Source: Williamsia muralis NBRC 105860 (GTDB lineage Bacteria > Actinomycetota > Actinomycetes > Mycobacteriales > Mycobacteriaceae). Taken from it: 64,000 nt of DNA. The position numbers and the translations under genes are program-made. The stretch spans positions 1 through 64,000 of the forward strand of contig NZ_BDAP01000002.1 of assembly GCF_001598915.1 (NCBI RefSeq). Direction: 5' to 3'. Under the pieces are notes generated by a model, which searched no databases, had not been told where the DNA came from, and saw nothing but the letters and a program-made list of their open reading frames with translations. Of this stretch, positions 1 to 64,000 are shown one piece after another. How positions within the stretch are numbered: position 1 is the stretch's first letter; each line of letters opens with the position of its first letter.

Positions 1-376
1 CACCATGCACCATTCCCGGCGGACCCTCATATGCGGCGCCGAGGTGGAACTCAGACCAGGCCTCGCCCTCCCGGTCGTGGTGGATCTTCAGGGGCGGCGC
101 CAGGGCATTTCGGACTCCGACGACGGCGTTCCCCCACGGCATCGACAACCCCGAGGGCGTTATCCGGACACCGTAGGAACCGTCGATCTGCTGGGTCCTC
201 AGCTGGGCGGTGGCCTGCTCGATCTGTGACTGAACCGTGCGTACGGTCTCCTCGTCGACCGTCGTACGGATCGTCGCGTCCACGAGGTCTCGTACCGCCA
301 CCGCGAGCGGCTCGAAGACCCCGCGCAACCGCGCGATCTCGTCGTCGCTCAGATCTTCCTGCAGAAATTGCACCAT
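1..376 (-). CDS. PaaI-like hotdog-fold thioesterase, C-terminus cut by window edge
   Basis: Reading the minus strand from ATG at 376 gives a protein beginning MVQFLQEDLSDDE that stays open to base 1. The last visible residues are a Tyr-Glu-Gly-Pro-Pro-Gly-Met-Val-His-Gly run, typical of the 4HBT/PaaI hotdog family, where the His-Gly-Gly segment lines the acyl-CoA site. These enzymes hydrolyse acyl-CoA thioesters in the cytoplasm; the substrate cannot be read here. About 125 codons are visible and the catalytic half lies outside the window. An in-frame stop upstream of 376 limits the start. No strong ribosome binding site precedes it. Confidence 0.75.
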   Translation of the reverse strand, partial: MVQFLQEDLSDDEIARLRGVFEPLAVAVRDLVDATIRTTVDEETVRTVQSQIEQATAQLRTQQIDGSYGVRITPSGLSMPWGNAVVGVRNALAPPLKIHHDREGEAWSEFHLGAAYEGPPGMVHG

Positions 377-436
377 CGGAGAACTAGAACACGTTTCCGT
401 TTTCGATGTCCACCATCGATCGGCGCCGCCTGCGGG

Positions 437-733
437 CTACACGCTGGTGTCGGTCTCGTACTTCGTCAGGCCGGGAGCGCCGGCAAGCAGCGGGCCGAGC
501 TCGGTGATGGCACCCGGACCTGCCCGGAACTCGCGGTAGGCAGCGTCGTGCTTCTCCGATTCCCAACGCTCCACGATCATCCAATGATTCGGATCAGCGC
601 TGTCGACCAGCACCTCGACGCCCTCGCACCCGTCGAACGCACGTGTGTCGGCGAGAACCTTTGTCATGAGCTCCTTGGCGTCTGACAGGGCTTCGGGCTT
701 GAAGGTCACTTCGAGCAGAGCGGTCAACGACAT
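437..733 (-). CDS. Antibiotic biosynthesis monooxygenase (ABM) domain protein
   Basis: This 98-residue protein has the size and pattern of single-domain ABM dimeric alpha/beta-barrel proteins. It has an N-terminal strand (LTALLEVTFKP), a helix rich in Lys/Glu, a Cys-Glu-Gly-Val-Glu segment, and a HWMIVERWES strand followed by a helix ending in an Ala-Tyr-Arg-Glu-Phe-like segment. Family members include quinol and haem-degrading monooxygenases and many proteins of unknown substrate. It lies in the same direction as the neighbouring thioesterase and may share a transcript. The reaction cannot be assigned. Confidence 0.8.
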   Translation of the reverse strand: MSLTALLEVTFKPEALSDAKELMTKVLADTRAFDGCEGVEVLVDSADPNHWMIVERWESEKHDAAYREFRAGPGAITELGPLLAGAPGLTKYETDTSV

Positions 734-779
734 CGTGGTCTCCCATTTCTGTGCACTGATGGTGTCCTGATCAAACTAC

Positions 780-1571
780 TCACCGGCGGGAAGTGCTCCG
801 CCGATAACAGCGAACTGCCGCGAACCCGAAGACAGCTGCCCAGACCGCGACGTTCCCCACACAGACCCACAGCGAGATGTGCTCGCCGTAGACGGTGTCG
901 CCGCCGGTCATCGGGTAGCCCGCCAGCGTGCTCACGCCGAACATCGGGGTGAACATCGAGAACGTCAGCATCGCGCCCTTGAGCGGCACAAAAAGGTTGC
1001 CGGCGAAAGCCAGCAGCGTCAGCACACCGCCGAGCACCTGGGTCGCCCCGTCCGATCGAAGCGCACTGCCGACTGCCAGGCCGAATGCCGCGAACACCCC
1101 GGAGCCCAGCCACCCCAGCACCACACACAACACCCATTGGTCTGCCGGTGCGCTGGCTCCGGTGGCCAGGCCGACCGCAGAGAGCAAGACCAAGGGCATC
1201 GCCGCGACCGCAAGGGCCACCGTCACCTTCGACATCACGTATCCCAGCGGTGTCAGCGGCGTCATACGCAGGGTCCTCGTCCACCCGGCTTGCTGCTCGG
1301 AGGCCACCGAGGCCGCGGTGGTGGTTGTCGCGAGGATCGCGCCATAGATTCCCATGTGCACCATGACGTAGGCCGCGGTGTCGGCACTGCCGATCCGGCC
1401 GCTGCCGTAGTCGGTGGTGGCCCCGAAGATCACGTACATCAGCGTCGGGATGGCCAGGGTGAAGATCATCGCCCGCCGGTTGCGCAGGACCCGCCGCAGG
1501 TCGAGGCGTATGTACGTGGCCGTAAAGCCCCGGAGGGGCGACGCGATGTGAGTGTCGGTCAGGGTGGTCAC
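780..1571 (-). CDS. ABC-2 type exporter permease
   Basis: This 263-residue membrane protein has about six hydrophobic segments, the usual length and layout of an ABC2_membrane permease. The N-terminal cytosolic stretch (RLDLRRVLRNRRAM) leads into the first membrane helix. A conserved-looking segment with QQAGWTRTLRMTPL precedes helix 3. Its start codon overlaps the stop of the ATPase gene by 4 bases, so the two are translationally coupled and form one exporter. Such pairs commonly export drugs or lipids; the substrate is not visible. Confidence 0.9.
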   Translation of the reverse strand: MTTLTDTHIASPLRGFTATYIRLDLRRVLRNRRAMIFTLAIPTLMYVIFGATTDYGSGRIGSADTAAYVMVHMGIYGAILATTTTAASVASEQQAGWTRTLRMTPLTPLGYVMSKVTVALAVAAMPLVLLSAVGLATGASAPADQWVLCVVLGWLGSGVFAAFGLAVGSALRSDGATQVLGGVLTLLAFAGNLFVPLKGAMLTFSMFTPMFGVSTLAGYPMTGGDTVYGEHISLWVCVGNVAVWAAVFGFAAVRCYRRSTSRR

Positions 1572-2494
1572 AGGGTGATCCTTTCGGGGGTCCGGTCGTG
1601 GTCCGAGGTGAGTGCGACAAATGCGTCTTCGAGGTTGCGCGAGCCGATTTCGACATCGCGCGCACCTGTCTGCGTGAGAAGGAAGCGCGCCAGGTCATCT
1701 GACTTTTCAGTGCGAAGAATGGTCCGTCCGCCCCGCTCGCCGACCTCGGCGAGATCTCCGAACGCGGCCTGCGTCCGGGCGACATCGCTCGGCGACATCA
1801 ACGCCGAGACGCTGCGTCCACTGGCCTGCGCACGAATACTCGCAACCGAACCGTCCGCGACTATGCGCCCGTTGGCCACCATCACGATGCGGTCGGCGAA
1901 AGCATCCGCTTCCTCGAGGTAGTGCGTGGCGAACACCACGGTGCGGCCCCGGCGGGCATCAGCACGCATCGTCGCCCAGAAGGATCGTCGAGACTCCACG
2001 TCCATGCCTGCCGTCGGTTCGTCCAGCACGATGAGGTCTGGGTCGGGCAACAGGGCCAGCGCGAACTTGAGTCGTTGCTGTTCGCCGCCAGAACATTTCG
2101 AGACCTTGCGGTCCGCGATCCCGGTCAGCTGTGCGCGCTCGATGACCTCCGCGGCAGCGGCAGCGTCGCCGAACGTTCCTGCGACGATGCGGACGGTCTC
2201 GGCGACGGTGAAGTCGGGGAGCAACCCGCCTGTCTGCAGCACCGCAGCAATCCGTCCGTCGCCGGCGGCCGTCACCGGGTTCTGGCCGAAGATGCTGACC
2301 GTTCCCGAGTCGGGTGTCGAGAGTCCCAGCATCATGTCGATGGTTGTGGTCTTACCTGCGCCATTGGGCCCCAGAAACGCGACCATCTCGCCGGCCGCGA
2401 TACGGAGATCGATGCCGTCCACGGCGCGCACAGGCCCGCCCGCCGAGTCGAATGTCTTTGTCAATCCGCTCAGTTCGAGCGCCGTTGTGTTCAT
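1568..2494 (-). CDS. ABC exporter ATP-binding protein (DrrA-like)
   Basis: This 308-residue ATPase has a Walker A motif GPNGAGKTTT (about residues 43-52), a signature loop CSGGEQQRL (about 134-142; Cys and Glu replace the usual Leu and Gln), and Walker B LIVLDEP followed by an H-loop in FATHYLEEAD. A C-terminal extension of about 80 residues after the ATPase core is typical of DrrA/CcmA-type exporters. It powers the ABC-2 permease encoded immediately downstream. The FetB-like gene is transcribed divergently from the 94-bp gap upstream, which holds a perfect palindrome. Confidence 0.93.
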   Translation of the reverse strand: MNTTALELSGLTKTFDSAGGPVRAVDGIDLRIAAGEMVAFLGPNGAGKTTTIDMMLGLSTPDSGTVSIFGQNPVTAAGDGRIAAVLQTGGLLPDFTVAETVRIVAGTFGDAAAAAEVIERAQLTGIADRKVSKCSGGEQQRLKFALALLPDPDLIVLDEPTAGMDVESRRSFWATMRADARRGRTVVFATHYLEEADAFADRIVMVANGRIVADGSVASIRAQASGRSVSALMSPSDVARTQAAFGDLAEVGERGGRTILRTEKSDDLARFLLTQTGARDVEIGSRNLEDAFVALTSDHDRTPERITL

Positions 2495-2553
2495 GGTTTA
2501 CAGCCTGCGGGCCACCGCGGTCCGTCACCCACGGCTAATGTCACGAGATCGGC

Positions 2554-2567
2554 ATGACAGATGTCAT
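2554..2567. promoter_or_regulatory. Palindromic putative operator between divergent transporter genes
   Basis: The sequence ATGACA-GA-TGTCAT is a perfect inverted repeat with 6-bp arms. It sits between the ABC-2 exporter genes and the FetB-like gene. It lies just 5' of the AGGAGGT ribosome binding site (2574-2580) of the rightward gene, a suitable place for a repressor site. No regulator gene is adjacent, so any cognate factor is unknown. Confidence 0.4.
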
Positions 2568-2588
2568 CTGGGCAGGAGGTCGATCCCG

Positions 2589-3347
2589 TTGTCCGACACG
2601 GTCGTCCGAATCGGGCCGGCGCTGGCCGTCGCTGTGGTGCTGCTGGCCGTCGTGGCGGTCGCGGTCACTTATCTGGGCCGCGCCGGGCACGAACGCGCCG
2701 TGGCCTGGTCGTCGGTGCGTGCGGCCGTTCAGCTCGGTCTGCTGGCGGTGGTGCTGGGACTGCTTGTCCGTCACATCTGGTTGTCCGCCGGATTCGTGGT
2801 GCTGATGGCTCTGGTGGCCGCCTGGACGGCGGCGGGCCGGGTGATCGGCCGTCGTCCGACGATGTCCGAGACAGCCCGATTACTGCTGCCGGTCGCCGCA
2901 CCATCAAATGTGGTGGTGAGCGCATTGATTGTCGTGGGCGTGCTACCCGCAACCGGTCTCGCGCTGATACCGAGCGCCGGCATCATGATCGGCGGCGCGA
3001 TGAACACCACCTCGTTGACTGGTCGCCGCGCTCTGGACGAACTGACGTCGCGACGCGGTGAGGTGGAGGCCGCGATGTCGCTCGGGCTGTCGAATCATCA
3101 GGCGCGGATGGAGATTTGTCGCACCGCTGCGTCCACGGCCCTGATCCCCGCCCTCGACCAGACCCGGACGGTCGGGTTGGTCACCATTCCCGGTGCGTTC
3201 GTGGGAATGGTGCTGGGCGGCGCGTCCACCACCGACGCCGCTGTGATGCAGCTCTTCGTGCTCATCTCCATCCTGGCGGTGAGCTCGTGCGCGATGGTGG
3301 CCACCACCGATCTGGTCGCGCGGGGTGTGCTCGTGGCACGACGGTGA
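2589..3347 (+). CDS. FetB/YbbM-like UPF0014 family membrane permease
   Basis: Translation from TTG at 2589 gives 252 residues with about seven hydrophobic segments, the expected size of UPF0014 (FetB) permeases. A perfect AGGAGGT eight bases upstream decides this start; longer in-frame extensions run through the divergent gene and are rejected. The family motif region IPSAGIMIGGAMNTTSLTGRR and the later segment IPALDQTRTVGLVTIPGAFVGMVLGGA are clear. E. coli FetB works with an ATPase, FetA, in iron export, but no FetA-like gene is adjacent here. The ATPase at 1568-2494 is DrrA-like and already paired. Confidence 0.88.
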   Translation: MSDTVVRIGPALAVAVVLLAVVAVAVTYLGRAGHERAVAWSSVRAAVQLGLLAVVLGLLVRHIWLSAGFVVLMALVAAWTAAGRVIGRRPTMSETARLLLPVAAPSNVVVSALIVVGVLPATGLALIPSAGIMIGGAMNTTSLTGRRALDELTSRRGEVEAAMSLGLSNHQARMEICRTAASTALIPALDQTRTVGLVTIPGAFVGMVLGGASTTDAAVMQLFVLISILAVSSCAMVATTDLVARGVLVARR

Positions 3348-3371
3348 GCGAGTGAGTCTTGTCGAGTCGGG

Positions 3372-4475
3372 TCACGCCTGGTGCACGAGTTCGGCTGCGC
3401 GTTGAGCTGCTCGTCGGCCGATTTCGGTCAGCCAGTACGACGGGGCCTTCATCGCTTGCGTTGTGGAACCTGCCATTTCCGTCAGCGAATAGGTCGGCAC
3501 GTCGATACCCGCGTCGACCTGGCCGGCAACCACTACCACCGAGACGTGGCTTTCAGCGGCGAGGGAGACGATGTGCCCAACGATCTTGCCGGTGAGCGAT
3601 GTGTGGTCGAACCTGCCCTCGCCGGTGATGATCAGATCCGCTTCCGGCGCGGCCGACGTGAGACCGGTCAGGCCGCACACCCGCGCTGCACCTGGGGTGA
3701 TCCGTGCTCGCCACGCCGCCGCCAGGCCGAATGCGACGCCCCCCGCCGCGCCCATTCCGGGCATCGACGGATCGGCAGCGAGCCCGGCGTCGGCCAACAG
3801 ATCCACCCATCGACGCAGTCCCCGGTCCAGCTCTTCAACGATCTGTGCATCGGCGCCTTTCTGTGGCCCGAACACGCTCGCCGCTCCCGCCGGACCGAAC
3901 AGCACGGCAGAGGTGTCGGCAAGCAGCTCGACGTCGGCCGGTGGACTCAGTAACGAGGACGTGTCGACACGCTCGGCCACGAGGAGACCCGCCCCGCCTT
4001 CGGGAACCGGCCTGCCCGCCCGGTCGAAGACTTCGAGGCCAAGCGCACGTAGAGCACCCAATCCTCCGTCCGTCGAGGCGGAACCGCCCAGCGCCACAGT
4101 CAGTCTCGAACAGTCGGTGCGCCGGATCACCTCGCCGAGTCCGCGAGACGTCGCGCCGAGGGGGTCGAGCCGATCGAGGTAGGCGATTCCCGACGACTCG
4201 GCGAGCTCCACCACAGCGCGACCGTCAGGCATGTTCAGCCAGCGGGCTGACACCGGACGCCCGTGGGGACCGGTTGCCGTGTCGTGGGCGGACCACGTGG
4301 CATCTCCGACCGCTTGGGCAATTACCGCCAGCGTTCCCTCACCGCCGTCAGCCTGTGGCATGAAGACGAGTTCGTCGCCCGGGCGCGCCCGGGCCCAACC
4401 TCTGCTCAAGGCCTGCGCGACGTCCACTGCGCCAAGCGACCCCTTGAACGAGTCGGGCGCGATCAGAACTCTCAT
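3372..4475 (-). CDS. Glycerate kinase (GlxK family)
   Basis: From ATG at 4475 this encodes 367 residues, the usual length of type-II glycerate kinases. The N-terminus MRVLIAPDSFKGSLGA, the segment PQADGGEGT, the Gly-rich VALGGSASTDGGLGA and the later ITGEGRFDHTSLTGKI are family hallmarks. The enzyme phosphorylates glycerate with ATP, normally giving 2-phosphoglycerate for lower glycolysis. The start overlaps the stop of the upstream TIM-barrel gene as ATGA. It is the last gene of a four-gene coupled operon, which implies that glycerate (or tartronate semialdehyde reduced to it) is an end product of the encoded pathway. Confidence 0.93.
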   Translation of the reverse strand: MRVLIAPDSFKGSLGAVDVAQALSRGWARARPGDELVFMPQADGGEGTLAVIAQAVGDATWSAHDTATGPHGRPVSARWLNMPDGRAVVELAESSGIAYLDRLDPLGATSRGLGEVIRRTDCSRLTVALGGSASTDGGLGALRALGLEVFDRAGRPVPEGGAGLLVAERVDTSSLLSPPADVELLADTSAVLFGPAGAASVFGPQKGADAQIVEELDRGLRRWVDLLADAGLAADPSMPGMGAAGGVAFGLAAAWRARITPGAARVCGLTGLTSAAPEADLIITGEGRFDHTSLTGKIVGHIVSLAAESHVSVVVVAGQVDAGIDVPTYSLTEMAGSTTQAMKAPSYWLTEIGRRAAQRAAELVHQA

Positions 4476-5338
4476 CCGGCCAGCGGCGGCAAGACGAGAT
4501 CGCGGTACCGCTGTTTCATGTTCTCGATCACCTGGTGGCCGTCGGTTGACCACACTTTCTCGTTGAAGATCTCCACTTCGACATCGCCCTGATAGCCGGC
4601 CGCTCGCACCCACGTTCCGATGGTGTCGAAATCGATGACTCCGTCACCCATCATTCCGCGCGAGAGCAAGGGGTCGGCTTCCATCGGCACCAACCAGTCA
4701 CACACCTGGTAGGAGCTGATCCTGCCCTCTTTCCCGGCCTGCCGAATCTTGTTGTACAGCTCCGGATCCCACCAGACGTGGAAGGTGTCCACAACGACTC
4801 CCACGGCTTCGACGGGGTGCGGTGATGCCATCGACAACGCCTGTCCCAGGGTGGAAATCACCGCCCGATCGGCAGCAAACATGGGATGCAACGGTTCGAG
4901 CGCGATGCGGACACCACGGTCAATCGCGTAGGGAACCAGCTGCGCCAGACGGTCTTCCACTCGCGCGCGTGCCCCGATGAGATCGCGGTCCGGCAGACCG
5001 CCCATCACCATCACCAGCTCGGGAGCCCCGAGTTCGGCGGCCTCATCGAGTGCGCGACGATTGTCGTCGAGACCGTCATCGAGCACACCGGTCATGAATC
5101 CGCCCCGACACAGACTCGACACCCGAAGGCCCGCGTCCGCAATATGCTTCGCCGAAGAGGCGAGGCCGGCCTCTTGTACCCGATCTCGCCACAGACCGAC
5201 TGCGCCGAGGCCGGCACTGGCCGCCCCGTCCACAGCTTCTGCCAATGTCCACGAGTTGACGGTCTTGGTGTTCAGAGACAGTGTCGCGTAGGGATTGTCG
5301 AGGTCGTAGGGAGATGTCTGTACGGCTGTGGTCGTCAC
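4472..5338 (-). CDS. AP2-type TIM-barrel sugar isomerase/epimerase
   Basis: The 288-residue product starting at GTG 5338 shows the xylose-isomerase-like barrel (AP_endonuc_2 family). Probable metal ligands appear in order: Glu in IALEPLHP, Asp and His in VVDTFHVWWDPE, and Glu in DVEVEIFNE near the C-terminus. Members isomerise or epimerise sugars and keto-sugars; some catalyse beta-elimination of 3-keto-glycosides when paired with Gfo/Idh/MocA dehydrogenases. The start overlaps the DUF993 stop by 4 bases (GTGA), and the stop overlaps glycerate kinase by 4. A longer in-frame N-terminus exists but lacks family similarity. Confidence 0.88.
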   Translation of the reverse strand: MTTTAVQTSPYDLDNPYATLSLNTKTVNSWTLAEAVDGAASAGLGAVGLWRDRVQEAGLASSAKHIADAGLRVSSLCRGGFMTGVLDDGLDDNRRALDEAAELGAPELVMVMGGLPDRDLIGARARVEDRLAQLVPYAIDRGVRIALEPLHPMFAADRAVISTLGQALSMASPHPVEAVGVVVDTFHVWWDPELYNKIRQAGKEGRISSYQVCDWLVPMEADPLLSRGMMGDGVIDFDTIGTWVRAAGYQGDVEVEIFNEKVWSTDGHQVIENMKQRYRDLVLPPLAG

Positions 5339-6516
5339 GATCGGACTCCGTTCAGTTCGAGGTACAGACCCATACGATGAATTGCCAGCTCCGGGTCGGT
5401 GAGCAATCCCGCCTTGTCGGCCAGGACGAACAAGGTCGTCAGATGCTCCACGCTTCTCCCGGAGGCCAGCCCGCCAACCATCGAGAACCCGGACTGTCTG
5501 CCGCGTAACCATGACAGGAACGCGATTCCGGTCTTGTAGTAGTAGGTGGGCGAAGTGAAGATATGGCGACCGAGGTCCTCGGTGGACCTCAAGATTTGTT
5601 CTGCGCGTCGGACATTCCCGCGGTCGAGCTCCTGCAGAGCGGTGGACGCTGCCGGATAGATACCCGCGAAGATGCCGAGCAAAGCGTCGGAGTGACCACG
5701 TTCGTCACCGATGATCAACCGCGGGTAGTTGAAGTCGTCGCCGGTGTACATCCGCACGTTCGGCGGTAGCGTGCGCCGGAGCGCTATCTCGTGCTGCGCA
5801 TCGAGCAAGGAGACCTTGACGCCGTCGACCTTCGTGCTGTTGGCCTCGATGAGCCCACGGAACACGGCCGTCGCCTCCTCGACGTCGTCACTGCCCCAAT
5901 AGCCTTGCAACGCAGGGTCGAACATGGTGCCGAGCCAGTGCAGTATCACCGGACAATCCACCTCGGACAGCAGCGTGGTGTACACGGATACGTAGTCGTC
6001 GGGCGATTGCGCCACCCGAGCCAGTGCCCGCGACGCCATGATGATGATCGTGGCGCCCGACTCACCGACCACGGCGATCTGTTCGCGATAGGCGTCCAGG
6101 ACTGCGGTGAGACCGGCGGCTCCCGATGGGAGAGTGTCGATGTCGAGCTGATCGGTGCCTGCACCGCATGCGAGCATGCCCCCGGCGGCGGTCGCCTCGG
6201 CACCCGACCGTCTGATCAACTCGGCAGTCGCCGACCAGTCGAGGCCCATGCCCCGCTGCGCTGTGTCCATTGCGTCAGCGACCCCGAGTCCGTACGACCA
6301 CAACTCGTGTCGATAGGAAAGCGTGGCCTCCCAGTCGATGTCGGCGGGTGCACCGGGTGTGTTGTCTGCCGTCGCGCGTGGGATCACATGGGCTGCCGCG
6401 TACACCTTGCGAGAGGTGATGGGCGATGACGGCTTCGTCCATTCCCCGGGTTCGGCGAGCACATGATTGCCCCTGCCCGGCAGAGCAATGGACAGGTGCG
6501 CATCGGTGACGGTCAC
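5335..6516 (-). CDS. DUF993 family, dihydrodipicolinate-synthase-like TIM-barrel protein
   Basis: This 393-residue protein matches my recollection of the DUF993 family, often labelled DHDPS-like, although no biochemical activity is firmly attached to it. Visible segments include WSYGLGVADAMDTAQRGMGLDW near residue 85, a barrel strand with VILHWLGTMFDPALQGYWG, a Lys-containing strand VDGVKVSLLDA (candidate Schiff-base lysine) and FTSPTYYYKTGIAFLSWLRG. GTG at 6516 overlaps the dehydrogenase stop by 4 bases. By analogy with DHDPS folds it may be an aldolase or lyase that cleaves an oxidised sugar. That is inference from fold and neighbours only. Confidence 0.8.
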   Translation of the reverse strand: MTVTDAHLSIALPGRGNHVLAEPGEWTKPSSPITSRKVYAAAHVIPRATADNTPGAPADIDWEATLSYRHELWSYGLGVADAMDTAQRGMGLDWSATAELIRRSGAEATAAGGMLACGAGTDQLDIDTLPSGAAGLTAVLDAYREQIAVVGESGATIIIMASRALARVAQSPDDYVSVYTTLLSEVDCPVILHWLGTMFDPALQGYWGSDDVEEATAVFRGLIEANSTKVDGVKVSLLDAQHEIALRRTLPPNVRMYTGDDFNYPRLIIGDERGHSDALLGIFAGIYPAASTALQELDRGNVRRAEQILRSTEDLGRHIFTSPTYYYKTGIAFLSWLRGRQSGFSMVGGLASGRSVEHLTTLFVLADKAGLLTDPELAIHRMGLYLELNGVRS

Positions 6517-7670
6517 AGCGTGATCTCCGGCACGGCGAGACGGCGGCCCTCGGCCGAGCTCCGCAGGCCGAGTTCGGCCAGTTGCACACCGCGGGCTGCC
6601 GACAACAGTCCGTACCGATGCGGACGCTCGGCGATGACGTCTCGTAAGAACTCTTCCCATTGCAGCTTGAACCCGTTGTCGAGGTCGGCATTGGCGGGCA
6701 CGTCGAGCCATTGGTCCCGGAAGGGTTCGGTCACCGGCAGGTCGGGGTTCCAGACGGGTTTGGGTGTGTGGGATCGGTGTTGGGCGACACAGTTTCGCAA
6801 TCCCGCAACAGCTGAACCATGCGTGCCGTCCACCTGGAATTCGACCAGCTCATCGCGATGAACCCGCACTGTCCACGCCGAGTTGATCTGTGCCACAACG
6901 CCGTTCTCCATCTCAAAGATTCCGTATGCGGCGTCGTCGGCAGTGGCCGGGTATTCGTTGCCGTCTTCGTCCCATCGAACGGGGACGTGGGTGACAGCTT
7001 TGGCTGTGACGGACTCGACTTTGCCGAGGATGTTCTCGAGGACGTAGTTCCAGTGACAGAACATGTCCACGACGATGCCGCCACCGTCTTCGGCACGGTA
7101 GTTCCAGCTGGGACGCTGCGCCGGTTGACCGTCGCCCTCGAACACCCAGTAGCCGAACTCGCCCCGAAGAGAGAGGATCCGTCCGAAGAATCCCTCATCG
7201 ACGAGGCGACGCAGTTTGACCAGCCCTGGGAGATAGAGCTTGTCGTGGACGACACCGGTGGTGACCCCGGCGTTCTCCCCGATACGGGCGAGTTCGACAG
7301 CCTGCGTGAGCGTCTCGGCGGTCGGCTTCTCGGTGTAGATGTGCTTGCCCGCCTTCATCGCGGCGGCCAGCGCCTCTGCCCGCCGCGACGTCACCTGGGC
7401 GTCGAAGTAGATGTCGGTGCTCGGATCGTGGATGACCGCCGATGCGTCGGTGCTGTATTCGGCGATGCCGTGCAGAGAACACAGTTCCTGCAGTTTTGCC
7501 TCGTTGCGCCCGACGAGGATCGGTTCGAGCTGGACGCGGCTACCGTCAGCCAGGAGCAGGCCGCCGGAGTCACGAATGGGAAGTATCGATCGCATGAGGT
7601 GCTGGCGGTAGCCCATGCGGCCGGTGACGCCATTCATGGCGATGCGCAGGGTACGAGTCGAGGTGGACAT
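6513..7670 (-). CDS. Gfo/Idh/MocA family NAD(P)-dependent oxidoreductase
   Basis: From ATG 7670 the 385-residue product has an N-terminal Rossmann fold (IAMNGVTGRMGYRQHL, residues 10-25). The family EKP motif is at about 114-116 (TEKPTAET), where the Lys acts in hydride transfer. The C-terminal half carries VDMFCHWNYVLE. These enzymes oxidise a sugar or sugar-acid hydroxyl, often at C3. It is the first gene of the coupled catabolic operon, so oxidation is probably the first committed step. A 14-bp LacI-type operator lies about 130 bp upstream in the region shared with the divergent repressor gene. Confidence 0.92.
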   Translation of the reverse strand: MSTSTRTLRIAMNGVTGRMGYRQHLMRSILPIRDSGGLLLADGSRVQLEPILVGRNEAKLQELCSLHGIAEYSTDASAVIHDPSTDIYFDAQVTSRRAEALAAAMKAGKHIYTEKPTAETLTQAVELARIGENAGVTTGVVHDKLYLPGLVKLRRLVDEGFFGRILSLRGEFGYWVFEGDGQPAQRPSWNYRAEDGGGIVVDMFCHWNYVLENILGKVESVTAKAVTHVPVRWDEDGNEYPATADDAAYGIFEMENGVVAQINSAWTVRVHRDELVEFQVDGTHGSAVAGLRNCVAQHRSHTPKPVWNPDLPVTEPFRDQWLDVPANADLDNGFKLQWEEFLRDVIAERPHRYGLLSAARGVQLAELGLRSSAEGRRLAVPEITL

Positions 7671-7799
7671 GAGAATGCCTTTTCTTTGAACAGCCGATGC
7701 TCGATCGGCGGCCGGCCCGGGGCGCGGCAGAGCTGAAAGGGATGGACGGGAACACACGGGCGGGAAAGGTCACCCGAGTGGATTTCACAACTCAGCTTC

Positions 7800-7813
7800 G
7801 GAATGCGCTTTCC
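7800..7813. promoter_or_regulatory. LacI-family operator, site 1
   Basis: The 14-mer GGAATGCGCTTTCC is a near-perfect palindrome around a central GCGC, the usual LacI/GalR operator shape. On the minus strand it reads GGAAAGCGCATTCC, identical to site 2 at 8977-8990. The plus-strand left flank CTCAGCTTC (7791-7799) also recurs at site 2. It lies between the divergent dehydrogenase operon and the repressor gene, so it could control both. Confidence 0.72.
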
Positions 7814-7882
7814 AAGCTATGCTGCTCTCAACGATTGGTCAATAGGCACATCGAGCCGATGCAGAGGCGAAAGGTCGTTGAG

Positions 7883-8920
7883 ATGGCGGCGGTGAGATTG
7901 CAGGACGTCGCGGCGGCCGCGGGCGTCTCGCAGGCAACCGCTTCGCGGGTGCTCAACGGGTCCGCACGCGTTCCCGGCGTGGGTGTTGCCGACCGTGTTC
8001 GCGCTGCCGCCGCCGAGCTGGGGTACGTCCCAAATGCGCAGGCCCAGGCGTTGGCGCGGTCATCGACCGGACTGATCGGCCTGGTGGTGCACGATGTTGC
8101 CGACCCGTACTTCTCCTCCATCGTCCGGGGCGTTCAGGCGCAGGCCCGGGCAGCAGGGAAGCTGGTGTTGCTCGCCAGCACCGAACGCGACTTCGATGTC
8201 GAGCGGCAGTCGGTCAGCACGTTCATCTCCCACCGGGCAGACGCCATCATCCTGGCTGGGTCTCGCCAGAGCGGAGACCTCGATCGCGACCTCGAGAAGG
8301 AGTTCGCGGTCTATCGCGAGAACGGCGGCAAGGTGGTCGTCATCGGCCAACCGCTGTCGTTCGGCGCCGCCGTCGAGCCTGAGAATTGGTCGGCATCAGG
8401 GCAATTGGCAGAGGCGCTCTACCAGCACGGGCATCGCACATTCGCCATCATCGGCGGGCCGGGCAACATCCGCACGTCGGTCGACCGCCGGAACGGATTC
8501 GTCGACACCTTGAGCAGACACGGGCTCAGCCCGATCATCGAAGTGTCGGGCGACTTCTCCCGAGACGGCGGCTACAGTGCGGCACGACGACTCGCCGCGG
8601 CGCTGGAAATCAGTCCGCAGAGTCCTCGAGGCCGGCCACCCTGCGTTTTCGCGGTCACCGACGTGATGGCGATAGGTGCCATCGCGGCATGGCGCGAGCT
8701 GGGACTCAGTGTGCCCGAACATGTCTGCGTGGCGGGTTTCGACGACATCCCCACCCTGCGCGATCATGTCCCCAGCCTGTCCACAGTCGCCCTGTCGTTG
8801 GTCGACATCGGCCGGCGTGCAGTGGATCTGGCTCTCGACGAAGCAGCCGCTGGGCAGTGTGCCCACGAGTTCGTTCCGGGCACCGTGATCTTGCGTCACA
8901 GCAGCGCCTTGAGCAGCTGA
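7883..8920 (+). CDS. LacI/GalR family transcriptional repressor
   Basis: The 345-residue product has an N-terminal helix-turn-helix (LQDVAAAAGVSQATASRVLNG, residues 5-25) followed by the hinge and a periplasmic-binding-like sensor domain (IGLVVHDVADPYFSSIVRG to the end). The length is normal. ATG at 7883 is preceded by AAAGGT with good spacing; an alternative ATG is at 7859. It sits between the catabolic operon (divergent) and the importer operon (same strand). Both flanks carry the same operator, so it most likely represses uptake and breakdown of one carbon source and itself. The inducer is unknown. Confidence 0.93.
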   Translation: MAAVRLQDVAAAAGVSQATASRVLNGSARVPGVGVADRVRAAAAELGYVPNAQAQALARSSTGLIGLVVHDVADPYFSSIVRGVQAQARAAGKLVLLASTERDFDVERQSVSTFISHRADAIILAGSRQSGDLDRDLEKEFAVYRENGGKVVVIGQPLSFGAAVEPENWSASGQLAEALYQHGHRTFAIIGGPGNIRTSVDRRNGFVDTLSRHGLSPIIEVSGDFSRDGGYSAARRLAAALEISPQSPRGRPPCVFAVTDVMAIGAIAAWRELGLSVPEHVCVAGFDDIPTLRDHVPSLSTVALSLVDIGRRAVDLALDEAAAGQCAHEFVPGTVILRHSSALSS

Positions 8921-8934
8921 TTCCTTCCAGCCTA

Positions 8935-8963
8935 TTGACAGTGTGGTCGCGATCACATTACGT
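8935..8963 (+). promoter_or_regulatory. Possible sigma-70-type promoter of the importer operon
   Basis: TTGACA at 8935-8940 is a consensus -35 box; 17 bases later TTACGT (8958-8963) is a weak -10 match. The operator at 8977-8990 would lie at or just after the transcription start, which fits repression by LacI. The -10 match is poor, so this is tentative. Confidence 0.35.
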
Positions 8964-8976
8964 TGACCTCAGCTTC

Positions 8977-8990
8977 GGAAAGCGCATTCC
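8977..8990. promoter_or_regulatory. LacI-family operator, site 2
   Basis: GGAAAGCGCATTCC is the exact reverse complement of site 1 at 7800-7813. Across the 23 bases 8968-8990 versus 7791-7813 only two positions differ, and those two changes preserve the palindrome. It lies between the repressor stop and the importer permease start, so the importer should be under the same repressor. Confidence 0.72.
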
Positions 8991-9032
8991 CGCGGACCTC
9001 GGTCTGCATCACTACTAGCTTTAGGACTCCTA

Positions 9033-9908
9033 ATGGCGGTAACAACGTCGGTCGAGATCCGTTCTGCTGCGTTGCAGGCGTCACCCCTCACGCCGACGCG
9101 TCACCGACGGTTTCCCTCGTTCCGAAATACTTGGTCCGGCCTTTGGCGGCCGCTCGCCCTGGTAGCGGTGCTCGTCGCCGCCTGGTGGGCGGTGACCAAG
9201 TTCGAACTGGTTGCGCCGTACATCCTTCCGTCACCGGGCGACACCTGGCAGACGATGGTGGACAACGCTTCGTACCTCACCACCCACACCTGGGTCACCA
9301 CCTACGAAACCGTCGCCGGCTTCCTCATCGCCGCCGTGATCGGCGAAGCAGTCGCGGTGATGATGCTCTACTCTCCGAGCGTCGAGAAGACGATGTACCC
9401 TCTGATCCTCTTCGCACAGGTCATCCCGAAGATCGCGATCGCACCGCTGTTCGTGGTGTGGCTCGGCTTCGGACCCAGCCCCAAAATCCTTGTCGCCGTG
9501 CTGATGGCGTTCTTCCCCATCGTCATCTCCGGGATGGCCGGTCTGCGCTCGGTGGACCCGGAGATCGTCGAGCTCACCTCCACGATGGGCGCCGGACGCT
9601 GGAAGACCTTCGCCAAGGTGCGCTTTCCTGCCTCTCTTCCACAGCTCTTGTCCGGACTGAAGATCGCTGCGACGCTCGCCGTCACCGGCGCCGTGGTCGG
9701 CGAGTTCGTGGGGGCCAACGAGGGTCTGGGCTACGTAATCTTGCAGGCCAACGGAAACATCGACACCGCAATGCTGTTCGCGGCGCTGATCATCATGTCG
9801 CTGCTCGGGATCATCCTGTTCATGATCATCGAGCTCGCCGAGAAGCTGCTCATCCCATGGCATGCCTCACGCCGATCTACCGCCTCTGTCGGCGCGTCGG
9901 CCGTCTGA
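9033..9908 (+). CDS. NitT/TauT-type ABC transporter permease
   Basis: This 291-residue integral membrane protein has about six helices and the BPD_transp_1 EAA loop (ELTSTMGAGRWKTFAKVRFPASLPQLLSGLKIA, about residues 185-217). The order of genes, permease then binding protein then ATPase, matches SsuABC/TauABC/ThiXYZ-like importers. The ATG lies at the edge of TTAGGACTCCTAA (9021-9033), which contains the only nearby Shine-Dalgarno-like AGGA. Expression is probably controlled through the operator at 8977. Confidence 0.92.
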   Translation: MAVTTSVEIRSAALQASPLTPTRHRRFPSFRNTWSGLWRPLALVAVLVAAWWAVTKFELVAPYILPSPGDTWQTMVDNASYLTTHTWVTTYETVAGFLIAAVIGEAVAVMMLYSPSVEKTMYPLILFAQVIPKIAIAPLFVVWLGFGPSPKILVAVLMAFFPIVISGMAGLRSVDPEIVELTSTMGAGRWKTFAKVRFPASLPQLLSGLKIAATLAVTGAVVGEFVGANEGLGYVILQANGNIDTAMLFAALIIMSLLGIILFMIIELAEKLLIPWHASRRSTASVGASAV

Positions 9909-9940
9909 AACACTCGAACCTCACTCAACGGAGATTGAAC

Positions 9941-10963
9941 ATGAAACTGAAAACCCTTGTGGTCGCGGCCATTGCGATGACACTCGCGCTCGCCGGCTGC
10001 GGTGGTGGAGCCGCGGAGAAGAAGCCCGGCGCCGACGGCCAGGCCACCGCGACATCGCTGATGCTCAACTGGTACCCCTACGGCGAGCATGCTCCGTTCT
10101 ATTACGGGGTGCAGGAGGGCATTTTCGCCAAACACGGAATCGACCTCACGATCAAGGCCGGGCAGGGATCGACCAAGACCGCGCAGGCCGCCGGTTCGAA
10201 CCAGACCGACTTCGGCTGGGCCGACACCCCTGCCGTGGTGAGCAACATCGGCAAGGGCGTCAAGATCAAGAGCGTCGGGGTGTTCTTGCAGACAACGCCA
10301 TCGGCGGTGCAGGTCTACGCCGATTCCGGCATCACGAAACCAGCCGACCTGGCCGGCAAGACCATCGCAGTCTCGGCAGGCGACGCCCCGACCACCACGT
10401 TCCCGATCTACCTCGAAAAGGCCGGCGTGCCCGCCGATCAGGTGAAGCAACAGAGCCTCGACGCCGCCGGCAAGGTCGCGGCCATGTTGTCAGGAAAGGT
10501 CGACGGGCTCATCGGATTCGCACATGACCAGGGCCCGACCATCGCCAACAAGAGCGGGCGTGACATGCGTTACCTCCGCTATTCCGATGTGGGCCTGAAC
10601 TTTTACAGCAACGGCCTGATCGCCAACAACGGAATGATCGAGAGCTCACCCGAGCTGGTGCAGGCAATGGTCGACGCCACCAGCGAAGCCTTCACCGCCG
10701 CCGCGGCCAATCCCGAGGCGGCAGTGGCCGCGATGGAGGGCAAGGATCCCCAGATGCCGCCGAAGGAAGTTCTGCTGCAGCAGTGGACGGAAACCATTCC
10801 GCTGCTCTCGACCGCCGGCACCAAAGGTGAGGCACCCGGAGTGAACACCGACGAAGACTGGGCCGCGACGATCGCTGTGCTGAGCGACTCCGGTCTACTC
10901 GAGAACGCCGGCGAACCCTCGCAGTACTGGGATTCGGCCTTCACCCCCACCGATACCAAGTGA
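9941..10963 (+). CDS. NMT1/THI5-like ABC substrate-binding lipoprotein
   Basis: The 340-residue product begins with a lipoprotein signal: Lys residues, a hydrophobic core and a lipobox LALAGC with Cys20 as the lipidation site. The mature part (LNWYPYGEHAPFYYGVQEGIFAKHGIDL) is typical of NMT1/SsuA-type solute-binding proteins, which bind thiamine precursors, alkanesulfonates, taurine or aromatic acids. A GGAG ribosome binding site precedes ATG 9941. It feeds the permease encoded just upstream. The ligand cannot be inferred, although the regulon suggests a carbon source. Confidence 0.92.
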   Translation: MKLKTLVVAAIAMTLALAGCGGGAAEKKPGADGQATATSLMLNWYPYGEHAPFYYGVQEGIFAKHGIDLTIKAGQGSTKTAQAAGSNQTDFGWADTPAVVSNIGKGVKIKSVGVFLQTTPSAVQVYADSGITKPADLAGKTIAVSAGDAPTTTFPIYLEKAGVPADQVKQQSLDAAGKVAAMLSGKVDGLIGFAHDQGPTIANKSGRDMRYLRYSDVGLNFYSNGLIANNGMIESSPELVQAMVDATSEAFTAAAANPEAAVAAMEGKDPQMPPKEVLLQQWTETIPLLSTAGTKGEAPGVNTDEDWAATIAVLSDSGLLENAGEPSQYWDSAFTPTDTK

Positions 10964-10973
10964 GTGAGCGACG

Positions 10974-11783
10974 ATGAATGCCACGACGATCGAACCCCCG
11001 AACACCGTGACCGATTCCGCAGTATCCGTCGAGAACTTGAGCGTGCACTTCTCCTCCAAGCGCGGTGAGGTCACCGCACTCGACGACGTGCAGTTGCACG
11101 TGCGTGAAGGCGAGTTCGTCACGATCGCCGGACCGTCCGGTTGCGGAAAGTCGACGTTGCTGAAAGTGGTTGCGGGACTTACCAACGCATCTCACGGCAG
11201 TGTGCGGCTGCGCGGCAGCGAGGTCAAAGGCCCGCAGAGGGGCATCGGCTATGTCTTCCAGCGAGCGGCCCTTCTCGAGTGGCGGACCGTTCGCAAGAAC
11301 ATCTTGATCCAGGCCGAGATGCGCGGCATGAACAAACGCGCTGCCGCGGCGAAAGCGGATCAGCTGATCGAGATGACCGGACTCACCGGTTTCGAGGGCG
11401 CACTCCCCCATGAGTTGTCCGGTGGTATGCAGCAACGCGTCTCCCTGTGCCGGGCGCTGTTGCACGAGCCCGAGGTGCTGCTGATGGACGAACCCTTCGG
11501 TGCGTTGGATGCGCTCACTCGTGAGCGGATGAACGTCGAACTCCATCGGATCTGGCGGGAGACCGGCACCACCGTGATGCTTGTGACCCACTCGGTCGCC
11601 GAAGCGGTGTATCTCGCGAATCGAGTGGTGGTGATGAGTCCGCGGCCCGGTCGCATCGTGGAGATCCTCGACGTCGACCTTCCGGCGGAGCGCGACTACA
11701 GCGCAACCATGGAACGACCCGAGTTCATCGCGGTCGCCAACCGGGTACGCGACCTCCTCGGGGCAACAACCAGCGCCGATTGA
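10974..11783 (+). CDS. NitT/TauT-type ABC importer ATPase
   Basis: This 269-residue ATPase carries Walker A (GPSGCGKST, about 51-59), a Q-loop in YVFQRAALLEWRTVRKN, signature LSGGMQQRVSLCRAL, Walker B VLLMDEPFGALDALT and an H-loop in LVTHSVAEAVYLANRV. These are standard for the SsuB/TauB group. It begins ten bases after the binding-protein stop and completes the importer. A strong GC-rich hairpin follows the stop and probably ends the transcript. Confidence 0.94.
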   Translation: MNATTIEPPNTVTDSAVSVENLSVHFSSKRGEVTALDDVQLHVREGEFVTIAGPSGCGKSTLLKVVAGLTNASHGSVRLRGSEVKGPQRGIGYVFQRAALLEWRTVRKNILIQAEMRGMNKRAAAAKADQLIEMTGLTGFEGALPHELSGGMQQRVSLCRALLHEPEVLLMDEPFGALDALTRERMNVELHRIWRETGTTVMLVTHSVAEAVYLANRVVVMSPRPGRIVEILDVDLPAERDYSATMERPEFIAVANRVRDLLGATTSAD

Positions 11784-11788
11784 CCGGT

Positions 11789-11814
11789 GGCGGGCAGCGC
11801 ACGCGCTGCCCGCC
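11789..11814 (+). terminator. Hairpin terminator after the importer operon
   Basis: A perfect inverted repeat of 12 bases (GGCGGGCAGCGC at 11789-11800 and its complement at 11803-11814) lies six bases after the ATPase stop. The trailing sequence is C/T-rich but has no long T run, so it resembles the GC-only terminators common in actinobacteria. Confidence 0.65.
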
Positions 11815-11851
11815 ATCCCCTTCGCTCGGCGCGGACGCTCCGCTGATCCGG

Positions 11852-12049
11852 TCAGTCCTCGCGGTACTCGTCTTCCAGCGGTGCGGTCACCACTTGTTCC
11901 TGTTCCTGGACGTCAGCTGGGTCCGCGTCGAGCGGCCCACTGCCACCGGCGTCTTCGGCAACGTCGGCCTGCTCGGGGTCCACGTCTTGCTGCTGCTCGA
12001 GCACATCTTCGACGGGCTGGGTATCGCTTGGCTCTCCGATCTCGGTCAT
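11852..12049 (-). CDS. Small acidic protein of unknown function
   Basis: A 65-residue protein made almost entirely of Asp, Glu, Gln, Pro, Val and Ala, with no membrane segment and no cysteine. Its C-terminus ends EDEYRED. It is likely intrinsically disordered. AGGGGAA lies just upstream of ATG 12049. A SigF-like promoter (12059-12084) is placed so close that the transcript may be leaderless or nearly so. Small acidic proteins of this sort recur in Mycobacteriales genomes, sometimes in stress regulons. No function can be assigned. Confidence 0.68.
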   Translation of the reverse strand: MTEIGEPSDTQPVEDVLEQQQDVDPEQADVAEDAGGSGPLDADPADVQEQEQVVTAPLEDEYRED

Positions 12050-12058
12050 GGAATTCCC

Positions 12059-12084
12059 CTACCCAGTCGATGGTGCGTAAAAAC
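12059..12084 (-). promoter_or_regulatory. SigF-like stress promoter
   Basis: On the minus strand the sequence reads GTTT, 16 bases, GGGTAG. The mycobacterial SigF consensus is GTTT-N15-17-GGGTAT, so only the last base differs. Predicted transcription would begin within a few bases of the ATG of the small acidic protein at 12049. Confidence 0.5.
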
Positions 12085-12136
12085 ACTTGGCCGGAAATTT
12101 CTTGAACTGCTCAGGGCGCACGGATGAAACGACCAA

Positions 12137-13018
12137 TCACCGGCGCTCGGCCGCCCATTCGGTCACGTAGTCGCGGAATCGTCTGGCAACCGGCGTCATC
12201 GCCCGGTCGCGATGCCAGATCAGCCCGACGTCGCGGGAGCTGCGGTCACCGGTCAGTGGGAGCAGGGTGAGGCCCGCGGGCAGCTGCGGGTTGTCCTCGA
12301 CCGGTATCACCGCAACCCCGAGGCCCGCGGCGACGAAGCCTGCGACCGTCCCCAGTTCGGTGGCCTCGAAGGTGATCTGCGGCCGGAAGTCCGCCTCAGC
12401 ACACAGCTCCTCGAGGATCCGTCGCATACCGAACGTCGGCCCCATGGCGACAAACGACTCGTCGCGCGCCTCGGTCATGGCGATCTCGTCGCGGACCGCA
12501 AACGGATGGTCGGCGGGTACCGCGAGGGCCAGGCGCTGACGCATGATGGACGCCCACCCCACATCGTTGCTCCGTGGTCGCGGCGACACGATGGCGAGGT
12601 CGGCCGGCCCCGCGACCACCCGGTCGAGGATGGATTCGGCCGCTCCCTGGGTGAGGGTGAAGGCGACCCGGGGCGACATCTGGCGCCGGAACTCCCCGAT
12701 CAGGGTCGGCACCAGCCAGACCCCGAAGGAGTGCAGGAAGCCCAGGTCGATGGACCCTTCGACCGGGCCGGCTCGGTCGGCGATCTCGTGGCGGGCGGCG
12801 TCCATCTCGGCGACGGCCCGGCGCAGATGCCCTAGGTAGATCTGGCCGTAGGCGTTGAGCTTGAGCCGCTTGGCGTGCCGGTCGAACAATTCCACCCCGA
12901 GCTCTCGTTCGAGCCTGCCGAGCATCCGCGACAACGTGGGTTGCGTCAGATGCAGCTTGCGGGCGGCCGCGGACGTGTTCTCGAGTTCCGCGAGGGTGAT
13001 GAACCAGGCGTCGGCCAT
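12137..13018 (-). CDS. LysR family transcriptional regulator
   Basis: The 293-residue protein has an N-terminal winged helix-turn-helix (FITLAELENTSAAARKLHLTQPTLSRMLGRLERELG, residues 6-41) and a LysR substrate-binding domain with the usual SIDLGFLHSFGVWLVP start. AAGGAGG precedes ATG 13018. It is divergent from an MFS gene; in E. coli the LysR gene ynfL is likewise divergent from the exporter gene ynfM, and both proteins here resemble that pair. It probably controls the exporter through the palindromes at 13067-13093. Confidence 0.93.
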   Translation of the reverse strand: MADAWFITLAELENTSAAARKLHLTQPTLSRMLGRLERELGVELFDRHAKRLKLNAYGQIYLGHLRRAVAEMDAARHEIADRAGPVEGSIDLGFLHSFGVWLVPTLIGEFRRQMSPRVAFTLTQGAAESILDRVVAGPADLAIVSPRPRSNDVGWASIMRQRLALAVPADHPFAVRDEIAMTEARDESFVAMGPTFGMRRILEELCAEADFRPQITFEATELGTVAGFVAAGLGVAVIPVEDNPQLPAGLTLLPLTGDRSSRDVGLIWHRDRAMTPVARRFRDYVTEWAAERR

Positions 13019-13066
13019 GCGAGCCTCCTTATGCGTCTGATGTATTACAACGCACCAAATGATTCA

Positions 13067-13093
13067 TTTCCACTCGTGGCCCACTAGTGGAAA
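13067..13093. promoter_or_regulatory. LysR-type operator: inverted repeat with two tandem palindromes
   Basis: TTTCCACT (13067-13074) and AGTGGAAA (13086-13093) form perfect 8-bp arms 11 bases apart. Within this, CCACTCGTGG (13070-13079) and CCACTAGTGG (13081-13090) are near-identical palindromes offset by 11 bp, about one helical turn. The location, between the divergent LysR and MFS genes, fits a LysR dimer-pair site. Confidence 0.6.
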
Positions 13094-13103
13094 CCTGGGT
13101 TCG

Positions 13104-14369
13104 GTGACCCGCTCGCCGATCAGCCGTCCCCGCCCGATCCCGCCCCGCGCCGGATATCGGACCGGCGAGCGCGGCTACCGCAGAACTGCGTTCGCGCTGT
13201 TCACCGCTGGGATGGCGACCTTCATGACGCTGTACTACGTGCAGGGTCTGCTGCCGATGTTCTCGGACCACTACGGGGTTTCGCCGGCCGTCTCGGCACT
13301 GGCCGTCTCCGTCACCACAGGTCTTCTCGCCGTGGCGATCGTGCCCGCCAGCGTGCTGTCGGAGCGGTTCGGCAGAGTGCGGGTGATGACCGTGTCGGCG
13401 GTCTCAGCCGCTGCGCTGGGCGTGGTGCTGCCGTGGAGCCCGACGTTCGAACTGCTGCTGGCGGGACGCGCAGTCCAGGGAATCCTCTGCGCAGGAGTTC
13501 CAGCAGTGGCCATGGCCTACCTCGCCGAGGAGATCGACGCCCGATCGCTGGGCACGGCGATGGGGATCTACGTCTCCGGCACCACGATCGGAGGCCTGAC
13601 CGGGCGCCTGATCCCCACCCTCGTGGTCGACGTCACGGCATGGCAGTGGGCGCTGGAGGTTGCCTCCGCCGTTGCGCTTGTGTTCGCGGCGATGTTCTCG
13701 CGCTTGGTGCCGCCGTCCAAACAATTTCGGCCACAACCGATCTCGCCGAGGCGGACACTGCAGAACCTCGCCATCCACCTGCGCGACGTCCCGCTCCTGT
13801 GTTTGTTCGGGCTCGCGTTTGTGCTGATGGGCGGGTTCGTCGCGGTGTACAACTTTCTCGGTTACCGCCTGCTCGCCGACCCGTTCGATCTGCCGGCAGT
13901 TCTGGCCGGACTGGTGTTCACGCTCTACCTCGCCGGAACCGCATCCTCAGCCGTGGCGGGCAGGTTGTCGGATTCCTGGGGACGAGAACGTGTGCTGGTG
14001 ACCGCGATGTGCGTGATGGTGGCCGGGTTGGCGCTCAGCGTTCCCGATTGGCTGCCAACGGTTCTGGCAGGCATCTTCCTCTTCACCGCCGGGTTCTTCG
14101 CGGCTCATTCGGTGGCCAGCGGGTGGGTCAGTGCCCGCGCCACCGATCACCGAGCCGAGGCCTCCTCGCTCTATCTGCTCGGTTACTACCTCGGGAGTTC
14201 GATCGTAGGGGCCTGTGGTGGCGTCGCGTTCGCGATGGGAGGCTGGATCGGCCTGGCCGGATACGTGGCAGCGTTTCTGATCGCCGGGGCCGTGCTCACC
14301 GCCGTCCTGCTGCGGTCGATCACCATGCCTGCGGTCACGGCGAAATCCCCTGAGCTCATCGAGAGCTGA
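13104..14369 (+). CDS. MFS transporter, YnfM-like
   Basis: Translation from GTG 13104 gives 421 residues with about twelve membrane helices. The segment YRRTAFALFTAGMATFMTLYYVQGLLP at the first helix and SERFGRVRVM in the 2-3 loop (MFS motif A) match the YnfM-type proton-coupled exporters. The start is chosen just after the operator; an upstream ATG at 13059 would place the operator inside the gene and is less likely. The divergent LysR gene is its probable regulator. The substrate is unknown. Confidence 0.85.
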   Translation: MTRSPISRPRPIPPRAGYRTGERGYRRTAFALFTAGMATFMTLYYVQGLLPMFSDHYGVSPAVSALAVSVTTGLLAVAIVPASVLSERFGRVRVMTVSAVSAAALGVVLPWSPTFELLLAGRAVQGILCAGVPAVAMAYLAEEIDARSLGTAMGIYVSGTTIGGLTGRLIPTLVVDVTAWQWALEVASAVALVFAAMFSRLVPPSKQFRPQPISPRRTLQNLAIHLRDVPLLCLFGLAFVLMGGFVAVYNFLGYRLLADPFDLPAVLAGLVFTLYLAGTASSAVAGRLSDSWGRERVLVTAMCVMVAGLALSVPDWLPTVLAGIFLFTAGFFAAHSVASGWVSARATDHRAEASSLYLLGYYLGSSIVGACGGVAFAMGGWIGLAGYVAAFLIAGAVLTAVLLRSITMPAVTAKSPELIES

Positions 14370-14421
14370 CCTAGACTCGGGGAAGCCATCGGAAAGTCGT
14401 CGCCCTAGGAGCTCACCCAAC

Positions 14422-15813
14422 ATGCCCGACGAGAGCAGCGCGGTTGTATTCGTTCTATTCGGTGCCACAGGCGATCTCGCCAAACGCATGGTGTTGCCGT
14501 CCTTTTACGAGTTGGCCCGCGAAGGGTTGCTCCCCGAGACGTGGGCGCTGATCGGCAACGGGCGCGGCCATCGCTCCGACGACGAGTTCCGCGACCACGT
14601 GCGGCAGTCGGTCACGACGTTCGATGCGGCACCCGACGAGACCCAGTGGGCCGATTTCGCGAAGAACGTCCGATTCGCCGGAGGTGGTTTCTCCGTGGAC
14701 GACCCGGGCGATCTGCCAAGCGTCATCGACGACCTCCGCGGACAACTCGGCGGCGAAGTCCAATTGGTCCACTACATCGCGCTGCCGCCCACGACCTTCT
14801 CCGACTACACCGCCGCCCTCGGGGCACACGGTCTCGCCGACGGCGCACGCGTGGTGTACGAAAAGCCTTTCGGCACTTCACCGGACGACTTCCGGAAGCT
14901 CGATGTCGCCGTACACGACGTGTTCGACGAGAAGCAGGTCTACCGGATCGACCACTTCCTGGGTAAAGAGAGCACCCAGAACCTGCATGTACTCCGGTTC
15001 GCCAACGGCATGGTGTCCGGCGTGTGGAACCGGGAGCACGTCGAGCAGGTCCAGATCGACATTCCCGAGACGTTGGACATCGACGACCGGGCGGTCTTCT
15101 ACGACGCCACCGGGGCGTTCCTCGACATGGTGGTGACACACCTGTTCCAGGTCGCCGCGGAGGTGGCGATGGAGCCGCCGCTGAGCCTGGACGCCGACGA
15201 TCTGCAGGGCGCCCGCGAGTCGGTGATCGCCGCCTTCCGCCCGCTTGATCCGGCCGAGGTGGTCTACGGCCAATACGAAGGTTTCCGGGACACCGAAGGC
15301 ATTGCCGACGACTCGCAGACAGAGACATTTGTGGCGGCCCGCATGTGGGTCGACACCGACCGCTGGCGTGGAGTGCCATTCGTGATGCGCACGGGCAAGA
15401 TGCTCAACCGCAGTGCCCAGCGGGTGAGCCTCGTGTTCCGTCGCCCTGACGGGCCGATCAAACATCTCCCACCGGAGGGCACCGTGCTCACCTTCGACCT
15501 CAAGGGGGACGGGTCGATCGACATGGCGATGACCGTGAAAGAACCGGGCTCGGGCACTTCCCTGTCCGTCGGGCACATGTCGCTCCCCCTCGACAGCGTC
15601 GCCGACGGCCTCGCCCCGTACTCACGGCTGATCCTCGACGTCTTACGCGGTGACCGCTCCCTGTTCACCAGGCCGGACGGTCTGGCACACGTCTGGGAGG
15701 TCGCGGCCCCTGTTCTCGACAATCCTCCTGTGCCACAGCCTTATTCCCCGGGGTCGGTAGGTCCGGGTGCTGCTGACCGACTCGTCGGACCCTGCGGGTG
15801 GATCTTCGACTGA
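14422..15813 (+). CDS. zwf: Glucose-6-phosphate dehydrogenase
   Basis: The 463-residue protein has the nucleotide-binding GATGDLAKR (14-22), EKPFG (147-151), the substrate motif RIDHFLGK (175-182) and the catalytic-His region FLDMVVTHLFQ (His240). It oxidises glucose-6-phosphate to 6-phosphogluconolactone with NADP or NAD, entering the pentose phosphate pathway. No opcA, tal, tkt or pgl gene is beside it, so this is a stand-alone copy. It resembles in length the mycobacterial second paralogue (zwf1 type, about 466 residues) rather than the larger operon-encoded form. A hairpin follows the gene. Confidence 0.93.
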   Translation: MPDESSAVVFVLFGATGDLAKRMVLPSFYELAREGLLPETWALIGNGRGHRSDDEFRDHVRQSVTTFDAAPDETQWADFAKNVRFAGGGFSVDDPGDLPSVIDDLRGQLGGEVQLVHYIALPPTTFSDYTAALGAHGLADGARVVYEKPFGTSPDDFRKLDVAVHDVFDEKQVYRIDHFLGKESTQNLHVLRFANGMVSGVWNREHVEQVQIDIPETLDIDDRAVFYDATGAFLDMVVTHLFQVAAEVAMEPPLSLDADDLQGARESVIAAFRPLDPAEVVYGQYEGFRDTEGIADDSQTETFVAARMWVDTDRWRGVPFVMRTGKMLNRSAQRVSLVFRRPDGPIKHLPPEGTVLTFDLKGDGSIDMAMTVKEPGSGTSLSVGHMSLPLDSVADGLAPYSRLILDVLRGDRSLFTRPDGLAHVWEVAAPVLDNPPVPQPYSPGSVGPGAADRLVGPCGWIFD

Positions 15814-15856
15814 CGCGTGATGCTCCCACCACTTCACGGTGCGACCGGGCACTTGG

Positions 15857-15890
15857 TTCCGTAGGCGGCATTTGCACTATGCCAACGGAA
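15857..15890 (+). terminator. Hairpin after zwf
   Basis: TTCCGT (15857-15862) pairs with ACGGAA (15885-15890), and the inner GGCAT/ATGCC arms can extend the stem with a small bulge; the loop is TTGCACT. It lies in the 134-bp gap after zwf and lacks a clear T tract. It may be a terminator or a protein-binding palindrome. Confidence 0.35.
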
Positions 15891-15947
15891 TTCGGCGGTA
15901 GAGGGCCCACTGTTGACGCGCCTTGATCAGTGGGGTTACATCCGACT

Positions 15948-17753
15948 ATGACCTACGACACACTGATCCGCCGGGGTCGGTGGTTCGATGGCACCGGCGC
16001 CCCTTCTTCCATCGCCGATATCGGCATCCGTGAGGGTCGAATTGTCGCGGTCAGCGCGCAGCCGCTGGATCCGGCCGGCTGCCGCACCGTGATCGACGCC
16101 ACCGGCCGATGGGTGCTGCCCGGCATGGTCGACATCCACACCCACTACGACGTCGAGGTTCTCGGCGGGCCGGCCTTGAGCGAGTCGCTGCGGCACGGCG
16201 TGACCACCGTTCTGCTGGGTTCGTGTTCACTGTCCACGATCCACATCGGAGCCGAGGTGGCCGGCGATCTCTTCGGCCGCGTCGAGGCGATCCCGCGGCG
16301 ACATGTGATCGCCAACGTCGACAGCCGCAAGAACTGGCGCAGTGCCGCCGAGTACGTCGACGCGCTCGAATCGCTTCCCCTGGGGCCCAACCTCGCCGCG
16401 TTCATCGGACACTCGGACATGCGGGCGGCAACGATGGGCCTCGACCGGGCGACACGCAAAGAGGTGGCCCCCGAACCCGAAGAGCTCCTTCGCATGGAGA
16501 AGATGCTCAACGAGGCGCTGGACGCCGGCTTTGTCGGAATGTCCTCGCAGCAGCTGCTTTTCGACAAACTCGACGGAGAGGTGTGCCGTTCTCGCACGCT
16601 TCCTTCCACCTACGCCAAGGCGCCAGAACTCCGTCGGCTGGGTGCCATACTGCGCACCCGCAATCGGGTTCTGCAGACCGGACCCGACATCTCGCGGCCA
16701 TGGAACGTGCTCTCCCAGGCGTTCGGTTCCCTGGGCCTGGGTCGTCGTCGCCAACTCAAGACCAGCCTGCTCTCGGCGGCAGACATCAAGGCTCGCCCCG
16801 AGGTCATCCACGCGATGGGTCCGATCGCGCGGTTCATCAACAAGCTCGGCGGGAACTTCCGCTGGCAACACCTCCCGGTCCCCTTCGAGGTCTATGCGGA
16901 CGGAATCGACCTGGCGGTGTTCGAGGAGTTCGGCTCGGGCGCGGCAGCTCTGCATCTGCAGACCGAGGTCGACCGCAACGAACTCATGCAAGACGAGGAC
17001 TACCGGCGCGCGTTCCGCAAGGACTACGGACGCAAGTACGGCCCCCGGGTGTGGCATCGCGATTTCTTCGACGCCGAGATCGTCGAATGCCCCGACACCT
17101 CGGTGGTCGGCAAGTCGTTCGGCCAGGTCGGTGTCGACCGCGGTGGACTGCACCCCGTCGACGCGTTCCTCGATCTTGTCGTCGAGCACGGCAACCAACT
17201 CCGTTGGCGCACAACTATTTCGAATCACCGTCCCGAACTCCTCAAGAAGCTTGCGGTGGAACCGGGTGTTCAGCTGGGTTTCTCCGATGCCGGCGCCCAT
17301 CTGCGCAACATGGCGTTCTACAACTTCGGACTCCGGCTGTTGCGCCATGTTCATTCGGCGGCAGAGGCCGGTACGCCGTTCATGACGATCGAACACGCGG
17401 TGCACCGGCTCACCGGTGAGCTCGCCGACTGGTACGACATCGATGCCGGGCACCTGCGCGTCGGCGACCGGGCAGACCTCCTTGTTCTCGACCCCGACCA
17501 CCTCGACGAGCAACTCAATGCCTACAGCGAATCAAGGCTCGAGCAGTTCGGTGGCCTGTCACGAATGGTGAACCGCAACGACGAGACCGTTTGCGCTGTG
17601 ATGGTCAACGGCGAACTGGTGTTCGAGAATGGTTCACCCACAGCAGTTCTCGGTAAACGACGGGTCGGGCGCTTTCTACGCACCCGAACCGGTGGTAGCC
17701 CGGCCCCGTCGCCGCACGATCGATCCGCACATCCAACACCTCAAGGGGTATGA
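15948..17753 (+). CDS. D-aminoacylase-like amidohydrolase (N-acyl-D-amino-acid deacylase family)
   Basis: The 601-residue product starts MTYDTLIRRGRWFDGTG, the usual amidohydrolase entry. It has the metal-binding His-X-His (VDIHTHYD, His64 and His66), a Lys/Glu-containing central part and FSDAGAHLRNM near residue 445, characteristic of amidohydrolase family 3. The C-terminus closes the beta-sandwich (ADLLVLDPDHLDEQ). At 601 residues it is longer than classical D-aminoacylases (about 480-500). These zinc enzymes cleave N-acyl groups from D-amino acids or related amides. Its stop is immediately followed by the GTG of the NTF2-like gene. Confidence 0.86.
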   Translation: MTYDTLIRRGRWFDGTGAPSSIADIGIREGRIVAVSAQPLDPAGCRTVIDATGRWVLPGMVDIHTHYDVEVLGGPALSESLRHGVTTVLLGSCSLSTIHIGAEVAGDLFGRVEAIPRRHVIANVDSRKNWRSAAEYVDALESLPLGPNLAAFIGHSDMRAATMGLDRATRKEVAPEPEELLRMEKMLNEALDAGFVGMSSQQLLFDKLDGEVCRSRTLPSTYAKAPELRRLGAILRTRNRVLQTGPDISRPWNVLSQAFGSLGLGRRRQLKTSLLSAADIKARPEVIHAMGPIARFINKLGGNFRWQHLPVPFEVYADGIDLAVFEEFGSGAAALHLQTEVDRNELMQDEDYRRAFRKDYGRKYGPRVWHRDFFDAEIVECPDTSVVGKSFGQVGVDRGGLHPVDAFLDLVVEHGNQLRWRTTISNHRPELLKKLAVEPGVQLGFSDAGAHLRNMAFYNFGLRLLRHVHSAAEAGTPFMTIEHAVHRLTGELADWYDIDAGHLRVGDRADLLVLDPDHLDEQLNAYSESRLEQFGGLSRMVNRNDETVCAVMVNGELVFENGSPTAVLGKRRVGRFLRTRTGGSPAPSPHDRSAHPTPQGV

Positions 17754-18203
17754 GTGACGAGCACCAATGAATCCGTAGTCCTCGGCCTGTGGGCCGCCCT
17801 GAGCCGACGCGACTGGGAGGCCATCAAGGGCTTCGTGTCCGACGACTGCATATACGTCGACATGCCGGTGGGGCCGGCAGCTGCCGCGCGAGGGCCCGAG
17901 GACATCGTGAAGCGCCTCAAGATCGGCTTGGAGAGCCTGGCCGACTACGTCAACCACGACGGCTTACTGGTGGAGAACGGTCAGGACGTGATGTACGAAC
18001 ACACCGAGACCTGGACCTGGCCCACCGGCGAAACCGCGACCCTGGCTTTTGTGACCGTGCACAAGGTTGTCGATGGACGCATCACTCTGTGGAAGGACTA
18101 CTGGGACTTCGGCGGCCTGGCCAATCACGCGCCGCCGAACTGGGTGGAGAACTTCAGTTCCGCCGACATGTCGTGGATGTACGACGCCACCGGCGTCATC
18201 TGA
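17754..18203 (+). CDS. NTF2-like / limonene-epoxide-hydrolase family protein
   Basis: This 149-residue protein has the cone-shaped NTF2 fold signature: an N-terminal helix (VLGLWAALSRRDWEAIKGFVSDDC), a DMPVGPAAAARGPEDI loop and the strand ITLWKDYWDFGGL. Limonene-1,2-epoxide hydrolases and SnoaL cyclases share this fold, and the WKDYWD stretch is nearer the former. GTG 17754 directly follows the amidohydrolase stop, with AAGGGGT at 17742-17748, so the two proteins are coupled. It may open an epoxide or process the product of the amidohydrolase; the true reaction is not known. Confidence 0.8.
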   Translation: MTSTNESVVLGLWAALSRRDWEAIKGFVSDDCIYVDMPVGPAAAARGPEDIVKRLKIGLESLADYVNHDGLLVENGQDVMYEHTETWTWPTGETATLAFVTVHKVVDGRITLWKDYWDFGGLANHAPPNWVENFSSADMSWMYDATGVI

Positions 18204-18320
18204 GTCGGCCGCAGCTGGCCGCCCCACCGCCTCGATGTGACCGTGGCGCGCGGTGATGTGGGTCCACTGAAACGTGCCGGATGAATCGGACATGCTGTCT
18301 AATTATCTTTAATTTCAAAT

Positions 18321-18346
18321 GTTTTGGTGTTGATGATCACGGGCAT
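18321..18346 (+). promoter_or_regulatory. SigF-like stress promoter
   Basis: GTTT at 18321-18324, a 16-base spacer and GGGCAT at 18341-18346 differ from the SigF consensus (GTTT-N15-17-GGGTAT) at one base. It lies about 70 bp upstream of the PRC-barrel/DUF2382 gene, a stress-protein type, which makes the match more believable. Confidence 0.55.
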
Positions 18347-18414
18347 ACGTTCGGTAGAGCAGCATTTGCGACTGCAAATCGCCGTTCATTCCGAGCACTA
18401 CTAGGAGAGACACC

Positions 18415-19206
18415 GTGACCATTTCCAGCAACCAAGTGAGCAAACTTTCCAGCGGCGGCGGAAACGTCGTGTCCGCGAGCGGCGGCAAGATCGGCAGTAT
18501 CGGCCAGATCTACCTCGACAACCAGACCGACGAGCCCACGTGGGTGACCGTCAAGACGGGCCTGTTCGGCACATCCGAGTCGTTTGCCCCTCTCGCCGAT
18601 GCCACCGTCCAGGGCAACGACATCGCCATCAGCTACGACAAAGACAAGATCAAGGACGCGCCGCGGGTCGATCCTGACGGCAGCTTGTCGCCGGCCGAAG
18701 AGGACCGACTGTACGAGTACTACGGCCTCGCAGGAACGGGCGGCGGCGTCGATGCTGGCCATGTCGGAACCGCGGGCAACGCCGGTGATTCGGGCAAAGG
18801 AGTTGTCGGACATGATACTTCGGGTCCCACCACGGACGATGCGATGACCGTCTCCGAGGAGAAGGTGCGCGTCGGGACCACCCAGCAGGAGACCGGCCGT
18901 GCACGACTGCGCAAGTACGTCGTCACCGAGAACGTCACCAAGACGGTGCCGGTCAGCCACGAAGAGGTGCGTGTGGAGCGCGAGCCGATCACCGACGCCA
19001 ATCGCGGCGCCGCGCACGATGGTCCCGCCATCAGCGAAGAGGAGCACGAAGTGGTCCTGCACAGCGAGGTACCCGTCGTGGACAAGGACGTCGAAGCTGT
19101 CGAACGTGTTCGGCTCAACACCGAGACAGTGACCGACGAGGCCACTGTCACCGACGAGGTGCGCAAGGAGCGGGTCGAGGTCGACGAAGACGGCAAGAAG
19201 CACTAG
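18415..19206 (+). CDS. PRC-barrel and DUF2382 (YsnF/AvaK) domain stress protein
   Basis: The 263-residue product has an N-terminal PRC-barrel domain (about residues 20-95: GSIGQIYLDNQTDEPTWV, then DPDGSLSPAEEDRLYEYYG). A Gly-rich linker follows, then a C-terminal DUF2382 domain (about 140-260) with the alternating VTENVTKTVPVSHEEVRVERE pattern and repeats of Glu-Val-Val. It starts GTG, with AGGAGAG upstream. Such proteins are general-stress products in many bacteria; the biochemical role is unclear. The SigF-like promoter supports stress induction. A strong bidirectional terminator follows. Confidence 0.88.
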   Translation: MTISSNQVSKLSSGGGNVVSASGGKIGSIGQIYLDNQTDEPTWVTVKTGLFGTSESFAPLADATVQGNDIAISYDKDKIKDAPRVDPDGSLSPAEEDRLYEYYGLAGTGGGVDAGHVGTAGNAGDSGKGVVGHDTSGPTTDDAMTVSEEKVRVGTTQQETGRARLRKYVVTENVTKTVPVSHEEVRVEREPITDANRGAAHDGPAISEEEHEVVLHSEVPVVDKDVEAVERVRLNTETVTDEATVTDEVRKERVEVDEDGKKH

Positions 19207-19218
19207 CCGTCCGGCTCA

Positions 19219-19250
19219 CGCCGCCATTCCCGGGAAGGGGAATGGCGGCG
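19219..19250. terminator. Bidirectional hairpin between convergent genes
   Basis: A perfect 13-bp stem (CGCCGCCATTCCC at 19219-19231 with its complement at 19238-19250) surrounds a six-base loop, GGGAAG. It lies between the stops of the DUF2382 gene and the YdeI-like gene, so it can terminate both transcripts. T tracts are absent on both sides. Confidence 0.75.
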
Positions 19251-19258
19251 CAGCCCTG

Positions 19259-19828
19259 TCACGGCCGTTGATTCCGGGCGGCCTTGTCGACGATGGCAGC
19301 GATGCGCTTGGACTTGGTCTCCGGGCGCTTGGCAAACGCGATCTGCGAGAGGCCGAACTTACGAGCACTGGGCGGGAACGCATCCCAGTTCTGGCGCGCA
19401 ACGGGATTGGCGTCGAGAGCTGTTGCCAGTTCGGTTGATTCGACCAACGCCTCGGCATCATCGAGCAGGTTCCACAGCCCGCGGGTTTTGGCGTCGTCGA
19501 TGACCGCTTGCCCTGGAGGTCGCATCCGACCCTGAGCGATCAGGTCGGCAACCCGTGCCTTGTTCGACGCCGCCCACGCACTGTCGCGTCCCCTGCGCGT
19601 GAACCACATGCCGCGGCGGTGGTCGTCGATCGCCCGGGTGTGACCGTCGATCCATCCCCAGCAAAGCGCTTCACGCACGGCTTCGTCGTAGTCGAGTGGT
19701 GGGTGACCGGATCCCTTGCGCCAGAACACGAGCCACACGCCCGACGACGTGGCGTGATTGTCTGCCAGCCACCTGCCCCATTCGGCAAGATCCGCCGGAT
19801 GCAGCTGGGGCGCCTGGGTGTCAGCCAT
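19259..19828 (-). CDS. YdeI/OmpD-associated family protein
   Basis: From ATG 19828 this is 189 residues. It carries the family pattern: WGRWLADNHATSSGVWLVFWRKGSG, then YDEAVREALCWGWIDGHTR, then FTRRGRDSAWAASNKARVADLI and a C-terminal Lys-rich helix. The family is widespread and small; a role in bacteriocin resistance has been suggested from one member, but the molecular function is not established. The gene stands alone and converges on the DUF2382 gene. Confidence 0.85.
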   Translation of the reverse strand: MADTQAPQLHPADLAEWGRWLADNHATSSGVWLVFWRKGSGHPPLDYDEAVREALCWGWIDGHTRAIDDHRRGMWFTRRGRDSAWAASNKARVADLIAQGRMRPPGQAVIDDAKTRGLWNLLDDAEALVESTELATALDANPVARQNWDAFPPSARKFGLSQIAFAKRPETKSKRIAAIVDKAARNQRP

Positions 19829-19949
19829 GTCGGTAGCGTAGCGCCGGTGCCATCTGCGGCCCGCCGAAATGCCGAACACCCGCCCCGGTCATCTCTTTCA
19901 GTGGCGGCCGTCAGAGATGTCCGGAGCGGGCGGGGTGACCCTGATCGGG

Positions 19950-20360
19950 TCAGCCGACCTCTGCGCCGCGCAGGGGTGGAGCGGCATCGAGATCGGAGTT
20001 CTCGTCAGCGGTGAATGCTCGTGAACGGGAGAGGAACCGGACACCCTCGGGCGCCTCGAGGCTGAACCCGGCACCACGCCCGGGGACGACGTCGAGGATC
20101 AGCTGGGTGTGCTTCCACAGTTCGAACTGGTCGCCGTTGATCCATACCCTTACCGCGGGTAGGGGTTCGGGCAGGTCGAGCGTTCCGACCAGCACGTCAC
20201 GACTCCCGACGCGGAACTCTCCGGCGGGGTAACACATCGGGGCCGATCCATCGCAGCATCCACCGGACTGGTGGATCATGAGGCCGCCGTGGAGCTCCGA
20301 CAGCTTGGTCAGGAGCTCCACGGCGGAGTCAGTTGCGACGACCCGTTCCGGTGCAGTCAT
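19950..20360 (-). CDS. DUF779 family protein
   Basis: A 136-residue protein with the DUF779 core: LMIHQSGGCCDGSAPMCYPAGEF (paired Cys plus a third Cys, possibly metal-binding) and VRVWINGDQFELWKHTQLILDVVPGRGAGFSLE. DUF779 genes are very often found next to ExaC/AcoD-type aldehyde dehydrogenases, as here (the dehydrogenase gene ends 54 bp upstream on the same strand). A helper role for that enzyme is plausible but unproven. GTG at 20363 is an alternative start directly before ATG 20360. Confidence 0.85.
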   Translation of the reverse strand: MTAPERVVATDSAVELLTKLSELHGGLMIHQSGGCCDGSAPMCYPAGEFRVGSRDVLVGTLDLPEPLPAVRVWINGDQFELWKHTQLILDVVPGRGAGFSLEAPEGVRFLSRSRAFTADENSDLDAAPPLRGAEVG

Positions 20361-20413
20361 CACACACTCACTTCCTGATGAAATCTCTTGTCACGCTTGA
20401 GGAAAAGCTTCGA

Positions 20414-21937
20414 TCAGAAGAAGCCCTTGGCCTGTTGAGCGTAACCCACCAGCAGGTTCTTGGTCTGCTGGTAGTGCTCGAGCATCATCAGGTGGTTCTC
20501 GCGGCCGATGCCGGACTGCTTGTAGCCGCCGAAGGCCGCGTGAGCCGGGTAGTCGTGGTAGGTGTTGGTCCACACCCGACCGGCCTGGATCTCACGGCCT
20601 GCGCGGTAGGCGGTGGCACCGTCGCGCGTCCACACCCCGGCACCGAGTCCGTACAGGGTGTCGTTCGCGATCTGCATGGCGTCGGCATAGTCGGAGAACT
20701 TGGTGACAGCCAGGACCGGGCCGAAGATCTCCTCCTGGAAGATGCGCATCCGGTTCGTGCCGGCGAAGATGGTGGGCTTGATGTAGTAGCCACCGGCCAG
20801 ATCGCCCTCCAATTCGAGGGGCTCGCCGCCGGTGAGAACCTTGGCTCCCTCTTCCTTGCCGATCGACAGGTACGAGGTGATCTTCTCGAACTGATCGTTG
20901 GACGCCTGGGCGCCCATCATGCTGTCGGTGTCGAGCGGGTTGCCCTGCTTGATCTTCTTTGTGCGCTCCACCGCGAGGTCGATGAAGTCGTCGTAGATCG
21001 AGTCCTGGATCAGGGCACGGCTGGGGCACGTGCACACCTCGCCCTGGTTCAGGGCGAACATCGTGAATCCTTCGAGCGCGCGGTCGCGGAAGCCGTCGTC
21101 CTGTGCCATGACGTCGGCGAAGAAGATGTTCGGGCTCTTGCCACCGAGTTCGAGGGTCACCGGGATGATGTTCTCCGACGCGTACTGCATGATCAGCCGG
21201 CCCGTGGTGGTCTCGCCGGTGAACGCGATCTTGCGGATCCGGTTGCTCGAGGCCAGCGGCTTGCCCGCTTCGACACCGAATCCGTTGACGATGTTCAGCA
21301 CGCCGGCCGGGAGCAGGTCGGCGATCAGACTCATCAAATAGAGGATCGAAGCCGGTGTCTGCTCGGCGGGCTTGAGCACCACCGCATTTCCGGCGGCCAG
21401 CGCGGGAGCGAGCTTCCAGACGGCCATCAGGATCGGGAAGTTCCACGGGATGATCTGGCCGACAACGCCGAGGGGCTCGTGGAAGTGGTAGGCCACCGTG
21501 TCTTCGTCGATCTCGGAGATCGATCCCTGCTGGGCGCGAAGTGCTCCGGCGAAGTAGCGGATGTGGTCGATCGCCAGCGGGATGTCGGCGGCCAAGGTCT
21601 CGCGAACGGCCTTGCCGTTGTCCCACGACTCGGCGACGGCCAGCTTCTCGAGGTTCTCCTCCATCCGGTCTGCGATCCGCAGCAGCGTCAGTGACCGCTC
21701 GGCGACCGAGGTACGACCCCACATCGGGGCGGCCTTGTGGGCTGCGTCGAGGGCCAGATCGATGTCCTCGGACGTGGACCGGGCGACCTCGCAGAACGTC
21801 TTGCCGTTGACGGGCGACGGGTTCTCGAAGTACTGGCCCTTGACCGGTGCTGTCCATTGGCCACCGATCCAGTTCTCGTAGCGCGACTCAAAACTCATCA
21901 CTGCGTCGGATGTTCCGGGATTGGCGTAAACGGTCAT
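20414..21937 (-). CDS. NAD-dependent aldehyde dehydrogenase (ExaC/AcoD type)
   Basis: The 507-residue enzyme has [10 protein letters not shown] (about 162-171), FTGETTTG, the general-base Glu263 in [10 protein letters not shown], catalytic Cys302 in GEVCTCPSR (with Cys304 beside it) and the C-terminal [13 protein letters not shown]. It oxidises acetaldehyde or other short aldehydes to acids with NAD. AGAGGAG precedes ATG 21937. The gene is coupled with DUF779 and transcribed away from a TetR gene. An inverted repeat GTTGCA-N7-TGCAAC at 22027-22045 upstream may be its operator. Confidence 0.93.
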
Positions 21938-22026
21938 GATGCTCCTCTGTTACCTGTGGTGGCCATCGTGACCCACCCGCATGAGGTGGCCACGTGTGAC
22001 GTAAGGCACACAGTACGAGTCGCCGC

Positions 22027-22045
22027 GTTGCATCAGGGTTGCAAC
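22027..22045. promoter_or_regulatory. Inverted repeat upstream of aldehyde dehydrogenase
   Basis: GTTGCA (22027-22032) and TGCAAC (22040-22045) form perfect 6-bp arms seven bases apart, 90-108 bp upstream of the aldehyde dehydrogenase start. The spacing suits an activator dimer site; no direct evidence ties it to a particular regulator. Confidence 0.35.
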
Positions 22046-22101
22046 TGTTCACGGACCGTCCGAGCCCCCATGAGCGTCGCTCAACAACACCGGAATAATG
22101 C

Positions 22102-22117
22102 GATACGGTACCGTTTC
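22102..22117. promoter_or_regulatory. Putative TetR operator
   Basis: GATACGGTACCGTTTC is a 16-bp near-palindrome with a perfect ACGGTACCGT core (22105-22114), followed by tandem TTTCG units. It ends 26 bp before the GTG of the TetR gene, a typical autoregulatory site that would also control the downstream exporter. Confidence 0.6.
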
Positions 22118-22143
22118 GTTTCGTTTCGTGTTAGCGTCTGCCG

Positions 22144-22788
22144 GTGTCATCCACCTACTCCGCGGACGAACGCCCTAGAGGGCGCCCTCGGGATCCGAGT
22201 CGCGACGAGGCGATCACCGACGCGGTGGTCGAGGTCCTCGTCCGTGACGGCTACGACCGCTTGACCATGGAGGGTGTCGCCACCGCAGCGGGCGTCGGCA
22301 AGTCCACCGTCTACCGCCGATGGAGCAACAAGGCCGAGTTAGTCATCGACACGATGGCGACCCTCAAGCCTGCCATCGACGCCATCGACACCGGCACGCT
22401 CGAGGGCGACATCGAGCTGATGGTCTCCGTGTCGTGCAGTCCGCGATCACAGCGGCTGTTGCAGGTGATGGTGAGCATCTGTTCCGCCCTGCCCCGCGAG
22501 CCCGAGCTGCTCGAGGCGTTCCGAACGCGCTTCACCGAACCGCGCATCGCACGCATGACCGAGATGCTCGAACGCGCCAGGGGCCGAGGCGAACTCGGTC
22601 CCGACGTCGACGTGGCCATGGTGGCGAGCCTGCTGCCCTCGCTGATGCTGCAGCGGGCCCTCACGACAGGCCAGCCCGCCGGCCGCGCCTACGCCGAACA
22701 AATAGTGGACAGCGTGCTGATCCCGGTGCTCGGTCTCCGCACGCGACCCATTTCGACCTCCGACACGAAAGACACCGCCCATGACTGA
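22144..22788 (+). CDS. TetR family transcriptional regulator
   Basis: The 214-residue protein has an N-terminal helix-turn-helix (GYDRLTMEGVATAAGVGKSTVYRRWSNK, about residues 36-63) and a C-terminal ligand-binding part with a TetR_C_11-like feel. It starts at GTG 22144 and overlaps the DHA2 exporter gene by eight bases. It most likely represses itself and that exporter through the palindrome at 22102-22117, with release by a toxic small molecule. Confidence 0.92.
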   Translation: MSSTYSADERPRGRPRDPSRDEAITDAVVEVLVRDGYDRLTMEGVATAAGVGKSTVYRRWSNKAELVIDTMATLKPAIDAIDTGTLEGDIELMVSVSCSPRSQRLLQVMVSICSALPREPELLEAFRTRFTEPRIARMTEMLERARGRGELGPDVDVAMVASLLPSLMLQRALTTGQPAGRAYAEQIVDSVLIPVLGLRTRPISTSDTKDTAHD

Positions 22789-24250
22789 AGCACCACCCTC
22801 CTCTTCGACCCGCAACGGCGGGCTCGCCCTGGCCGTGATCTGCGTCGCGCAGCTCATGGTGGTGCTCGACGCCACCGTGGTAAATGTTGCGCTGCCCAGC
22901 ATCCGCGACGACCTCGACTTCTCGGCCGCCAACCTCACCTGGGTTGTCACCGCCTACTCGCTCGCGTTCGGCGGGCTCCTACTCTTCGGCGGACGCACCG
23001 GCGATCTGTTCGGCCGCCGGCGGATGTTCATGATCGGCATCGCGCTCTTCGCGGTCGCATCGCTTGTCGGCGGATTCGCCACCAGCGAGATGATGCTGAT
23101 CATCGCCCGCGCCGCTCAGGGCGCTGGTGGTGCCATCGCCGCGCCCACCGCTCTTGCCCTGCTGGCCACCACGTTCACCGAGCCGAAGGCACGAGCTCGT
23201 GCATTCGGCGTGTTCGCGGCCATGGCCGCATCCGGCGGCGCCCTGGGGCTGCTGCTCGGTGGCGTGCTGACCGACTTTGCCAGCTGGCGCTGGGCCCTGT
23301 TCATCAACGCGCCGATCGGCGCGATCGTCCTCCTTCTGACGCCACGGGTACTCAACGAGTCGCAGGGTTCAGGCACCAAGCTCGACTTGCCGGGCGCAAT
23401 CTCCGTCACCGCTGGCATGTCGATGCTGGTGTACGGCCTGACCAAGGCTGCCGACGACGGCTGGGCCTCGACAACCACCGTGGTGACCCTCGCGATCGCT
23501 GTGATCCTCCTGGTCGCGTTCGTGGTCATCGAGCACCTCTCGAGCCACCCGCTCATGCCGTTCCACATCTTCGCCGACCGCAACCGCACAGGCTCGTACC
23601 TGATCATGCTGTTCCTCGCGGCGGGAATGTTCACGACGTTCTACTTCCTGGCGCAATACCTGCAGAACGTGCACGGATGGAGCCCATTCCACACCGGGGT
23701 CGGCTTCCTGCCCATGCCGGTGACGATCATGTTCATGTCCATCGTGGTGGTCCGACGACTCATCCCCAAGATCGGCATCAGACCCTTCCTCACCATCGGC
23801 CCGATTTTCGCTATCGCGGCGATGGTCTCGTTCGCACAGCTCGATGCGAACAGCAGCTATTGGACCTTCTTCGGATCCCTTCTGTTGCTCGGCGTGGGTA
23901 TGGGGTGCAGCTTCGTGCCGCTCACCTTGACGGCCGTCAACGGTGTCGCGCCGCACGAGACAGGCCTGGCCTCGGCGTTGCTCAACACGGGCCAGCAGGT
24001 CGGCGGCGCAATCGGCCTCGCCGTCTTCGGCACGATCTTTGCGCACGCCGCGACCACCCGAGCCGACGACCTCGGCAGTAGCGCCGGCACCACAGCTGGT
24101 CAGGCAGACATCTTTGTTGCCGGCCAGCAGCACGCCTTCCAGGCGGCAATCGTGGTGACAGTGCTGGCACTGATCGCGTCGCTTGCGCTCATCCGCGTCA
24201 ACAAGGTCGCTACGCCGGACCCGGCAAAGGAGCCCGCACTGGCGGACTGA
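22781..24250 (+). CDS. MFS multidrug exporter, DHA2 (EmrB/QacA) family
   Basis: The 489-residue protein has fourteen predicted membrane helices. Helix 1 carries the DHA2 motif LDATVVNVALPSI (about 28-40), the 2-3 loop GRTGDLFGRRRMF is motif A, and helix 5 contains the antiporter-type GGALGLLLGGVLTDFASWRW. It is an inner-membrane proton-driven exporter. The gene overlaps and is coupled to the TetR gene, which suggests induction by its own substrates. Confidence 0.93.
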   Translation: MTEAPPSSSTRNGGLALAVICVAQLMVVLDATVVNVALPSIRDDLDFSAANLTWVVTAYSLAFGGLLLFGGRTGDLFGRRRMFMIGIALFAVASLVGGFATSEMMLIIARAAQGAGGAIAAPTALALLATTFTEPKARARAFGVFAAMAASGGALGLLLGGVLTDFASWRWALFINAPIGAIVLLLTPRVLNESQGSGTKLDLPGAISVTAGMSMLVYGLTKAADDGWASTTTVVTLAIAVILLVAFVVIEHLSSHPLMPFHIFADRNRTGSYLIMLFLAAGMFTTFYFLAQYLQNVHGWSPFHTGVGFLPMPVTIMFMSIVVVRRLIPKIGIRPFLTIGPIFAIAAMVSFAQLDANSSYWTFFGSLLLLGVGMGCSFVPLTLTAVNGVAPHETGLASALLNTGQQVGGAIGLAVFGTIFAHAATTRADDLGSSAGTTAGQADIFVAGQQHAFQAAIVVTVLALIASLALIRVNKVATPDPAKEPALAD

Positions 24251-24344
24251 CCACTTGTCCGGTGACCCGTGTCGGCCGCGAAATCGTTGAGGTGCGTTCA
24301 TACTCCGCTTCGGCACGGGACGTTCGGCTGCGCGATAGCCTTCG

Positions 24345-25001
24345 GTGGTGATACGCCACAACGTTCGCACCGAATGCTGGGGTTTTGCGATCGGCTCGGC
24401 ACTTTTCGCGATCGGCTCGGCGCCCGGATTCGCGAACTGGGCCGGTGCCCCGGCGGCCAATGTCTCGTTCTTCGTCGGCTCGTGGTTCTTCACCTTCGCC
24501 GCGTTTGTCCAGTTTCAGCTCTGCGGATCGCTTGGCGGAACCGCGATGTCGATCGCCGGGTCGCAGCGAGTCGGCCGCGAGGTGCACTCATCGGAGTGGT
24601 GGTCTGCCACGGTGCAATTGGCGGGCACCGTCGCGTTCAACATCAGCACCGGCGCAGCGCTTGTCGTACATTCGATCGCCGACGCAGACCGCTTCAGCTG
24701 GCGGCCCGACCTCTATGGGTCGGCCGCGTTTCTCGTCAGCTCAGGACTGGCGGTATTCGCCACCGAGCTCTACCGGCAGCGTGATGAACCCGATGCGCCC
24801 GATTGGGGCGCCACCACCCTGAACACCGCCGGATCCATCGCATTCGGGTTCTCGGCGGTCGGCGCCTACATCGATCCGCAGTCCGGCAAGGTGGTTGCCC
24901 CTTTCATCGACCAGGTAGGCACCTTCGTCGGAGCCCTTTGTTTCATGGTCGCTTCCCTCATTTCGCTACCGCGAAGATCGACCACCGCGTTAGCGTCGTA
25001 G
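24345..25001 (+). CDS. Conserved integral membrane protein, YrhK-like
   Basis: This 218-residue protein has about six hydrophobic helices with short loops. The opening CWGFAIGSALFAIGSAPGF and repeated FxIGSxLF-like patterns resemble YrhK-type membrane proteins, though the match is only by eye. It starts at GTG 24345 or 24348. The DNA encoding the first helix contains a short direct repeat (GCGATCGGCTCGGC twice, around 24389 and 24411). It lies three bases before the phosphodiesterase gene. Function unknown. Confidence 0.7.
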   Translation: MVIRHNVRTECWGFAIGSALFAIGSAPGFANWAGAPAANVSFFVGSWFFTFAAFVQFQLCGSLGGTAMSIAGSQRVGREVHSSEWWSATVQLAGTVAFNISTGAALVVHSIADADRFSWRPDLYGSAAFLVSSGLAVFATELYRQRDEPDAPDWGATTLNTAGSIAFGFSAVGAYIDPQSGKVVAPFIDQVGTFVGALCFMVASLISLPRRSTTALAS

Positions 25002-25004
25002 CCG

Positions 25005-26180
25005 ATGAGCGAATTGGATCCCCACAGCAGCTTGCCGCCGTTGTCGTCGGTGCTCGAGTCGGTCGCCGCATCGCTCGGTGCGGCCGACTTCGACAACCGG
25101 CTGCGTCTTGTCCCGGCCCACTCGGCAACAGTCCTACTCATCGACGGTCTGGGTGCGGAACTGGTGGCCGCCCATCCGGTTGATGCCCCGAATCTCAATG
25201 CCGCGAGTCTGGACCATTCGACGGTGGTCGCCGCCGGCTTCCCGGCCACCACGTCGGTGAGCCTGACCAGCTTGAGTACCGGGCGCACGGTGGGGCAACA
25301 CGGGATGGTCGGCTACACGTTCAGGGCCGGTGCCGATGGGCTGGTCCCCCAGTCGCCGATCCTGAACACACTGCGATGGTGCGTACACGGAGATCACGAC
25401 CACGACCTGCTGCATGTGGCGGTACCTGAGGACATCCAATCGGGGACAACGATTTTCGAGCGCTGCCGCGCGCAGGGATTCATCACCCGCCAGATCGTCC
25501 CGGGCCACCACATCGGGTCGGGTCTCTCGCGCGCGGCCTTCCGCGGGGCCGGGCAGGTGATCGCCGCCGAGAAGCTCGACGAACTGCGCGTGGCCATCCT
25601 CGCCGAGATGACCGGGCGCGAACCGACACTGGCATATGCCTACTACGGTGGCCTCGACCTCGCCGGGCACCTCGAGGGGCCGGGGTCAGAGTCCTGGCGC
25701 GAACAGTTGCGCCTCATCGACGAGATGGTCGGCGCACTTGCCGATGAGCTACCGGCGGGCAGGCAGATCGTCGTGACAGGTGACCACGGGATGGTCGACA
25801 CCTCGACCGGCCGATTCGACATCGACACCCACCACGAGCTGACGATCGGTACCACTGCTGTCGCCGGTGAGGCACGGGTACGGCACATCTACACCGAACC
25901 GGGAGCCGCGCCCGATGTCCGGAGCGTCTGGCAGGAAACGCTGGGCGACCGCGCCACCGTGGTCACCCGAGAAGAAGCGATTGATGCCGGCTGGTTCGGG
26001 CCGGCTGTGACCGAGCGGCACAAGGTCAGGATCGGGGATGTGATCGCGGCGGCCCGCGGAGTGACCGCGATGGTGCGCTCCGTCGTCGAACCACTCGAGT
26101 CCCAGCTCGTCGGGCAGCACGGGGCCTGGGACTCGGCAGAGCAGTTGGTCCCGGCCATCGTTCTGCGGGGCACCCGCTGA
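25005..26180 (+). CDS. Alkaline phosphatase superfamily nucleotide pyrophosphatase/phosphodiesterase
   Basis: The 391-residue protein carries the metal and nucleophile sites of the NPP branch. They are Asp in VLLIDGLGAE (about 45-54), Thr in FPATTSVSLTSLSTG, Asp and His in YYGGLDLAGHLEGP, Asp-His in VTGDHGMVD and His in DTHHELTI. No signal peptide is seen, so it may act in the cytoplasm. Substrates of the family include nucleotides and phosphodiesters. It follows the YrhK-like gene by three bases without a strong ribosome binding site, suggesting coupling. Confidence 0.88.
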   Translation: MSELDPHSSLPPLSSVLESVAASLGAADFDNRLRLVPAHSATVLLIDGLGAELVAAHPVDAPNLNAASLDHSTVVAAGFPATTSVSLTSLSTGRTVGQHGMVGYTFRAGADGLVPQSPILNTLRWCVHGDHDHDLLHVAVPEDIQSGTTIFERCRAQGFITRQIVPGHHIGSGLSRAAFRGAGQVIAAEKLDELRVAILAEMTGREPTLAYAYYGGLDLAGHLEGPGSESWREQLRLIDEMVGALADELPAGRQIVVTGDHGMVDTSTGRFDIDTHHELTIGTTAVAGEARVRHIYTEPGAAPDVRSVWQETLGDRATVVTREEAIDAGWFGPAVTERHKVRIGDVIAAARGVTAMVRSVVEPLESQLVGQHGAWDSAEQLVPAIVLRGTR

Positions 26181-26294
26181 CCTGTTCGTGTCCAAGCGAG
26201 TTGTGTCGGAACGAGTTCGCCGTACCGTTGGTTCGGTGAAGGCAACACGGACCACTCGACGTGCCGCCACCGGCCCCACGGTGATCGACGTATC

Positions 26295-27104
26295 GTGCTG
26301 ACACTCCGGCCGGCAGTTGCGTTGGTGGGCGCGGCCCACGTGATCCCGGCCCTCGCTGTCACCGCGTTGACCGCGGCTGTCGCCTTCGCCGCCGACGTCG
26401 AGGCCCGGTTCATCTTTGTGTTGATGGTCGCCGTCTTCAGCGGGCAGCTGATCGTCGGCTGGACCAACGATCTCATCGACCGGGACCGGGACCGGCAGGT
26501 CGGCCGGACCGACAAACCGCTGGCCGCCGGCCACCTCAGCTCCAGGACGGTGACCGTTTCGGTTGTCATCACTGCCGTGGTGTGTGTGGTCGCATCGCTG
26601 GCGTGCGGGGTGGCACCGGGACTGGTCCACCTGGTTCTGGGCGTCGGGTCTGCACTGGCCTACAACGCAGTACTCAAGTCGACGGTGTTCTCCTGGGTTC
26701 CCTACTTCGTCGCATTCGGTTCGCTACCGGTGGTCGTGATGCTGACCGCCGAGCCGAGTCATCTGCCGCCGCTGTGGATGGTCGCGGTCAGTGGACTGCT
26801 CGGGGTGGGGGCACACCTGCTCAACGTGGTGCCCGACCTCGGAGACGACGCCGCCACCGGCATCGAAGGACTGCCGCATCTGTTGGGCGCTCGAAGAATC
26901 CCCTACGTCGCAGCAGGACTGCTCGTGGGCGCCACGGCGATCGCAGTGATCGCCAACGCCCACATGCCATGGCTGTGGGCCGGACTCGGCGCGGTGGTTG
27001 TCATCGCACTGGCGACGATGCGCGCTCCTGGCCGGACCCCGTTCTATGGTGCGATCGTCATCGCCGCGGTCGATGTCACCATGCTTGTGCTGATCGCGCG
27101 GTGA
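26295..27104 (+). CDS. UbiA-family prenyltransferase
   Basis: The 269-residue membrane protein has about eight helices and both Asp-rich motifs of UbiA enzymes: NDLIDRDRDRQVGRTDKPLAAG (about 55-76), which binds the prenyl diphosphate through magnesium, and DLGDDAATGIEGLPHLLG (about 181-198). These enzymes transfer an isoprenoid chain to an aromatic or sugar-phosphate acceptor. No quinone, carotenoid or arabinan gene is nearby, so the acceptor is unknown. The start is a GTG with a weak ribosome binding site. Confidence 0.87.
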   Translation: MLTLRPAVALVGAAHVIPALAVTALTAAVAFAADVEARFIFVLMVAVFSGQLIVGWTNDLIDRDRDRQVGRTDKPLAAGHLSSRTVTVSVVITAVVCVVASLACGVAPGLVHLVLGVGSALAYNAVLKSTVFSWVPYFVAFGSLPVVVMLTAEPSHLPPLWMVAVSGLLGVGAHLLNVVPDLGDDAATGIEGLPHLLGARRIPYVAAGLLVGATAIAVIANAHMPWLWAGLGAVVVIALATMRAPGRTPFYGAIVIAAVDVTMLVLIAR

Positions 27105-27290
27105 CGCTGACCGGACAGCGCCACAAGTGGCTTTCTGTTGCAGCTCAGCGTGTTTCGAGCGTCCGAGCACGTCTGTCAACTGACGGGTCGATGGGTCGGA
27201 CCATTCGTCTCGGCGAGCCGACACCAACCCCGTTGACTCACTGACACCCACGTTGCCGGTGGCCTGACACGTTGCGAGGCAGCCGAAGGA

Positions 27291-27307
27291 TCACCCGATT
27301 CGGGTGA
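27291..27307. promoter_or_regulatory. 17-bp palindrome upstream of DHA2 exporter
   Basis: TCACCCGA-T-TCGGGTGA is a perfect palindrome with 8-bp arms, 84 bp before the exporter start. It is a good candidate repressor site, but no regulator gene is adjacent. The rest of the 286-bp gap 27105-27390 shows no other clear element. Confidence 0.45.
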
Positions 27308-27390
27308 CTCGACAGCTTCGCACGCGTGCCACAGTGGCACATCGGCACCACAGGCGTCAGGCAGGCTCCGGCGAGCGGAAGGAAATGACG

Positions 27391-29046
27391 ATGTCTGTGT
27401 CCGCTCGACCAGATGGTCACCACTCCGAGGCGCCGGGTGGCTCAGGACTGGTACTCACGGTTTTGGCGGCCGGACAGTTCCTCATGACGCTGGACAGTTC
27501 GGTGATGAACGTGTCCATGGCAACGGTCGCGAACGATCTGGACACCACGATCACCGGCATTCAGACCGCGATCACCCTGTACACGTTGGTGATGGCGACG
27601 CTGATGATCTCCGGCGGCAAGGTCGGAACAATCATCGGTCGTCGAAGAGCTTTCGCGATCGGTTTGGTGATCTACGGAGCGGGTTCGCTGACCACCGCAT
27701 TGGCTCCCAATCTGCCTGTCCTGCTCATCGGCTGGTCGTTGCTGGAGGGGATCGGCGCCGCCCTGATAATGCCGGCGATCGTCGCTTTGGTTGCCGCCAA
27801 CTTCGTTGCCGCCAAACGCGCCGCGGCATACGGTCTGGTCGCGGCCTCGGGTGCGATGGCCGTCGCAGCGGGTCCACTGATCGGCGGCGCAGTGACCACT
27901 TTCGCATCCTGGCGATACGTCTTCGCCGGCGAGGTTGTCCTGGTAGTTGTGATCCTGCTCGTGCTCGGGCGCATCAAAGAGACACCGCCCGCGAAGGTCC
28001 GCCTCGACCTCATCGGCTCAGCCCTGTCGGTGGCGAGTCTCGGCATGATCGTGTTCGGGGTGCTGCGTTCGGGCCAATGGGGATGGGTCATCGCCAAACC
28101 CGGTGCCACACAGATCCTGGGACTGTCGCCGGTGATCTGGCTCCTGGTCGCCGGACTCGGGGTCTTGTACGTCTTTCTCCGATGGCAAAGTCATCTCGCT
28201 GCCACTGGTGGCGAGCCGCTGATCGACCCTCGACTTCTGCGCAATCGGCAACTCACAGGCGGGTTGACGATGTTCTTCGCTCAGTTCACAGTGCAGGCAG
28301 GTGTCTTCTTCGCCGTTCCGCTCTTCCTGTCAGTCGTGCTCGAACTCAACGCACTCGACACCGGCATCCGGCTGATCCCGTTGTCCATAGCGCTACTGCT
28401 GGCCGCGGCCGGAATACCCAAGTTTCGGCCGCAAGCCGATCCCCGCCGCGTGGTCCGTCTCGGTCTCGGCTCGATGATCATCGGAATCCTCATCCTGGTC
28501 GGCGGCCTCGATCCCGCCGCCAATGCTGGAATCGTCGCTGTTCCGATGCTGCTGATGGGGCTGGGATTGGGCGCTCTGGCTTCGCAACTGGGCGCGGTGA
28601 CGGTGTCGGCGGTGCCCGATTCCCAGAGCGCCGAAGTGGGTGGATTACAGAACACCGCCACGAATCTCGGGGCATCACTGGGGACCGCGTTGATCGGATC
28701 CGTGTTGATCGCGACATTGACGACCTCGATCGTCACAGGGATCGAGGACAATCCGGATGTACCGACAGCCGTCAAGGAACGGGCCACATCCGAGCTCGTC
28801 ACCGGTGTTCCATTCATTTCGGACACACAGCTCGAAGACGCTTTGAAAGACACCTCGGTCCCTGAGACCCAGGCGGAAGCCGTTGTGTCACTGAACTCCG
28901 AGTCTCGGCTCAAAGCGTTGCGGGTCGCGTTCGCTTTGGCGGCGCTACTGGCGATCGTCGCATTGTTCTTCACCGGTGGTCTGCCTCGCGTACCCGTTGG
29001 TGCACCTGCGTCCGGTAAAGCGTCAGGCACGGATTCAACTGCCTGA
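27391..29046 (+). CDS. MFS exporter, DHA2 family
   Basis: From ATG 27391 the protein has 551 residues and fourteen predicted helices. The DHA2 helix-1 motif reads LDSSVMNVSMATV, and helix 5 carries MAVAAGPLIGGAVTTFASWR. A large loop before the last helix (residues about 450-510) is extracytoplasmic. GGAAGGA precedes the start with good spacing; ATG 27385 is too near it. Together with 22781-24250 this gives two related exporters within 7 kb. The stop region overlaps the convergent membrane-protein gene by 12 bases. Confidence 0.92.
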   Translation: MSVSARPDGHHSEAPGGSGLVLTVLAAGQFLMTLDSSVMNVSMATVANDLDTTITGIQTAITLYTLVMATLMISGGKVGTIIGRRRAFAIGLVIYGAGSLTTALAPNLPVLLIGWSLLEGIGAALIMPAIVALVAANFVAAKRAAAYGLVAASGAMAVAAGPLIGGAVTTFASWRYVFAGEVVLVVVILLVLGRIKETPPAKVRLDLIGSALSVASLGMIVFGVLRSGQWGWVIAKPGATQILGLSPVIWLLVAGLGVLYVFLRWQSHLAATGGEPLIDPRLLRNRQLTGGLTMFFAQFTVQAGVFFAVPLFLSVVLELNALDTGIRLIPLSIALLLAAAGIPKFRPQADPRRVVRLGLGSMIIGILILVGGLDPAANAGIVAVPMLLMGLGLGALASQLGAVTVSAVPDSQSAEVGGLQNTATNLGASLGTALIGSVLIATLTTSIVTGIEDNPDVPTAVKERATSELVTGVPFISDTQLEDALKDTSVPETQAEAVVSLNSESRLKALRVAFALAALLAIVALFFTGGLPRVPVGAPASGKASGTDSTA

Positions 29047-30387
29047 CTCAGGTGCGTTCTGCACAACTGCGGGCCGCGCAACGAGTTCCACGACCACCAT
29101 GGCGAGCACTGCGACGAGAACGGTGGCCGTGACCACGAGCCCGGAGGGGTAGTCCCAGAACACCAGGACGGCAATTGCGACCGCAATGATGCTGAGACGC
29201 AACGGTATCCGATACCTGGCGGCGAACGTTTCGAGGGGGTGAGGCGCACGCGTACTCCTGCCGCGCAGGGAGTCCACCGCGCTCGAATATGCACCGCGGA
29301 CAGCGCCTGCAGAACGTGAGGACCCGCTCAGATACCCGACCAGCGCCACCACGACAGCAACGACGGCGAGGGCACGAAGCATGGAGCGCAGAGGGACCAA
29401 CACCGCATCGATCAGGGCTTCCGCTGACCCACGCGACAGCACGTCGGCCGGAACCGCGTCGAGGTACATCGACCGGCCGATGCTCAGCCCGATGGCCAGC
29501 ACCACCATGGCCAGCGCGATCGAGGCACCGACCAACGACACCGCACGGCGTCGAGATCCCCTGGGCGCAGCCCAGACCGCAGCCACCGCCACGAGCAAGG
29601 TCAGCCAGGGAAGGATCGTGGACGCCTTGTCGAGTGCGGAGACTGCGTTCTGCGCCTTGACCAGGTCCGGCGACCGGAAGATCACAAACGATTTGTCGAT
29701 GTCAGGGATGTTGTCCGCGAAGGCGAACCCACGATCTTTGAGTCGGTCGCGAACTTTCGCGACTATCGGCTCGAGTGCGATGTTCACGGTGCCCGAGTCG
29801 TCCACGACGATTGCGGCCCGCGCCTCACCGGTAAGAAGTTTCACCAGGGCCTCGTGCGCCTGCTTGTTGGCCTGTACCCAGAGCTCCTCGAACTGTTCGG
29901 AGCCCAAGAGTGATCTCACGGTTTGGTCGATGAACGATTTCGCCTGTTCGGTCAGCACCGGGGCCAGCCCGACGACCGCCGGGGGCACGTTGGGCGCATT
30001 CTGTGTGAGTGCGGACAGCGCCTCGCGTGTCACCTCTGCGATCTTTGCTCGCTCCATGATGACCGCGGTGATCTGGGTTGAGAGTTCGTTCTGGAGAGCG
30101 GCGTTACGGGCCAGCGGGGACACGGTCTCGACGTATCGATCGGTATCCAACACCTCACTGCGCGCGAAACGGGCAAGCACTCCCGAGATGGCCAGTGCGG
30201 CAACGATGATGAGGAGCAGAATGGTTGCCGACCATCGCAATGCCCGCCGATCGGCCGGGAGACCGGAGCCGGCACCGCCCTGTCCGTCGAGTTCGTCGCG
30301 CCGGCCGTCCGCAACCTGTCGGCGTAAACGTTCGAGCTCGGCTCGCTCGGCACGATCGAGCGGTTGACCGGCCCCGGTAGCCATCAT
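29035..30387 (-). CDS. Conserved actinobacterial integral membrane protein, function unknown
   Basis: The 450-residue product has a charged cytosolic N-terminus with a short coiled region (DRAERAELERLRRQVADG), a membrane helix at about 52-72 and a large extracytoplasmic domain to about residue 255. Four or five more helices follow, separated by basic loops. The extracytoplasmic part contains LARNAALQNELSTQITAVIMERAKI, a pattern I recognise from similar-size proteins of Gordonia, Rhodococcus and Mycobacterium without known function. Its 3' end overlaps the convergent DHA2 gene. Confidence 0.82.
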   Translation of the reverse strand: MMATGAGQPLDRAERAELERLRRQVADGRRDELDGQGGAGSGLPADRRALRWSATILLLIIVAALAISGVLARFARSEVLDTDRYVETVSPLARNAALQNELSTQITAVIMERAKIAEVTREALSALTQNAPNVPPAVVGLAPVLTEQAKSFIDQTVRSLLGSEQFEELWVQANKQAHEALVKLLTGEARAAIVVDDSGTVNIALEPIVAKVRDRLKDRGFAFADNIPDIDKSFVIFRSPDLVKAQNAVSALDKASTILPWLTLLVAVAAVWAAPRGSRRRAVSLVGASIALAMVVLAIGLSIGRSMYLDAVPADVLSRGSAEALIDAVLVPLRSMLRALAVVAVVVALVGYLSGSSRSAGAVRGAYSSAVDSLRGRSTRAPHPLETFAARYRIPLRLSIIAVAIAVLVFWDYPSGLVVTATVLVAVLAMVVVELVARPAVVQNAPESGS

Positions 30388-30473
30388 GTTCGCCCCACAT
30401 CGTCGAGGAAGGTGTCCGACTGCAGACGACCAGCGCGCTCTCGTAACTCTTCGTCATGCCACGCGGACGTGCA

Positions 30474-30490
30474 TCATCCCTTTGGGATGA
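30474..30490. promoter_or_regulatory. Palindrome in divergent promoter region
   Basis: TCATCCC-TTT-GGGATGA has perfect 7-bp arms and lies between the divergent membrane-protein gene and the acyl-CoA synthetase gene, 62 bp upstream of the latter. It may be an operator, for example for a fatty-acid-responsive TetR-type factor. No such regulator is adjacent. Confidence 0.4.
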
Positions 30491-30551
30491 ATCCAACGAG
30501 ACGCGGAGCATACGATTGCGGCATCGCGAGTCGCACGAGGGAGCAATGACG

Positions 30552-32123
30552 ATGCCAGTAGAACGAGCAGCCGACCCCGATCCGAGCGACTTCACCTTCG
30601 CCCCTTTGACCCCGGCGGCATTCCTGACGCGTGCAGCGCAGGCCTTCGCGCACCGCACCGCCATCATCGACGGCGATCGCACCTTCACCTACGCCGACTA
30701 CCACCGACGCACGCTTGCCCTCACCGGAGTGCTCGAAGACCTGGGGATCGGTGAGGGCGACAGGGTGGCGGCCCTGTGTGCCAACAGCCACGTGATGCTC
30801 GAACTGCACAGTGCCATCCCCCTGCACGGTTCGGTTCTGGTGCCCCTCAACATTCGGCTCTCTGCGCCCGAGGTCGAGTACATCCTCGACCACAGTGGAG
30901 CAAAGGTCCTTGTGGCAACAGCCGAGTTCGCCGACGTCGCTGCCAAAGTCGCCACCGCAGTGGGCATTCGACTGATCGTGGCAGGAGGACCCGACGACGA
31001 ATACGAACAGTTGCTCTCTCAGTCCCCCGGCGCGGTCCAGCGCGAACCCAGCGAACGTGGTCTGTTGGCCATCAATTACACCTCTGGGACAACCGGCCGG
31101 CCCAAAGGCGTGATGTACCACCACCGGGGCGCATACCTGCAGGCCGTTTCGATGGCCTACCAGTCCCGTCTCGACCCGGGCTCGAACTACCTGTGGACCC
31201 TCCCGATGTTCCATTGCGACGGTTGGTGTTTCACCTGGGCCGTCACCGCGGCAGGCGGTACGCATGTCTGTCTGCGGGCAATCGACACGGCCGAGATCTG
31301 GCGCCTGGTCCGCGACACCGGCATCACCCACTTCTGCGCTGCGCCGACGGTGTTGACGATGATCGCCGAGGATCGTTCTGCCTCACCGCTCGACACCCCG
31401 ATCCAGGTCTCCACCGGCGGCGCCCCGCCGTCGCCCGCCCTGCTCGCCCGGATGGCCGCGCTCAACATCGAAGTGACCCACCTGTACGGGATGACCGAGA
31501 CCTTCGGGCCCATCGTTGTCAATCAATGGCAACCCGAGTGGGACGCCGCCACACCCGATGAGGTGGCCGAGAAGAAGGCGCGTCAGGGCATCGGGAACAT
31601 CACCGCCGGGCCGGTGCGGGTCGTTTCCCCCGACGGCGACGACGTGCCGTCCGACGCCCAGACGCTCGGAGAGCTGGTGGTTCGCGGCAACAACGTGATG
31701 CTGGGCTACTACCGCGATCCCGACGCCACCCGCGCCGCGACCATCGACGGGTGGCTGCGCACCGGCGACCTGGCAGTGATGCATCCCGACGGCTACGTGG
31801 AACTCAAAGACCGCAGCAAGGACGTCATCATCTCCGGCGGCGAGAACATCGCCTCGGTCGAGGTCGAACGTGTCCTCGACGCGCATCCAGATGTTGTGGA
31901 GTCGGCCGTCGTCGGCCGTCCCGACGAACGGTGGGGTGAGGTGCCGGTTGCCTATGTGACCGTCCGGTCAGGCCGTGACCTCACCGCAGCCGACCTGATC
32001 GAGTTCGCCCGAACCAGACTCGCCCGGTTCAAGGTCCCCAAAGAGATCGTGTTCAGTGACCTGCCGAAAACCTCGACCGGAAAGATACAGAAAAACGTGC
32101 TGCGGTCGGGACACGGAAGGTGA
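30552..32123 (+). CDS. Acyl-CoA synthetase (AMP-forming, FadD-like)
   Basis: From ATG 30552 the enzyme has 523 residues. Motifs of the adenylate-forming superfamily are present: P-loop YTSGTTGRPKG, the A5 segment THLYGMTETFGP, A7 GWLRTGDLAV, A8 DRSKDVIISGGENI and the C-terminal catalytic Lys in TSTGKIQKNVL. These enzymes activate fatty or related acids to acyl-CoA through an acyl-adenylate. The AGGGAG at 30538-30543 is spaced for 30552 rather than ATG 30546. The gene stands alone; chain-length preference is unknown. Confidence 0.93.
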   Translation: MPVERAADPDPSDFTFAPLTPAAFLTRAAQAFAHRTAIIDGDRTFTYADYHRRTLALTGVLEDLGIGEGDRVAALCANSHVMLELHSAIPLHGSVLVPLNIRLSAPEVEYILDHSGAKVLVATAEFADVAAKVATAVGIRLIVAGGPDDEYEQLLSQSPGAVQREPSERGLLAINYTSGTTGRPKGVMYHHRGAYLQAVSMAYQSRLDPGSNYLWTLPMFHCDGWCFTWAVTAAGGTHVCLRAIDTAEIWRLVRDTGITHFCAAPTVLTMIAEDRSASPLDTPIQVSTGGAPPSPALLARMAALNIEVTHLYGMTETFGPIVVNQWQPEWDAATPDEVAEKKARQGIGNITAGPVRVVSPDGDDVPSDAQTLGELVVRGNNVMLGYYRDPDATRAATIDGWLRTGDLAVMHPDGYVELKDRSKDVIISGGENIASVEVERVLDAHPDVVESAVVGRPDERWGEVPVAYVTVRSGRDLTAADLIEFARTRLARFKVPKEIVFSDLPKTSTGKIQKNVLRSGHGR

Positions 32124-32149
32124 ATTCGGCACCGACTTCGAACGTCTCA

Positions 32150-32884
32150 CTACCTGTCCTGATGCCTGCTCATTTTGACTCGTGCCGCTGAGATCACCTG
32201 CTCCCACAGCAGTTTCGACGCGGCGGAGATCTGAGCCTTGTTGAGGCTCTCTTTGGCGAGTATTGCTGTCGCGAGCGCCTTGGTTCCCATATCGGCTTTG
32301 CTGTGGTGCCCCGAATCGAAGGGTGGTTGCGGGTCGTACTCGATGGCCAGCTGGATCGCTCTGGCTCGCTTCTCATCGGCGATCTGAGCAGCCAGCCACA
32401 GGGCCAGGTCGATACCGGCCGACACCCCTGCGCTGGTCGCGATCTTTCCCTCATGCACGATTCGCTGGTCCCCTACCGGCGTGACACCGAACAACTTCAA
32501 AGCACTCAAGGTCTGCCAATGTGAGGTTGCCCGCTGACCGTCGAGCACACCGGCAGCAGCGAGCACCACTGATCCAGCACACACCGAGGTGGTCCAGGTG
32601 CTCGAGGTGTGGACAGACCTCAGCCACTGCAGTAGCTGCCCGTCCCGGGCCTGATTCATCACCGAGCCGCTGCCCCCAGGAACGAGGACCACGTCGGGCG
32701 ACGGCGTTTCGTCCAGTGTGTGGGTTGCACCAAGGATCAACACCCCCGAATCGGCCACAACGGGGCCGGCCTCATGCCACACGAAGCGGACGTCTGCATC
32801 CGGCAACATGCGAAATACCTCGTACGGCCCTACAACATCGAGCGCCGTGAAACCCGGGTACACAACCAGCGCGATCTGTGTCAC
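32150..32884 (-). CDS. DJ-1/PfpI family protein (isonitrile hydratase-like)
   Basis: The 244-residue protein is a class I glutamine-amidotransferase-like fold with Cys102 in TSVCAGSVVLAAAG as the nucleophile and an upstream Glu in VVGPYEVF. It lacks the AraC domain of GlxA regulators and resembles isonitrile hydratase. GAGGAGTT precedes GTG 32884, which sets the start. The C-terminal helical tail (LNKAQISAASKLLWEQVISAARVK) is longer than in the minimal fold. The gene converges on the acyl-CoA synthetase gene. Confidence 0.88.
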   Translation of the reverse strand: MTQIALVVYPGFTALDVVGPYEVFRMLPDADVRFVWHEAGPVVADSGVLILGATHTLDETPSPDVVLVPGGSGSVMNQARDGQLLQWLRSVHTSSTWTTSVCAGSVVLAAAGVLDGQRATSHWQTLSALKLFGVTPVGDQRIVHEGKIATSAGVSAGIDLALWLAAQIADEKRARAIQLAIEYDPQPPFDSGHHSKADMGTKALATAILAKESLNKAQISAASKLLWEQVISAARVKMSRHQDR

Positions 32885-33036
32885 GTGAACTCCTCTTTTA
32901 TCGGTGGAATTTGGTAATGCCGTCCGTTGCGGTTTCCCGGTCGACGGGACGAGCCCCTCACTCATCCCGGTCATCGGTTCGCTCGTATCGCATTCGACCG
33001 ATTTCGCCATCGCCTGATCTCAGGCAGACTCGGGGT

Positions 33037-33717
33037 ATGGAGACCATCGACTACGCACCCGGACGACAGGCCGACCTCTTCGGCGACCCAGCACATCCCA
33101 CAGTGTTGCTCTGGCACGGGATGCAGACCGATGCACGCGCCGCTGTTCGCCCGCTCGCCGCACGAATCGCCGCACACGGGGTGAACGTGATTGCTCCGGA
33201 CTGGGATTCGCACTCCGCCGACGGTGGTCGAGCAGATCTGCTCCGATCAGCGCAGGTTGCGATGGACCGCACCGAATCTTCGAGCGGGTTTGTCATCGTC
33301 GGGTGGTCACTCGGTGGCATCGCGGCGGCCGGACTCACCATCGACGCCGACGCACTCGGAGTCCGTATCCATCACGCCGTGTGCCTCGCCGGAGCCTTCA
33401 CCGCGACCAATCCGCTCACCGGTGAGAAGCTCCCCGAGGAACTGACGTCGACCGGTCAGCGACCGCCGTTCACGTTGCTGCACGGCCGATCCGACGACGT
33501 CGTATCGATCAGCTCCAGCCGAGGTTTCGCCGCCACACTCCAGCGCAGTGACTGGCCGGTCGAACTCGTCGAACTCGACGCCGATCACGGTTCGATCGCC
33601 GGAGCCGCCTACGACGCCGCCTCCGACCACTACGTGCCCTCGGATGCGCCCGACACCGCAGCCGTTACCGCTGACGTGGCATCCCGGGTCGCGGGCGCCT
33701 GCGGCGTCACTTCCTGA
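33037..33717 (+). CDS. Alpha/beta-hydrolase family protein
   Basis: A 226-residue protein from ATG 33037. The oxyanion strand LLWHGMQTDAR, the nucleophile elbow VGWSLGGIAA (Ser at about residue 90), Asp in LLHGRSDDVVS and His in DADHGSIAG make a complete catalytic triad. It is most like dienelactone-hydrolase or carboxylesterase-type members. No operon partner is present. The substrate is unknown. Confidence 0.85.
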   Translation: METIDYAPGRQADLFGDPAHPTVLLWHGMQTDARAAVRPLAARIAAHGVNVIAPDWDSHSADGGRADLLRSAQVAMDRTESSSGFVIVGWSLGGIAAAGLTIDADALGVRIHHAVCLAGAFTATNPLTGEKLPEELTSTGQRPPFTLLHGRSDDVVSISSSRGFAATLQRSDWPVELVELDADHGSIAGAAYDAASDHYVPSDAPDTAAVTADVASRVAGACGVTS

Positions 33718-33723
33718 AGTTTG

Positions 33724-34104
33724 TCAGTCAACCAATGTGAAATTGTTGTTGTCCCAGTTGATGTCCCATGAAGTGGTCGCCGCGAAGATTCGCTTCGGCC
33801 ACGGGAGGTCATAGAAGTAGCAATCGCCGTAGTTCAACGTCTTGGTCTCACCTGGCGCGATCGTTCCCACCCACCGAGGAGCGACTGGCGCCGGCGTCGT
33901 GGGTACGACAAAGACGTTGTCGGCCGCCGCGGTCCCGGCGTTCGTCACGTTCACGGGACAGCCGAAACCGGTGCCCCAAGACAGCGCCACATCCGTGTAC
34001 CCCGGGGCCGCAGTAGCGGGCGCCGCGGCAACCCACCCTCCCGCCAAGGCCACTACACATGCCAATGAACCAAGTATTCTCCTCATCCAACCCACCCCAT
34101 TCAT
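33724..34104 (-). CDS. Small secreted protein of unknown function
   Basis: From ATG 34104 (alternative 34086) this encodes about 126 residues. A signal peptide is clear: MRRILGSLACVVALAGGWVAAAPATAAP with a probable cut after Ala-Thr-Ala-Ala. The mature part, about 95 residues, contains two Cys that could pair and many aromatic residues (LSWGTGFGCPVNVTN, YGDCYFYDLPWP). A bacterial Ig-like or CARDB-type fold is possible from the VTNAGTAAADNV stretch. No homologue is recognised with confidence. Confidence 0.7.
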   Translation of the reverse strand: MNGVGWMRRILGSLACVVALAGGWVAAAPATAAPGYTDVALSWGTGFGCPVNVTNAGTAAADNVFVVPTTPAPVAPRWVGTIAPGETKTLNYGDCYFYDLPWPKRIFAATTSWDINWDNNNFTLVD

Positions 34105-34392
34105 CTCGATTTCGAATTCTTTCTGAGAAAAAGATAGTCCGGAATGAGTGGATTTATCGGGGAACAAAGAGCGCATAAAACCTCAGTAGTTTTTTGTAGC
34201 GTCAGTAATTAAATCGGTGCCACACGAATCGCACCCAGCTGTATGCGCAGGCGACACTCCACCGCCGAGAGCGTTTTCAAGCTCCCCGACGAACCGCGCG
34301 GACTCATCCGTTCCGGGGACGCGCGTCGCCAGTGCCTCGGGATATGAATGAGGGTCGCAATTTTCTGCGATTTCACCGAGTGGGGGGTTCGC

Positions 34393-34761
34393 GTGCCATA
34401 TCTGAGTCTGATCGTGCTCGTCGTGATGATCGCTGCACTAGTAGACATCATCGGCAGCGACGCTGCCGGAATCCGGGGACTTCCGCGCTGGGCGTGGCTT
34501 CTCCTGGTGATCATCTTGCCGTTGGTCGGATCGATCGTGTGGTTCCTCGCGGGTCGTCCGGTCTCCGGCATCTCGGGCCGGGTCAGCGGTTCAGGTCGCG
34601 CCTCGGCACTCGGCTACCCCGAGTACGACGTCCCGGGACGATTCGAACCGCAAGATCCCGAGGCAGATGCGGAATTCTTGCGGCGATGCCGCGAGCGCGC
34701 GGAACAGCAACGACGTCAAGGTGAACTCGACCGCCGTCGACGTGAGCGCGAGGCCGACTGA
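34393..34761 (+). CDS. Small membrane protein with PLDc_N domain
   Basis: From GTG 34393, preceded by a GGGGGG tract, the 122-residue product has two membrane helices with the phospholipase-D N-terminal (PLDc_N) arrangement: LIVLVVMIAALVDII, a short RGLPRWAWLLLVIILPLVGSIVWFLAGRP, then a charged tail. The tail ends in a basic/acidic helix (RCRERAEQQRRQGELDRRRRERE). No catalytic phospholipase domain follows, so it is a stand-alone N-domain protein, common in actinobacteria. Function unknown. Confidence 0.78.
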   Translation: MPYLSLIVLVVMIAALVDIIGSDAAGIRGLPRWAWLLLVIILPLVGSIVWFLAGRPVSGISGRVSGSGRASALGYPEYDVPGRFEPQDPEADAEFLRRCRERAEQQRRQGELDRRRREREAD

Positions 34762-34862
34762 CTCGCTCGTTCGTCAGCAAACCGCAGCGTCCGCCAGAGT
34801 TGGACCGATTGCGCGACACGGGTCTGGACACATGTCTGGATTTGCAGGTACCGTGACGCCCC

Positions 34863-35603
34863 ATGGGACGCGTGGACGGAAAAGTTGCAATCATCAGCGG
34901 CGGTGCTCGAGGAATGGGCGCATCACATGCGCGGTTACTTGTCGCCGAGGGCGCCAAGGTCGTGATCGGTGACATCTTGGATGACGAGGGCAAGGCGCTC
35001 GCCGATGAGCTCGGTGACGCCGCACGCTATGTGCACCTCGACGTGGCCCAGGCCGATCAATGGCAAGAGGCTGTAGGCATTGCCGTCGGCGAGTTCGGCA
35101 AACTCAACGTTCTGGTCAACAACGCCGGCATTGCCAACGGCAGCTCCATTCAGGCGTTCAAGCACGACAAGTGGCAGAAGATCATCGACGTCAACCTCAC
35201 AGGCACGTTCTACGGAATCCAGGCGTCGACGGATCCGATGATCGCGGCCGGCGGCGGTTCGATCATCAATGTGTCGTCGATCGAAGGACTTCGCGGAGCA
35301 CCTTGGGCCCACGGGTATGTCGCCACGAAATGGGCCGTCCGCGGACTCGCGAAGTCGGTGGCCCTCGAACTCGCCCCCCACAACATCCGGGTCAATTCAC
35401 TGCATCCGGGCTTGATCCGCACACCCATGACCGAGAAGTTCCCTGACGACCTGGTGACGATCCCCCTCGGCCGCCCGGGCAACTCCAGCGAGGTCTCCAC
35501 GTTTGTGTTGTTCCTGGCAAGTGACGAGTCGTCGTACGCCACGGGTACCGAGTTCGTGGTGGACGGCGGGTTGGTCACCGACGTGCCGCACAAGTCCATG
35601 TAA
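34863..35603 (+). CDS. Short-chain dehydrogenase (3-alpha/20-beta-hydroxysteroid dehydrogenase-like)
   Basis: The 246-residue SDR has the cofactor motif SGGARGMG (12-19), Asp at about 37 favouring NAD, NNAGI, the catalytic Ser in INVSSIEG, and Tyr-X-X-X-Lys in YVATKWAV. It closely resembles the mycobacterial fabG3 (Rv2002) 20-beta-hydroxysteroid dehydrogenase. It probably oxidises or reduces a steroid or similar alicyclic hydroxyl. The downstream dehydrogenase gene is on the same strand after 65 bp. Confidence 0.9.
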   Translation: MGRVDGKVAIISGGARGMGASHARLLVAEGAKVVIGDILDDEGKALADELGDAARYVHLDVAQADQWQEAVGIAVGEFGKLNVLVNNAGIANGSSIQAFKHDKWQKIIDVNLTGTFYGIQASTDPMIAAGGGSIINVSSIEGLRGAPWAHGYVATKWAVRGLAKSVALELAPHNIRVNSLHPGLIRTPMTEKFPDDLVTIPLGRPGNSSEVSTFVLFLASDESSYATGTEFVVDGGLVTDVPHKSM

Positions 35604-35668
35604 CGCACATACATGGCAGCACTCGCACGTTGATCGCAAGTCGCACAACACTTCACGAGGAGGCACCC

Positions 35669-36745
35669 ATGGCGATTCGCGTCGCCCATATCGGAACCGG
35701 GAACGTGGGGAGTTTGGCATTGACCCAACTCATCACGAGTGCGGACTACGAACTGACCGCTGTCGGCGTCTCCACAGAGTCCAAGATCGGCCGCGACGCG
35801 GGTGAACTCGCGGGCCTGGACGTCGTCACCGGGATCACCGCGGTCGGCGACATCGACGCGGTGCTCGCGACCGAGCCCGACTGCGTCGTGTACTGCGCGA
35901 TGGGAGACACCCGTACCGGTGATGCGCTCCGGGACTGCCAGAAGATCCTGGAAGCGGGCGTCAACGTTGTCGGGTCGTCTCCCGTGATCCTGCAGTACCC
36001 ATGGCAGCTGCTGCCCGACAAGAACATAGCCAGGGTTGAGGCGTCGGCGAAACAAGGCGATGCCAGCATCTTCATCACCGGCGTCGACCCCGGCTTCGCC
36101 AACGACCTCATCCCGCTCGCGCTGGCCGGGACGTGCCAGCGTATCGAGCAGGTCCGCGTCATGGAGATCGCCGACTACGCCACCTACGACGGCGCAATCG
36201 TGATGTTCGACGTGATGGGCTTCGGCAAACCGCTCGACGAACTCCCGATCCTCTTTCAGCCTGGCATCCTCGGATTCACCTGGGGCACAACGATCCGCCA
36301 GCTTGCTGCCGGTCTCGGCATCGAGGTGGACGAGATCACCGAGAGCTTCGAGCTCGAACCCGCGCCAGATTCGTTTGACGTCGCTGTCGGACGAATCGAG
36401 AAGGGCACCGTCGCGGCCATGCGTTTCGAGATCCACGGGAAGGTCAACGGCCACTCGGCCATCGTCGTCGAACACGTCACTCGACTACGCGACGACCTCC
36501 GGCCCGACTGGGCACGCCCCGCGCAGGAAGGCGGTTCGTACCGCGTGGAGATCACCGGCGAACCCAGCTACACCGTCGACATCTGCCCCACCAGCGAGAA
36601 GGGCGACCACAACCATGCCGCGATCGTCGCCGCGGCAGGCCGCATCGTCAACGCGATCCCTGAGGTCATCGCAGCGACGCCGGGCATCCACACCACGCTT
36701 GATCTGCCATTGGTGACCGGTCGAGGGCTGTTCGCCCACGCCTGA
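35669..36745 (+). CDS. Dihydrodipicolinate-reductase-like NAD(P)-dependent dehydrogenase
   Basis: The 358-residue product starts MAIRVAHIGTGNVGSLALTQL, a Rossmann opening. It resembles the family annotated as 2,4-diaminopentanoate or amine dehydrogenase-like, which is common beside steroid-type SDR genes in Mycobacteriales. GAGGAGG precedes ATG 35669. A conserved-looking segment ITGVDPGFANDLIPLALAG follows the cofactor domain. The substrate is unknown. It converges on the GGDEF gene with only 29 bp between the stops. Confidence 0.85.
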   Translation: MAIRVAHIGTGNVGSLALTQLITSADYELTAVGVSTESKIGRDAGELAGLDVVTGITAVGDIDAVLATEPDCVVYCAMGDTRTGDALRDCQKILEAGVNVVGSSPVILQYPWQLLPDKNIARVEASAKQGDASIFITGVDPGFANDLIPLALAGTCQRIEQVRVMEIADYATYDGAIVMFDVMGFGKPLDELPILFQPGILGFTWGTTIRQLAAGLGIEVDEITESFELEPAPDSFDVAVGRIEKGTVAAMRFEIHGKVNGHSAIVVEHVTRLRDDLRPDWARPAQEGGSYRVEITGEPSYTVDICPTSEKGDHNHAAIVAAAGRIVNAIPEVIAATPGIHTTLDLPLVTGRGLFAHA

Positions 36746-36774
36746 CGCCCGCGAAGCCCGGAACCTGACCGAGC

Positions 36775-38478
36775 TCAGCGCACCAATTTGATTGCCGCCG
36801 GGGCGAATTCGCGGCTCGGGTGCGACTTGTCGTGCTCCACCGTATGGCCTCCACCGCGGAGTTTGGCCTGGTACATCGCTGTGTCTGCATCGCTGATGAT
36901 GTCCTGGGCAGTGCGCTTCTCGCCGTCGCGAATCCGGACAATGCCCACACTTGTGCGCATCCGGAACTCCTCCCCATTGATCTCGATCGGATCGAGGAGC
37001 AGCAGGTGGATGTCGTCCGAGATGTCTTCCATGTCCTCTTCGTCGACTCCGATCAGCACAGCTACGAACTCGTCACCGCCGACACGCCCCACGAAATGCG
37101 GTGCGGGCAACGCCGCACGCAGCCTTCTGCTCACCGCGATGAGGGCGCGGTCTCCGGCGCGATGACCATGAGAGTCGTTGACGTTCTTCAGTTTGTCGAG
37201 GTCGATGTACATCACCACGTCGATGTCGCCCGAATCTTGTTGTGCGGCGCGGTTCTCCAGCATTGTGGTGAGACGACGCAGTACATAGGAACGGTTGGGC
37301 AGGTCGGTCATCATGTCGTGGTCGGCCGCGTACTCGAGTCGTGCTGCATGCGCCCGACTCTCGGTGACGTCGGTGAACGAGATCACCACCGACGAATGGT
37401 CGGGGTCGTTGGGGCTCAGGACAAAACCATTGCACGACAGCCACACTCTGCTGCCATCGAGGCGGTCGAAACCGACGATCGCGTCGATGACCGGCTTGTG
37501 CGTGGCAGTTACGATCTGCGACGGCCAGTTCTGCGGCGGAATGGGAATGCCATTCAGGTCGACGATGGTGATGCGCTCCGCGGTGGAGCCTGCGGCCCTG
37601 CGCTGTTCGCTCTCGAACATTCGCCGAGCAGCCGGGTTGGCGGATTCGACCATCCCGTCTTGAGAGATGAGCAGCACGCCCTCTTGAAGTGAATTGACGA
37701 CCGAGGTGAACTTGGTCTCGGCTTCGATCTGTGCGGTGTTGTCCGAACAGACCACCACATATCCGCCGTCCATCTCGGAGACAGCCAGACGCATCATCCG
37801 GGGAGTGCCGTCTTTCGCATAGTGCACAACACTTTCGGCGGGTTTGCCGACACGGCGGCGGAGGTTCATCGGCGCCCCCAGTACCTCGGCAACCGGACAG
37901 CCGATCGCCTCGACCGCGGTGGAGCCGTAGATGGACTGTGCGGCAGGATTCCAGCTGACCACTGTTCCGGCGGAATCGGTGGCGATGATGGCGTCGCTGA
38001 CGGTGGCCACCAGCGCGACCTGATGACGGATCGCCTGCTCCGCGGCTTTGGTGGCCGTCAGGTCCCGGAAGATGACCTGGTAGGCAAGGGCACCTCGCCA
38101 CTTCGTGAGGACAGACACGATCTCCATGTCGATGACCGAGCCATCGAATCGGACCATTCGGACCTCGACCGCGTCGGTGAAATCACCGTCCGTCGTGAGT
38201 GAGACCAGCTTCGTGGTGATCTCGCGGATCGAGTCAGGATGCATGAAGTCGGTGATCGGCCGGCCGACCAGGTCGTCGAGCGAAGTGGCGCCGATCTCCA
38301 CGATGGCCGCGCGGTTGACATAAACGATGACACCGCCGGAGTGCACGGCAATCGGATGGGGGTTGTGCTCGACGAGAGTTTGGTAGTGCTCGTGCTCGCG
38401 CAACGCACGCTGCTCGGACGCGTCCTCGACGGCCTCGACGGCCTTTCCGGTGATCACGTCTCTGTTGTTGTCGCTCAT
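36775..38478 (-). CDS. PAS-PAS-PAS-GGDEF diguanylate cyclase
   Basis: From ATG 38478 the protein has 567 residues. Three PAS-type sensor domains occupy about 30-140, 150-265 and 275-395, the third with the PAC-like VVISFTDVTESRAHAA, and a GGDEF domain fills 400-560. The active site reads GGDEF exactly, with LDKLKNVNDSHGHRAGD before it, so it should make cyclic di-GMP. The RxxD product-inhibition site five residues before GGDEF is absent. There is no membrane segment, so it senses a cytoplasmic signal. No EAL domain is linked. Confidence 0.92.
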   Translation of the reverse strand: MSDNNRDVITGKAVEAVEDASEQRALREHEHYQTLVEHNPHPIAVHSGGVIVYVNRAAIVEIGATSLDDLVGRPITDFMHPDSIREITTKLVSLTTDGDFTDAVEVRMVRFDGSVIDMEIVSVLTKWRGALAYQVIFRDLTATKAAEQAIRHQVALVATVSDAIIATDSAGTVVSWNPAAQSIYGSTAVEAIGCPVAEVLGAPMNLRRRVGKPAESVVHYAKDGTPRMMRLAVSEMDGGYVVVCSDNTAQIEAETKFTSVVNSLQEGVLLISQDGMVESANPAARRMFESEQRRAAGSTAERITIVDLNGIPIPPQNWPSQIVTATHKPVIDAIVGFDRLDGSRVWLSCNGFVLSPNDPDHSSVVISFTDVTESRAHAARLEYAADHDMMTDLPNRSYVLRRLTTMLENRAAQQDSGDIDVVMYIDLDKLKNVNDSHGHRAGDRALIAVSRRLRAALPAPHFVGRVGGDEFVAVLIGVDEEDMEDISDDIHLLLLDPIEINGEEFRMRTSVGIVRIRDGEKRTAQDIISDADTAMYQAKLRGGGHTVEHDKSHPSREFAPAAIKLVR

Positions 38479-38832
38479 CGCACGGCTGTCCCCCTCTCGA
38501 TCAAGTACAACATGGGACCCCTGAGACCGTGCTGTGAAAACCCACCAACCTGGACCTGGTTGTTTTGGAGTTGTCGCCGTCGAGACCGAATAGAACGACC
38601 CGGGTGATATGCCGTTAAATTGCGGGTCCGTCGAAACATTTCCGGTCGCCCGTCTTTTCAGAGAAATAGCCACGCGTCCAGAAATGAAATCGGGCGATGC
38701 AAGGCTGCTGCCCCGGGGGCCGGCAAGCGATTGTTGAGACGTCGGCGCACCACGCACAATGAGGCTTGGAATGATGGGGGTTCCGTAGGGTATCGAGATG
38801 TCACCCGCGGGAGGCGGCGACATGGGGGGCCG
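38479..38832. other. Divergent intergenic region, no gene seen
   Basis: The 354 bp between the GGDEF gene and the PAS-like gene contain no convincing coding frame. A bulged hairpin can form around 38537-38566 (AAAAC and CAACC pairing with GGTTG and GTTTT). The stretch 38600-38720 is A+T-richer than its surroundings. It presumably holds both promoters. Confidence 0.5.
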
Positions 38833-39897
38833 ATGACTGTTTCACCCGGCACGTGGTTGTTGATCGCGACCTTTCGCGGTTCCATCGCGGGCGTGGTGGC
38901 CAAGGGCGACAATCCTGCGGTGCCGCCTGGTGCCGATGGGTTCCAACAGCTCAAGCGCGTCGACCTTCCGCTGCCCGCCATCTCGAAACTCGTCAAGCCG
39001 GCCGTCGAGGTCGCCGTGGCGTCGCAGGCCCCTGTTCGCAGAGAGCTACTCCTTCGAGGGGACCGACTGCACGCGTACGCCGAGCCGGTGACCTCTGGTT
39101 CGGGGAACGTTCACGCGGTCTGGGTATGGGTCGGGGGTACAGCCGAGCCGGCATATCCCCATGTCATCACCGGCGCTTGGGAATGGGACCTGCAGAGCCT
39201 GACCGTGATCTACGGCCCTGGCATACCCGACATCTACGGGCGCGATTGGGCGATCGGGAAGCCATATCCACTGCACAACACGGTCGACACCTTCTCGGAA
39301 GCGGACATGGTGACGGCTGCCGCAGTGCTCTCGAGTCGCGCGGACGGCACCCGCTACCCGATGACCGTCCGGATCGATCGCCCCTCAGATGGCCCCGACG
39401 GCAGTTCAGACCCCAGGTCGCTACGAGCGGCCACCGAGGTGGTCAAAACAGATACCGGGTGCTTCTGGCGCGGGGTGACCTGGGACGTGACCCCGTTCGA
39501 CCCGCCTCGCGAGAACCCCCTCCACGCTGCCAACAACCTTCTGGCACAAGAAGTGGACGGGTGGACCGCGATCGTCTACTGGAAGCTGGATCGGTCACAA
39601 ACGCATGGTGACCGCTTCCCCATCATGGTGGCCCGCTGGCAGGGTCAAAAGGTGCTCGATGGCATCCATGTGGACCCAGACAACGGGCGCGCCCGTGTTC
39701 ATCCCGACGATCACGGACTCCCGCACCGTTGGGCGGAGACACTAGAACGCGAGCCTGAGCTCACGGCAACGCTTCGGCTGTGGGGCGACGACGCGCGCTG
39801 GCACACGCTGGATCTCGTCTGCCAACGAGTCAAGGGCACCGAACCCCCGGCGGCCACTGTTCGCATCACTCGACGCGCAGAGCCGCATGGAGATTGA
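38833..39897 (+). CDS. PAS/GAF-like sensory protein of unknown function (possibly DUF5593)
   Basis: From ATG 38833 the product has 354 residues. The opening TWLLIATFRGSIAGVVAKGD and the PAS-like stretch GAWEWDLQSLTVIYGPGIPDIYG recall a protein type I associate with Gordonia and Rhodococcus, annotated DUF5593; this label is from memory. Three units can be seen: an N-terminal alpha/beta domain (1-120), a PAS-like domain (120-235) and a C-terminal part (235-354) with WTAIVYWKLDRSQTHG. It is divergent from the three-PAS GGDEF gene, so the two may act in one signalling route. Confidence 0.7.
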   Translation: MTVSPGTWLLIATFRGSIAGVVAKGDNPAVPPGADGFQQLKRVDLPLPAISKLVKPAVEVAVASQAPVRRELLLRGDRLHAYAEPVTSGSGNVHAVWVWVGGTAEPAYPHVITGAWEWDLQSLTVIYGPGIPDIYGRDWAIGKPYPLHNTVDTFSEADMVTAAAVLSSRADGTRYPMTVRIDRPSDGPDGSSDPRSLRAATEVVKTDTGCFWRGVTWDVTPFDPPRENPLHAANNLLAQEVDGWTAIVYWKLDRSQTHGDRFPIMVARWQGQKVLDGIHVDPDNGRARVHPDDHGLPHRWAETLEREPELTATLRLWGDDARWHTLDLVCQRVKGTEPPAATVRITRRAEPHGD

Positions 39898-40097
39898 CTG
39901 CCTCCGGACGCCCCCGTAACCTGACTAACGCTCTCATGGTCGGCTATCCGTAACAAGTTGTGCCGCTACGAGATACGCCGGGCCGGCGACCTGCTTGGCG
40001 GTGCGTACCAGTCGTGTCTCCGCGGTGTGAAAGCGATTTCGCACACGTCGGTAGTTGGGCACGGACCGCACCACCCGCCGGAAAGGTAGTACTGATC

Positions 40098-40826
40098 ATG
40101 GATCGAGGAGCCGACAGCACGGGGCCACGGCGCGATACTGTTGTCCAGCAGGAGCTTCCACGCAGCGCAAGACCTTACAGTGGCATCGCGTTGCAACTCT
40201 ACGATCTGTTTGTCCTTCGCTTCACCTCCCCGTACGCCTGGGGCTGCCACCGCAAGACGATCTCCGCCCTCTATGCCGAACACTGCACCACCGTGCACGC
40301 GGAGGTGGGTGTCGGGTCCGGGTACTTTCTTTCCCAGCTCGGAAAGACCTGGGACAAGCTGGCGCTCGTCGACCCCAACGACGCAACACTCGCATATGCC
40401 GGAGCGCGCCTCGGGCAAGGACGCCTCACCGGAGAGCAACCCCGGATCGCCGGATACGTGGCCGACATCCTCGTCTCAGACGATTTGCCCCCTAGCCGCT
40501 ACAAGTCCGTCGCCGCCAACTACCTCATCCATTGCCTTCCGGGACCGATGCCGGCCAAGGAACCAGCGGTGGCCAACCTCGCTCGCCTGACCGGCGCGGA
40601 GGGAACACTGTTCGGTGCCACCGTGATCGGTACGGCTCAGCACAATCGTCTCGGTCGCATCCTGATGTGGGCGTGCAATCGAACCGGCGCGTTCGGCAAC
40701 ACCACCGACACCGAAGAGATGTTGCGCGATCTACTCGAGCGGCACTTCTCGGTCGTCACGGTGTGGCGGGAGAACGCCGTCGCCCTCTTTGTCGCGTCGT
40801 CGCCCCGACACTCAAAGGACTCTTAG
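40098..40826 (+). CDS. Class I SAM-dependent methyltransferase
   Basis: The 242-residue enzyme has motif I in VHAEVGVGSGYFL, an acidic residue ending strand 2 (LALVDPN) and the later VAANYLIHCLPG, consistent with a Rossmann-type methyltransferase. It transfers methyl from S-adenosylmethionine to an unidentified small molecule or lipid. The ATG at 40098 is chosen because upstream sequence lacks family similarity. A lower-G+C stretch without clear genes follows. Confidence 0.83.
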   Translation: MDRGADSTGPRRDTVVQQELPRSARPYSGIALQLYDLFVLRFTSPYAWGCHRKTISALYAEHCTTVHAEVGVGSGYFLSQLGKTWDKLALVDPNDATLAYAGARLGQGRLTGEQPRIAGYVADILVSDDLPPSRYKSVAANYLIHCLPGPMPAKEPAVANLARLTGAEGTLFGATVIGTAQHNRLGRILMWACNRTGAFGNTTDTEEMLRDLLERHFSVVTVWRENAVALFVASSPRHSKDS

Positions 40827-41154
40827 GCAACCCCGTCCACTCGGCGGCCGAATCGTTCTTCCGCGTAAAGCGGTAATACCGGCAATACCTCAGTGTTCTC
40901 GGATGAGGTCGCAAACCTCGGCCGCATTGGAGAAGCGGACTGGCCACCACAGCAAACGCGTCCGTCCCGAGCGACATTTCTACGGGCGCCGATTGATCGT
41001 GACATCAATGCGCACACCATTCAGGTCATCCAATGCGCTTCAAGGCACGCGTGAACTCTGTCTTCACCGGAACAATTAATAGACACGTGTCCATGGCGGG
41101 CAAACAATTGCATTCATGCCCGAACGACAATGAATCGAAGGTCCCGAGCTGTTG
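40827..41154. other. Lower-G+C intergenic stretch, no convincing gene
   Basis: This 328-bp stretch is visibly less G+C-rich than the flanking genes and has short A+T runs (for example AACAATTAATAG near 41069). Open frames through it show no recognisable protein. It may carry promoters or be decayed sequence. Confidence 0.45.
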
Positions 41155-41349
41155 TCAATTGGCCAGTTCGATGAGCACGATCACACCTATGACCAGGCCC
41201 AAAAGAGCAGTGAGGGCTAGGACCTTCATCAGATCGCCCCCGATCAAGGTGTGTTTTGCCGACGGAATCCGGTCTACATCGACAACGGACGCATCCAGCG
41301 GCATCGATGAATCATCCTTGATTTCCATTGATTCGTTGTAATCGTTCAC
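41155..41349 (-). CDS. Predicted small single-pass membrane protein
   Basis: A 64-residue frame with an acidic, soluble N-terminal half and one hydrophobic helix at the C-terminus (VLALTALLGLVIGVIVLIEL). The start would be GTG 41349, with ATG 41328 possible; neither has a strong ribosome binding site. The composition, polar half plus one clean membrane helix, is unlikely by chance, but the gene lies in a gene-poor stretch and no homologue is recognised. Confidence 0.4.
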   Translation of the reverse strand: MNDYNESMEIKDDSSMPLDASVVDVDRIPSAKHTLIGGDLMKVLALTALLGLVIGVIVLIELAN

Positions 41350-41737
41350 GAAATACCGACCAACTCTGATTTGTACACTTCAAAACCCCCCATGCGGCTT
41401 ATCATGCCACGCACGAGTTGGACGCGCGAGGCCGATAAGACCTACACGGTGAACTTTAATCCCCAACGATCCAGCGACCTACAAATCGTTGCCGACGGTG
41501 CCGCCGGACTCCCCGGGCACCTATCGCAACAACGACGTAGGGCTCGAAGAACAGTTCTGCGGGGTTTGCCCCAGCGGGCACAACACGCCGGCCGAGCGGT
41601 CAGCAGTAGCCAGAACAGTCTCACGGGCGGAGCCATTCAACCGTTCAGACGACGAATCACATCGTCCACGAAACGTTTTGCGGACGGATTGTCTTTTTAG
41701 CCCGCGTACCGACACCAACTTGGCTATCTTTAGCCGC
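41350..41737. other. Gene-poor region upstream of the Lsr2 paralogue
   Basis: Open frames cross these 388 bp (for example 41371-41700 on the plus strand), but their composition and lack of a ribosome binding site make them doubtful. A short hairpin, GGCTA-TCTT-TAGCC (41722-41735), sits directly before the lsr2-like start and overlaps a TATCTT -10-like box. It may be part of its promoter or an autoregulatory site. Confidence 0.4.
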
Positions 41738-42115
41738 ATGGCGAAAAAGACCGTCGTTGAATACGTCGACGACTTGGATGGCAAGCCGGTTCACATTGAT
41801 CAGTTGCACACGATCGAGTGGTCGTGGCTGGGGGTCGACTATGTAATCGACACCAGTGCAACAAATTTGGAGAAGATCGAGACAGGCAGAGTTCCGGTCT
41901 CGACTTTGCTGAGCAAGTCGGCCCGCGTAGGTGGTCGGCGACGGTCGACCGCACCCAAGCACCACACCACCGGCCGCGAGGGGCCTGTGGTCGGCGCCGA
42001 CGAACGTACATCCATTCGGCAATGGGCCCGGGAACAGGGCTATGACATCGGCGATCGCGGACGCATCAGCCAGCAGATCATTGCCGCTTACCGGGAGCAG
42101 TCGGACGGGCGTTGA
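41738..42115 (+). CDS. lsr2: Lsr2-family nucleoid-associated protein (paralogue)
   Basis: The 125-residue product has the full Lsr2 plan. It has an N-terminal dimerisation domain (MAKKTVVEYVDDLDGKPV, then the WLGVDYVIDTSATN strand), a basic linker (RVGGRRRSTAPKHHTTG) and a C-terminal DNA-binding domain (SIRQWAREQGYDIGDRGRISQQIIAAYRE). The Arg-Gly-Arg core of its AT-hook-like motif is intact. Lsr2 bridges A+T-rich DNA and silences foreign genes, like H-NS. The C-terminal domain matches better than the divergent N-terminus, so this is probably a second copy rather than the housekeeping one. It sits at the edge of a lower-G+C stretch. Confidence 0.88.
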   Translation: MAKKTVVEYVDDLDGKPVHIDQLHTIEWSWLGVDYVIDTSATNLEKIETGRVPVSTLLSKSARVGGRRRSTAPKHHTTGREGPVVGADERTSIRQWAREQGYDIGDRGRISQQIIAAYREQSDGR

Positions 42116-42128
42116 ACGGAGACTGGTG

Positions 42129-42204
42129 GCACCAACGTCGTCCCCGTGAGTAATTGTCGAGGGCTATTTACCCTCGGCGATCACGGAGGGGATGACGTTG
42201 GTGC
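42129..42204. repeat. Nested 76-bp inverted repeat between convergent genes
   Basis: Outer arms 42129-42149 (GCACCAACGTCGTCCCC and on) and 42181-42204 are imperfect reverse complements. The inner hairpin CGAGGG (42158-42163) and CCCTCG (42171-42176) encloses CTATTTA. The element fills the gap between the Lsr2-like gene and the GAF regulator, whose stops face each other. It can serve as a bidirectional terminator; the two-level structure also resembles a small palindromic transposable remnant. Confidence 0.65.
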
Positions 42205-42209
42205 GACGA

Positions 42210-43529
42210 TCAGATCCCGAAACGCCGATCGAGCAGCCGTACCCTGCCGCGGACGAGGGCTTCGTCGCGGTGACCTGGTGGGAGCGTCTGCGCCCAGCGA
42301 CGCCACGCCGTCAGGTCTTCGCGCCCGTGCACCGAGCCGGTCCACACGCGCAGCAACTCGGGGTCGCGTGCCGCGAGGACCGTCGAACGCATGTCTTCCT
42401 TCAGCTCCTCGAAGACATCGGCTATCCCAGGGGCCAGTGACGCGGCGAGCAACCCACCGCGACCGAACTTCTCGATGGCCGCGGCGACATCACCTCCGCG
42501 AAGCAACCGACGCACCTGCTCGATGTCCGACTCGACGGGCACCGTGAGGCGGTACGGTCGCGACGCCACCAGGTCCGCACCCAGATCGCGCCGGAGCCGG
42601 GAGATCTCGGCACGTACGGTCACCGGGTCGATCCCGTCCTCGGCGAGCATGGTGGCGATCTCCTCGGTACCGAGACCATCCGGGTACTCACCCAGCAGAA
42701 CCAAGATCTCCGCATGCCGGCGAGACAGTCGGAGCGCAGGCGCCGAACCGGTCCGCCAGAAGTACCGATCGCCGTCCAGCACAAGCAATTCCGGGCCCGT
42801 CGCCGGCGCCACCGCAGGCGCATTCCCGGTCAGGGTGCGCACCCGCAGCTCGCTCTCCACCGCCGCGACAACCGATTTCACCATCGACAGGGCAAAGGGT
42901 GCGGCCACCCGCTCGCCGCCCGTCACATCGATCACGCCGATCACGGCGCCGGTCACGGGATCGTGCACCGGAGCCGCGACGCAATTCCACTCCTGAACGG
43001 GTACCGAGAAGTGCTCGGCCCCGAAGATCTGCACACCGTGGTCGACCTCGAGAGCCAGGCCGGGGGCATTGGTGCCGGCAACGCGCTCCGCCCACACCGC
43101 TCCTTCGACAAAATTGATGCCGCCGGCCTGGTCTCGGGCTTTGTGGTCGCCCTCTACCCACAACAGCCGACCCACGTCATCGGTGAGAGCTACCACCACA
43201 CCTGAGTCGGACACCTCGTCGAGCATCAGCGAGCGGACCAGAGGGTAGGCGGCTGCCATCGGGTGTCCGGCGCGGTATTCGAGGAAGTCGTTCCACGACA
43301 TCCCTCCCGCGTCGATCATTCCCGACGGGTTGACGCCGCCCTTGACCGAACGCAGCCACGAGTCCCGGACCACCGACCGCACCGAGGTGGGGCCGGTGGC
43401 CGGGGCAAGTGTGCCCGTCTGCACAAAGAGTTCGTGGGCGCGGCGAACCTGTTCGAGCCGGGCAGCCGGGTCTTCGCCGGGGGTGAGAGCAGTCCAGAAG
43501 TCGCGGGCCGGTGACGTTGTCTCACTCAT
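42210..43529 (-). CDS. GAF-domain transcriptional regulator (AcoR-like sensor, winged-helix C-terminus)
   Basis: From ATG 43529 the 439-residue protein has an AcoR-type N-terminal region (SVVRDSWLRSVKGGVNP) and a GAF domain (about 75-230) with INFVEGAVWAERVAGTNAPGLAL and VQEWNCVAAPVHDPVTGAVIGVIDVTG. In place of a sigma-54 ATPase and Fis domain, the C-terminus carries a winged-helix-like segment (LSRRHAEILVLLGEYPDGLGTEEIATML to LRRDLGADLVASRPYRL, about 270-340). Such proteins in Mycobacteriales commonly sit near aldehyde dehydrogenase and DUF779 genes; here that pair is about 20 kb away. Confidence 0.87.
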   Translation of the reverse strand: MSETTSPARDFWTALTPGEDPAARLEQVRRAHELFVQTGTLAPATGPTSVRSVVRDSWLRSVKGGVNPSGMIDAGGMSWNDFLEYRAGHPMAAAYPLVRSLMLDEVSDSGVVVALTDDVGRLLWVEGDHKARDQAGGINFVEGAVWAERVAGTNAPGLALEVDHGVQIFGAEHFSVPVQEWNCVAAPVHDPVTGAVIGVIDVTGGERVAAPFALSMVKSVVAAVESELRVRTLTGNAPAVAPATGPELLVLDGDRYFWRTGSAPALRLSRRHAEILVLLGEYPDGLGTEEIATMLAEDGIDPVTVRAEISRLRRDLGADLVASRPYRLTVPVESDIEQVRRLLRGGDVAAAIEKFGRGGLLAASLAPGIADVFEELKEDMRSTVLAARDPELLRVWTGSVHGREDLTAWRRWAQTLPPGHRDEALVRGRVRLLDRRFGI

Positions 43530-43599
43530 CGCGTCCTCCGATCTGTTCTCGGCGTCTGTCACGGCACGGCCGTGAGCCTGCCCTCAATTGTGCACTACC

Positions 43600-45750
43600 T
43601 CACACCCGAGCAGGTGCGACCTGGGGATCTGAAGCCTGACGCCGGACAGCGCGGTCACGCCGTGGCCACCACGCCCGGTCACCGAGGAGTACCAGGATGG
43701 ACGGCAACAGGAGCAAGCGCACGATGGTCGCATCGATCAGGATGGCCGCTGCCAGCCCCACTCCCATCTGCTTCATCTCCACCATGCTCTGCGCCGCGAA
43801 CAACGCGAACACCGAGACCATGACCAGCGCCGCGCTTGTGACGACCCCGGCGGTCTGGGTGACGCCGGCGCGCACCGCGGCCTTCGGCGTCAATCCCATG
43901 TCGATACCTTCACGAATCCGGCTCAGGACGAACACGTGATAGTCCATCGACAACCCGACGAGCACGGCCAGCATGAACAGCGGTATCCACTCCACCACGG
44001 TCCCGTTCGAATTGAAGTCGAGAATGCTCTCGGCCCATGAATGCTGGAACACCAGGGCCAGCACCCCGAACGCGGCACCCACCGACATCAGGTTGAGCAG
44101 CGTGGACACCACTGCGATCACCGGGCTCCGGAACGTCGCGATCAGCATCAGCATGGTGAGAGTCAGGATCACCGCGATGACCACCGGCAGACCATCGGAC
44201 TGATTCTTCGCCGAGTCATACTGTTCGGCGAGGTCACCACCGACAGCGAACCGCGCGCCGTCCACGGGGTCGATCTGATCGGGCACCACGCTTGCCCGAA
44301 GTGCCACCAGGGCGTCGTCACCTTTCGCGTCGTCCGGCGGGTAGGTACTGGCGAGTTCGAGGATGCTGGTGCTGCCGGACGGCGAGATCGCGGGCTCTCC
44401 GGTGACCGTCCACTCGCCTGAGCTCTCGGCCTGTTTGCCGATGTTGTCCAGTGCGACAGCAACTTCGGCAGCATCGCCGCCCTGTACAACAATCTTGGCC
44501 GAAGGGCCCTCGGACGGGAACTGCGTGTTCATCGTCTGCGCGACCTGCACCGCAGGTAGATCCTGTGGCAACGTGTCGAGGTTGGCGCTGCGCATCGTCA
44601 TCGACAACGCGGGTACCGCCAGGGCGAGCATCACGACCAGCCCCGCCAGCAACGCGGTGATGGGCCTACGGATGACGGGTCCGATGATCCGCGAGCTGAT
44701 CCCGCCCTGACCGATCCGATTGTTGACGCGCCAGAGCAGCGGCACCCGGGGACGATCCACCCATTTGCCGAGCTTGGCCAGCAACGCCGGCAACACGGTG
44801 AGGGAACCGATGACCGCCACCGACACCACGATGATCGCCGACGTGGCGAGCGAGTTGAACGTCGCACTGCCCAGCGCATAGACACCGGCGAGTGAGGCGA
44901 TCACCGCAACACCGGACACGATGATCGAGTGCCCGGAGGTGGCTGCCGCTATCTCCACCGCATCGATCGTGTTGTGACCCTTGCGCCGCTCTTCGCGTTC
45001 GCGTTTGAGGTAGAAGAGCGAATAGTCCACTCCGACAGCCATTCCGATGAGCATTACCATCGACGACGCAGTCGACTCGGAAGGAACGAGGTAGGAGATG
45101 GGAGCGTAGATCCCGATGGTGGCGACCACTGAGGTGATCGCCAGCAACACCGGGATGCCGGCGGCTATCAGCGCACCGAAGGCAACAAGCATGATGCCGA
45201 ACGTGATGGGGATGCTGATGATCTCGGCCGAGACCAGGTCGTCGGCCACCCGCTCGTTGATCGACTCGTCGAGCGAGACGTCGCCGGTCTGACCGAACGT
45301 CAGTTCCGGGTGATTCGAACCGACCGCCGCGACGGCGGTGTTGATATCGGTGATCGACGCGTCCTCGTCGCCCGGTGGCGCACGTAGCTCGATCGCCGTC
45401 AACAGCGTCGTGCCATCGGGACTCCACACCGGCGCCACGATCTCTTGCACCTGATCCGAGCCGGCCAGTGCCTCGCGCAGTTCGTTTGCGGCGAGCAGCG
45501 CCGCGTCGCGGTCGCCGGTGACGACGACGTACTCGGTGTCCGGTGCGGCAAGACCGGCTTCGTGGATCATCTGGTCGGCAGTCCCCGACTGACCGACCCG
45601 GTAATCGGCGTCGTCGGTCGTCTGGGTGGGGATCAACGCGCTCAAACCCACGGCCAGCACCACAAGTGCAAGCCAGAGTCCTATTGCGCGCCAAGGGTTG
45701 TGCGCACTCCACCGCGCCACTGCCTGTGGCCCTCGGGTCATCTTTCCCAT
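43600..45750 (-). CDS. MMPL family RND-type transporter
   Basis: From ATG 45750 (AGGAGCTGAC upstream) the protein has 716 residues and twelve helices in the MMPL plan: helix 1, a large periplasmic domain (about 45-145), five helices, a second periplasmic domain and six more helices. The family segments VGVDYSLFYLKREREER and GLSMDYHVFVLSRIREGID (twin GxxxD/Y motifs of helices 4 and 10) carry the proton-relay Asp-Tyr pairs. Small actinobacterial MMPLs export lipids or drugs. The divergent two-component system is a likely regulator. Confidence 0.93.
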   Translation of the reverse strand: MGKMTRGPQAVARWSAHNPWRAIGLWLALVVLAVGLSALIPTQTTDDADYRVGQSGTADQMIHEAGLAAPDTEYVVVTGDRDAALLAANELREALAGSDQVQEIVAPVWSPDGTTLLTAIELRAPPGDEDASITDINTAVAAVGSNHPELTFGQTGDVSLDESINERVADDLVSAEIISIPITFGIMLVAFGALIAAGIPVLLAITSVVATIGIYAPISYLVPSESTASSMVMLIGMAVGVDYSLFYLKREREERRKGHNTIDAVEIAAATSGHSIIVSGVAVIASLAGVYALGSATFNSLATSAIIVVSVAVIGSLTVLPALLAKLGKWVDRPRVPLLWRVNNRIGQGGISSRIIGPVIRRPITALLAGLVVMLALAVPALSMTMRSANLDTLPQDLPAVQVAQTMNTQFPSEGPSAKIVVQGGDAAEVAVALDNIGKQAESSGEWTVTGEPAISPSGSTSILELASTYPPDDAKGDDALVALRASVVPDQIDPVDGARFAVGGDLAEQYDSAKNQSDGLPVVIAVILTLTMLMLIATFRSPVIAVVSTLLNLMSVGAAFGVLALVFQHSWAESILDFNSNGTVVEWIPLFMLAVLVGLSMDYHVFVLSRIREGIDMGLTPKAAVRAGVTQTAGVVTSAALVMVSVFALFAAQSMVEMKQMGVGLAAAILIDATIVRLLLLPSILVLLGDRAWWPRRDRAVRRQASDPQVAPARV

Positions 45751-45880
45751 GTCAGCTCCTGATGCGTGAGGCGGTGCGCCTCGACGGGTGGCCCGGCGAA
45801 CACCGAGCACCACCTGAGACTGCTCGCTACCCGGAGCCCGGTCAGGAGCGTCAATCCCCCAGGTGAGGGCGGAATATCCC

Positions 45881-45891
45881 ACCCCTGGGGT
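45881..45891. promoter_or_regulatory. Palindrome between MMPL gene and two-component system
   Basis: ACCCCTGGGGT is a perfect palindrome with a single central base, extended imperfectly outwards (CCC before, AGG after). It lies 70-80 bp upstream of the sensor kinase start and about 130 bp upstream of the MMPL start. It could be the response-regulator binding site controlling both. Confidence 0.35.
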
Positions 45892-45961
45892 AGGCCCAGG
45901 TCTACTGTCATCTACTGCCCGCTTCGGTCACGATGGAGACCTGAAGAGTGGAAGGACCGCT

Positions 45962-47080
45962 GTGAGATCCGACGAAGAACCGACGCCGATTGTTCGGTGG
46001 CTGAGAGCGGCCATGTATGCCGTTGTCACCACTCTGCTCGCGCCGGTCGCGCTGGTGCTGTTCGTCGTCCAGGTGGTCGCGATCCCGCTGGTCCTGGTGT
46101 CCGTCGGCGCTCTGGTGCTGTGGATCAAGGTGCCGATCACCGGCGCGTTCTGTGACCTTCATCGGCGGATGGCAGCAGGCGTTCTCGACCGGCCGTGGCA
46201 GCCGGGTGATTACCGGCCCACGAACAATCGAGGGATCTTTCATCTGTTGTCCGTGTGGAGTACCGATTCCCTGCGCTGGCGCGACCTCGGCTGGCTGGTG
46301 ATCGCGTCGACGGTCGGATTTGTCATCTCCTTGGTAGGAGTGATCTTCACGGCGACCCTCATCCTGCTGCCCTTCGTGGAGCCATTGATGAAAACCCGTG
46401 CCGTGATGGATCTGTGGGCGCTGAACCGCAGCCGTAACGAAGTCCTCGAGGCACGCGTACACGAGGTGACCGAGTCACGGGCTGCGACAGTTGATTCCGC
46501 GGCAGCCGAGCTGCGCCGGGTGGAACGGGACCTCCACGACGGGGCTCAGGCGCGGCTGGCCGCCCTCGGTATGACGATCGGCCTGGCCGAGAGTCAGATC
46601 GCCACCGACCCGGAAGCGGCCCGACAACTGATGGCCGAAGCACGGGCGTCGGCCACCTCGGCCCTCGGCGATCTGCGATCAGTGGTCCGCGGCATCCACC
46701 CCCCGGTACTGGCCGATCGCGGCGTCGGACCGGCAGTCGAAGCGCTGGCTCTCGATATGCCCCTGCCCATCACACTCAATCTCGGTGTGCGCGAACGCCT
46801 TCCCATCGCCACGGAGAACGCAGTGTATTTCGCGGTTGCCGAAGCGCTGGCCAACATCGGGAAACACGCCCGTGCACGGAACGCGTGGATCGCCATGGGT
46901 ATCTTCGACGGTGTGCTGCGCGTAGAGGTCGGCGACGACGGGGTGGGCGGCGCCGCACCCTCGGGTTCGGGGCTGCACGGTGTCACCCAGCGATTGACCG
47001 CCCTCGACGGAAGGCTCTTCGTGCACAGTCCGATCGGTGGGCCGACCATCGTGTCGATGGAGGTGCCATGCGCGTCGTGA
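45962..47080 (+). CDS. NarL/DesK-type sensor histidine kinase
   Basis: From GTG 45962 the kinase has 372 residues. Two hydrophobic regions (about 17-57 and 110-145) anchor it with almost no extracytoplasmic domain, suggesting sensing within the membrane. The HisKA_3 motif is VERDLHDGAQARLAALG with His192 as the phospho-acceptor. The ATPase part has VAEALANIGKHARA (N box) and VGDDGVGGA (G box). Its stop overlaps the response-regulator start by 13 bases. It probably senses lipid or envelope state. Confidence 0.92.
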   Translation: MRSDEEPTPIVRWLRAAMYAVVTTLLAPVALVLFVVQVVAIPLVLVSVGALVLWIKVPITGAFCDLHRRMAAGVLDRPWQPGDYRPTNNRGIFHLLSVWSTDSLRWRDLGWLVIASTVGFVISLVGVIFTATLILLPFVEPLMKTRAVMDLWALNRSRNEVLEARVHEVTESRAATVDSAAAELRRVERDLHDGAQARLAALGMTIGLAESQIATDPEAARQLMAEARASATSALGDLRSVVRGIHPPVLADRGVGPAVEALALDMPLPITLNLGVRERLPIATENAVYFAVAEALANIGKHARARNAWIAMGIFDGVLRVEVGDDGVGGAAPSGSGLHGVTQRLTALDGRLFVHSPIGGPTIVSMEVPCAS

Positions 47081-47712
47081 TCGGCGAAGATCACGCCCTC
47101 CTGCGGGACGGGCTCACCCGCATCCTTCAAGCCCACAGCATGGACGTGGTGGCGGCCGTCGACAACGCCACCGAGCTCGACGTCGCGCTCGGCGACGCCT
47201 CCATCGACGTTGCGGTGCTGGACGTCCGGATGCCACCCACGTTCACGGACGAAGGTCTGCGCGCTGCCATCAAGATCCGGGCCTCCCGTCCCGGCTTCCC
47301 GGTCCTGGTGCTCTCTCAATACGTCGAACAGCTCTACGCGCGAGAGCTACTGGAGAGTGGCGAAGGCGCGGTCGGCTATCTCCTCAAAGACCGGGTGGCC
47401 AACGTCGCCGGGTTCATCGACGCCGTACGGCAGGTTGCCGCGGGCGGCACCGTCCTCGATCCGGAGGTGGTGTCGCAGCTGCTCACCGGTCAGCGTGCCG
47501 ACGGACCGCTGGAACGTTTGACTGCGCGGGAACGCGAAGTGCTGGCCCTGATGGCCGAGGGCCGCTCGAACGCAGCCATCGCCGAGGCCATGTTCGTCTC
47601 CGAGAAGGCGGTCAGCAAGCACTCGAACAGCATCTTCACGAAACTCGATCTGCCGGTGTCGGCCGACGACAATCGACGGGTCCTGGCGGTACTCGCCTAT
47701 CTAGGGGTCTGA
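47068..47712 (+). CDS. LuxR/NarL-type response regulator
   Basis: The 214-residue regulator has a receiver domain with acidic pair Glu7-Asp8, phospho-acceptor Asp52 in AVLDVRMPP and Lys107 in YLLKDRV. A LuxR-type helix-turn-helix follows (LTAREREVLALMAEGRSNAAIAEAMFVSEKAVSKHSNSIFTKL, about 150-195). It is translated in overlap with its kinase. The likely target is the divergent MMPL gene and its own operon. Confidence 0.94.
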   Translation: MRVVIGEDHALLRDGLTRILQAHSMDVVAAVDNATELDVALGDASIDVAVLDVRMPPTFTDEGLRAAIKIRASRPGFPVLVLSQYVEQLYARELLESGEGAVGYLLKDRVANVAGFIDAVRQVAAGGTVLDPEVVSQLLTGQRADGPLERLTAREREVLALMAEGRSNAAIAEAMFVSEKAVSKHSNSIFTKLDLPVSADDNRRVLAVLAYLGV

Positions 47713-47714
47713 CC

Positions 47715-47930
47715 TCAGCCGCGGATCACGTTGTAGAGGAAGGTGCTGCCGGCCAGCAGGATGCCCGAGACAGCGGCCGGCCAGAACCAGTTGTTGAGCA
47801 GGTCCGACCGAAACGCCACCACAACCCAGCCGATGATCAGCAGCGCCGTGGTGAGGGTGGTGACAATCCGGACCAGCAGGATCACGATCATCCCGAACGA
47901 CCACACGAGCTCTCGAAGCCCAGATCTCAT
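47715..47930 (-). CDS. Small membrane protein, function unknown
   Basis: From ATG 47930, preceded by AGGAGTCTG, the 71-residue product has two membrane helices (FGMIVILLVRIVTTLTTALLIIGWVVVAF and FWPAAVSGILLAGSTFLYNVI). A start at 47999 is possible but has no ribosome binding site. Its stop lies two bases from the response-regulator stop (convergent). No homologue is recognised. Confidence 0.68.
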   Translation of the reverse strand: MRSGLRELVWSFGMIVILLVRIVTTLTTALLIIGWVVVAFRSDLLNNWFWPAAVSGILLAGSTFLYNVIRG

Positions 47931-48031
47931 CAGACTCCTCAGAAGCGAAAGTCCCGTCAGCTTCTCAGAAGAACGCACAGGGTCGCTGCGTTCATCCATG
48001 CGGAGTCGGTCACATTTGGCAGACTGAACTG

Positions 48032-48451
48032 ATGAAGACCATTCTGAATGTCATCTGGCTCGTGCTCTGTGGATTCTGGATGGCGTTGGGCTACGTCGCC
48101 GCCGGGATCATCTGCTGCATCCTCATCATCACCATCCCTTTCGGGATCGCATCGTTTCGGATCGCCGCGTACGCCCTGTGGCCGTTTGGCCGAACCGTGG
48201 TTCGCAAACCCACAGCCGGGGTCGGCTCGGCCATCGGCAACGTGATCTGGCTGATCTTCGCCGGTATCTGGCTTGCGATCGGCCACATCGTCACCGGAAT
48301 CGCCCTGTGCCTCACCATCATCGGCATTCCGCTCGGCATCGCGAGCTTCAAGATGGTCCCGGTGTCCCTGCTGCCATTGGGCGCGGAGATCGTCGACTCG
48401 GACGAGGTCGGTGTCATCACCGCTCCCCCGCCCCGCCAGCGCACATACTGA
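48032..48451 (+). CDS. YccF domain membrane protein
   Basis: The 139-residue protein consists of two tandem YccF domains. Each has the pattern NVIWLxxxGxWxAxGxxxxGI, then a Pro-Phe/Leu-Gly-Ile-Ala-Ser-Phe turn and a Pro-Phe/Leu-Gly end (residues 6-54 and 69-117). Four membrane helices are expected. The family is conserved and has no established function. It stands alone. Confidence 0.88.
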   Translation: MKTILNVIWLVLCGFWMALGYVAAGIICCILIITIPFGIASFRIAAYALWPFGRTVVRKPTAGVGSAIGNVIWLIFAGIWLAIGHIVTGIALCLTIIGIPLGIASFKMVPVSLLPLGAEIVDSDEVGVITAPPPRQRTY

Positions 48452-48469
48452 TCGCGCGCCCGGCCGACC

Positions 48470-48871
48470 TCAGGCTCGAGAGAGCTCGAGCACCGGAATC
48501 GTGCGGCTGGTCTTCTTCTCGTAGTCCGCGAAGCCGGGCATCAGACCGGCCTGCTCGGCGTAGATCCGGTCGCGGTCGGCGCCGGTGACCTCGGAGACGG
48601 TCACCGGGACGGTGTCGTCGCCGATCTCCACCTCGGTTGCCGGGTCGGCGAGCAGATTCCGGTACCACTGGGGATCCTCGTCGGCGCCCGCAGCGCTCGC
48701 GAAAATGTACGAGACCCCGTCCTTGGGCAGATAGACCAGCGGGGTCACGTACTGCTTACCGCTCTTGATCCCCTTGTGATGCAGCAACAGAAGTGGCGCG
48801 CCCTCGAAATTGCCACCGACCTTGCCGTGATTGGCGCGGAACTCTTTGATGATCTCGTCGTTGAAGCCCAT
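48470..48871 (-). CDS. F420-dependent nitroreductase/quinone reductase (Ddn family)
   Basis: The 133-residue protein follows the Ddn pattern: NDEIIKEFRANHGKVGGNFEGAPLLLLHHKGIKSGKQYVTPLVY, then DPQWYRNLLADPATEVEIGDDTV and MPGFADYEKKTSRTIPVLEL. The split-barrel family uses reduced deazaflavin F420 as cofactor; in M. tuberculosis Ddn reduces menaquinone and activates nitroimidazoles. Its presence implies the host makes F420. No signal peptide is seen. Confidence 0.92.
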   Translation of the reverse strand: MGFNDEIIKEFRANHGKVGGNFEGAPLLLLHHKGIKSGKQYVTPLVYLPKDGVSYIFASAAGADEDPQWYRNLLADPATEVEIGDDTVPVTVSEVTGADRDRIYAEQAGLMPGFADYEKKTSRTIPVLELSRA

Positions 48872-48892
48872 GGCGAAAAGTCTAGGCGCTCA

Positions 48893-49765
48893 TCACCCGA
48901 CATCGTCGAGATCGAGACCCATCGGAGTGACCGACGGGATGTCGCCGCTCGCGACCACTGTCTTCGTCAGCGTCATCAACGCCGAGGTGAGTTCATCGAC
49001 CTCGGCTTCGGACAGGGCGTTGTACGCAGGTGCGGCGAGCCGATCGGTGGTGGTCTCGATGTCACCCTTGAGCGCTCTCCCGGACGGCGTGATCGCCCCT
49101 GAGTGGTCGAGCAGTCCGCGCTCGGCCAAACGTTCTGTGAGCGCAGACCATTCGTCGGGTGTGTACTTGCGGCTGGTCTCGAGAACCGACCGTGGGATGG
49201 CAGCGGCACTCGAATGCAGCACCCCGGCCTCGCGACCGGTGACACCAGCGGTCGTCAGGGCGGCCACGTGGCCGTCACCGCGGTGTTCGCGCAGCAGGGT
49301 CGCGGCATGCCACAGCGCCCCATACCGATCCTCCGGCCACGGCAGCGCGGCGTTCGCCGCAAACAGCGCCCGCCCACCCAGGTCCGCGTGCTGCGCTGCC
49401 GGCCTCAGCAGCGCCACCACCCGATCGACCACCTCGTCGTTCCCCGCCGAACCCAGCATCCGCTGCAGAGTGGCCACCGCGGCCTGTCGGCGCACATCGA
49501 TCGCCGTCTCCGGCGGAGCGAACCGCCAGGCGTCCGGGATGGCGCGGGCCACATGGTCGGGCGCGAAGTTGTAGAACAGCGCGGTCACGATCTCGGGACC
49601 CACCTCGCCCAGGGGCGCGGCACGACCCGCGAAATACCCCATCCAGAAACCGCGATAACCGGCCGCTGCCAGCGCCTCTCGCGTCTCGTCCGAGAAGTAG
49701 GTGACGGCGTGGATCGGTTCGAGCAGTCGCCACAGACGACGCGCCGTGGACAATTCGATGGCCAT
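48893..49765 (-). CDS. SCO6745 family protein
   Basis: A 290-residue, mostly helical protein that opens ELSTARRLWRLLEPIHAVTYFS, the hallmark I associate with the SCO6745 family (MarR-like fold annotations also occur). The C-terminal half resembles a winged helix (SALTERLAERGLLDHSGAITPSGRALKGDIETTTDRLAAPAY). The family has no assigned function. It follows the Ddn gene's strand but with its own start, and is not clearly an operon partner. Confidence 0.82.
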   Translation of the reverse strand: MAIELSTARRLWRLLEPIHAVTYFSDETREALAAAGYRGFWMGYFAGRAAPLGEVGPEIVTALFYNFAPDHVARAIPDAWRFAPPETAIDVRRQAAVATLQRMLGSAGNDEVVDRVVALLRPAAQHADLGGRALFAANAALPWPEDRYGALWHAATLLREHRGDGHVAALTTAGVTGREAGVLHSSAAAIPRSVLETSRKYTPDEWSALTERLAERGLLDHSGAITPSGRALKGDIETTTDRLAAPAYNALSEAEVDELTSALMTLTKTVVASGDIPSVTPMGLDLDDVG

Positions 49766-49852
49766 GGGCTCGACAATGCCATTGCGCGCACAGATCAGCC
49801 ATGGTTCTGCGACGCCCGACTCAATGGATCCGCGACCGGCAGGCGTTGACGA

Positions 49853-50323
49853 CTACAGCGCGTCAGCGAGAAACTCGACCCCGAGACACCGGTAGGCGCT
49901 GCGGTATTTGGTGCGCAGTCGTGCCTGGGTGTCGTCGGGCAGGCGGTTCAGCCGAACCGGATCGGTGTTGTCGGCGATGTCGGCGAGTTTGACTGCCAGA
50001 GCCATCTGGTTCGTTCGGATACGTGCGTAATACTCTTGCGGCGCAACATGTTCGGTTCGGGTCAGCAGCGTCACCGCATCCACCACGGTTCCCGGGATGC
50101 CCTCTGCCAGCAGATCTGAGGCGGTGATGTCCGAGTCCTCGATCACGTCGTGCAGCAAGGCTGTAGCGATGTACTCGGCCGACTGGGGCATGACTCTCGT
50201 CGCGACCGAACGAGGATGCACGATGTACTCGCCACCCACCTTGTCGACCTGTCCGTGATGGGCGCGGTCCGCGATGGCTCCGGCCGCCGCGATCAGATCT
50301 TCGCCGCTGCGAGATTGCGCCAT
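49853..50323 (-). CDS. HD-domain protein, candidate small alarmone hydrolase
   Basis: From ATG 50323 the 156-residue protein resembles the RelA/SpoT hydrolase domain. It has a His in AHHGQVDKVGGEYIVHPRSVA, then ATALLHDVIEDSDIT (the HD pair) and later VKLADIADNTDP (the Asn/Asp metal-site helix). This matches stand-alone MESH1-type or small-alarmone-hydrolase enzymes, which remove the 3'-diphosphate from (p)ppGpp or act on NADPH. No synthetase domain is attached. The assignment to alarmones is by similarity of motifs only. Confidence 0.8.
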   Translation of the reverse strand: MAQSRSGEDLIAAAGAIADRAHHGQVDKVGGEYIVHPRSVATRVMPQSAEYIATALLHDVIEDSDITASDLLAEGIPGTVVDAVTLLTRTEHVAPQEYYARIRTNQMALAVKLADIADNTDPVRLNRLPDDTQARLRTKYRSAYRCLGVEFLADAL

Positions 50324-50382
50324 GGTCCGCCTTTCCCAGATGTTCCGACTGTAAGGGAAGGCCGGGTCCCATGTCCGGACGA

Positions 50383-50877
50383 TCAGGTATCGCGCCGGCG
50401 ATAGCGCCAGGGATAGGCGAACCAGAAGAACGCGAAGGTGAGCAGAGCGACCAGACCCGCAACCCACCCCACTGATTTGCTGACCACCAACTCGAACACC
50501 AACGTCATGACGCCGGTCAGCGCCACTCCGAGCAGGACAAGCCCACCGAGGGCGAATCGCTGGGCCGAATTCACCAGCTCTTCGAGACGGTGCCTCCGGA
50601 ACAGCAGCCGGTGCATGGCCACCGGTGCGAGCAGCAACACCGTTGCACCGACCGAAGCGGTCACCGTCACGAGATACACGTTCTGGAACAGACCGTCCTG
50701 CTCGTAGAAGCGGTCCTGGAACGGCACCGTCAGCAGGAATCCGGTCAGCAGCTGAACACCGGTCTGCACCACCCGGAGCTCCTGCAGCAAACTCGCCCAG
50801 TTGCGGTCGAGACGCTGTGTGGGAGTCTCGTTGCGCTCCCTGCGCAGCCAGTCGTCGTCAACCGTCTCGTCGCTCAT
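50383..50877 (-). CDS. DUF6328 family membrane protein
   Basis: From ATG 50877 the 164-residue protein starts with an acidic cytosolic region, then ERNETPTQRLDRNWASLLQELRVVQTGVQLLTGFLLTVPFQ, a pattern I recall for DUF6328. Four membrane helices follow (about 47-60, 70-95, 110-130 and 135-155). No function is known. It is divergent from the alpha/beta-hydrolase gene. Confidence 0.8.
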   Translation of the reverse strand: MSDETVDDDWLRRERNETPTQRLDRNWASLLQELRVVQTGVQLLTGFLLTVPFQDRFYEQDGLFQNVYLVTVTASVGATVLLLAPVAMHRLLFRRHRLEELVNSAQRFALGGLVLLGVALTGVMTLVFELVVSKSVGWVAGLVALLTFAFFWFAYPWRYRRRDT

Positions 50878-50976
50878 CTGCCAATGGTCGACTCCTTCCT
50901 TCGCACTGGCAAGTGCCTGCCGAAACGCGGTGGATATGGTCAGCCGAGAGGTTTCACCGTGGCGAAGGAGCAGGCA

Positions 50977-51870
50977 ATGGCAACTGGTCAGTCCGGGACA
51001 GCAACACCCGCGTGGTTCACCGCCGCCATCGAGCAGTCGCCCGACCATCGCGACGTCGAGGTCGAGGGTGCGTCGGTACATCTGCGTTGCTGGGGCGAGC
51101 CGGGCACGCCCGGTGTTGTCCTGGTGCACGGTGGTTCCGCGCACTCGGGATGGTGGGACCATGTGGCGCCACTTCTGGCCGTGTCACATCGGGTGGTCGC
51201 CCTGGACATGACGGGTCACGGCGACAGCGATGCACGCCCCGACTACCCGCTCGAGACGTGGGCCGCAGAGGTACTGGGCGCCGCCGAAGCGGGCGAGATC
51301 GCGGGCAAGCCGTATGTGGTGGGGCACAGCATGGGCGGCTGGGTGACATCGGCAGTCGGCGCTTTGCACGGTGAGTCCGTGGCGGGCATCGTGGTGATCG
51401 ACTCGCCGCTGCTCGACGAGCCGCCCGAAGAGGTGATCATCCGGCAGCTGAGCCGCAAGTCGCGGGCGTATCCGACCAAGCCCGAGATCATGGCCCGCTT
51501 CCGCACCGAACCGGCACAAGAACTGTTGTTGCCCTACGTGGCCGAGCATGTCGCCGGCGAATCGGTGCGAGACACCGAGGCCGGCTGGATGTGGAAGTTC
51601 GACCCCGACATGTTCCGCAAACGGCACGAGGGCGGCCAGCGGGTCAGGGTACGGGACTTCTTGGCGCAGGTGAGCACGCGGGCGACCTACATCCGCTGCC
51701 AGAACGGCATCGTTCCTTCGGAGACCGCCCAGGAGATCGCCGGCCTCTTCGTCCCGCGGGCCACCGTGGTCGAATTGGCCGAGGCCGGGCACCACCCGAT
51801 GATGGATCAGCCTCTGCCCCTGGTTGCCACACTGAGAACTGTTTTCGCGCACTGGGATTCGGCTCAGTGA
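50977..51870 (+). CDS. Alpha/beta-hydrolase
   Basis: From ATG 50977, with AAGGAGC upstream, the 297-residue enzyme has the oxyanion motif VLVHGGSAHSGWWD, the nucleophile elbow GHSMGGWV (Ser at about 115), an acid residue later in the core and His in EAGHHPMMDQP. A cap-like helical insert (about 150-215) separates the core halves. It could be an esterase, epoxide hydrolase or C-C hydrolase; the substrate is unknown. The MFS gene follows after 43 bp on the same strand. Confidence 0.88.
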   Translation: MATGQSGTATPAWFTAAIEQSPDHRDVEVEGASVHLRCWGEPGTPGVVLVHGGSAHSGWWDHVAPLLAVSHRVVALDMTGHGDSDARPDYPLETWAAEVLGAAEAGEIAGKPYVVGHSMGGWVTSAVGALHGESVAGIVVIDSPLLDEPPEEVIIRQLSRKSRAYPTKPEIMARFRTEPAQELLLPYVAEHVAGESVRDTEAGWMWKFDPDMFRKRHEGGQRVRVRDFLAQVSTRATYIRCQNGIVPSETAQEIAGLFVPRATVVELAEAGHHPMMDQPLPLVATLRTVFAHWDSAQ

Positions 51871-51913
51871 CATCGAGCGCCGCAACGTCGGCGATGGCGG
51901 TGCTCCACCACTG

Positions 51914-53299
51914 ATGCCAACAGAGGATGCCGGCGAGCCGCGATACCGCACCTTGTTGCTGACCCTGGGTCTGCTGACCACCATCACCGCGATCGTCAGC
52001 AGCCTCGGGGCCCCGCTGATCCCGGCCATCGCCGACGAGCACGACGTGACGCTCACCGACGCGCAGTGGGCTCTGACCGCCACCTTGCTCACCGCAGCGG
52101 TCGCGACACCGATCATCGGGAGGCTCGGAGCCGGACAGATGCGTCGGCCGACGATCATCACCGGTCTGGTCATCGTCACCCTGGGTTCGATGCTGGCCGC
52201 ACTTCCCTGGGGTTTTGCTCCGCTGTTGATCGGCCGGGCGATGCAGGGCGTCGGACTCGCGCTGGTCCCCCTTGCGATGGCCGTTGCCCGCGACGTCATC
52301 CGACCCCCCAGGATCTCGGCCGTCATCGCGATGTTGTCGGTGACAGCTGTCGCCGGTACCGGCCTCGGATACCCGCTGACGGCCGTGGTCGCCCAGACCT
52401 GGGGCTTGGCTGCCGCTTACTGGATGGGCGCCGTGCTCAGCGCCTGCACCCTGCTGATGGCGCTGAGTTTCGTTCCGCGTGCGCAGTCGGTGATCCGCGC
52501 ACCTGTGGACTGGGCAGGCGCGGTGATGCTGTCGGCCGGTACCGGGTCCACGCTCCTGGCGGTCAGCAGGGGTGAGACATGGGGCTGGACGTCGCTCCGC
52601 ACCGTTGTCCTTGCGCTGGTGGGACTTACGTTTCTCGTCGTGTGGGGGCGATGGAGTCTGCGACGCGATCACCCGCTGGTCGATCTCCGCCTGGCCACCC
52701 GCTCGGGAATCGCTGCACCGAATCTGGTGGCCTTCGGCGGTGGCATCGGTATGTACACGTTGCTGACGTTGACCATCGTGCTGGTCCAGAGTTCGGATCC
52801 TGGCTGGGGGCTTGATCATTCGGTCACCGTCGCGGGGCTGATGCTGGTGCCCTACTCGCTGACGAGTGTTGTCGGCAGCAGACTCGCGCTGGCGGCCGGC
52901 GCCAGGTACGGCCCCGACGTCCTGCTGCCTCTGGGCTCGGTTGTGTTCATGGCTTCCACTCTGGGTCTGGCCTTCGTGCACAGCAATGTGTATTGGGCTC
53001 TGGGCTGGATGGCCGTCGGTGGCCTGGGCAGCGGCTTCACGTTCTCGTCGCTGGCCGTGCTCATCGTCCCGCACGTTCCGCAGGAGGAAACCGGTAGTGC
53101 GATGGCCTTCAACATGGTGCTGCGCTATCTCGGCTTCTCGGTGGGCAGCGCGGTCAGCGTCACGTTGATGGCCGTCTACGGCGGCGGGCAACAGGGGTTT
53201 GTCTGGACGCTCGTGACCATGGCAGCGGTGTTCGCCGTTGTCGCGGTGGGTGCGTGGTTGCTGACCACTCGGCAGAGACCACCCGCGGTTCCCGCATGA
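51914..53299 (+). CDS. MFS transporter
   Basis: The 461-residue protein has about fourteen hydrophobic segments in the DHA2-like plan. Motif A is in GRLGAGQMRRPTIITG and helix 5 carries AVAGTGLGYPLTAVV. Helix 1 (VSSLGAPLIPAIADEHDVTLTDAQWALTATLLTAAVATPI) lacks the classical DHA2 LDxTxVNVALP motif, so the subfamily is uncertain. It lies behind an alpha/beta-hydrolase gene and may move its substrate or product. Its stop converges on the tRNA-Leu terminator. Confidence 0.88.
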   Translation: MPTEDAGEPRYRTLLLTLGLLTTITAIVSSLGAPLIPAIADEHDVTLTDAQWALTATLLTAAVATPIIGRLGAGQMRRPTIITGLVIVTLGSMLAALPWGFAPLLIGRAMQGVGLALVPLAMAVARDVIRPPRISAVIAMLSVTAVAGTGLGYPLTAVVAQTWGLAAAYWMGAVLSACTLLMALSFVPRAQSVIRAPVDWAGAVMLSAGTGSTLLAVSRGETWGWTSLRTVVLALVGLTFLVVWGRWSLRRDHPLVDLRLATRSGIAAPNLVAFGGGIGMYTLLTLTIVLVQSSDPGWGLDHSVTVAGLMLVPYSLTSVVGSRLALAAGARYGPDVLLPLGSVVFMASTLGLAFVHSNVYWALGWMAVGGLGSGFTFSSLAVLIVPHVPQEETGSAMAFNMVLRYLGFSVGSAVSVTLMAVYGGGQQGFVWTLVTMAAVFAVVAVGAWLLTTRQRPPAVPA

Positions 53300-53314
53300 A
53301 CCGGTCGACGCCAC

Positions 53315-53351
53315 CAAAAAGAAAAGGCCGGGAACTCTTGGTTCCCGGCCT
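53315..53351 (-). terminator. Intrinsic terminator of the tRNA-Leu gene
   Basis: On the minus strand an 11-bp perfect stem (AGGCCGGGAAC and its complement, 53325-53351) with a five-base loop is followed by TTTTCTTTTT (53316-53325). This is a classic Rho-independent terminator, unusually complete for this high-G+C genome. It lies 13 bases after the tRNA 3' end. Confidence 0.88.
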
Positions 53352-53363
53352 GATCTCATTCTG

Positions 53364-53446
53364 TGGGCGAAGGGGGACTTGAACCCCCACGTCCCGAAGG
53401 ACACTGGCACCTGAAGCCAGCGCGTCTGCCATTCCGCCACTCGCCC
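53364..53446 (-). tRNA. tRNA-Leu (anticodon CAG)
   Basis: The minus strand folds as an 83-nt class II tRNA. The acceptor GGGCGAG pairs with TTCGCCC and an A discriminator follows. The anticodon stem CTGGC/GCCAG holds the loop TTCAGGT with anticodon CAG. A long variable arm (TGTCCTTCGGGACG) and a T-arm with GGTTCAAGTC are present. The CCA end is not encoded. A tRNA-Leu next to fhaA is also found in mycobacteria. Confidence 0.95.
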
Positions 53447-53798
53447 GTGGCTGCTCGTCGGTCTTCAAACGAACTGGAAAACGGTAACATGGGCCGGCCC
53501 TGCGTCAGAAATCGGCAGCTCTGGACCGCGAGGGTGACGGGTCGAACACGCGGCGCGTCAGAGGCACGTGCGATCAGATGAGTTGTACGTCACTTCCCGC
53601 ACAGCTTTCGTGTGGGCCCATTCGGGCCGATCAGCCCACGTATTCGGCCGAAACGGACACCAGGCGTCTACTGGGACATCTGTGGCGGACGGTGCAGAAG
53701 TTCCGCCTGGAGTGTCCAACGCGGGGTGTGAGTCGCTATCATCAAACAGCACGATTGGCACGCCGACACGCTGAGAACTCGAAGGGAGGTCGTCGGTA
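53447..53798. other. Intergenic region between tRNA-Leu and fhaA
   Basis: These 352 bp contain no convincing gene. A TATCAT -10-like box lies at about 53738, ahead of fhaA, with a strong GAAGGGAGGT ribosome binding site at 53781-53790. A hairpin with GTGGGC/GCCCAC arms lies around 53609-53639. The region presumably holds the promoters for tRNA-Leu (leftward) and the fhaA operon (rightward). Confidence 0.5.
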
Positions 53799-55181
53799 GT
53801 GGGGATTCTGCAAAGAATCGAACGCAAACTCGAAGGTGCGGTAGATGACGGCTTCGCCCGGGTCTTCGGCGGCAAGGTCGCCCCGCAAGAGGTCGAGAAC
53901 GCTCTGCAACGCGAAGCCGAAGACAACTTGGAAGACCTCGGCGACGGCGGCAAGCTCGCCCCGAACGCCTACAACCTGGTGGTCAGCTCCACTGACCACC
54001 GCGAGATGGTTGCCGAGTACGAGCTCAACCGGAAGACCTTCTCCAAGCATCTCGAGAATTTCATCCGTGACAACGGATGGCAGACATACGGTGACGTGGT
54101 GGTCGAGTTCTCCCACTCACCCACCCTGCACACCGGTCAGTTCCGGGCGCGGGGCACGGTCAATCCGGACGTCCGGCCGATGCCTGTGCAACAAGCAGGC
54201 CATCGTCCTCCAGATCAATCAGGGCCGCCGTTGCCCCATCCGCCGCCCGCGGCGCCAAACCGAAACCCACAAGTAGGAGCCACTCCCATGACGCAGAACT
54301 CCGGATACGACCCCCGCGGAGGTTACGAACAGGGCTCCTACCCACCGCAGGCGGCCTACAGCCAGCAGCCCTACGAACAGGGCCAGGACAACTCCGGCGA
54401 CGGTGCGCAGGCGTACAGCCAGCAGGGTGGCTACGACCAGCAGGGCTACAACCAGGCCGGCTACGACCAGCAGGGTTACGACCAGCGTGGCTATGACCAA
54501 CGCGGTTACGACCAGCACGGTGGTTACGACCAGGCCGGGTACGACCAGGGCGCGTACCAGCAGGGCGGCCACGACCAGCAGGGCTACAACCAGGGTGGGT
54601 ACGCCCAGCCGTCGGCCAACCCGGAGCAGGGCTACGACCCGCGCAACTACCAGCAGGGTTACGACCAGGGCGGCTACCAGCAGCCCGCGTACGACCAGCA
54701 GGGTTACGACCAGGGCGGCTATCAGCAGCCCGGGTACAGCCAGAACGAGTACGACCAGCAGGGTGCCTACAACCAGCAGGCCGGCTACGCGCAGGGGTAC
54801 CCGCAACAGGGCGGGTACGACCAGCAGGGCGGCTACGACCAGCAGGCCGGTTACGCCCAGGCTCCCGGCTACGGCGCTCCCGCCGCGTACGCACCGACGG
54901 CGATCACGCTGCTGCTCGAAGACGGCAGCAACCGCACGTTCCAGCTGCGCAACGGCTCGAATGTCATCGGCCGCGGCCAGGACGCCCAGTTCCGCCTGCC
55001 CGACACCGGTGTTTCCCGTCGCCACGTCGAAATCCGCTGGGACGGCTCGAGCGCCCTTCTCAACGACCTCAACTCCACAAACGGCACCACGGTCAACGAT
55101 GTCCAGGTCAGCAGCTGGGAACTCGCAGACGGTGACCGGATCCGCGTGGGGCATTCGGACATCACCGTCCGTTTCCAGTGA
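53799..55181 (+). CDS. fhaA: FhaA: DUF3662 and FHA domain protein with Tyr/Gln/Gly-rich repeat
   Basis: The 460-residue protein starts at GTG 53799. It has an N-terminal DUF3662 domain (1-115: [23 protein letters not shown]) and a low-complexity repeat region (about 170-362) rich in Tyr, Gln, Gly and Asp. A C-terminal FHA domain (368-460) carries GRGQD, SRRHVEI and NSTNG, the phosphothreonine-binding residues. In mycobacteria FhaA binds phosphorylated MviN and PknB-family targets and regulates peptidoglycan synthesis at poles and septa. It heads the kinase/cell-shape cluster, 157 bp before fhaB. Confidence 0.95.
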
Positions 55182-55338
55182 CGCCCGCACAAACCGTCAC
55201 TACCCAGTAGCGCGCTCCCTCGATCCGCGTGGCTCACAGCTGCTCGATGCACAAGTGAGACATCCGAATGCGTGATGGAGCGACACTGGGCCATAAGATG
55301 CACTGGACGTTGATGGCTGGCCCAGGAGGTGGAAAAGC

Positions 55339-55803
55339 GTGCAGGGCATAGTGCTGCAACTGACGCGTGTCGGCTTCTTGCTGCTGCTGTGGCTCCTGGT
55401 GTGGGCAGTACTGCGGGTCATCCGCACCGATGTGTACGCCGCCACCGGCCAACGACCCATGACGCGATACGAACGCCGCAACCGCGGCGGGTCCCCCGCC
55501 AAGGTCAAAGGCGGGGCCAGATATCTCGTGGTCACCCATGGGGCCCTGGCCAACACGAGGATCACGCTCGGCACCCAACCGGTGTTGCTCGGCCGCGCCG
55601 ACGACTCGACCCTGGTTCTCACCGACGAGTACGCCTCGGAGCGCCACGCCCGGCTGATCCGCCGGGGAGATGACTGGTATGTCGAAGACCTCGGCTCCAC
55701 CAACGGCACCTATCTCGACCGTGCGAAGGTCACCACCGCTGTGCGCGTGCCGCTCGCAACTCCGGTCAGGGTGGGCAAAACCGTGATTGAGTTGCGCCCG
55801 TGA
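55339..55803 (+). CDS. fhaB: FhaB (FipA-like) FHA-domain membrane protein
   Basis: The 154-residue protein begins at GTG 55339 with AGGAGGT upstream. One membrane helix (LTRVGFLLLLWLLVWAVLRVI, residues 8-28) precedes an FHA domain (about 70-154) with LLGRADDSTLVL, SERHARL and LGSTNGTYLD. In mycobacteria this protein recognises PknA/PknB-phosphorylated partners and helps septation under stress. Its stop overlaps pstP by 4 bases (GTGA). Confidence 0.94.
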   Translation: MQGIVLQLTRVGFLLLLWLLVWAVLRVIRTDVYAATGQRPMTRYERRNRGGSPAKVKGGARYLVVTHGALANTRITLGTQPVLLGRADDSTLVLTDEYASERHARLIRRGDDWYVEDLGSTNGTYLDRAKVTTAVRVPLATPVRVGKTVIELRP

Positions 55804-57287
55804 CCCTGGTGTTGCGCTATATCGCGCGTAGCGACCGCGGCTTGGTCCGTGCGAACAACGAAGACTCCGTGTACGCCGGTGCCCGATTGCTGGCCCTTGC
55901 CGACGGCATGGGCGGCCACGCAGCCGGTGAGGTGGCCAGCCAGCTGGTCATCCAGGCACTACGTCCCCTCGACGACGACGAGCCCGGCGGCGACCTCCTG
56001 GCGAAACTCGAAGAGGCCACCCGCCATGGCAACGAGGCGATAGCCGACCAGGTTGCCGAGGCCCCCGAACTCGACGGCATGGGCACCACCCTCACCGCCA
56101 TCCTCTTCGCGGGCTCGCGCCTGGGTCTGTGCCACATCGGCGATTCGCGCGGCTATCTGCTGCGCGATGGCCAGCTCACCCAGATCACCCGCGACGACAC
56201 GTTCGTTCAGACCCTTGTCGAAGAAGGCCGGATCACGGCCGAAGAAGCACACACACATCCGCAACGGTCGTTGATCATGCGTGCGCTCACTGGTACCGAG
56301 GTCGAGCCCACGCTGACGGTGCGCGAAGCCCGCGCCGGCGACCGCTATCTCCTGTGCAGTGACGGCCTGTCCGACGTGGTCAGCGAAGAGACCATCGCCG
56401 ACACCATGACGTCGGTGGAGAACTACCGCGACTGCGCCGACCGGCTCATCGAGCTGGCCCTGCGTGGCGGTGGCCCCGACAACGTCACCGTTGTGGTCGC
56501 CGACGTCGTCGATGTGGATTACGGCGACAGCCAGCCCATCGTCGGTGGCGCGGCCGGAGGCGACGACCAGGAGTACGTTCCCGATCCGCGTACCTCGGCC
56601 GGTCGTGCGGCGGCGCTGCGCCCGCCTGCCCAGTCGCCCCGGCGGCCGACCATCGGAACCCCCGAACCCGAACCGCCGCAAGCACACCCGCGGCGTAAAT
56701 GGATTCTCGGTGGGATCGCTCTCGCCGTGATCGCCGTCCTCATCGCCGGTGTCTTCGTGGGCCGGGCGATCGTCCGTTCGAACTATTACGTCAGCGCCGA
56801 CAACGGCGAGGTGGTGCTCTACCGCGGATTGCAGGGGTCATTCCTGGGCTTGAGCCTGCACGAGCTGAGCAAGATCACCTGCACCGGAGCCATGGACACC
56901 GACAGGCCGACGGTCACCATCGCCGACTACAACAATCGTCCCGAGAACTGCGTACCCCTGAAGGTGTCCGACCTCACCGGCACGGCGCCCGCCTCGCTCG
57001 AAGGCCGCGACCCGGTGCCTCTCGACGATGCCGAGGAACAGGTCCGCAACCTGATGGACAACCTCGTGCCGTTGTGTCCTGAAGAGGAGTCCGCCTCGGC
57101 CGAGGGCGTCACCCCGGGTCCGGCCCAGCCCGTCGCGCCGGGTACCGAGAGTCCTGTACCGCCGCCGGCAACACCGGGACAGCCCGCGCCGGTGCTCCCG
57201 CAGTCGGGCAGTGCCAGCACGCAGCCTCCGCTGACGTCCACCACCACGCCGCCCGTCACGGCCCCGGAAAACTGTCGGGGGCGCTGA
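55800..57287 (+). CDS. pstP: PstP: PP2C-family Ser/Thr phosphatase
   Basis: The 495-residue protein has an N-terminal PP2C domain (1-235). Its metal-binding acidic residues appear in [33 protein letters not shown] and [10 protein letters not shown] Pro-rich juxtamembrane stretch follows, then one membrane helix ([21 protein letters not shown], about 301-321), an extracytoplasmic domain of about 120 residues and a Pro/Thr-rich tail. It reverses PknA/PknB phosphorylation. It overlaps fhaB upstream and shares one base with rodA downstream. Confidence 0.95.
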
Positions 57288-58714
57288 TGTCACAGGCCGC
57301 CGTCACACAGACACCGGCTTCCGGGCCGATCCGCAACTACACAGGCCGCAACTCCGAACTGGTGTTGCTCGGCCTGTCGACGATCATCGTCTTCACCGCG
57401 CTCATCCTGGTCGAGGCTGCGCAGTCGCAGAGCATCACCTGGGAACTGGCCAAGTACATGGCCGCCTACGTCCTGCTCTACGGTTTCGCCCACCTCGTCG
57501 TACGGCGATTCGCGCCCTACGCCGATCCGCTGATCCTGCCGCTGGTGGCCACCATCAACGGTCTCGGGCTCGTCCTGATCCATCGCCTCGACCTCGGAAC
57601 CGGTCAGAACGGTGAGACCGCCAACCCCATCGACCGCACCAACGACGCCGATCAGCAGGTTCTGTGGGCGGTCCTCGGCATCATCGCGTTCGCGGCCATC
57701 CTGATCCTGATCCGCGACCACCGGACGCTGTCGCGGTACAGCTACCTGCTGGGCCTGAGCGGTCTGGTCTTCCTGGCCATCCCGGCGATCCTGCCGTCGT
57801 CGATGTCGGAGATCAACGGTTCCAAGATCTGGATTCGCACCCCGCTGTTCAACATCCAGCCAGGCGAGTTCTCGAAGATCCTGATCATCATCTTCACCGC
57901 GTCGTTGCTGGTGTCCAAGCGTGATCTGTTCACCACCGCGGGTAAGCATTTCCTCGGTATGGACCTGCCCCGCGCTCGCGACCTCGGCCCGCTGCTCGCC
58001 GCGTGGATCATCTCCATCGGCGTCCTGGCGTTCGAGGCCGACCTCGGCACCTCTCTCCTGATCTTCTCGACCATGCTGGTGATGCTGTACGTGGCGACCG
58101 AGCGGGTGAGCTGGCTGATCATCGGCGTCAGCCTGTTCGCCCTGGGCGCACTGGTCGCCTACCAGCTGTTCTCGCATCTGCAGGTGCGTGTCGCGGTGTG
58201 GCAGGACCCGTTCAGCGACTTCTACGGCCAGGGCTACCAAGTCGGCCAGAGCCTGTTCGGTCTGGCCACCGGCGGTCTGTTCGGCACCGGTCTGGGTTCC
58301 GGCCGGCCCAACATCGTGCCGTTTGCCAACACCGACTTCATCATCGCCACCATCGGCGAAGAGCTCGGCCTGGTGGGGCTCGCGGCGATCCTGCTGCTGT
58401 ATTTGGTGTTGATCGTCCGCGGTCTGCGCACCGGCATCGCCGTTCGTGACAGCTTCGGCAAGCTCCTCGCCACCGGGTTGTCGTTCACGATCGCGGTGCA
58501 GATCTTCGTGGTGGTCGGCGGCGTGACCAAGCTGATCCCGCTGACCGGCCTGACCACACCGTTCATGTCCTACGGCGGTTCATCACTGCTGGCGAACTAC
58601 ATCCTGGTCGCGTTGCTCATCCGCGTGTCCAACGCCGCACGTGAGCCCGATCCGACCAAGAAGAAGTCGACGCCCATCGCCGATGCGCCCACCGAGATGG
58701 TCAAGCGCTCATGA
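57287..58714 (+). CDS. rodA: RodA: SEDS-family peptidoglycan glycosyltransferase
   Basis: The 475-residue protein has the SEDS plan of ten or more membrane helices. Family segments are present: [37 protein letters not shown] (the Asp of the catalytic loop region), and the C-terminal [24 protein letters not shown]. RodA polymerises lipid II and works with the class B penicillin-binding protein encoded next. Translation is linked to pstP (TGATG) and to pbpA (ATGA overlap). Confidence 0.95.
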
Positions 58715-60213
58715 ACATTCCCATTCGCCGCGTGGTCATCGCGGTCATGGTGATCATCCTCGTGCTGCTCGCCAACGCCACCTACGTGCAGGTGTTCAAA
58801 GCCGACAACCTGCGGGCCGACCCACGCAATCAGAGGGTGCTCCTCGACGAGTACTCGCGTCAGCGCGGCCAGATCACCGCCGGCCAGGACGTGATCGCGC
58901 AGTCGGTGCCCACCGATGACCGGCTCAAGTACCTGCGCACCTATCCGGGACCGTGGGCGCCTGCCTTTGCACCGGTCACCGGTTACTACTCGTTCCAGTA
59001 CGCGAGTTCGGGACTCGAGCAGGCCGAGGATTCCATCCTCAACGGCAACGACGACCGGCTGTTCGGACAGCGTTTCGCCGACATGTTCTCCGGTCGTGAT
59101 CCACGCGGGGGCAATGTGATCACCACCATCGACCCGCGGGCGCAACAGATCGCCTTCGACGAGATGAACAAGGGCTGCAACGGCGGTTGCCGCGGAGCCG
59201 TGGTGGCCCTGGCACCGAACACCGGCGCGATCCTGGCGATGGTGTCCACGCCGAGTTACGACCCCAACCTGCTGGCCAGCCACGACACCACCGTCCGTGA
59301 AGACGCCTGGGCCGCGTGGAATCCCACCGAGGATTCAACCGGGTTCCAGCCCATGCTCAACCGGGCCCTCAACGAGACCTACCCACCTGGTTCGACGTTC
59401 AAGGTGATCACCGCTGCCGCTGCGCTCGAGCAGGGCATCGGCCAAGACGAACGCCTTACGGCGGCAAGCAGTTACACGCTGCCGCAGACCGAAACCGGAC
59501 TGACCAACTACGGCGGTCAGACCTGTCCAGACTCCAGCGGTGGCCAGGTGACGATGCATCAGGCCCTCGAATACTCGTGCAACACAGCGTTTGTGCAACT
59601 GTCCACCGAGAAACTGCAGAACCCGATCGAAGCGGTCAAGAACCAGGCCAACGCTTTCGGTGTCGACACCGAACTACCCGACACCCCGCTGCCCGTCTCC
59701 GAATCGTCGGTCGGCCCGATCCCTGACCTCGCCGCTCTCGGCCAGAGCTCCATCGGCCAACGTGATGTGCGGTTCACCCCACTACAGAACGCGATGATCG
59801 CCGCGACCATCGCCAACGGTGGGGTTCGCATGCAGCCGTACCTCGTGGACAAGTTGCAGGGTCCGGACCTCAAGACCCTGAACACCACCCGGCCCAACTC
59901 GCTCAACGAGCCGATCAGCGCTCAGACCGCCGCGACCCTGACCGAGATGATGATCGACTCCGAACGCAACACCCGCGGATCCGGCGGGCCGGTGTCGATC
60001 GCATCGAAGACCGGCACCGCCGAGCACTCCAACACCCAAGGCACCGATGAGACCCCCTACGCCTGGTACATCGCGTTCGGTCCGTCGAGCAATGCCAAGG
60101 TGGCGGTGGCGGTGATCGTCGAGAACGGCGACGGCGGACTACAGGCAACGGGCGGCTCGTCAGCCGCCCCTATCGGGCGTGCCGTGATCAACGCGCTCGC
60201 AGGTGAGAGGTGA
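58711..60213 (+). CDS. pbpA: PbpA: class B penicillin-binding protein (transpeptidase)
   Basis: The 500-residue protein has an N-terminal membrane anchor ([22 protein letters not shown]), a dimerisation domain and a transpeptidase domain. The active-site motifs are SxxK (STFK, Ser228-Lys231), SxN (SCN, 289-291) and KTG (433-435). It cross-links peptidoglycan and is paired with RodA; in mycobacteria it is a PknB substrate required for septation. It overlaps rodA by 4 bases and is followed by pknA after 4 bases. Confidence 0.95.
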
Positions 60214-60217
60214 CCGG

Positions 60218-61597
60218 GTGAGTTTGCAGGGTGGCACGACCATCGCAGGCCGGTATCGGCTGATGCGGTTGATCGCGACCGGAGGCATGGGCCAGGTGTG
60301 GGAAACCATGGACACCAGGCTCGATCGGCGCGTGGCCGTCAAGGTCCTCAAGGCCGAGTTCTCCGACGACCCCGAATTCCTGGAACGGTTCCGCACCGAG
60401 GCCCGGACCACCGCGCAGCTGAACCACCCCGGGATCGCCAACGTCTTCGACTACGGCGAGGCGCAGGATCCGGGTGCGGGTTCGGTGGCCTATCTGGTGA
60501 TGGAATTGGTCAACGGGGAGCCGCTCAACGCGGTGCTGTCGCGCGTCGGCCGGCTGTCATTGAACAATTCCCTCGACATGCTCGAGCAGACCGGCCGGGC
60601 GCTCAAGGCCGCCCACGACGCCGGTCTGGTGCACCGCGACGTCAAGCCCGGCAACATCCTCATCACTCCCACCGGCCGGGTGAAGATCACCGACTTCGGT
60701 ATCGCCAAGGCAGTGGATGCGGCGCCGGTCACCCAGACCGGAATGGTCATGGGCACAGCGCAATACATCTCGCCTGAGCAGGCGCTCGGCGAAGACGCAA
60801 CCGCCGCGTCCGATGTGTACTCACTCGGCATCGTCGGCTATGAGGCGATCGCAGGCCGCCGTCCGTTCCTCGGTGACGGCGCCATCACCGTGGCGATGAA
60901 GCACATCCGCGAAGAGGCACCACCGCTTCCGACCGACCTCCCGGTCAATGTCCGGGAACTGATCGAGATCACCATCGCGAAGGACCCCAAACAGCGGTAC
61001 GCCGATGGCGGCGAGTTCGCCGATGCGGTGGCTGCGGTGCGCGCGGGCCGTCGGGCGCCGTTGCCAGGCACCGCCGCCGCGGCGGGAGCCCGGCCGGCCA
61101 CCGCGATGATGGCCCCGATGACGGGTGCGACCCGTCCCACGCCGCCGCCGCAGCACCGTGCCGTGGTCGCACCGGTGCCGGTGGATCGCCAAGACGGCTG
61201 GTCCACAGGGCAGAAGGCGCTCGCCGCCGCGGCCGTACTCCTGCTGCTCGGTGCGCTGGTCCTGGTCGGCTTCCTGATCCTCAACTCCGATGACACCACC
61301 GGCGACGTCCCGACGAGGTCGACGACACCGACCACGACGACAACAACGAGGACCACCACGCCTCCGCCGACGACCACCGAAGAAACCACCACCGAAGAAA
61401 CCACGACCACAACAACGCGTACGACCACAACAACCACTGAAGAAACGACGACGACCACCGAGTCGACGACCGGTGGATTCACCTTGCCGAGCATTCAGAT
61501 CCCCGGCCTGCCGGCTCGGGAGAGCGATGACCAGCTCGGCCAGGGCGACGAACAGGCCAGTACGAGTGCGCAGCCCGAACCACAGGATGGTGGTTGA
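60218..61597 (+). CDS. pknA: PknA: membrane Ser/Thr protein kinase with Thr-rich tail
   Basis: From GTG 60218 (an alternative GTG is at 60203) the kinase has 459 residues. Catalytic Lys42 (VAVKVLK), HRD (139-141), DFG (159-161) and activation-loop Thr172 and Thr174 ([18 protein letters not shown]) are intact. A Pro/Ala-rich linker leads to one membrane helix (about 333-355). The extracytoplasmic tail has an almost pure Thr stretch (about 360-417). PknA phosphorylates division and envelope proteins. Its stop shares one base with the pknB start. Confidence 0.95.
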
Positions 61598-63504
61598 TGG
61601 CCGACCCCCGGCAGATCTCTGATCGATACGAACTGGGCGAGACTCTCGGTTTCGGCGGTATGTCCGAGGTCCACCTCGCGCGTGACCTGCTCCTGCACCG
61701 CGATGTGGCCATCAAGGTGTTGCGTGCCGATCTGGCCCGCGACCCTACGTTCTACCTGCGCTTTCGGCGTGAGGCGCAGAATGCGGCGGCCCTCAATCAC
61801 CCGACGATCGTCCAGGTCTTCGACACCGGCGAGGCCACCACCCCGGAGGGGCCGCTGCCGTACATCGTGATGGAGTTCGTCGACGGCGAAACCTTGCGAG
61901 ACGTTCTGCGCGCCGAGGGGTACATCAAGCCTCGACAGGCGATGACGTGGGTCGCTGACGTGGCTGCGGCACTACATTTCTCACACCAGAACGGCATCGT
62001 TCACCGGGACGTGAAGCCGGCGAACGTGATGATCGACAAGTCCGGCGCGGTGAAGGTGATGGACTTCGGCATCGCCCGCGTGCTGGCCGACACCGGCAAC
62101 TCCGTGACCCAGACCGCGGCCGTCATCGGCACCGCTCAGTACCTGTCACCCGAGCAGGCCCGCGGCGAGAGCGTCGATGCCCGCAGCGACGTCTACTCGC
62201 TGGGCTGTGTGCTGTTCGAGCTGCTGACCGGCGAACCGCCGTTCACCGGCGACTCACCGGTGGCCGTTGCCTACCAACATGTGCGTGAAGATCCCCCGAC
62301 CCCGTCGTCGGTACGCGAGGGAGTGCCGCACGAGCTGGATTCCGTGGTTCTCAAGGCCATGAGCAAGAACCCGGCCAACCGCTACCAATCGGCGTCCGAG
62401 ATGCGGTCGGATCTGATGAAGGTGCTCGCCGGCGGCAAACCGAGTGCTCCGATCGTGATGTCGGACGAGGACCGCACCGCGCTGATCGACACCGGTCCTC
62501 GGGCGCGTGTCTCCCGCGTCGGGCCGGCGGGCACCAGTCACCGCCGCGATGATGATGACGACGACTCGCAGACGCGACGCAAGGCTCTCAAGTTCGCCGG
62601 ATTCGGTGTGCTCGCGGCCTTGGTGATCGCTGCCGTGACCCTGTTGCTGCTGCGTCCCTGGGCGTCGGATGTGACGCCGCAGGTGTCGATCCCACGAGTC
62701 ACCGACATGTCGGCGGTTGACGCAAAGGCCGAACTCGAGCGGATGGGGTTCCGCGTGAATCAACGCGACGAGCCGAGCCCGACCGTCGCGGTCGGTGCAC
62801 CCACCCGCACCACTCCGGGTGAAGGTGTGAAGGTCGACAAGGGAGCCACCGTCACCCTGTACGTCTCCACCGGCCCACTGCGGCAACAGATCCCAGATCT
62901 GCGTGGTCGGACATTGGCGGAAGCGACTGCGGAGCTGGGCAATCTGGGATTCACCAACACCCGGTCGATCGAGGTGTCCTCCACCGCCGACCTCAAGGGC
63001 AAAGTGGTCGCCACCGCACCTGCCGCACGCAGTACGCAGGCGGTCACCGAGCTGATCACCATCCAGGTCGGCACCGGACCACGCAAGGTCACCGTCCCCG
63101 ACCTCACCGGTCAGCGCGAAGCGCAGGCGCGGACGAATCTCGACCAGCTCAACCTCGACATAGCCGTGGTTGCCACCGATTCGGAGTTGCCGTCGGGCAC
63201 GGTGATCAGCTCATCGCCGAACGCCGGCGAGGTGGTCGACGAGCGCAGTGTCGTGCAGGTGACCATCAGCCGCGGCAACATGTTCGTGGTGCCCGATCTG
63301 CGCGGCCGGACGGCGGCGCAGGCCCAGACGATCCTGACGTCTGCAGGGTGGGAACGAACCACCCTCACCACTGTGCAGCGCAACGTGCCGCTGGGCAGCC
63401 CCGACGACGAGAAGGTCCTCGAACAGGCTCCCGTGGCCGGCAGTCTCCTCCGCAAGGACGCGGCGGTGTCGATCACGGTCGGACGGGCAAGCCTGCTTCC
63501 CTGA
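61597..63504 (+). CDS. pknB: PknB: PASTA-domain Ser/Thr protein kinase
   Basis: The 635-residue kinase has Lys40, HRD 136-138, DFG 156-158 and activation-loop Thr171/Thr173, the same numbering as M. tuberculosis PknB. A juxtamembrane region with an Asp run (318-323) precedes one membrane helix (about 333-352). Four PASTA repeats follow (roughly 363-428, 429-496, 497-563 and 564-635). The repeats bind muropeptides or lipid II, coupling growth signals to phosphorylation of division and cell-wall enzymes. It is the last gene of the operon. Confidence 0.96.
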   Translation: MADPRQISDRYELGETLGFGGMSEVHLARDLLLHRDVAIKVLRADLARDPTFYLRFRREAQNAAALNHPTIVQVFDTGEATTPEGPLPYIVMEFVDGETLRDVLRAEGYIKPRQAMTWVADVAAALHFSHQNGIVHRDVKPANVMIDKSGAVKVMDFGIARVLADTGNSVTQTAAVIGTAQYLSPEQARGESVDARSDVYSLGCVLFELLTGEPPFTGDSPVAVAYQHVREDPPTPSSVREGVPHELDSVVLKAMSKNPANRYQSASEMRSDLMKVLAGGKPSAPIVMSDEDRTALIDTGPRARVSRVGPAGTSHRRDDDDDDSQTRRKALKFAGFGVLAALVIAAVTLLLLRPWASDVTPQVSIPRVTDMSAVDAKAELERMGFRVNQRDEPSPTVAVGAPTRTTPGEGVKVDKGATVTLYVSTGPLRQQIPDLRGRTLAEATAELGNLGFTNTRSIEVSSTADLKGKVVATAPAARSTQAVTELITIQVGTGPRKVTVPDLTGQREAQARTNLDQLNLDIAVVATDSELPSGTVISSSPNAGEVVDERSVVQVTISRGNMFVVPDLRGRTAAQAQTILTSAGWERTTLTTVQRNVPLGSPDDEKVLEQAPVAGSLLRKDAAVSITVGRASLLP

Positions 63505-63564
63505 CCACGGGAAGACCGCAGTCACCCCGATCCATCCGACAACGAGGATCGGCCCGGGTGGTCG

Positions 63565-64000
63565 TCAGCCGAGCGCTGCGGCCACCTGCGCTTCGAGGGT
63601 GCTGACCTGTCCATCGGGGACGGTCATGCCGCACACGGTCAGCCAGTTCGCCAGCATCCGGTGCCCGCCCTGGGTCAGCACGCTCTCCGGATGGAACTGC
63701 ACACCGTGGATGGGGAGTTCGCGGTGCTTCATGGCCATTACGATGCCGCTCTCGGTGTGCGCGGTCACCTGGATCTCGGCCGGGATCGTCTCGGGTAACA
63801 CGGTGAGGGAGTGGTACCTGGTTGCCGTGAACGGATTGGGCAGGCCCGCCAGAACGCCATCTGCGTCGTCGTCGTGCGTGACCAACGAGGTCTTGCCGTG
63901 CAGCAGTTCTGGCGCGCGGTCCACGGTGGCACCGAAGGCCGCGCCGATCGCCTGATGGCCCAGACACACGCCGAGCAGAGGGGTGCCCTGGTCGGCCGCA
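63565..64000 (-). CDS. trpG: Glutamine amidotransferase, TrpG/PabA type, N-terminus cut by window edge
   Basis: The minus strand is open from base 64000 and contains [14 protein letters not shown], with the nucleophilic Cys in the canonical GxCLGHQ elbow, and the His-Pro-Glu of the triad in [10 protein letters not shown]. It supplies ammonia to an anthranilate or aminodeoxychorismate synthase. In M. tuberculosis the gene beside pknB at this locus is annotated trpG; a PabA role is equally possible because no trpE or pabB is visible. It converges on pknB with 60 bp between the stops. Confidence 0.9.

What the first reader, a model, noticed from the sequence alone, without database searches (positions are those of the whole stretch)
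3372..7670. Four-gene coupled operon around DUF993 may encode an undescribed sugar-acid or glycoside breakdown route
The sequence shows Gfo/Idh/MocA dehydrogenase, DUF993, AP2-type TIM-barrel protein and glycerate kinase, each overlapping the next by 4 bases. Known chemistry: Gfo enzymes oxidise sugars often at C3, AP2 proteins isomerise or beta-eliminate keto-sugars, DHDPS-like folds do aldol or retro-aldol reactions, and glycerate kinase feeds 2-phosphoglycerate to glycolysis. Inference: an oxidise, rearrange, cleave, phosphorylate scheme in which DUF993 is the cleaving enzyme and glycerate is one product. DUF993 has no firmly known activity that I am aware of.
Basis: partly seen in the sequence, partly recalled or inferred. 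Interest (0 to 1): 0.75.

Follow-up and report, generated by a model that had tools for sequence, protein, structure and literature searches.

The report
Sugar-acid operon with uncharacterised aldolase-like enzyme
A soil-type actinobacterium carries a tightly controlled set of genes that probably imports an unknown sugar acid, oxidises it, splits it with an aldolase-like enzyme of unknown function, and feeds a three-carbon piece (glycerate) into central metabolism.

Summary
In detail: Gfo/Idh/MocA, DUF993, AP2-type and glycerate kinase (GK) genes lie on the - strand at 7670-3372 with three 4-base overlaps. The near-constant unit is dehydrogenase-DUF993-AP2; GK is an accessory (6 of 20 sampled regions), yet linked well above chance, in three positions within one regulon, and drawn from two different kinase families. 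Glycerate is therefore a likely product. DUF993 is a distant DHDPS-superfamily member (hhalign 93.7%, E 1.8e-7; ten control families at most 0.5%). It keeps the Schiff-base lysine (K234, 80 of 80), but the catalytic tyrosine is histidine (H193, 80 of 80) and the loop GTTGE reads DTAQR. New here: a LacI-type operator, GGAAAGCGCATTCC, has exactly two exact copies in the 5.5-Mb genome, one before this operon, one before an NMT1-type ABC importer. In 61 genomes of the family it occurs in 4 of 6 with DUF993 and 0 of 55 without. In some relatives the trio adjoins genes resembling a uronate/aldarate module (most names below curated cut-offs). Most likely: a divergent class I aldolase pathway for a polyhydroxy acid. 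Substrate and cleavage chemistry remain unproven.

The parts
6513..7670 (-). Gfo/Idh/MocA dehydrogenase; first gene of the operon
   Evidence: Pfam PF22725/PF02894/PF01408; best solved chain 3oqb; 75% identical to the pAO1 Gfo
5335..6516 (-). DUF993 protein, divergent DHDPS-superfamily enzyme; GTG start overlaps gfo stop by 4 bases
   Evidence: PF06187 581.5 bits; solved relative 4dnh; hhalign to DHDPS family 93.7%
5815..5817 (-). codon of K234, aligned to the DapA Schiff-base lysine; Lys in 80 of 80
   Evidence: role of the DapA residue is recalled
5938..5940 (-). codon of H193, aligned to the DapA catalytic tyrosine; His in 80 of 80
   Evidence: role of the DapA residue is recalled
4472..5338 (-). 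AP2-type (xylose-isomerase-like) TIM barrel; GTG start overlaps by 4 bases
   Evidence: PF01261 101.3 bits; 7vpf, 3ju2, 3qc0 are close solved chains
3372..4475 (-). glycerate kinase, PF02595/TIGR00045; ATG start overlaps by 4 bases
7800..7813 (-). LacI-type operator GGAAAGCGCATTCC in front of the catabolic operon
   Evidence: one of exactly two exact copies in the whole genome; within the window only these two sites match at <=2 mismatches (each counted on both strands: 4 matches, 0.29 expected)
7883..8920 (+). LacI-family regulator, divergent
   Evidence: PF00356, PF13377
8977..8990 (+). second exact copy of the operator, in front of the ABC importer
9033..9908 (+). ABC permease (SsuC/TauC-like)
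   Evidence: PF00528; NCBIfam hits all below cut-off
9941..10963 (+). NMT1/SsuA-like substrate-binding protein
   Evidence: PF09084 156.7 bits
10974..11783 (+). ABC ATPase
   Evidence: PF00005

Best explanation
A LacI-controlled, two-operon catabolic regulon for a small polyhydroxy acid. The NMT1-type ABC importer takes up the acid. Gfo oxidises a secondary hydroxyl to a ketone; the AP2 enzyme moves or epimerises the carbonyl; DUF993, a divergent lysine (class I) enzyme of the DHDPS superfamily, forms a Schiff base through K234 and splits a C-C bond; a three-carbon fragment is, or becomes, D-glycerate; GK makes 2-phosphoglycerate. Shown here: gene order, homology, conserved lysine, shared operator, repeated linkage of GK. 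Inferred: that the LacI protein binds this operator, that the substrate is an acid, the order of steps, the C-C cleavage. Specific guess (low confidence): a ketohexonate is cleaved without prior dehydration to C3 + C3 (e.g. hydroxypyruvate + glyceraldehyde, or tartronate semialdehyde + dihydroxyacetone).
For: DUF993-DHDPS homology with K234 on the Schiff lysine, ten control families <=0.5%. Gfo-DUF993-AP2 in 20 of 20 regions from a phylum sample; GK in 6 of those 20. Of 9 DUF993 genomes that were also scanned for PF02595, GK lies within 10 kb in 4 (a fifth, G013, has only a 6.7-kb contig there). GK follows AP2 in the window, L147, L146, L046 and L063, follows the importer ATPase on the same strand in L029 and L142, and follows lacI in L048. 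Two GK families, PF02595 and DUF4147+MOFRL. Operator: two exact copies in the genome, one before each operon; in 61 family genomes present in 4 of 6 with DUF993 and 0 of 55 without, always as two copies 1.15-1.19 kb apart. Acid-leaning neighbours: tripartite tricarboxylate transporters, metabolite/H+ symporter-like proteins with the operator (below cut-off), acid-sugar dehydratase-like proteins. L148/L149: trio, KdgD-like, dehydratase-like, aldehyde dehydrogenase and GK in a row.
Against: DUF993 has His for the catalytic Tyr and DTAQR for GTTGE, so it may not be a 2-keto-acid aldolase at all. 14 of 20 regions show no linked GK. Sugar-type ABC transporters occur too (RbsA-like in 4 of 20). Clusters with KAR-type SDR, CoA-transferase and acyl-CoA dehydrogenase (10, 9 and 8 of 22 plasmid loci) suggest other chemistry elsewhere. 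The operator is not general: exact (A/T allowed at two positions) before Gfo in 3 of 20 phylum regions and 0 of 9 plasmid loci with Gfo; two DUF993 genomes of the own family lack it (G511, G515). At one mismatch the genome has two further sites elsewhere, as many as the reversed control pattern has in all. The pAO1 Gfo (75% identical) is, from recall, reported as a xylose-preferring dehydrogenase. No structure model could be made.
Confidence: 0.5

Rival explanations
1. DUF993 uses its lysine for dehydration or isomerisation, as KdgD does in the same superfamily, and the trio turns an unusual sugar acid into a common one (aldonate, uronate or aldarate); glycerate comes from a later step.
For: A KdgD-like gene and a talarate/galactarate dehydratase-like gene follow the trio directly in L081 and L089 and, with further genes, in L148 and L149; parts of the module lie in the same 20 kb in L042, L049, L050, L061 and L152. 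In L049 the exact operator lies between the ABC permease and the dehydratase-like gene, in L050 before the dehydratase-like gene.
Against: Where KdgD is present it is a separate canonical DHDPS protein, so DUF993 is not needed for that step; several loci show no same-strand gene close behind AP2.
Confidence: 0.22
2. DUF993 is a C-C hydrolase or ring opener acting on a keto-cyclitol after one or two oxidations, as in the Thermotoga inositol route (recalled: IolG, IolM, IolN, IolO).
For: AP2 of L148 scores best, though weakly, to IolO 5-keto-L-gluconate epimerase (38.8 bits, cut-off 300); the second Gfo of L148 scores best to iolG (85.8 bits, cut-off 355).
Against: All scores far below cut-offs; the window's own AP2 scores best to QuiC (32.6) rather than IolO (24.6).
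Confidence: 0.12
3. An oxidative D-xylose route as proposed for plasmid pAO1 (Mihasan 2013: only its title seen, as a reference in PMC6305408; content recalled: ORF40 = sugar dehydrogenase preferring D-xylose, ORF39 = aldehyde dehydrogenase).
For: A xylose-isomerase-like gene (cluster c16, named by eye) lies near the trio in 9 loci.
Against: The pAO1 cluster has no adjacent AP2; a C5 route gives no obvious glycerate; in vitro preference may be promiscuity; the paper is not held.
Confidence: 0.1
4. GK is a bystander caught in the operon by chance and says nothing about the products.
For: Not seen in 14 of 20 regions.
Against: Two GK families, three positions inside one regulon, linkage far over the chance of about 0.5% per locus that I estimate.
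Confidence: 0.06

Closest known systems
DHDPS/NAL superfamily (DapA, KdgD, N-acetylneuraminate lyase, KDG aldolase)
   Same: Profile homology over 226 columns, Schiff-base lysine, GDD/GED motif and C-terminal region
   Different: Catalytic Tyr is His; GTTGE is DTAQR; 393 against 301 residues for the DapA compared; no activity known
Deoxyribonate oxidation pathway (PMC6365646: parts 1 and 2 of 8, plus passages)
   Same: Oxidise a hydroxy acid to a keto acid, cleave C-C, recover glycerate with glycerate kinase
   Different: [quoted passage not shown] other enzyme families
Galactarate/glucarate pathway of E. coli (recalled: GarD, GarL, GarR, GarK)
   Same: Acid-sugar substrate, aldol cleavage, PF02595 glycerate kinase at the end
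   Different: The window operon has none of these but a kinase; here oxidation would precede cleavage instead of dehydration
Levoglucosan pathway LgdA-LgdB1-LgdC (PMC10066097: abstract and passages)
   Same: Gfo dehydrogenase plus AP2-type enzyme acting on a keto sugar
   Different: Gfo scores 72.8 against a cut-off of 650; the word dihydrodipicolinate does not occur in that text; product is glucose
SMc04130-SMc04133 region of Sinorhizobium meliloti
   Same: The AP2 relative 3ju2 is named SMc04130; SMc04132 and SMc04133 stand together with negative values in a table of a PhaR study (PMC12542648, one passage). That 4dnh is SMc04132 is recall.
   Different: No function assigned in the passage seen

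Membership tests
DHDPS/NAL superfamily class I aldolase | detectable sequence-profile homology | tested here: met
   hhalign Prob 93.7%, E 1.8e-7 with 80 and 68 non-redundant sequences; ten control families <=0.5%. A first, shallow comparison gave only 2.6%
DHDPS/NAL superfamily class I aldolase | Schiff-base lysine | tested here: met
   K234 aligned to DapA K172; Lys in 80 of 80 DUF993 and 68 of 68 DHDPS rows
DHDPS/NAL superfamily class I aldolase | catalytic tyrosine | tested here: not met
   H193 in 80 of 80; Tyr in 68 of 68 DHDPS rows
DHDPS/NAL superfamily class I aldolase | carboxylate-binding loop GTTGE (role recalled) | tested here: not met
   D84-T85-A86-Q87-R88; of the loop only the first Thr is kept
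DHDPS/NAL superfamily class I aldolase | aldolase activity | not testable with these tools
   needs purified enzyme
Gfo/Idh/MocA dehydrogenase | Rossmann and C-terminal domains, EKP lysine, D-x-x-x-H pair (motif recalled) | tested here: met
   Pfam; K115, D202, H206 invariant in 15 aligned
AP2/IolI-type isomerase | metal ligands E, D, H, E (recalled) | tested here: inconclusive
   E148, D184, E254 and E256 in 75 of 75; the putative third ligand position 211 is Gln in 53 and His in 22
Glycerate kinase (TIGR00045/PF02595) | score over curated cut-off | tested here: met
   285.7 against 168.45
Levoglucosan pathway | LgdA over its curated cut-off | tested here: not met
   72.8 against 650
Oxidative xylose pathway of pAO1 | Gfo is the xylose dehydrogenase, substrate xylose | tested here: inconclusive
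   75% identity; source paper not held

The most novel reading that the evidence does not exclude
DUF993 is a new class I aldolase type, with His in place of the DHDPS tyrosine and a rebuilt carboxylate loop, that cleaves ketoaldonates without prior dehydration into two three-carbon pieces, both convertible to glycerate. With its Gfo and AP2 partners it forms an unrecognised, widespread non-phosphorylating sugar-acid pathway, a counterpart to the Entner-Doudoroff routes, found from actinobacteria to rhizobia.
Probability: 0.2. Interest if true: 0.8.

Novelty: new variant of a known kind. Interest (0 to 1): 0.6.

Why it matters
DUF993 is a whole Pfam family without a function, found in 24 of 296 genomes of the phylum sample and in 147 plasmid records, 93 of them Sinorhizobium, Rhizobium or Ensifer. 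Three of the four window proteins already have close relatives with solved structures, so an assignment would explain those too. The regulon found here gives a direct handle: one putative regulator, one operator, one importer, so the substrate can be sought by binding assays. If DUF993 cleaves C-C bonds with a His/Lys pair, it widens the chemistry of a textbook enzyme superfamily.

Tried and rejected
Rejected: 'four-gene constant set' (GK is accessory). Rejected: levoglucosan pathway (score far below cut-off). Rejected as evidence: the first shallow profile comparison (2.6%), replaced by deeper alignments. The inverted-repeat finder reported no pair at the operator; a palindrome script found it. 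Literature: locus tags SMc04129-04133 gave one paper, SMa1398-1410 one unrelated paper, pathway words none, a mixed query mostly noise.

Dropped rows: of the 24 DUF993 genomes, the 20 regions exclude G000 (the window), G013 (short contig), G227 (contig edge) and G294 (weak match). L059 fell out of the counts because its ORF was assigned to Gfo. The 80 loci are the best of 590 or more relatives, so they lean to close kin. Family labels rest on phmmer scores with thresholds I chose. The random windows are not limited to intergenic DNA.

Not settled: loci with acid-type importers mostly seemed to lack GMC and aldehyde dehydrogenase genes (seen by eye), with exceptions (L115, L142); I did not count or test this.
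Full report
WHAT IS THERE. On the - strand the window holds Gfo (7670-6513), DUF993 (6516-5335), AP2 (5338-4472) and glycerate kinase (4475-3372), with overlaps GTGA, GTGA and ATGA. Pfam and NCBIfam confirm the families. Upstream and divergent lies a LacI-family gene (7883-8920), followed on the same strand by an ABC importer with an NMT1/SsuA-type binding protein (9033-11783). Three of the four proteins have close solved relatives: 4dnh for DUF993, 3oqb for Gfo, 7vpf/3ju2/3qc0 for AP2. No paper of the library holds the word DUF993; none of the 20 papers listed of 31 holds PF06187.

HOW CONSTANT IS THE SET. DUF993 occurs in 24 of 296 genomes of the phylum sample, in 2 of 199 of the phylum of a Paenibacillus genome, in 6 of 61 of the window's own family, of the 4 genomes of its own genus in that sample only in the window's own, and in 147 plasmid records, mostly rhizobial. 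In 20 regions taken from the phylum sample Gfo and AP2 adjoin DUF993 in 20 of 20, a LacI-type gene lies somewhere in the 20-kb region in 20 of 20 and a PF02595 kinase in 6 of 20 (dropped genomes are listed under Tried and rejected). In a wider, less even set of 102 loci, AP2 is within 8 kb in 98, Gfo in 88, a kinase in 14. In the 22 plasmid loci of that set, mostly proteobacterial, Gfo is present in 9, AP2 in 19 and a KAR-type SDR in 10; one has a shikimate-DH-like protein (L109). So the near-constant unit is 'a dehydrogenase + DUF993 + AP2'. GK is an optional partner.

WHY GLYCERATE IS STILL A GOOD BET. First, chance: 85 of 119 genomes carry PF02595, mostly one or two copies, so a kinase within 10 kb is expected in roughly 0.5% of loci (my estimate); it is seen in 6 of 20 regions, and in 4 of the 9 DUF993 genomes present in both. 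Second, in some lineages the kinase is PF02595, in others DUF4147+MOFRL (four proteins tested; 8 and 6 loci by similarity); that these two families are unrelated is recall. Third, it changes place but stays in the regulon: after AP2 in the window, L147, L146, L046 and L063; behind the importer ATPase on the same strand in L029 and L142; behind lacI in L048.

THE REGULON. A palindrome script found GGAAAGCGCATTCC between lacI and gfo and again between lacI and the importer. In the whole 5.54-Mb genome it has exactly two exact copies, at 7800-7813 and 8977-8990, each reading in the direction of its operon; at one mismatch there are two more sites elsewhere, and the reversed control pattern also has two. 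Of 61 genomes of the same family 4 have it, each with exactly two copies 1.15-1.19 kb apart; the control has 1 hit in all 61. The same 61 were then scanned for DUF993: 6 have it, among them the 4; so the operator is in 4 of 6 with DUF993 (not in G511 and G515) and in 0 of 55 without. In 19 further genomes holding DUF993 loci, 18 have one or two exact copies, 26 in all; by their coordinates 25 lie in the DUF993 loci I hold, and the last (L246) precedes a second, pAO1-like Gfo followed by a DUF993 start. With A/T allowed at two positions it lies in front of Gfo in 36 of 80 loci of the best-match set, 3 of 20 of the phylum set and 0 of 9 plasmid loci with Gfo, against 7 of 4525 random windows; loci of other lineages presumably use other sites. 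Other genes with the site: the promoter between ABC permease and dehydratase-like gene of L049, the dehydratase-like gene of L050, a Gfo-type gene (c28) and a metabolite/H+ symporter-like gene in L054, the symporter-like gene of L057 (one mismatch), and a second AP2-like gene (c23, named by eye) in L032 (exact) and L035-L037, L039 (one mismatch). That the adjacent LacI protein is the binder is inference.

WHAT DUF993 IS. With shallow alignments the link to DHDPS was not significant (2.6%). With 80 non-redundant DUF993 and 68 DHDPS sequences hhalign gives 93.7%, E 1.8e-7 over 226 columns. Ten other families from the same loci, among them the AP2 barrel, give at most 0.5%. K234 falls on the DapA Schiff lysine and is Lys in 80 of 80; H193 falls on the catalytic tyrosine and is His in 80 of 80; GTTGE becomes DTAQR; GDD falls on GED. 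So the enzyme can probably form an imine, but perhaps not with a plain pyruvate-like substrate held in the usual way. The structure prediction could not be run.

WHAT THE NEIGHBOURS SAY. In L148 and L149 one strand carries, in order, a second Gfo, Gfo, DUF993, AP2, a nucleotide-sugar-epimerase-like protein that I read as uronate-dehydrogenase-like, a KdgD-like protein, a talarate/galactarate dehydratase-like protein, an aldehyde dehydrogenase and GK. In L148 only two names are over a curated cut-off: NF002958 5-dehydro-4-deoxyglucarate dehydratase subfamily (374.6 against 278; the KdgD equivalog TIGR03249 is missed, 270.7 against 373.95) and glycerate kinase (290.9 against 168.45). Parts of this module recur in L042, L049, L050, L061, L081, L089 and L152. 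Transporters differ by lineage: NMT1 ABC, sugar ABC, tripartite tricarboxylate, metabolite/H+ symporter-like. The plasmid pAO1 has GMC-AldH-Gfo-DUF993-GK with a Gfo 75% identical to the window's. Several rhizobial and other proteobacterial clusters add CoA-transferase, acyl-CoA dehydrogenase, enoyl-CoA hydratase or ETF. These facts favour a polyhydroxy acid or its sugar precursor as the substrate of the actinobacterial clusters, but do not name it.

MECHANISM. Best reading: import, oxidation by Gfo, carbonyl shift or epimerisation by AP2, imine-assisted C-C cleavage by DUF993, glycerate, 2-phosphoglycerate. The closest studied logic is deoxyribonate oxidation, where a keto acid is thought to be cleaved and glycerate kinase matters in four bacteria (PMC6365646), with other cleaving enzymes. 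A Gfo plus AP2 pair acts on keto sugars in levoglucosan breakdown (PMC10066097, passages), and an IolO-type enzyme epimerises 5-keto-L-gluconate (PMC12632266, passages).

VERDICT. Observation confirmed; interpretation partly supported and extended by a regulon and by remote homology. Substrate and reaction unproven. New variant of a known kind, interest 0.6.

Noticed in passing
L132:8833-10020 (Streptomyces sp. NBC_00557 plasmid): A DUF993 gene sits directly before a type I polyketide synthase, near SDR, AMP-binding and acyltransferase genes: DUF993 may also have a biosynthetic use.
   Followed up: no
window 4472-5338 (AP2), residue Q211: The putative third metal-ligand position of the AP2 partner is Gln in 53 and His in 22 of 75 non-redundant sequences.
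   Followed up: partly
L071:7036-8169, L095:3480-5507, L108:4604-6598: DUF2264 (PF10022) occurs beside DUF993 in these three loci.
   Followed up: no
L050:12202-14328; also L042, L049, L054, L057, L148-L150: A Gfo domain fused to DUF6807 in L050; DUF6807-like matches recur near the trio in the other loci.
   Followed up: partly
L135 (G000:C9): The window's own genome has a KdgD-type, a dehydratase-type and an aldehyde dehydrogenase-like gene together elsewhere (named by eye apart from PF00701), with no operator copy at up to one mismatch on that contig.
   Followed up: partly
G008:C1:379764-380957: DUF993 matches in three separate pieces, so the frame looks broken or mis-sequenced; left as is.
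   Followed up: no
L123 (CP090106.1:3671495-3672637): Sinorhizobium meliloti Ak57 pSymB has a second DUF993 copy.
   Followed up: no
G503, G531, G548 (same genus): Of the four genomes of the window's genus in the sample only the window's own has DUF993 and the operator: patchy, perhaps horizontally gained.
   Followed up: no
window 53799-63504: By eye, an FHA/PstP/RodA/PbpA/serine-threonine kinase cluster like the one near the origin of mycobacteria (naming recalled).
   Followed up: no
window 14422-15813: By eye, a glucose-6-phosphate dehydrogenase-like protein.
   Followed up: no
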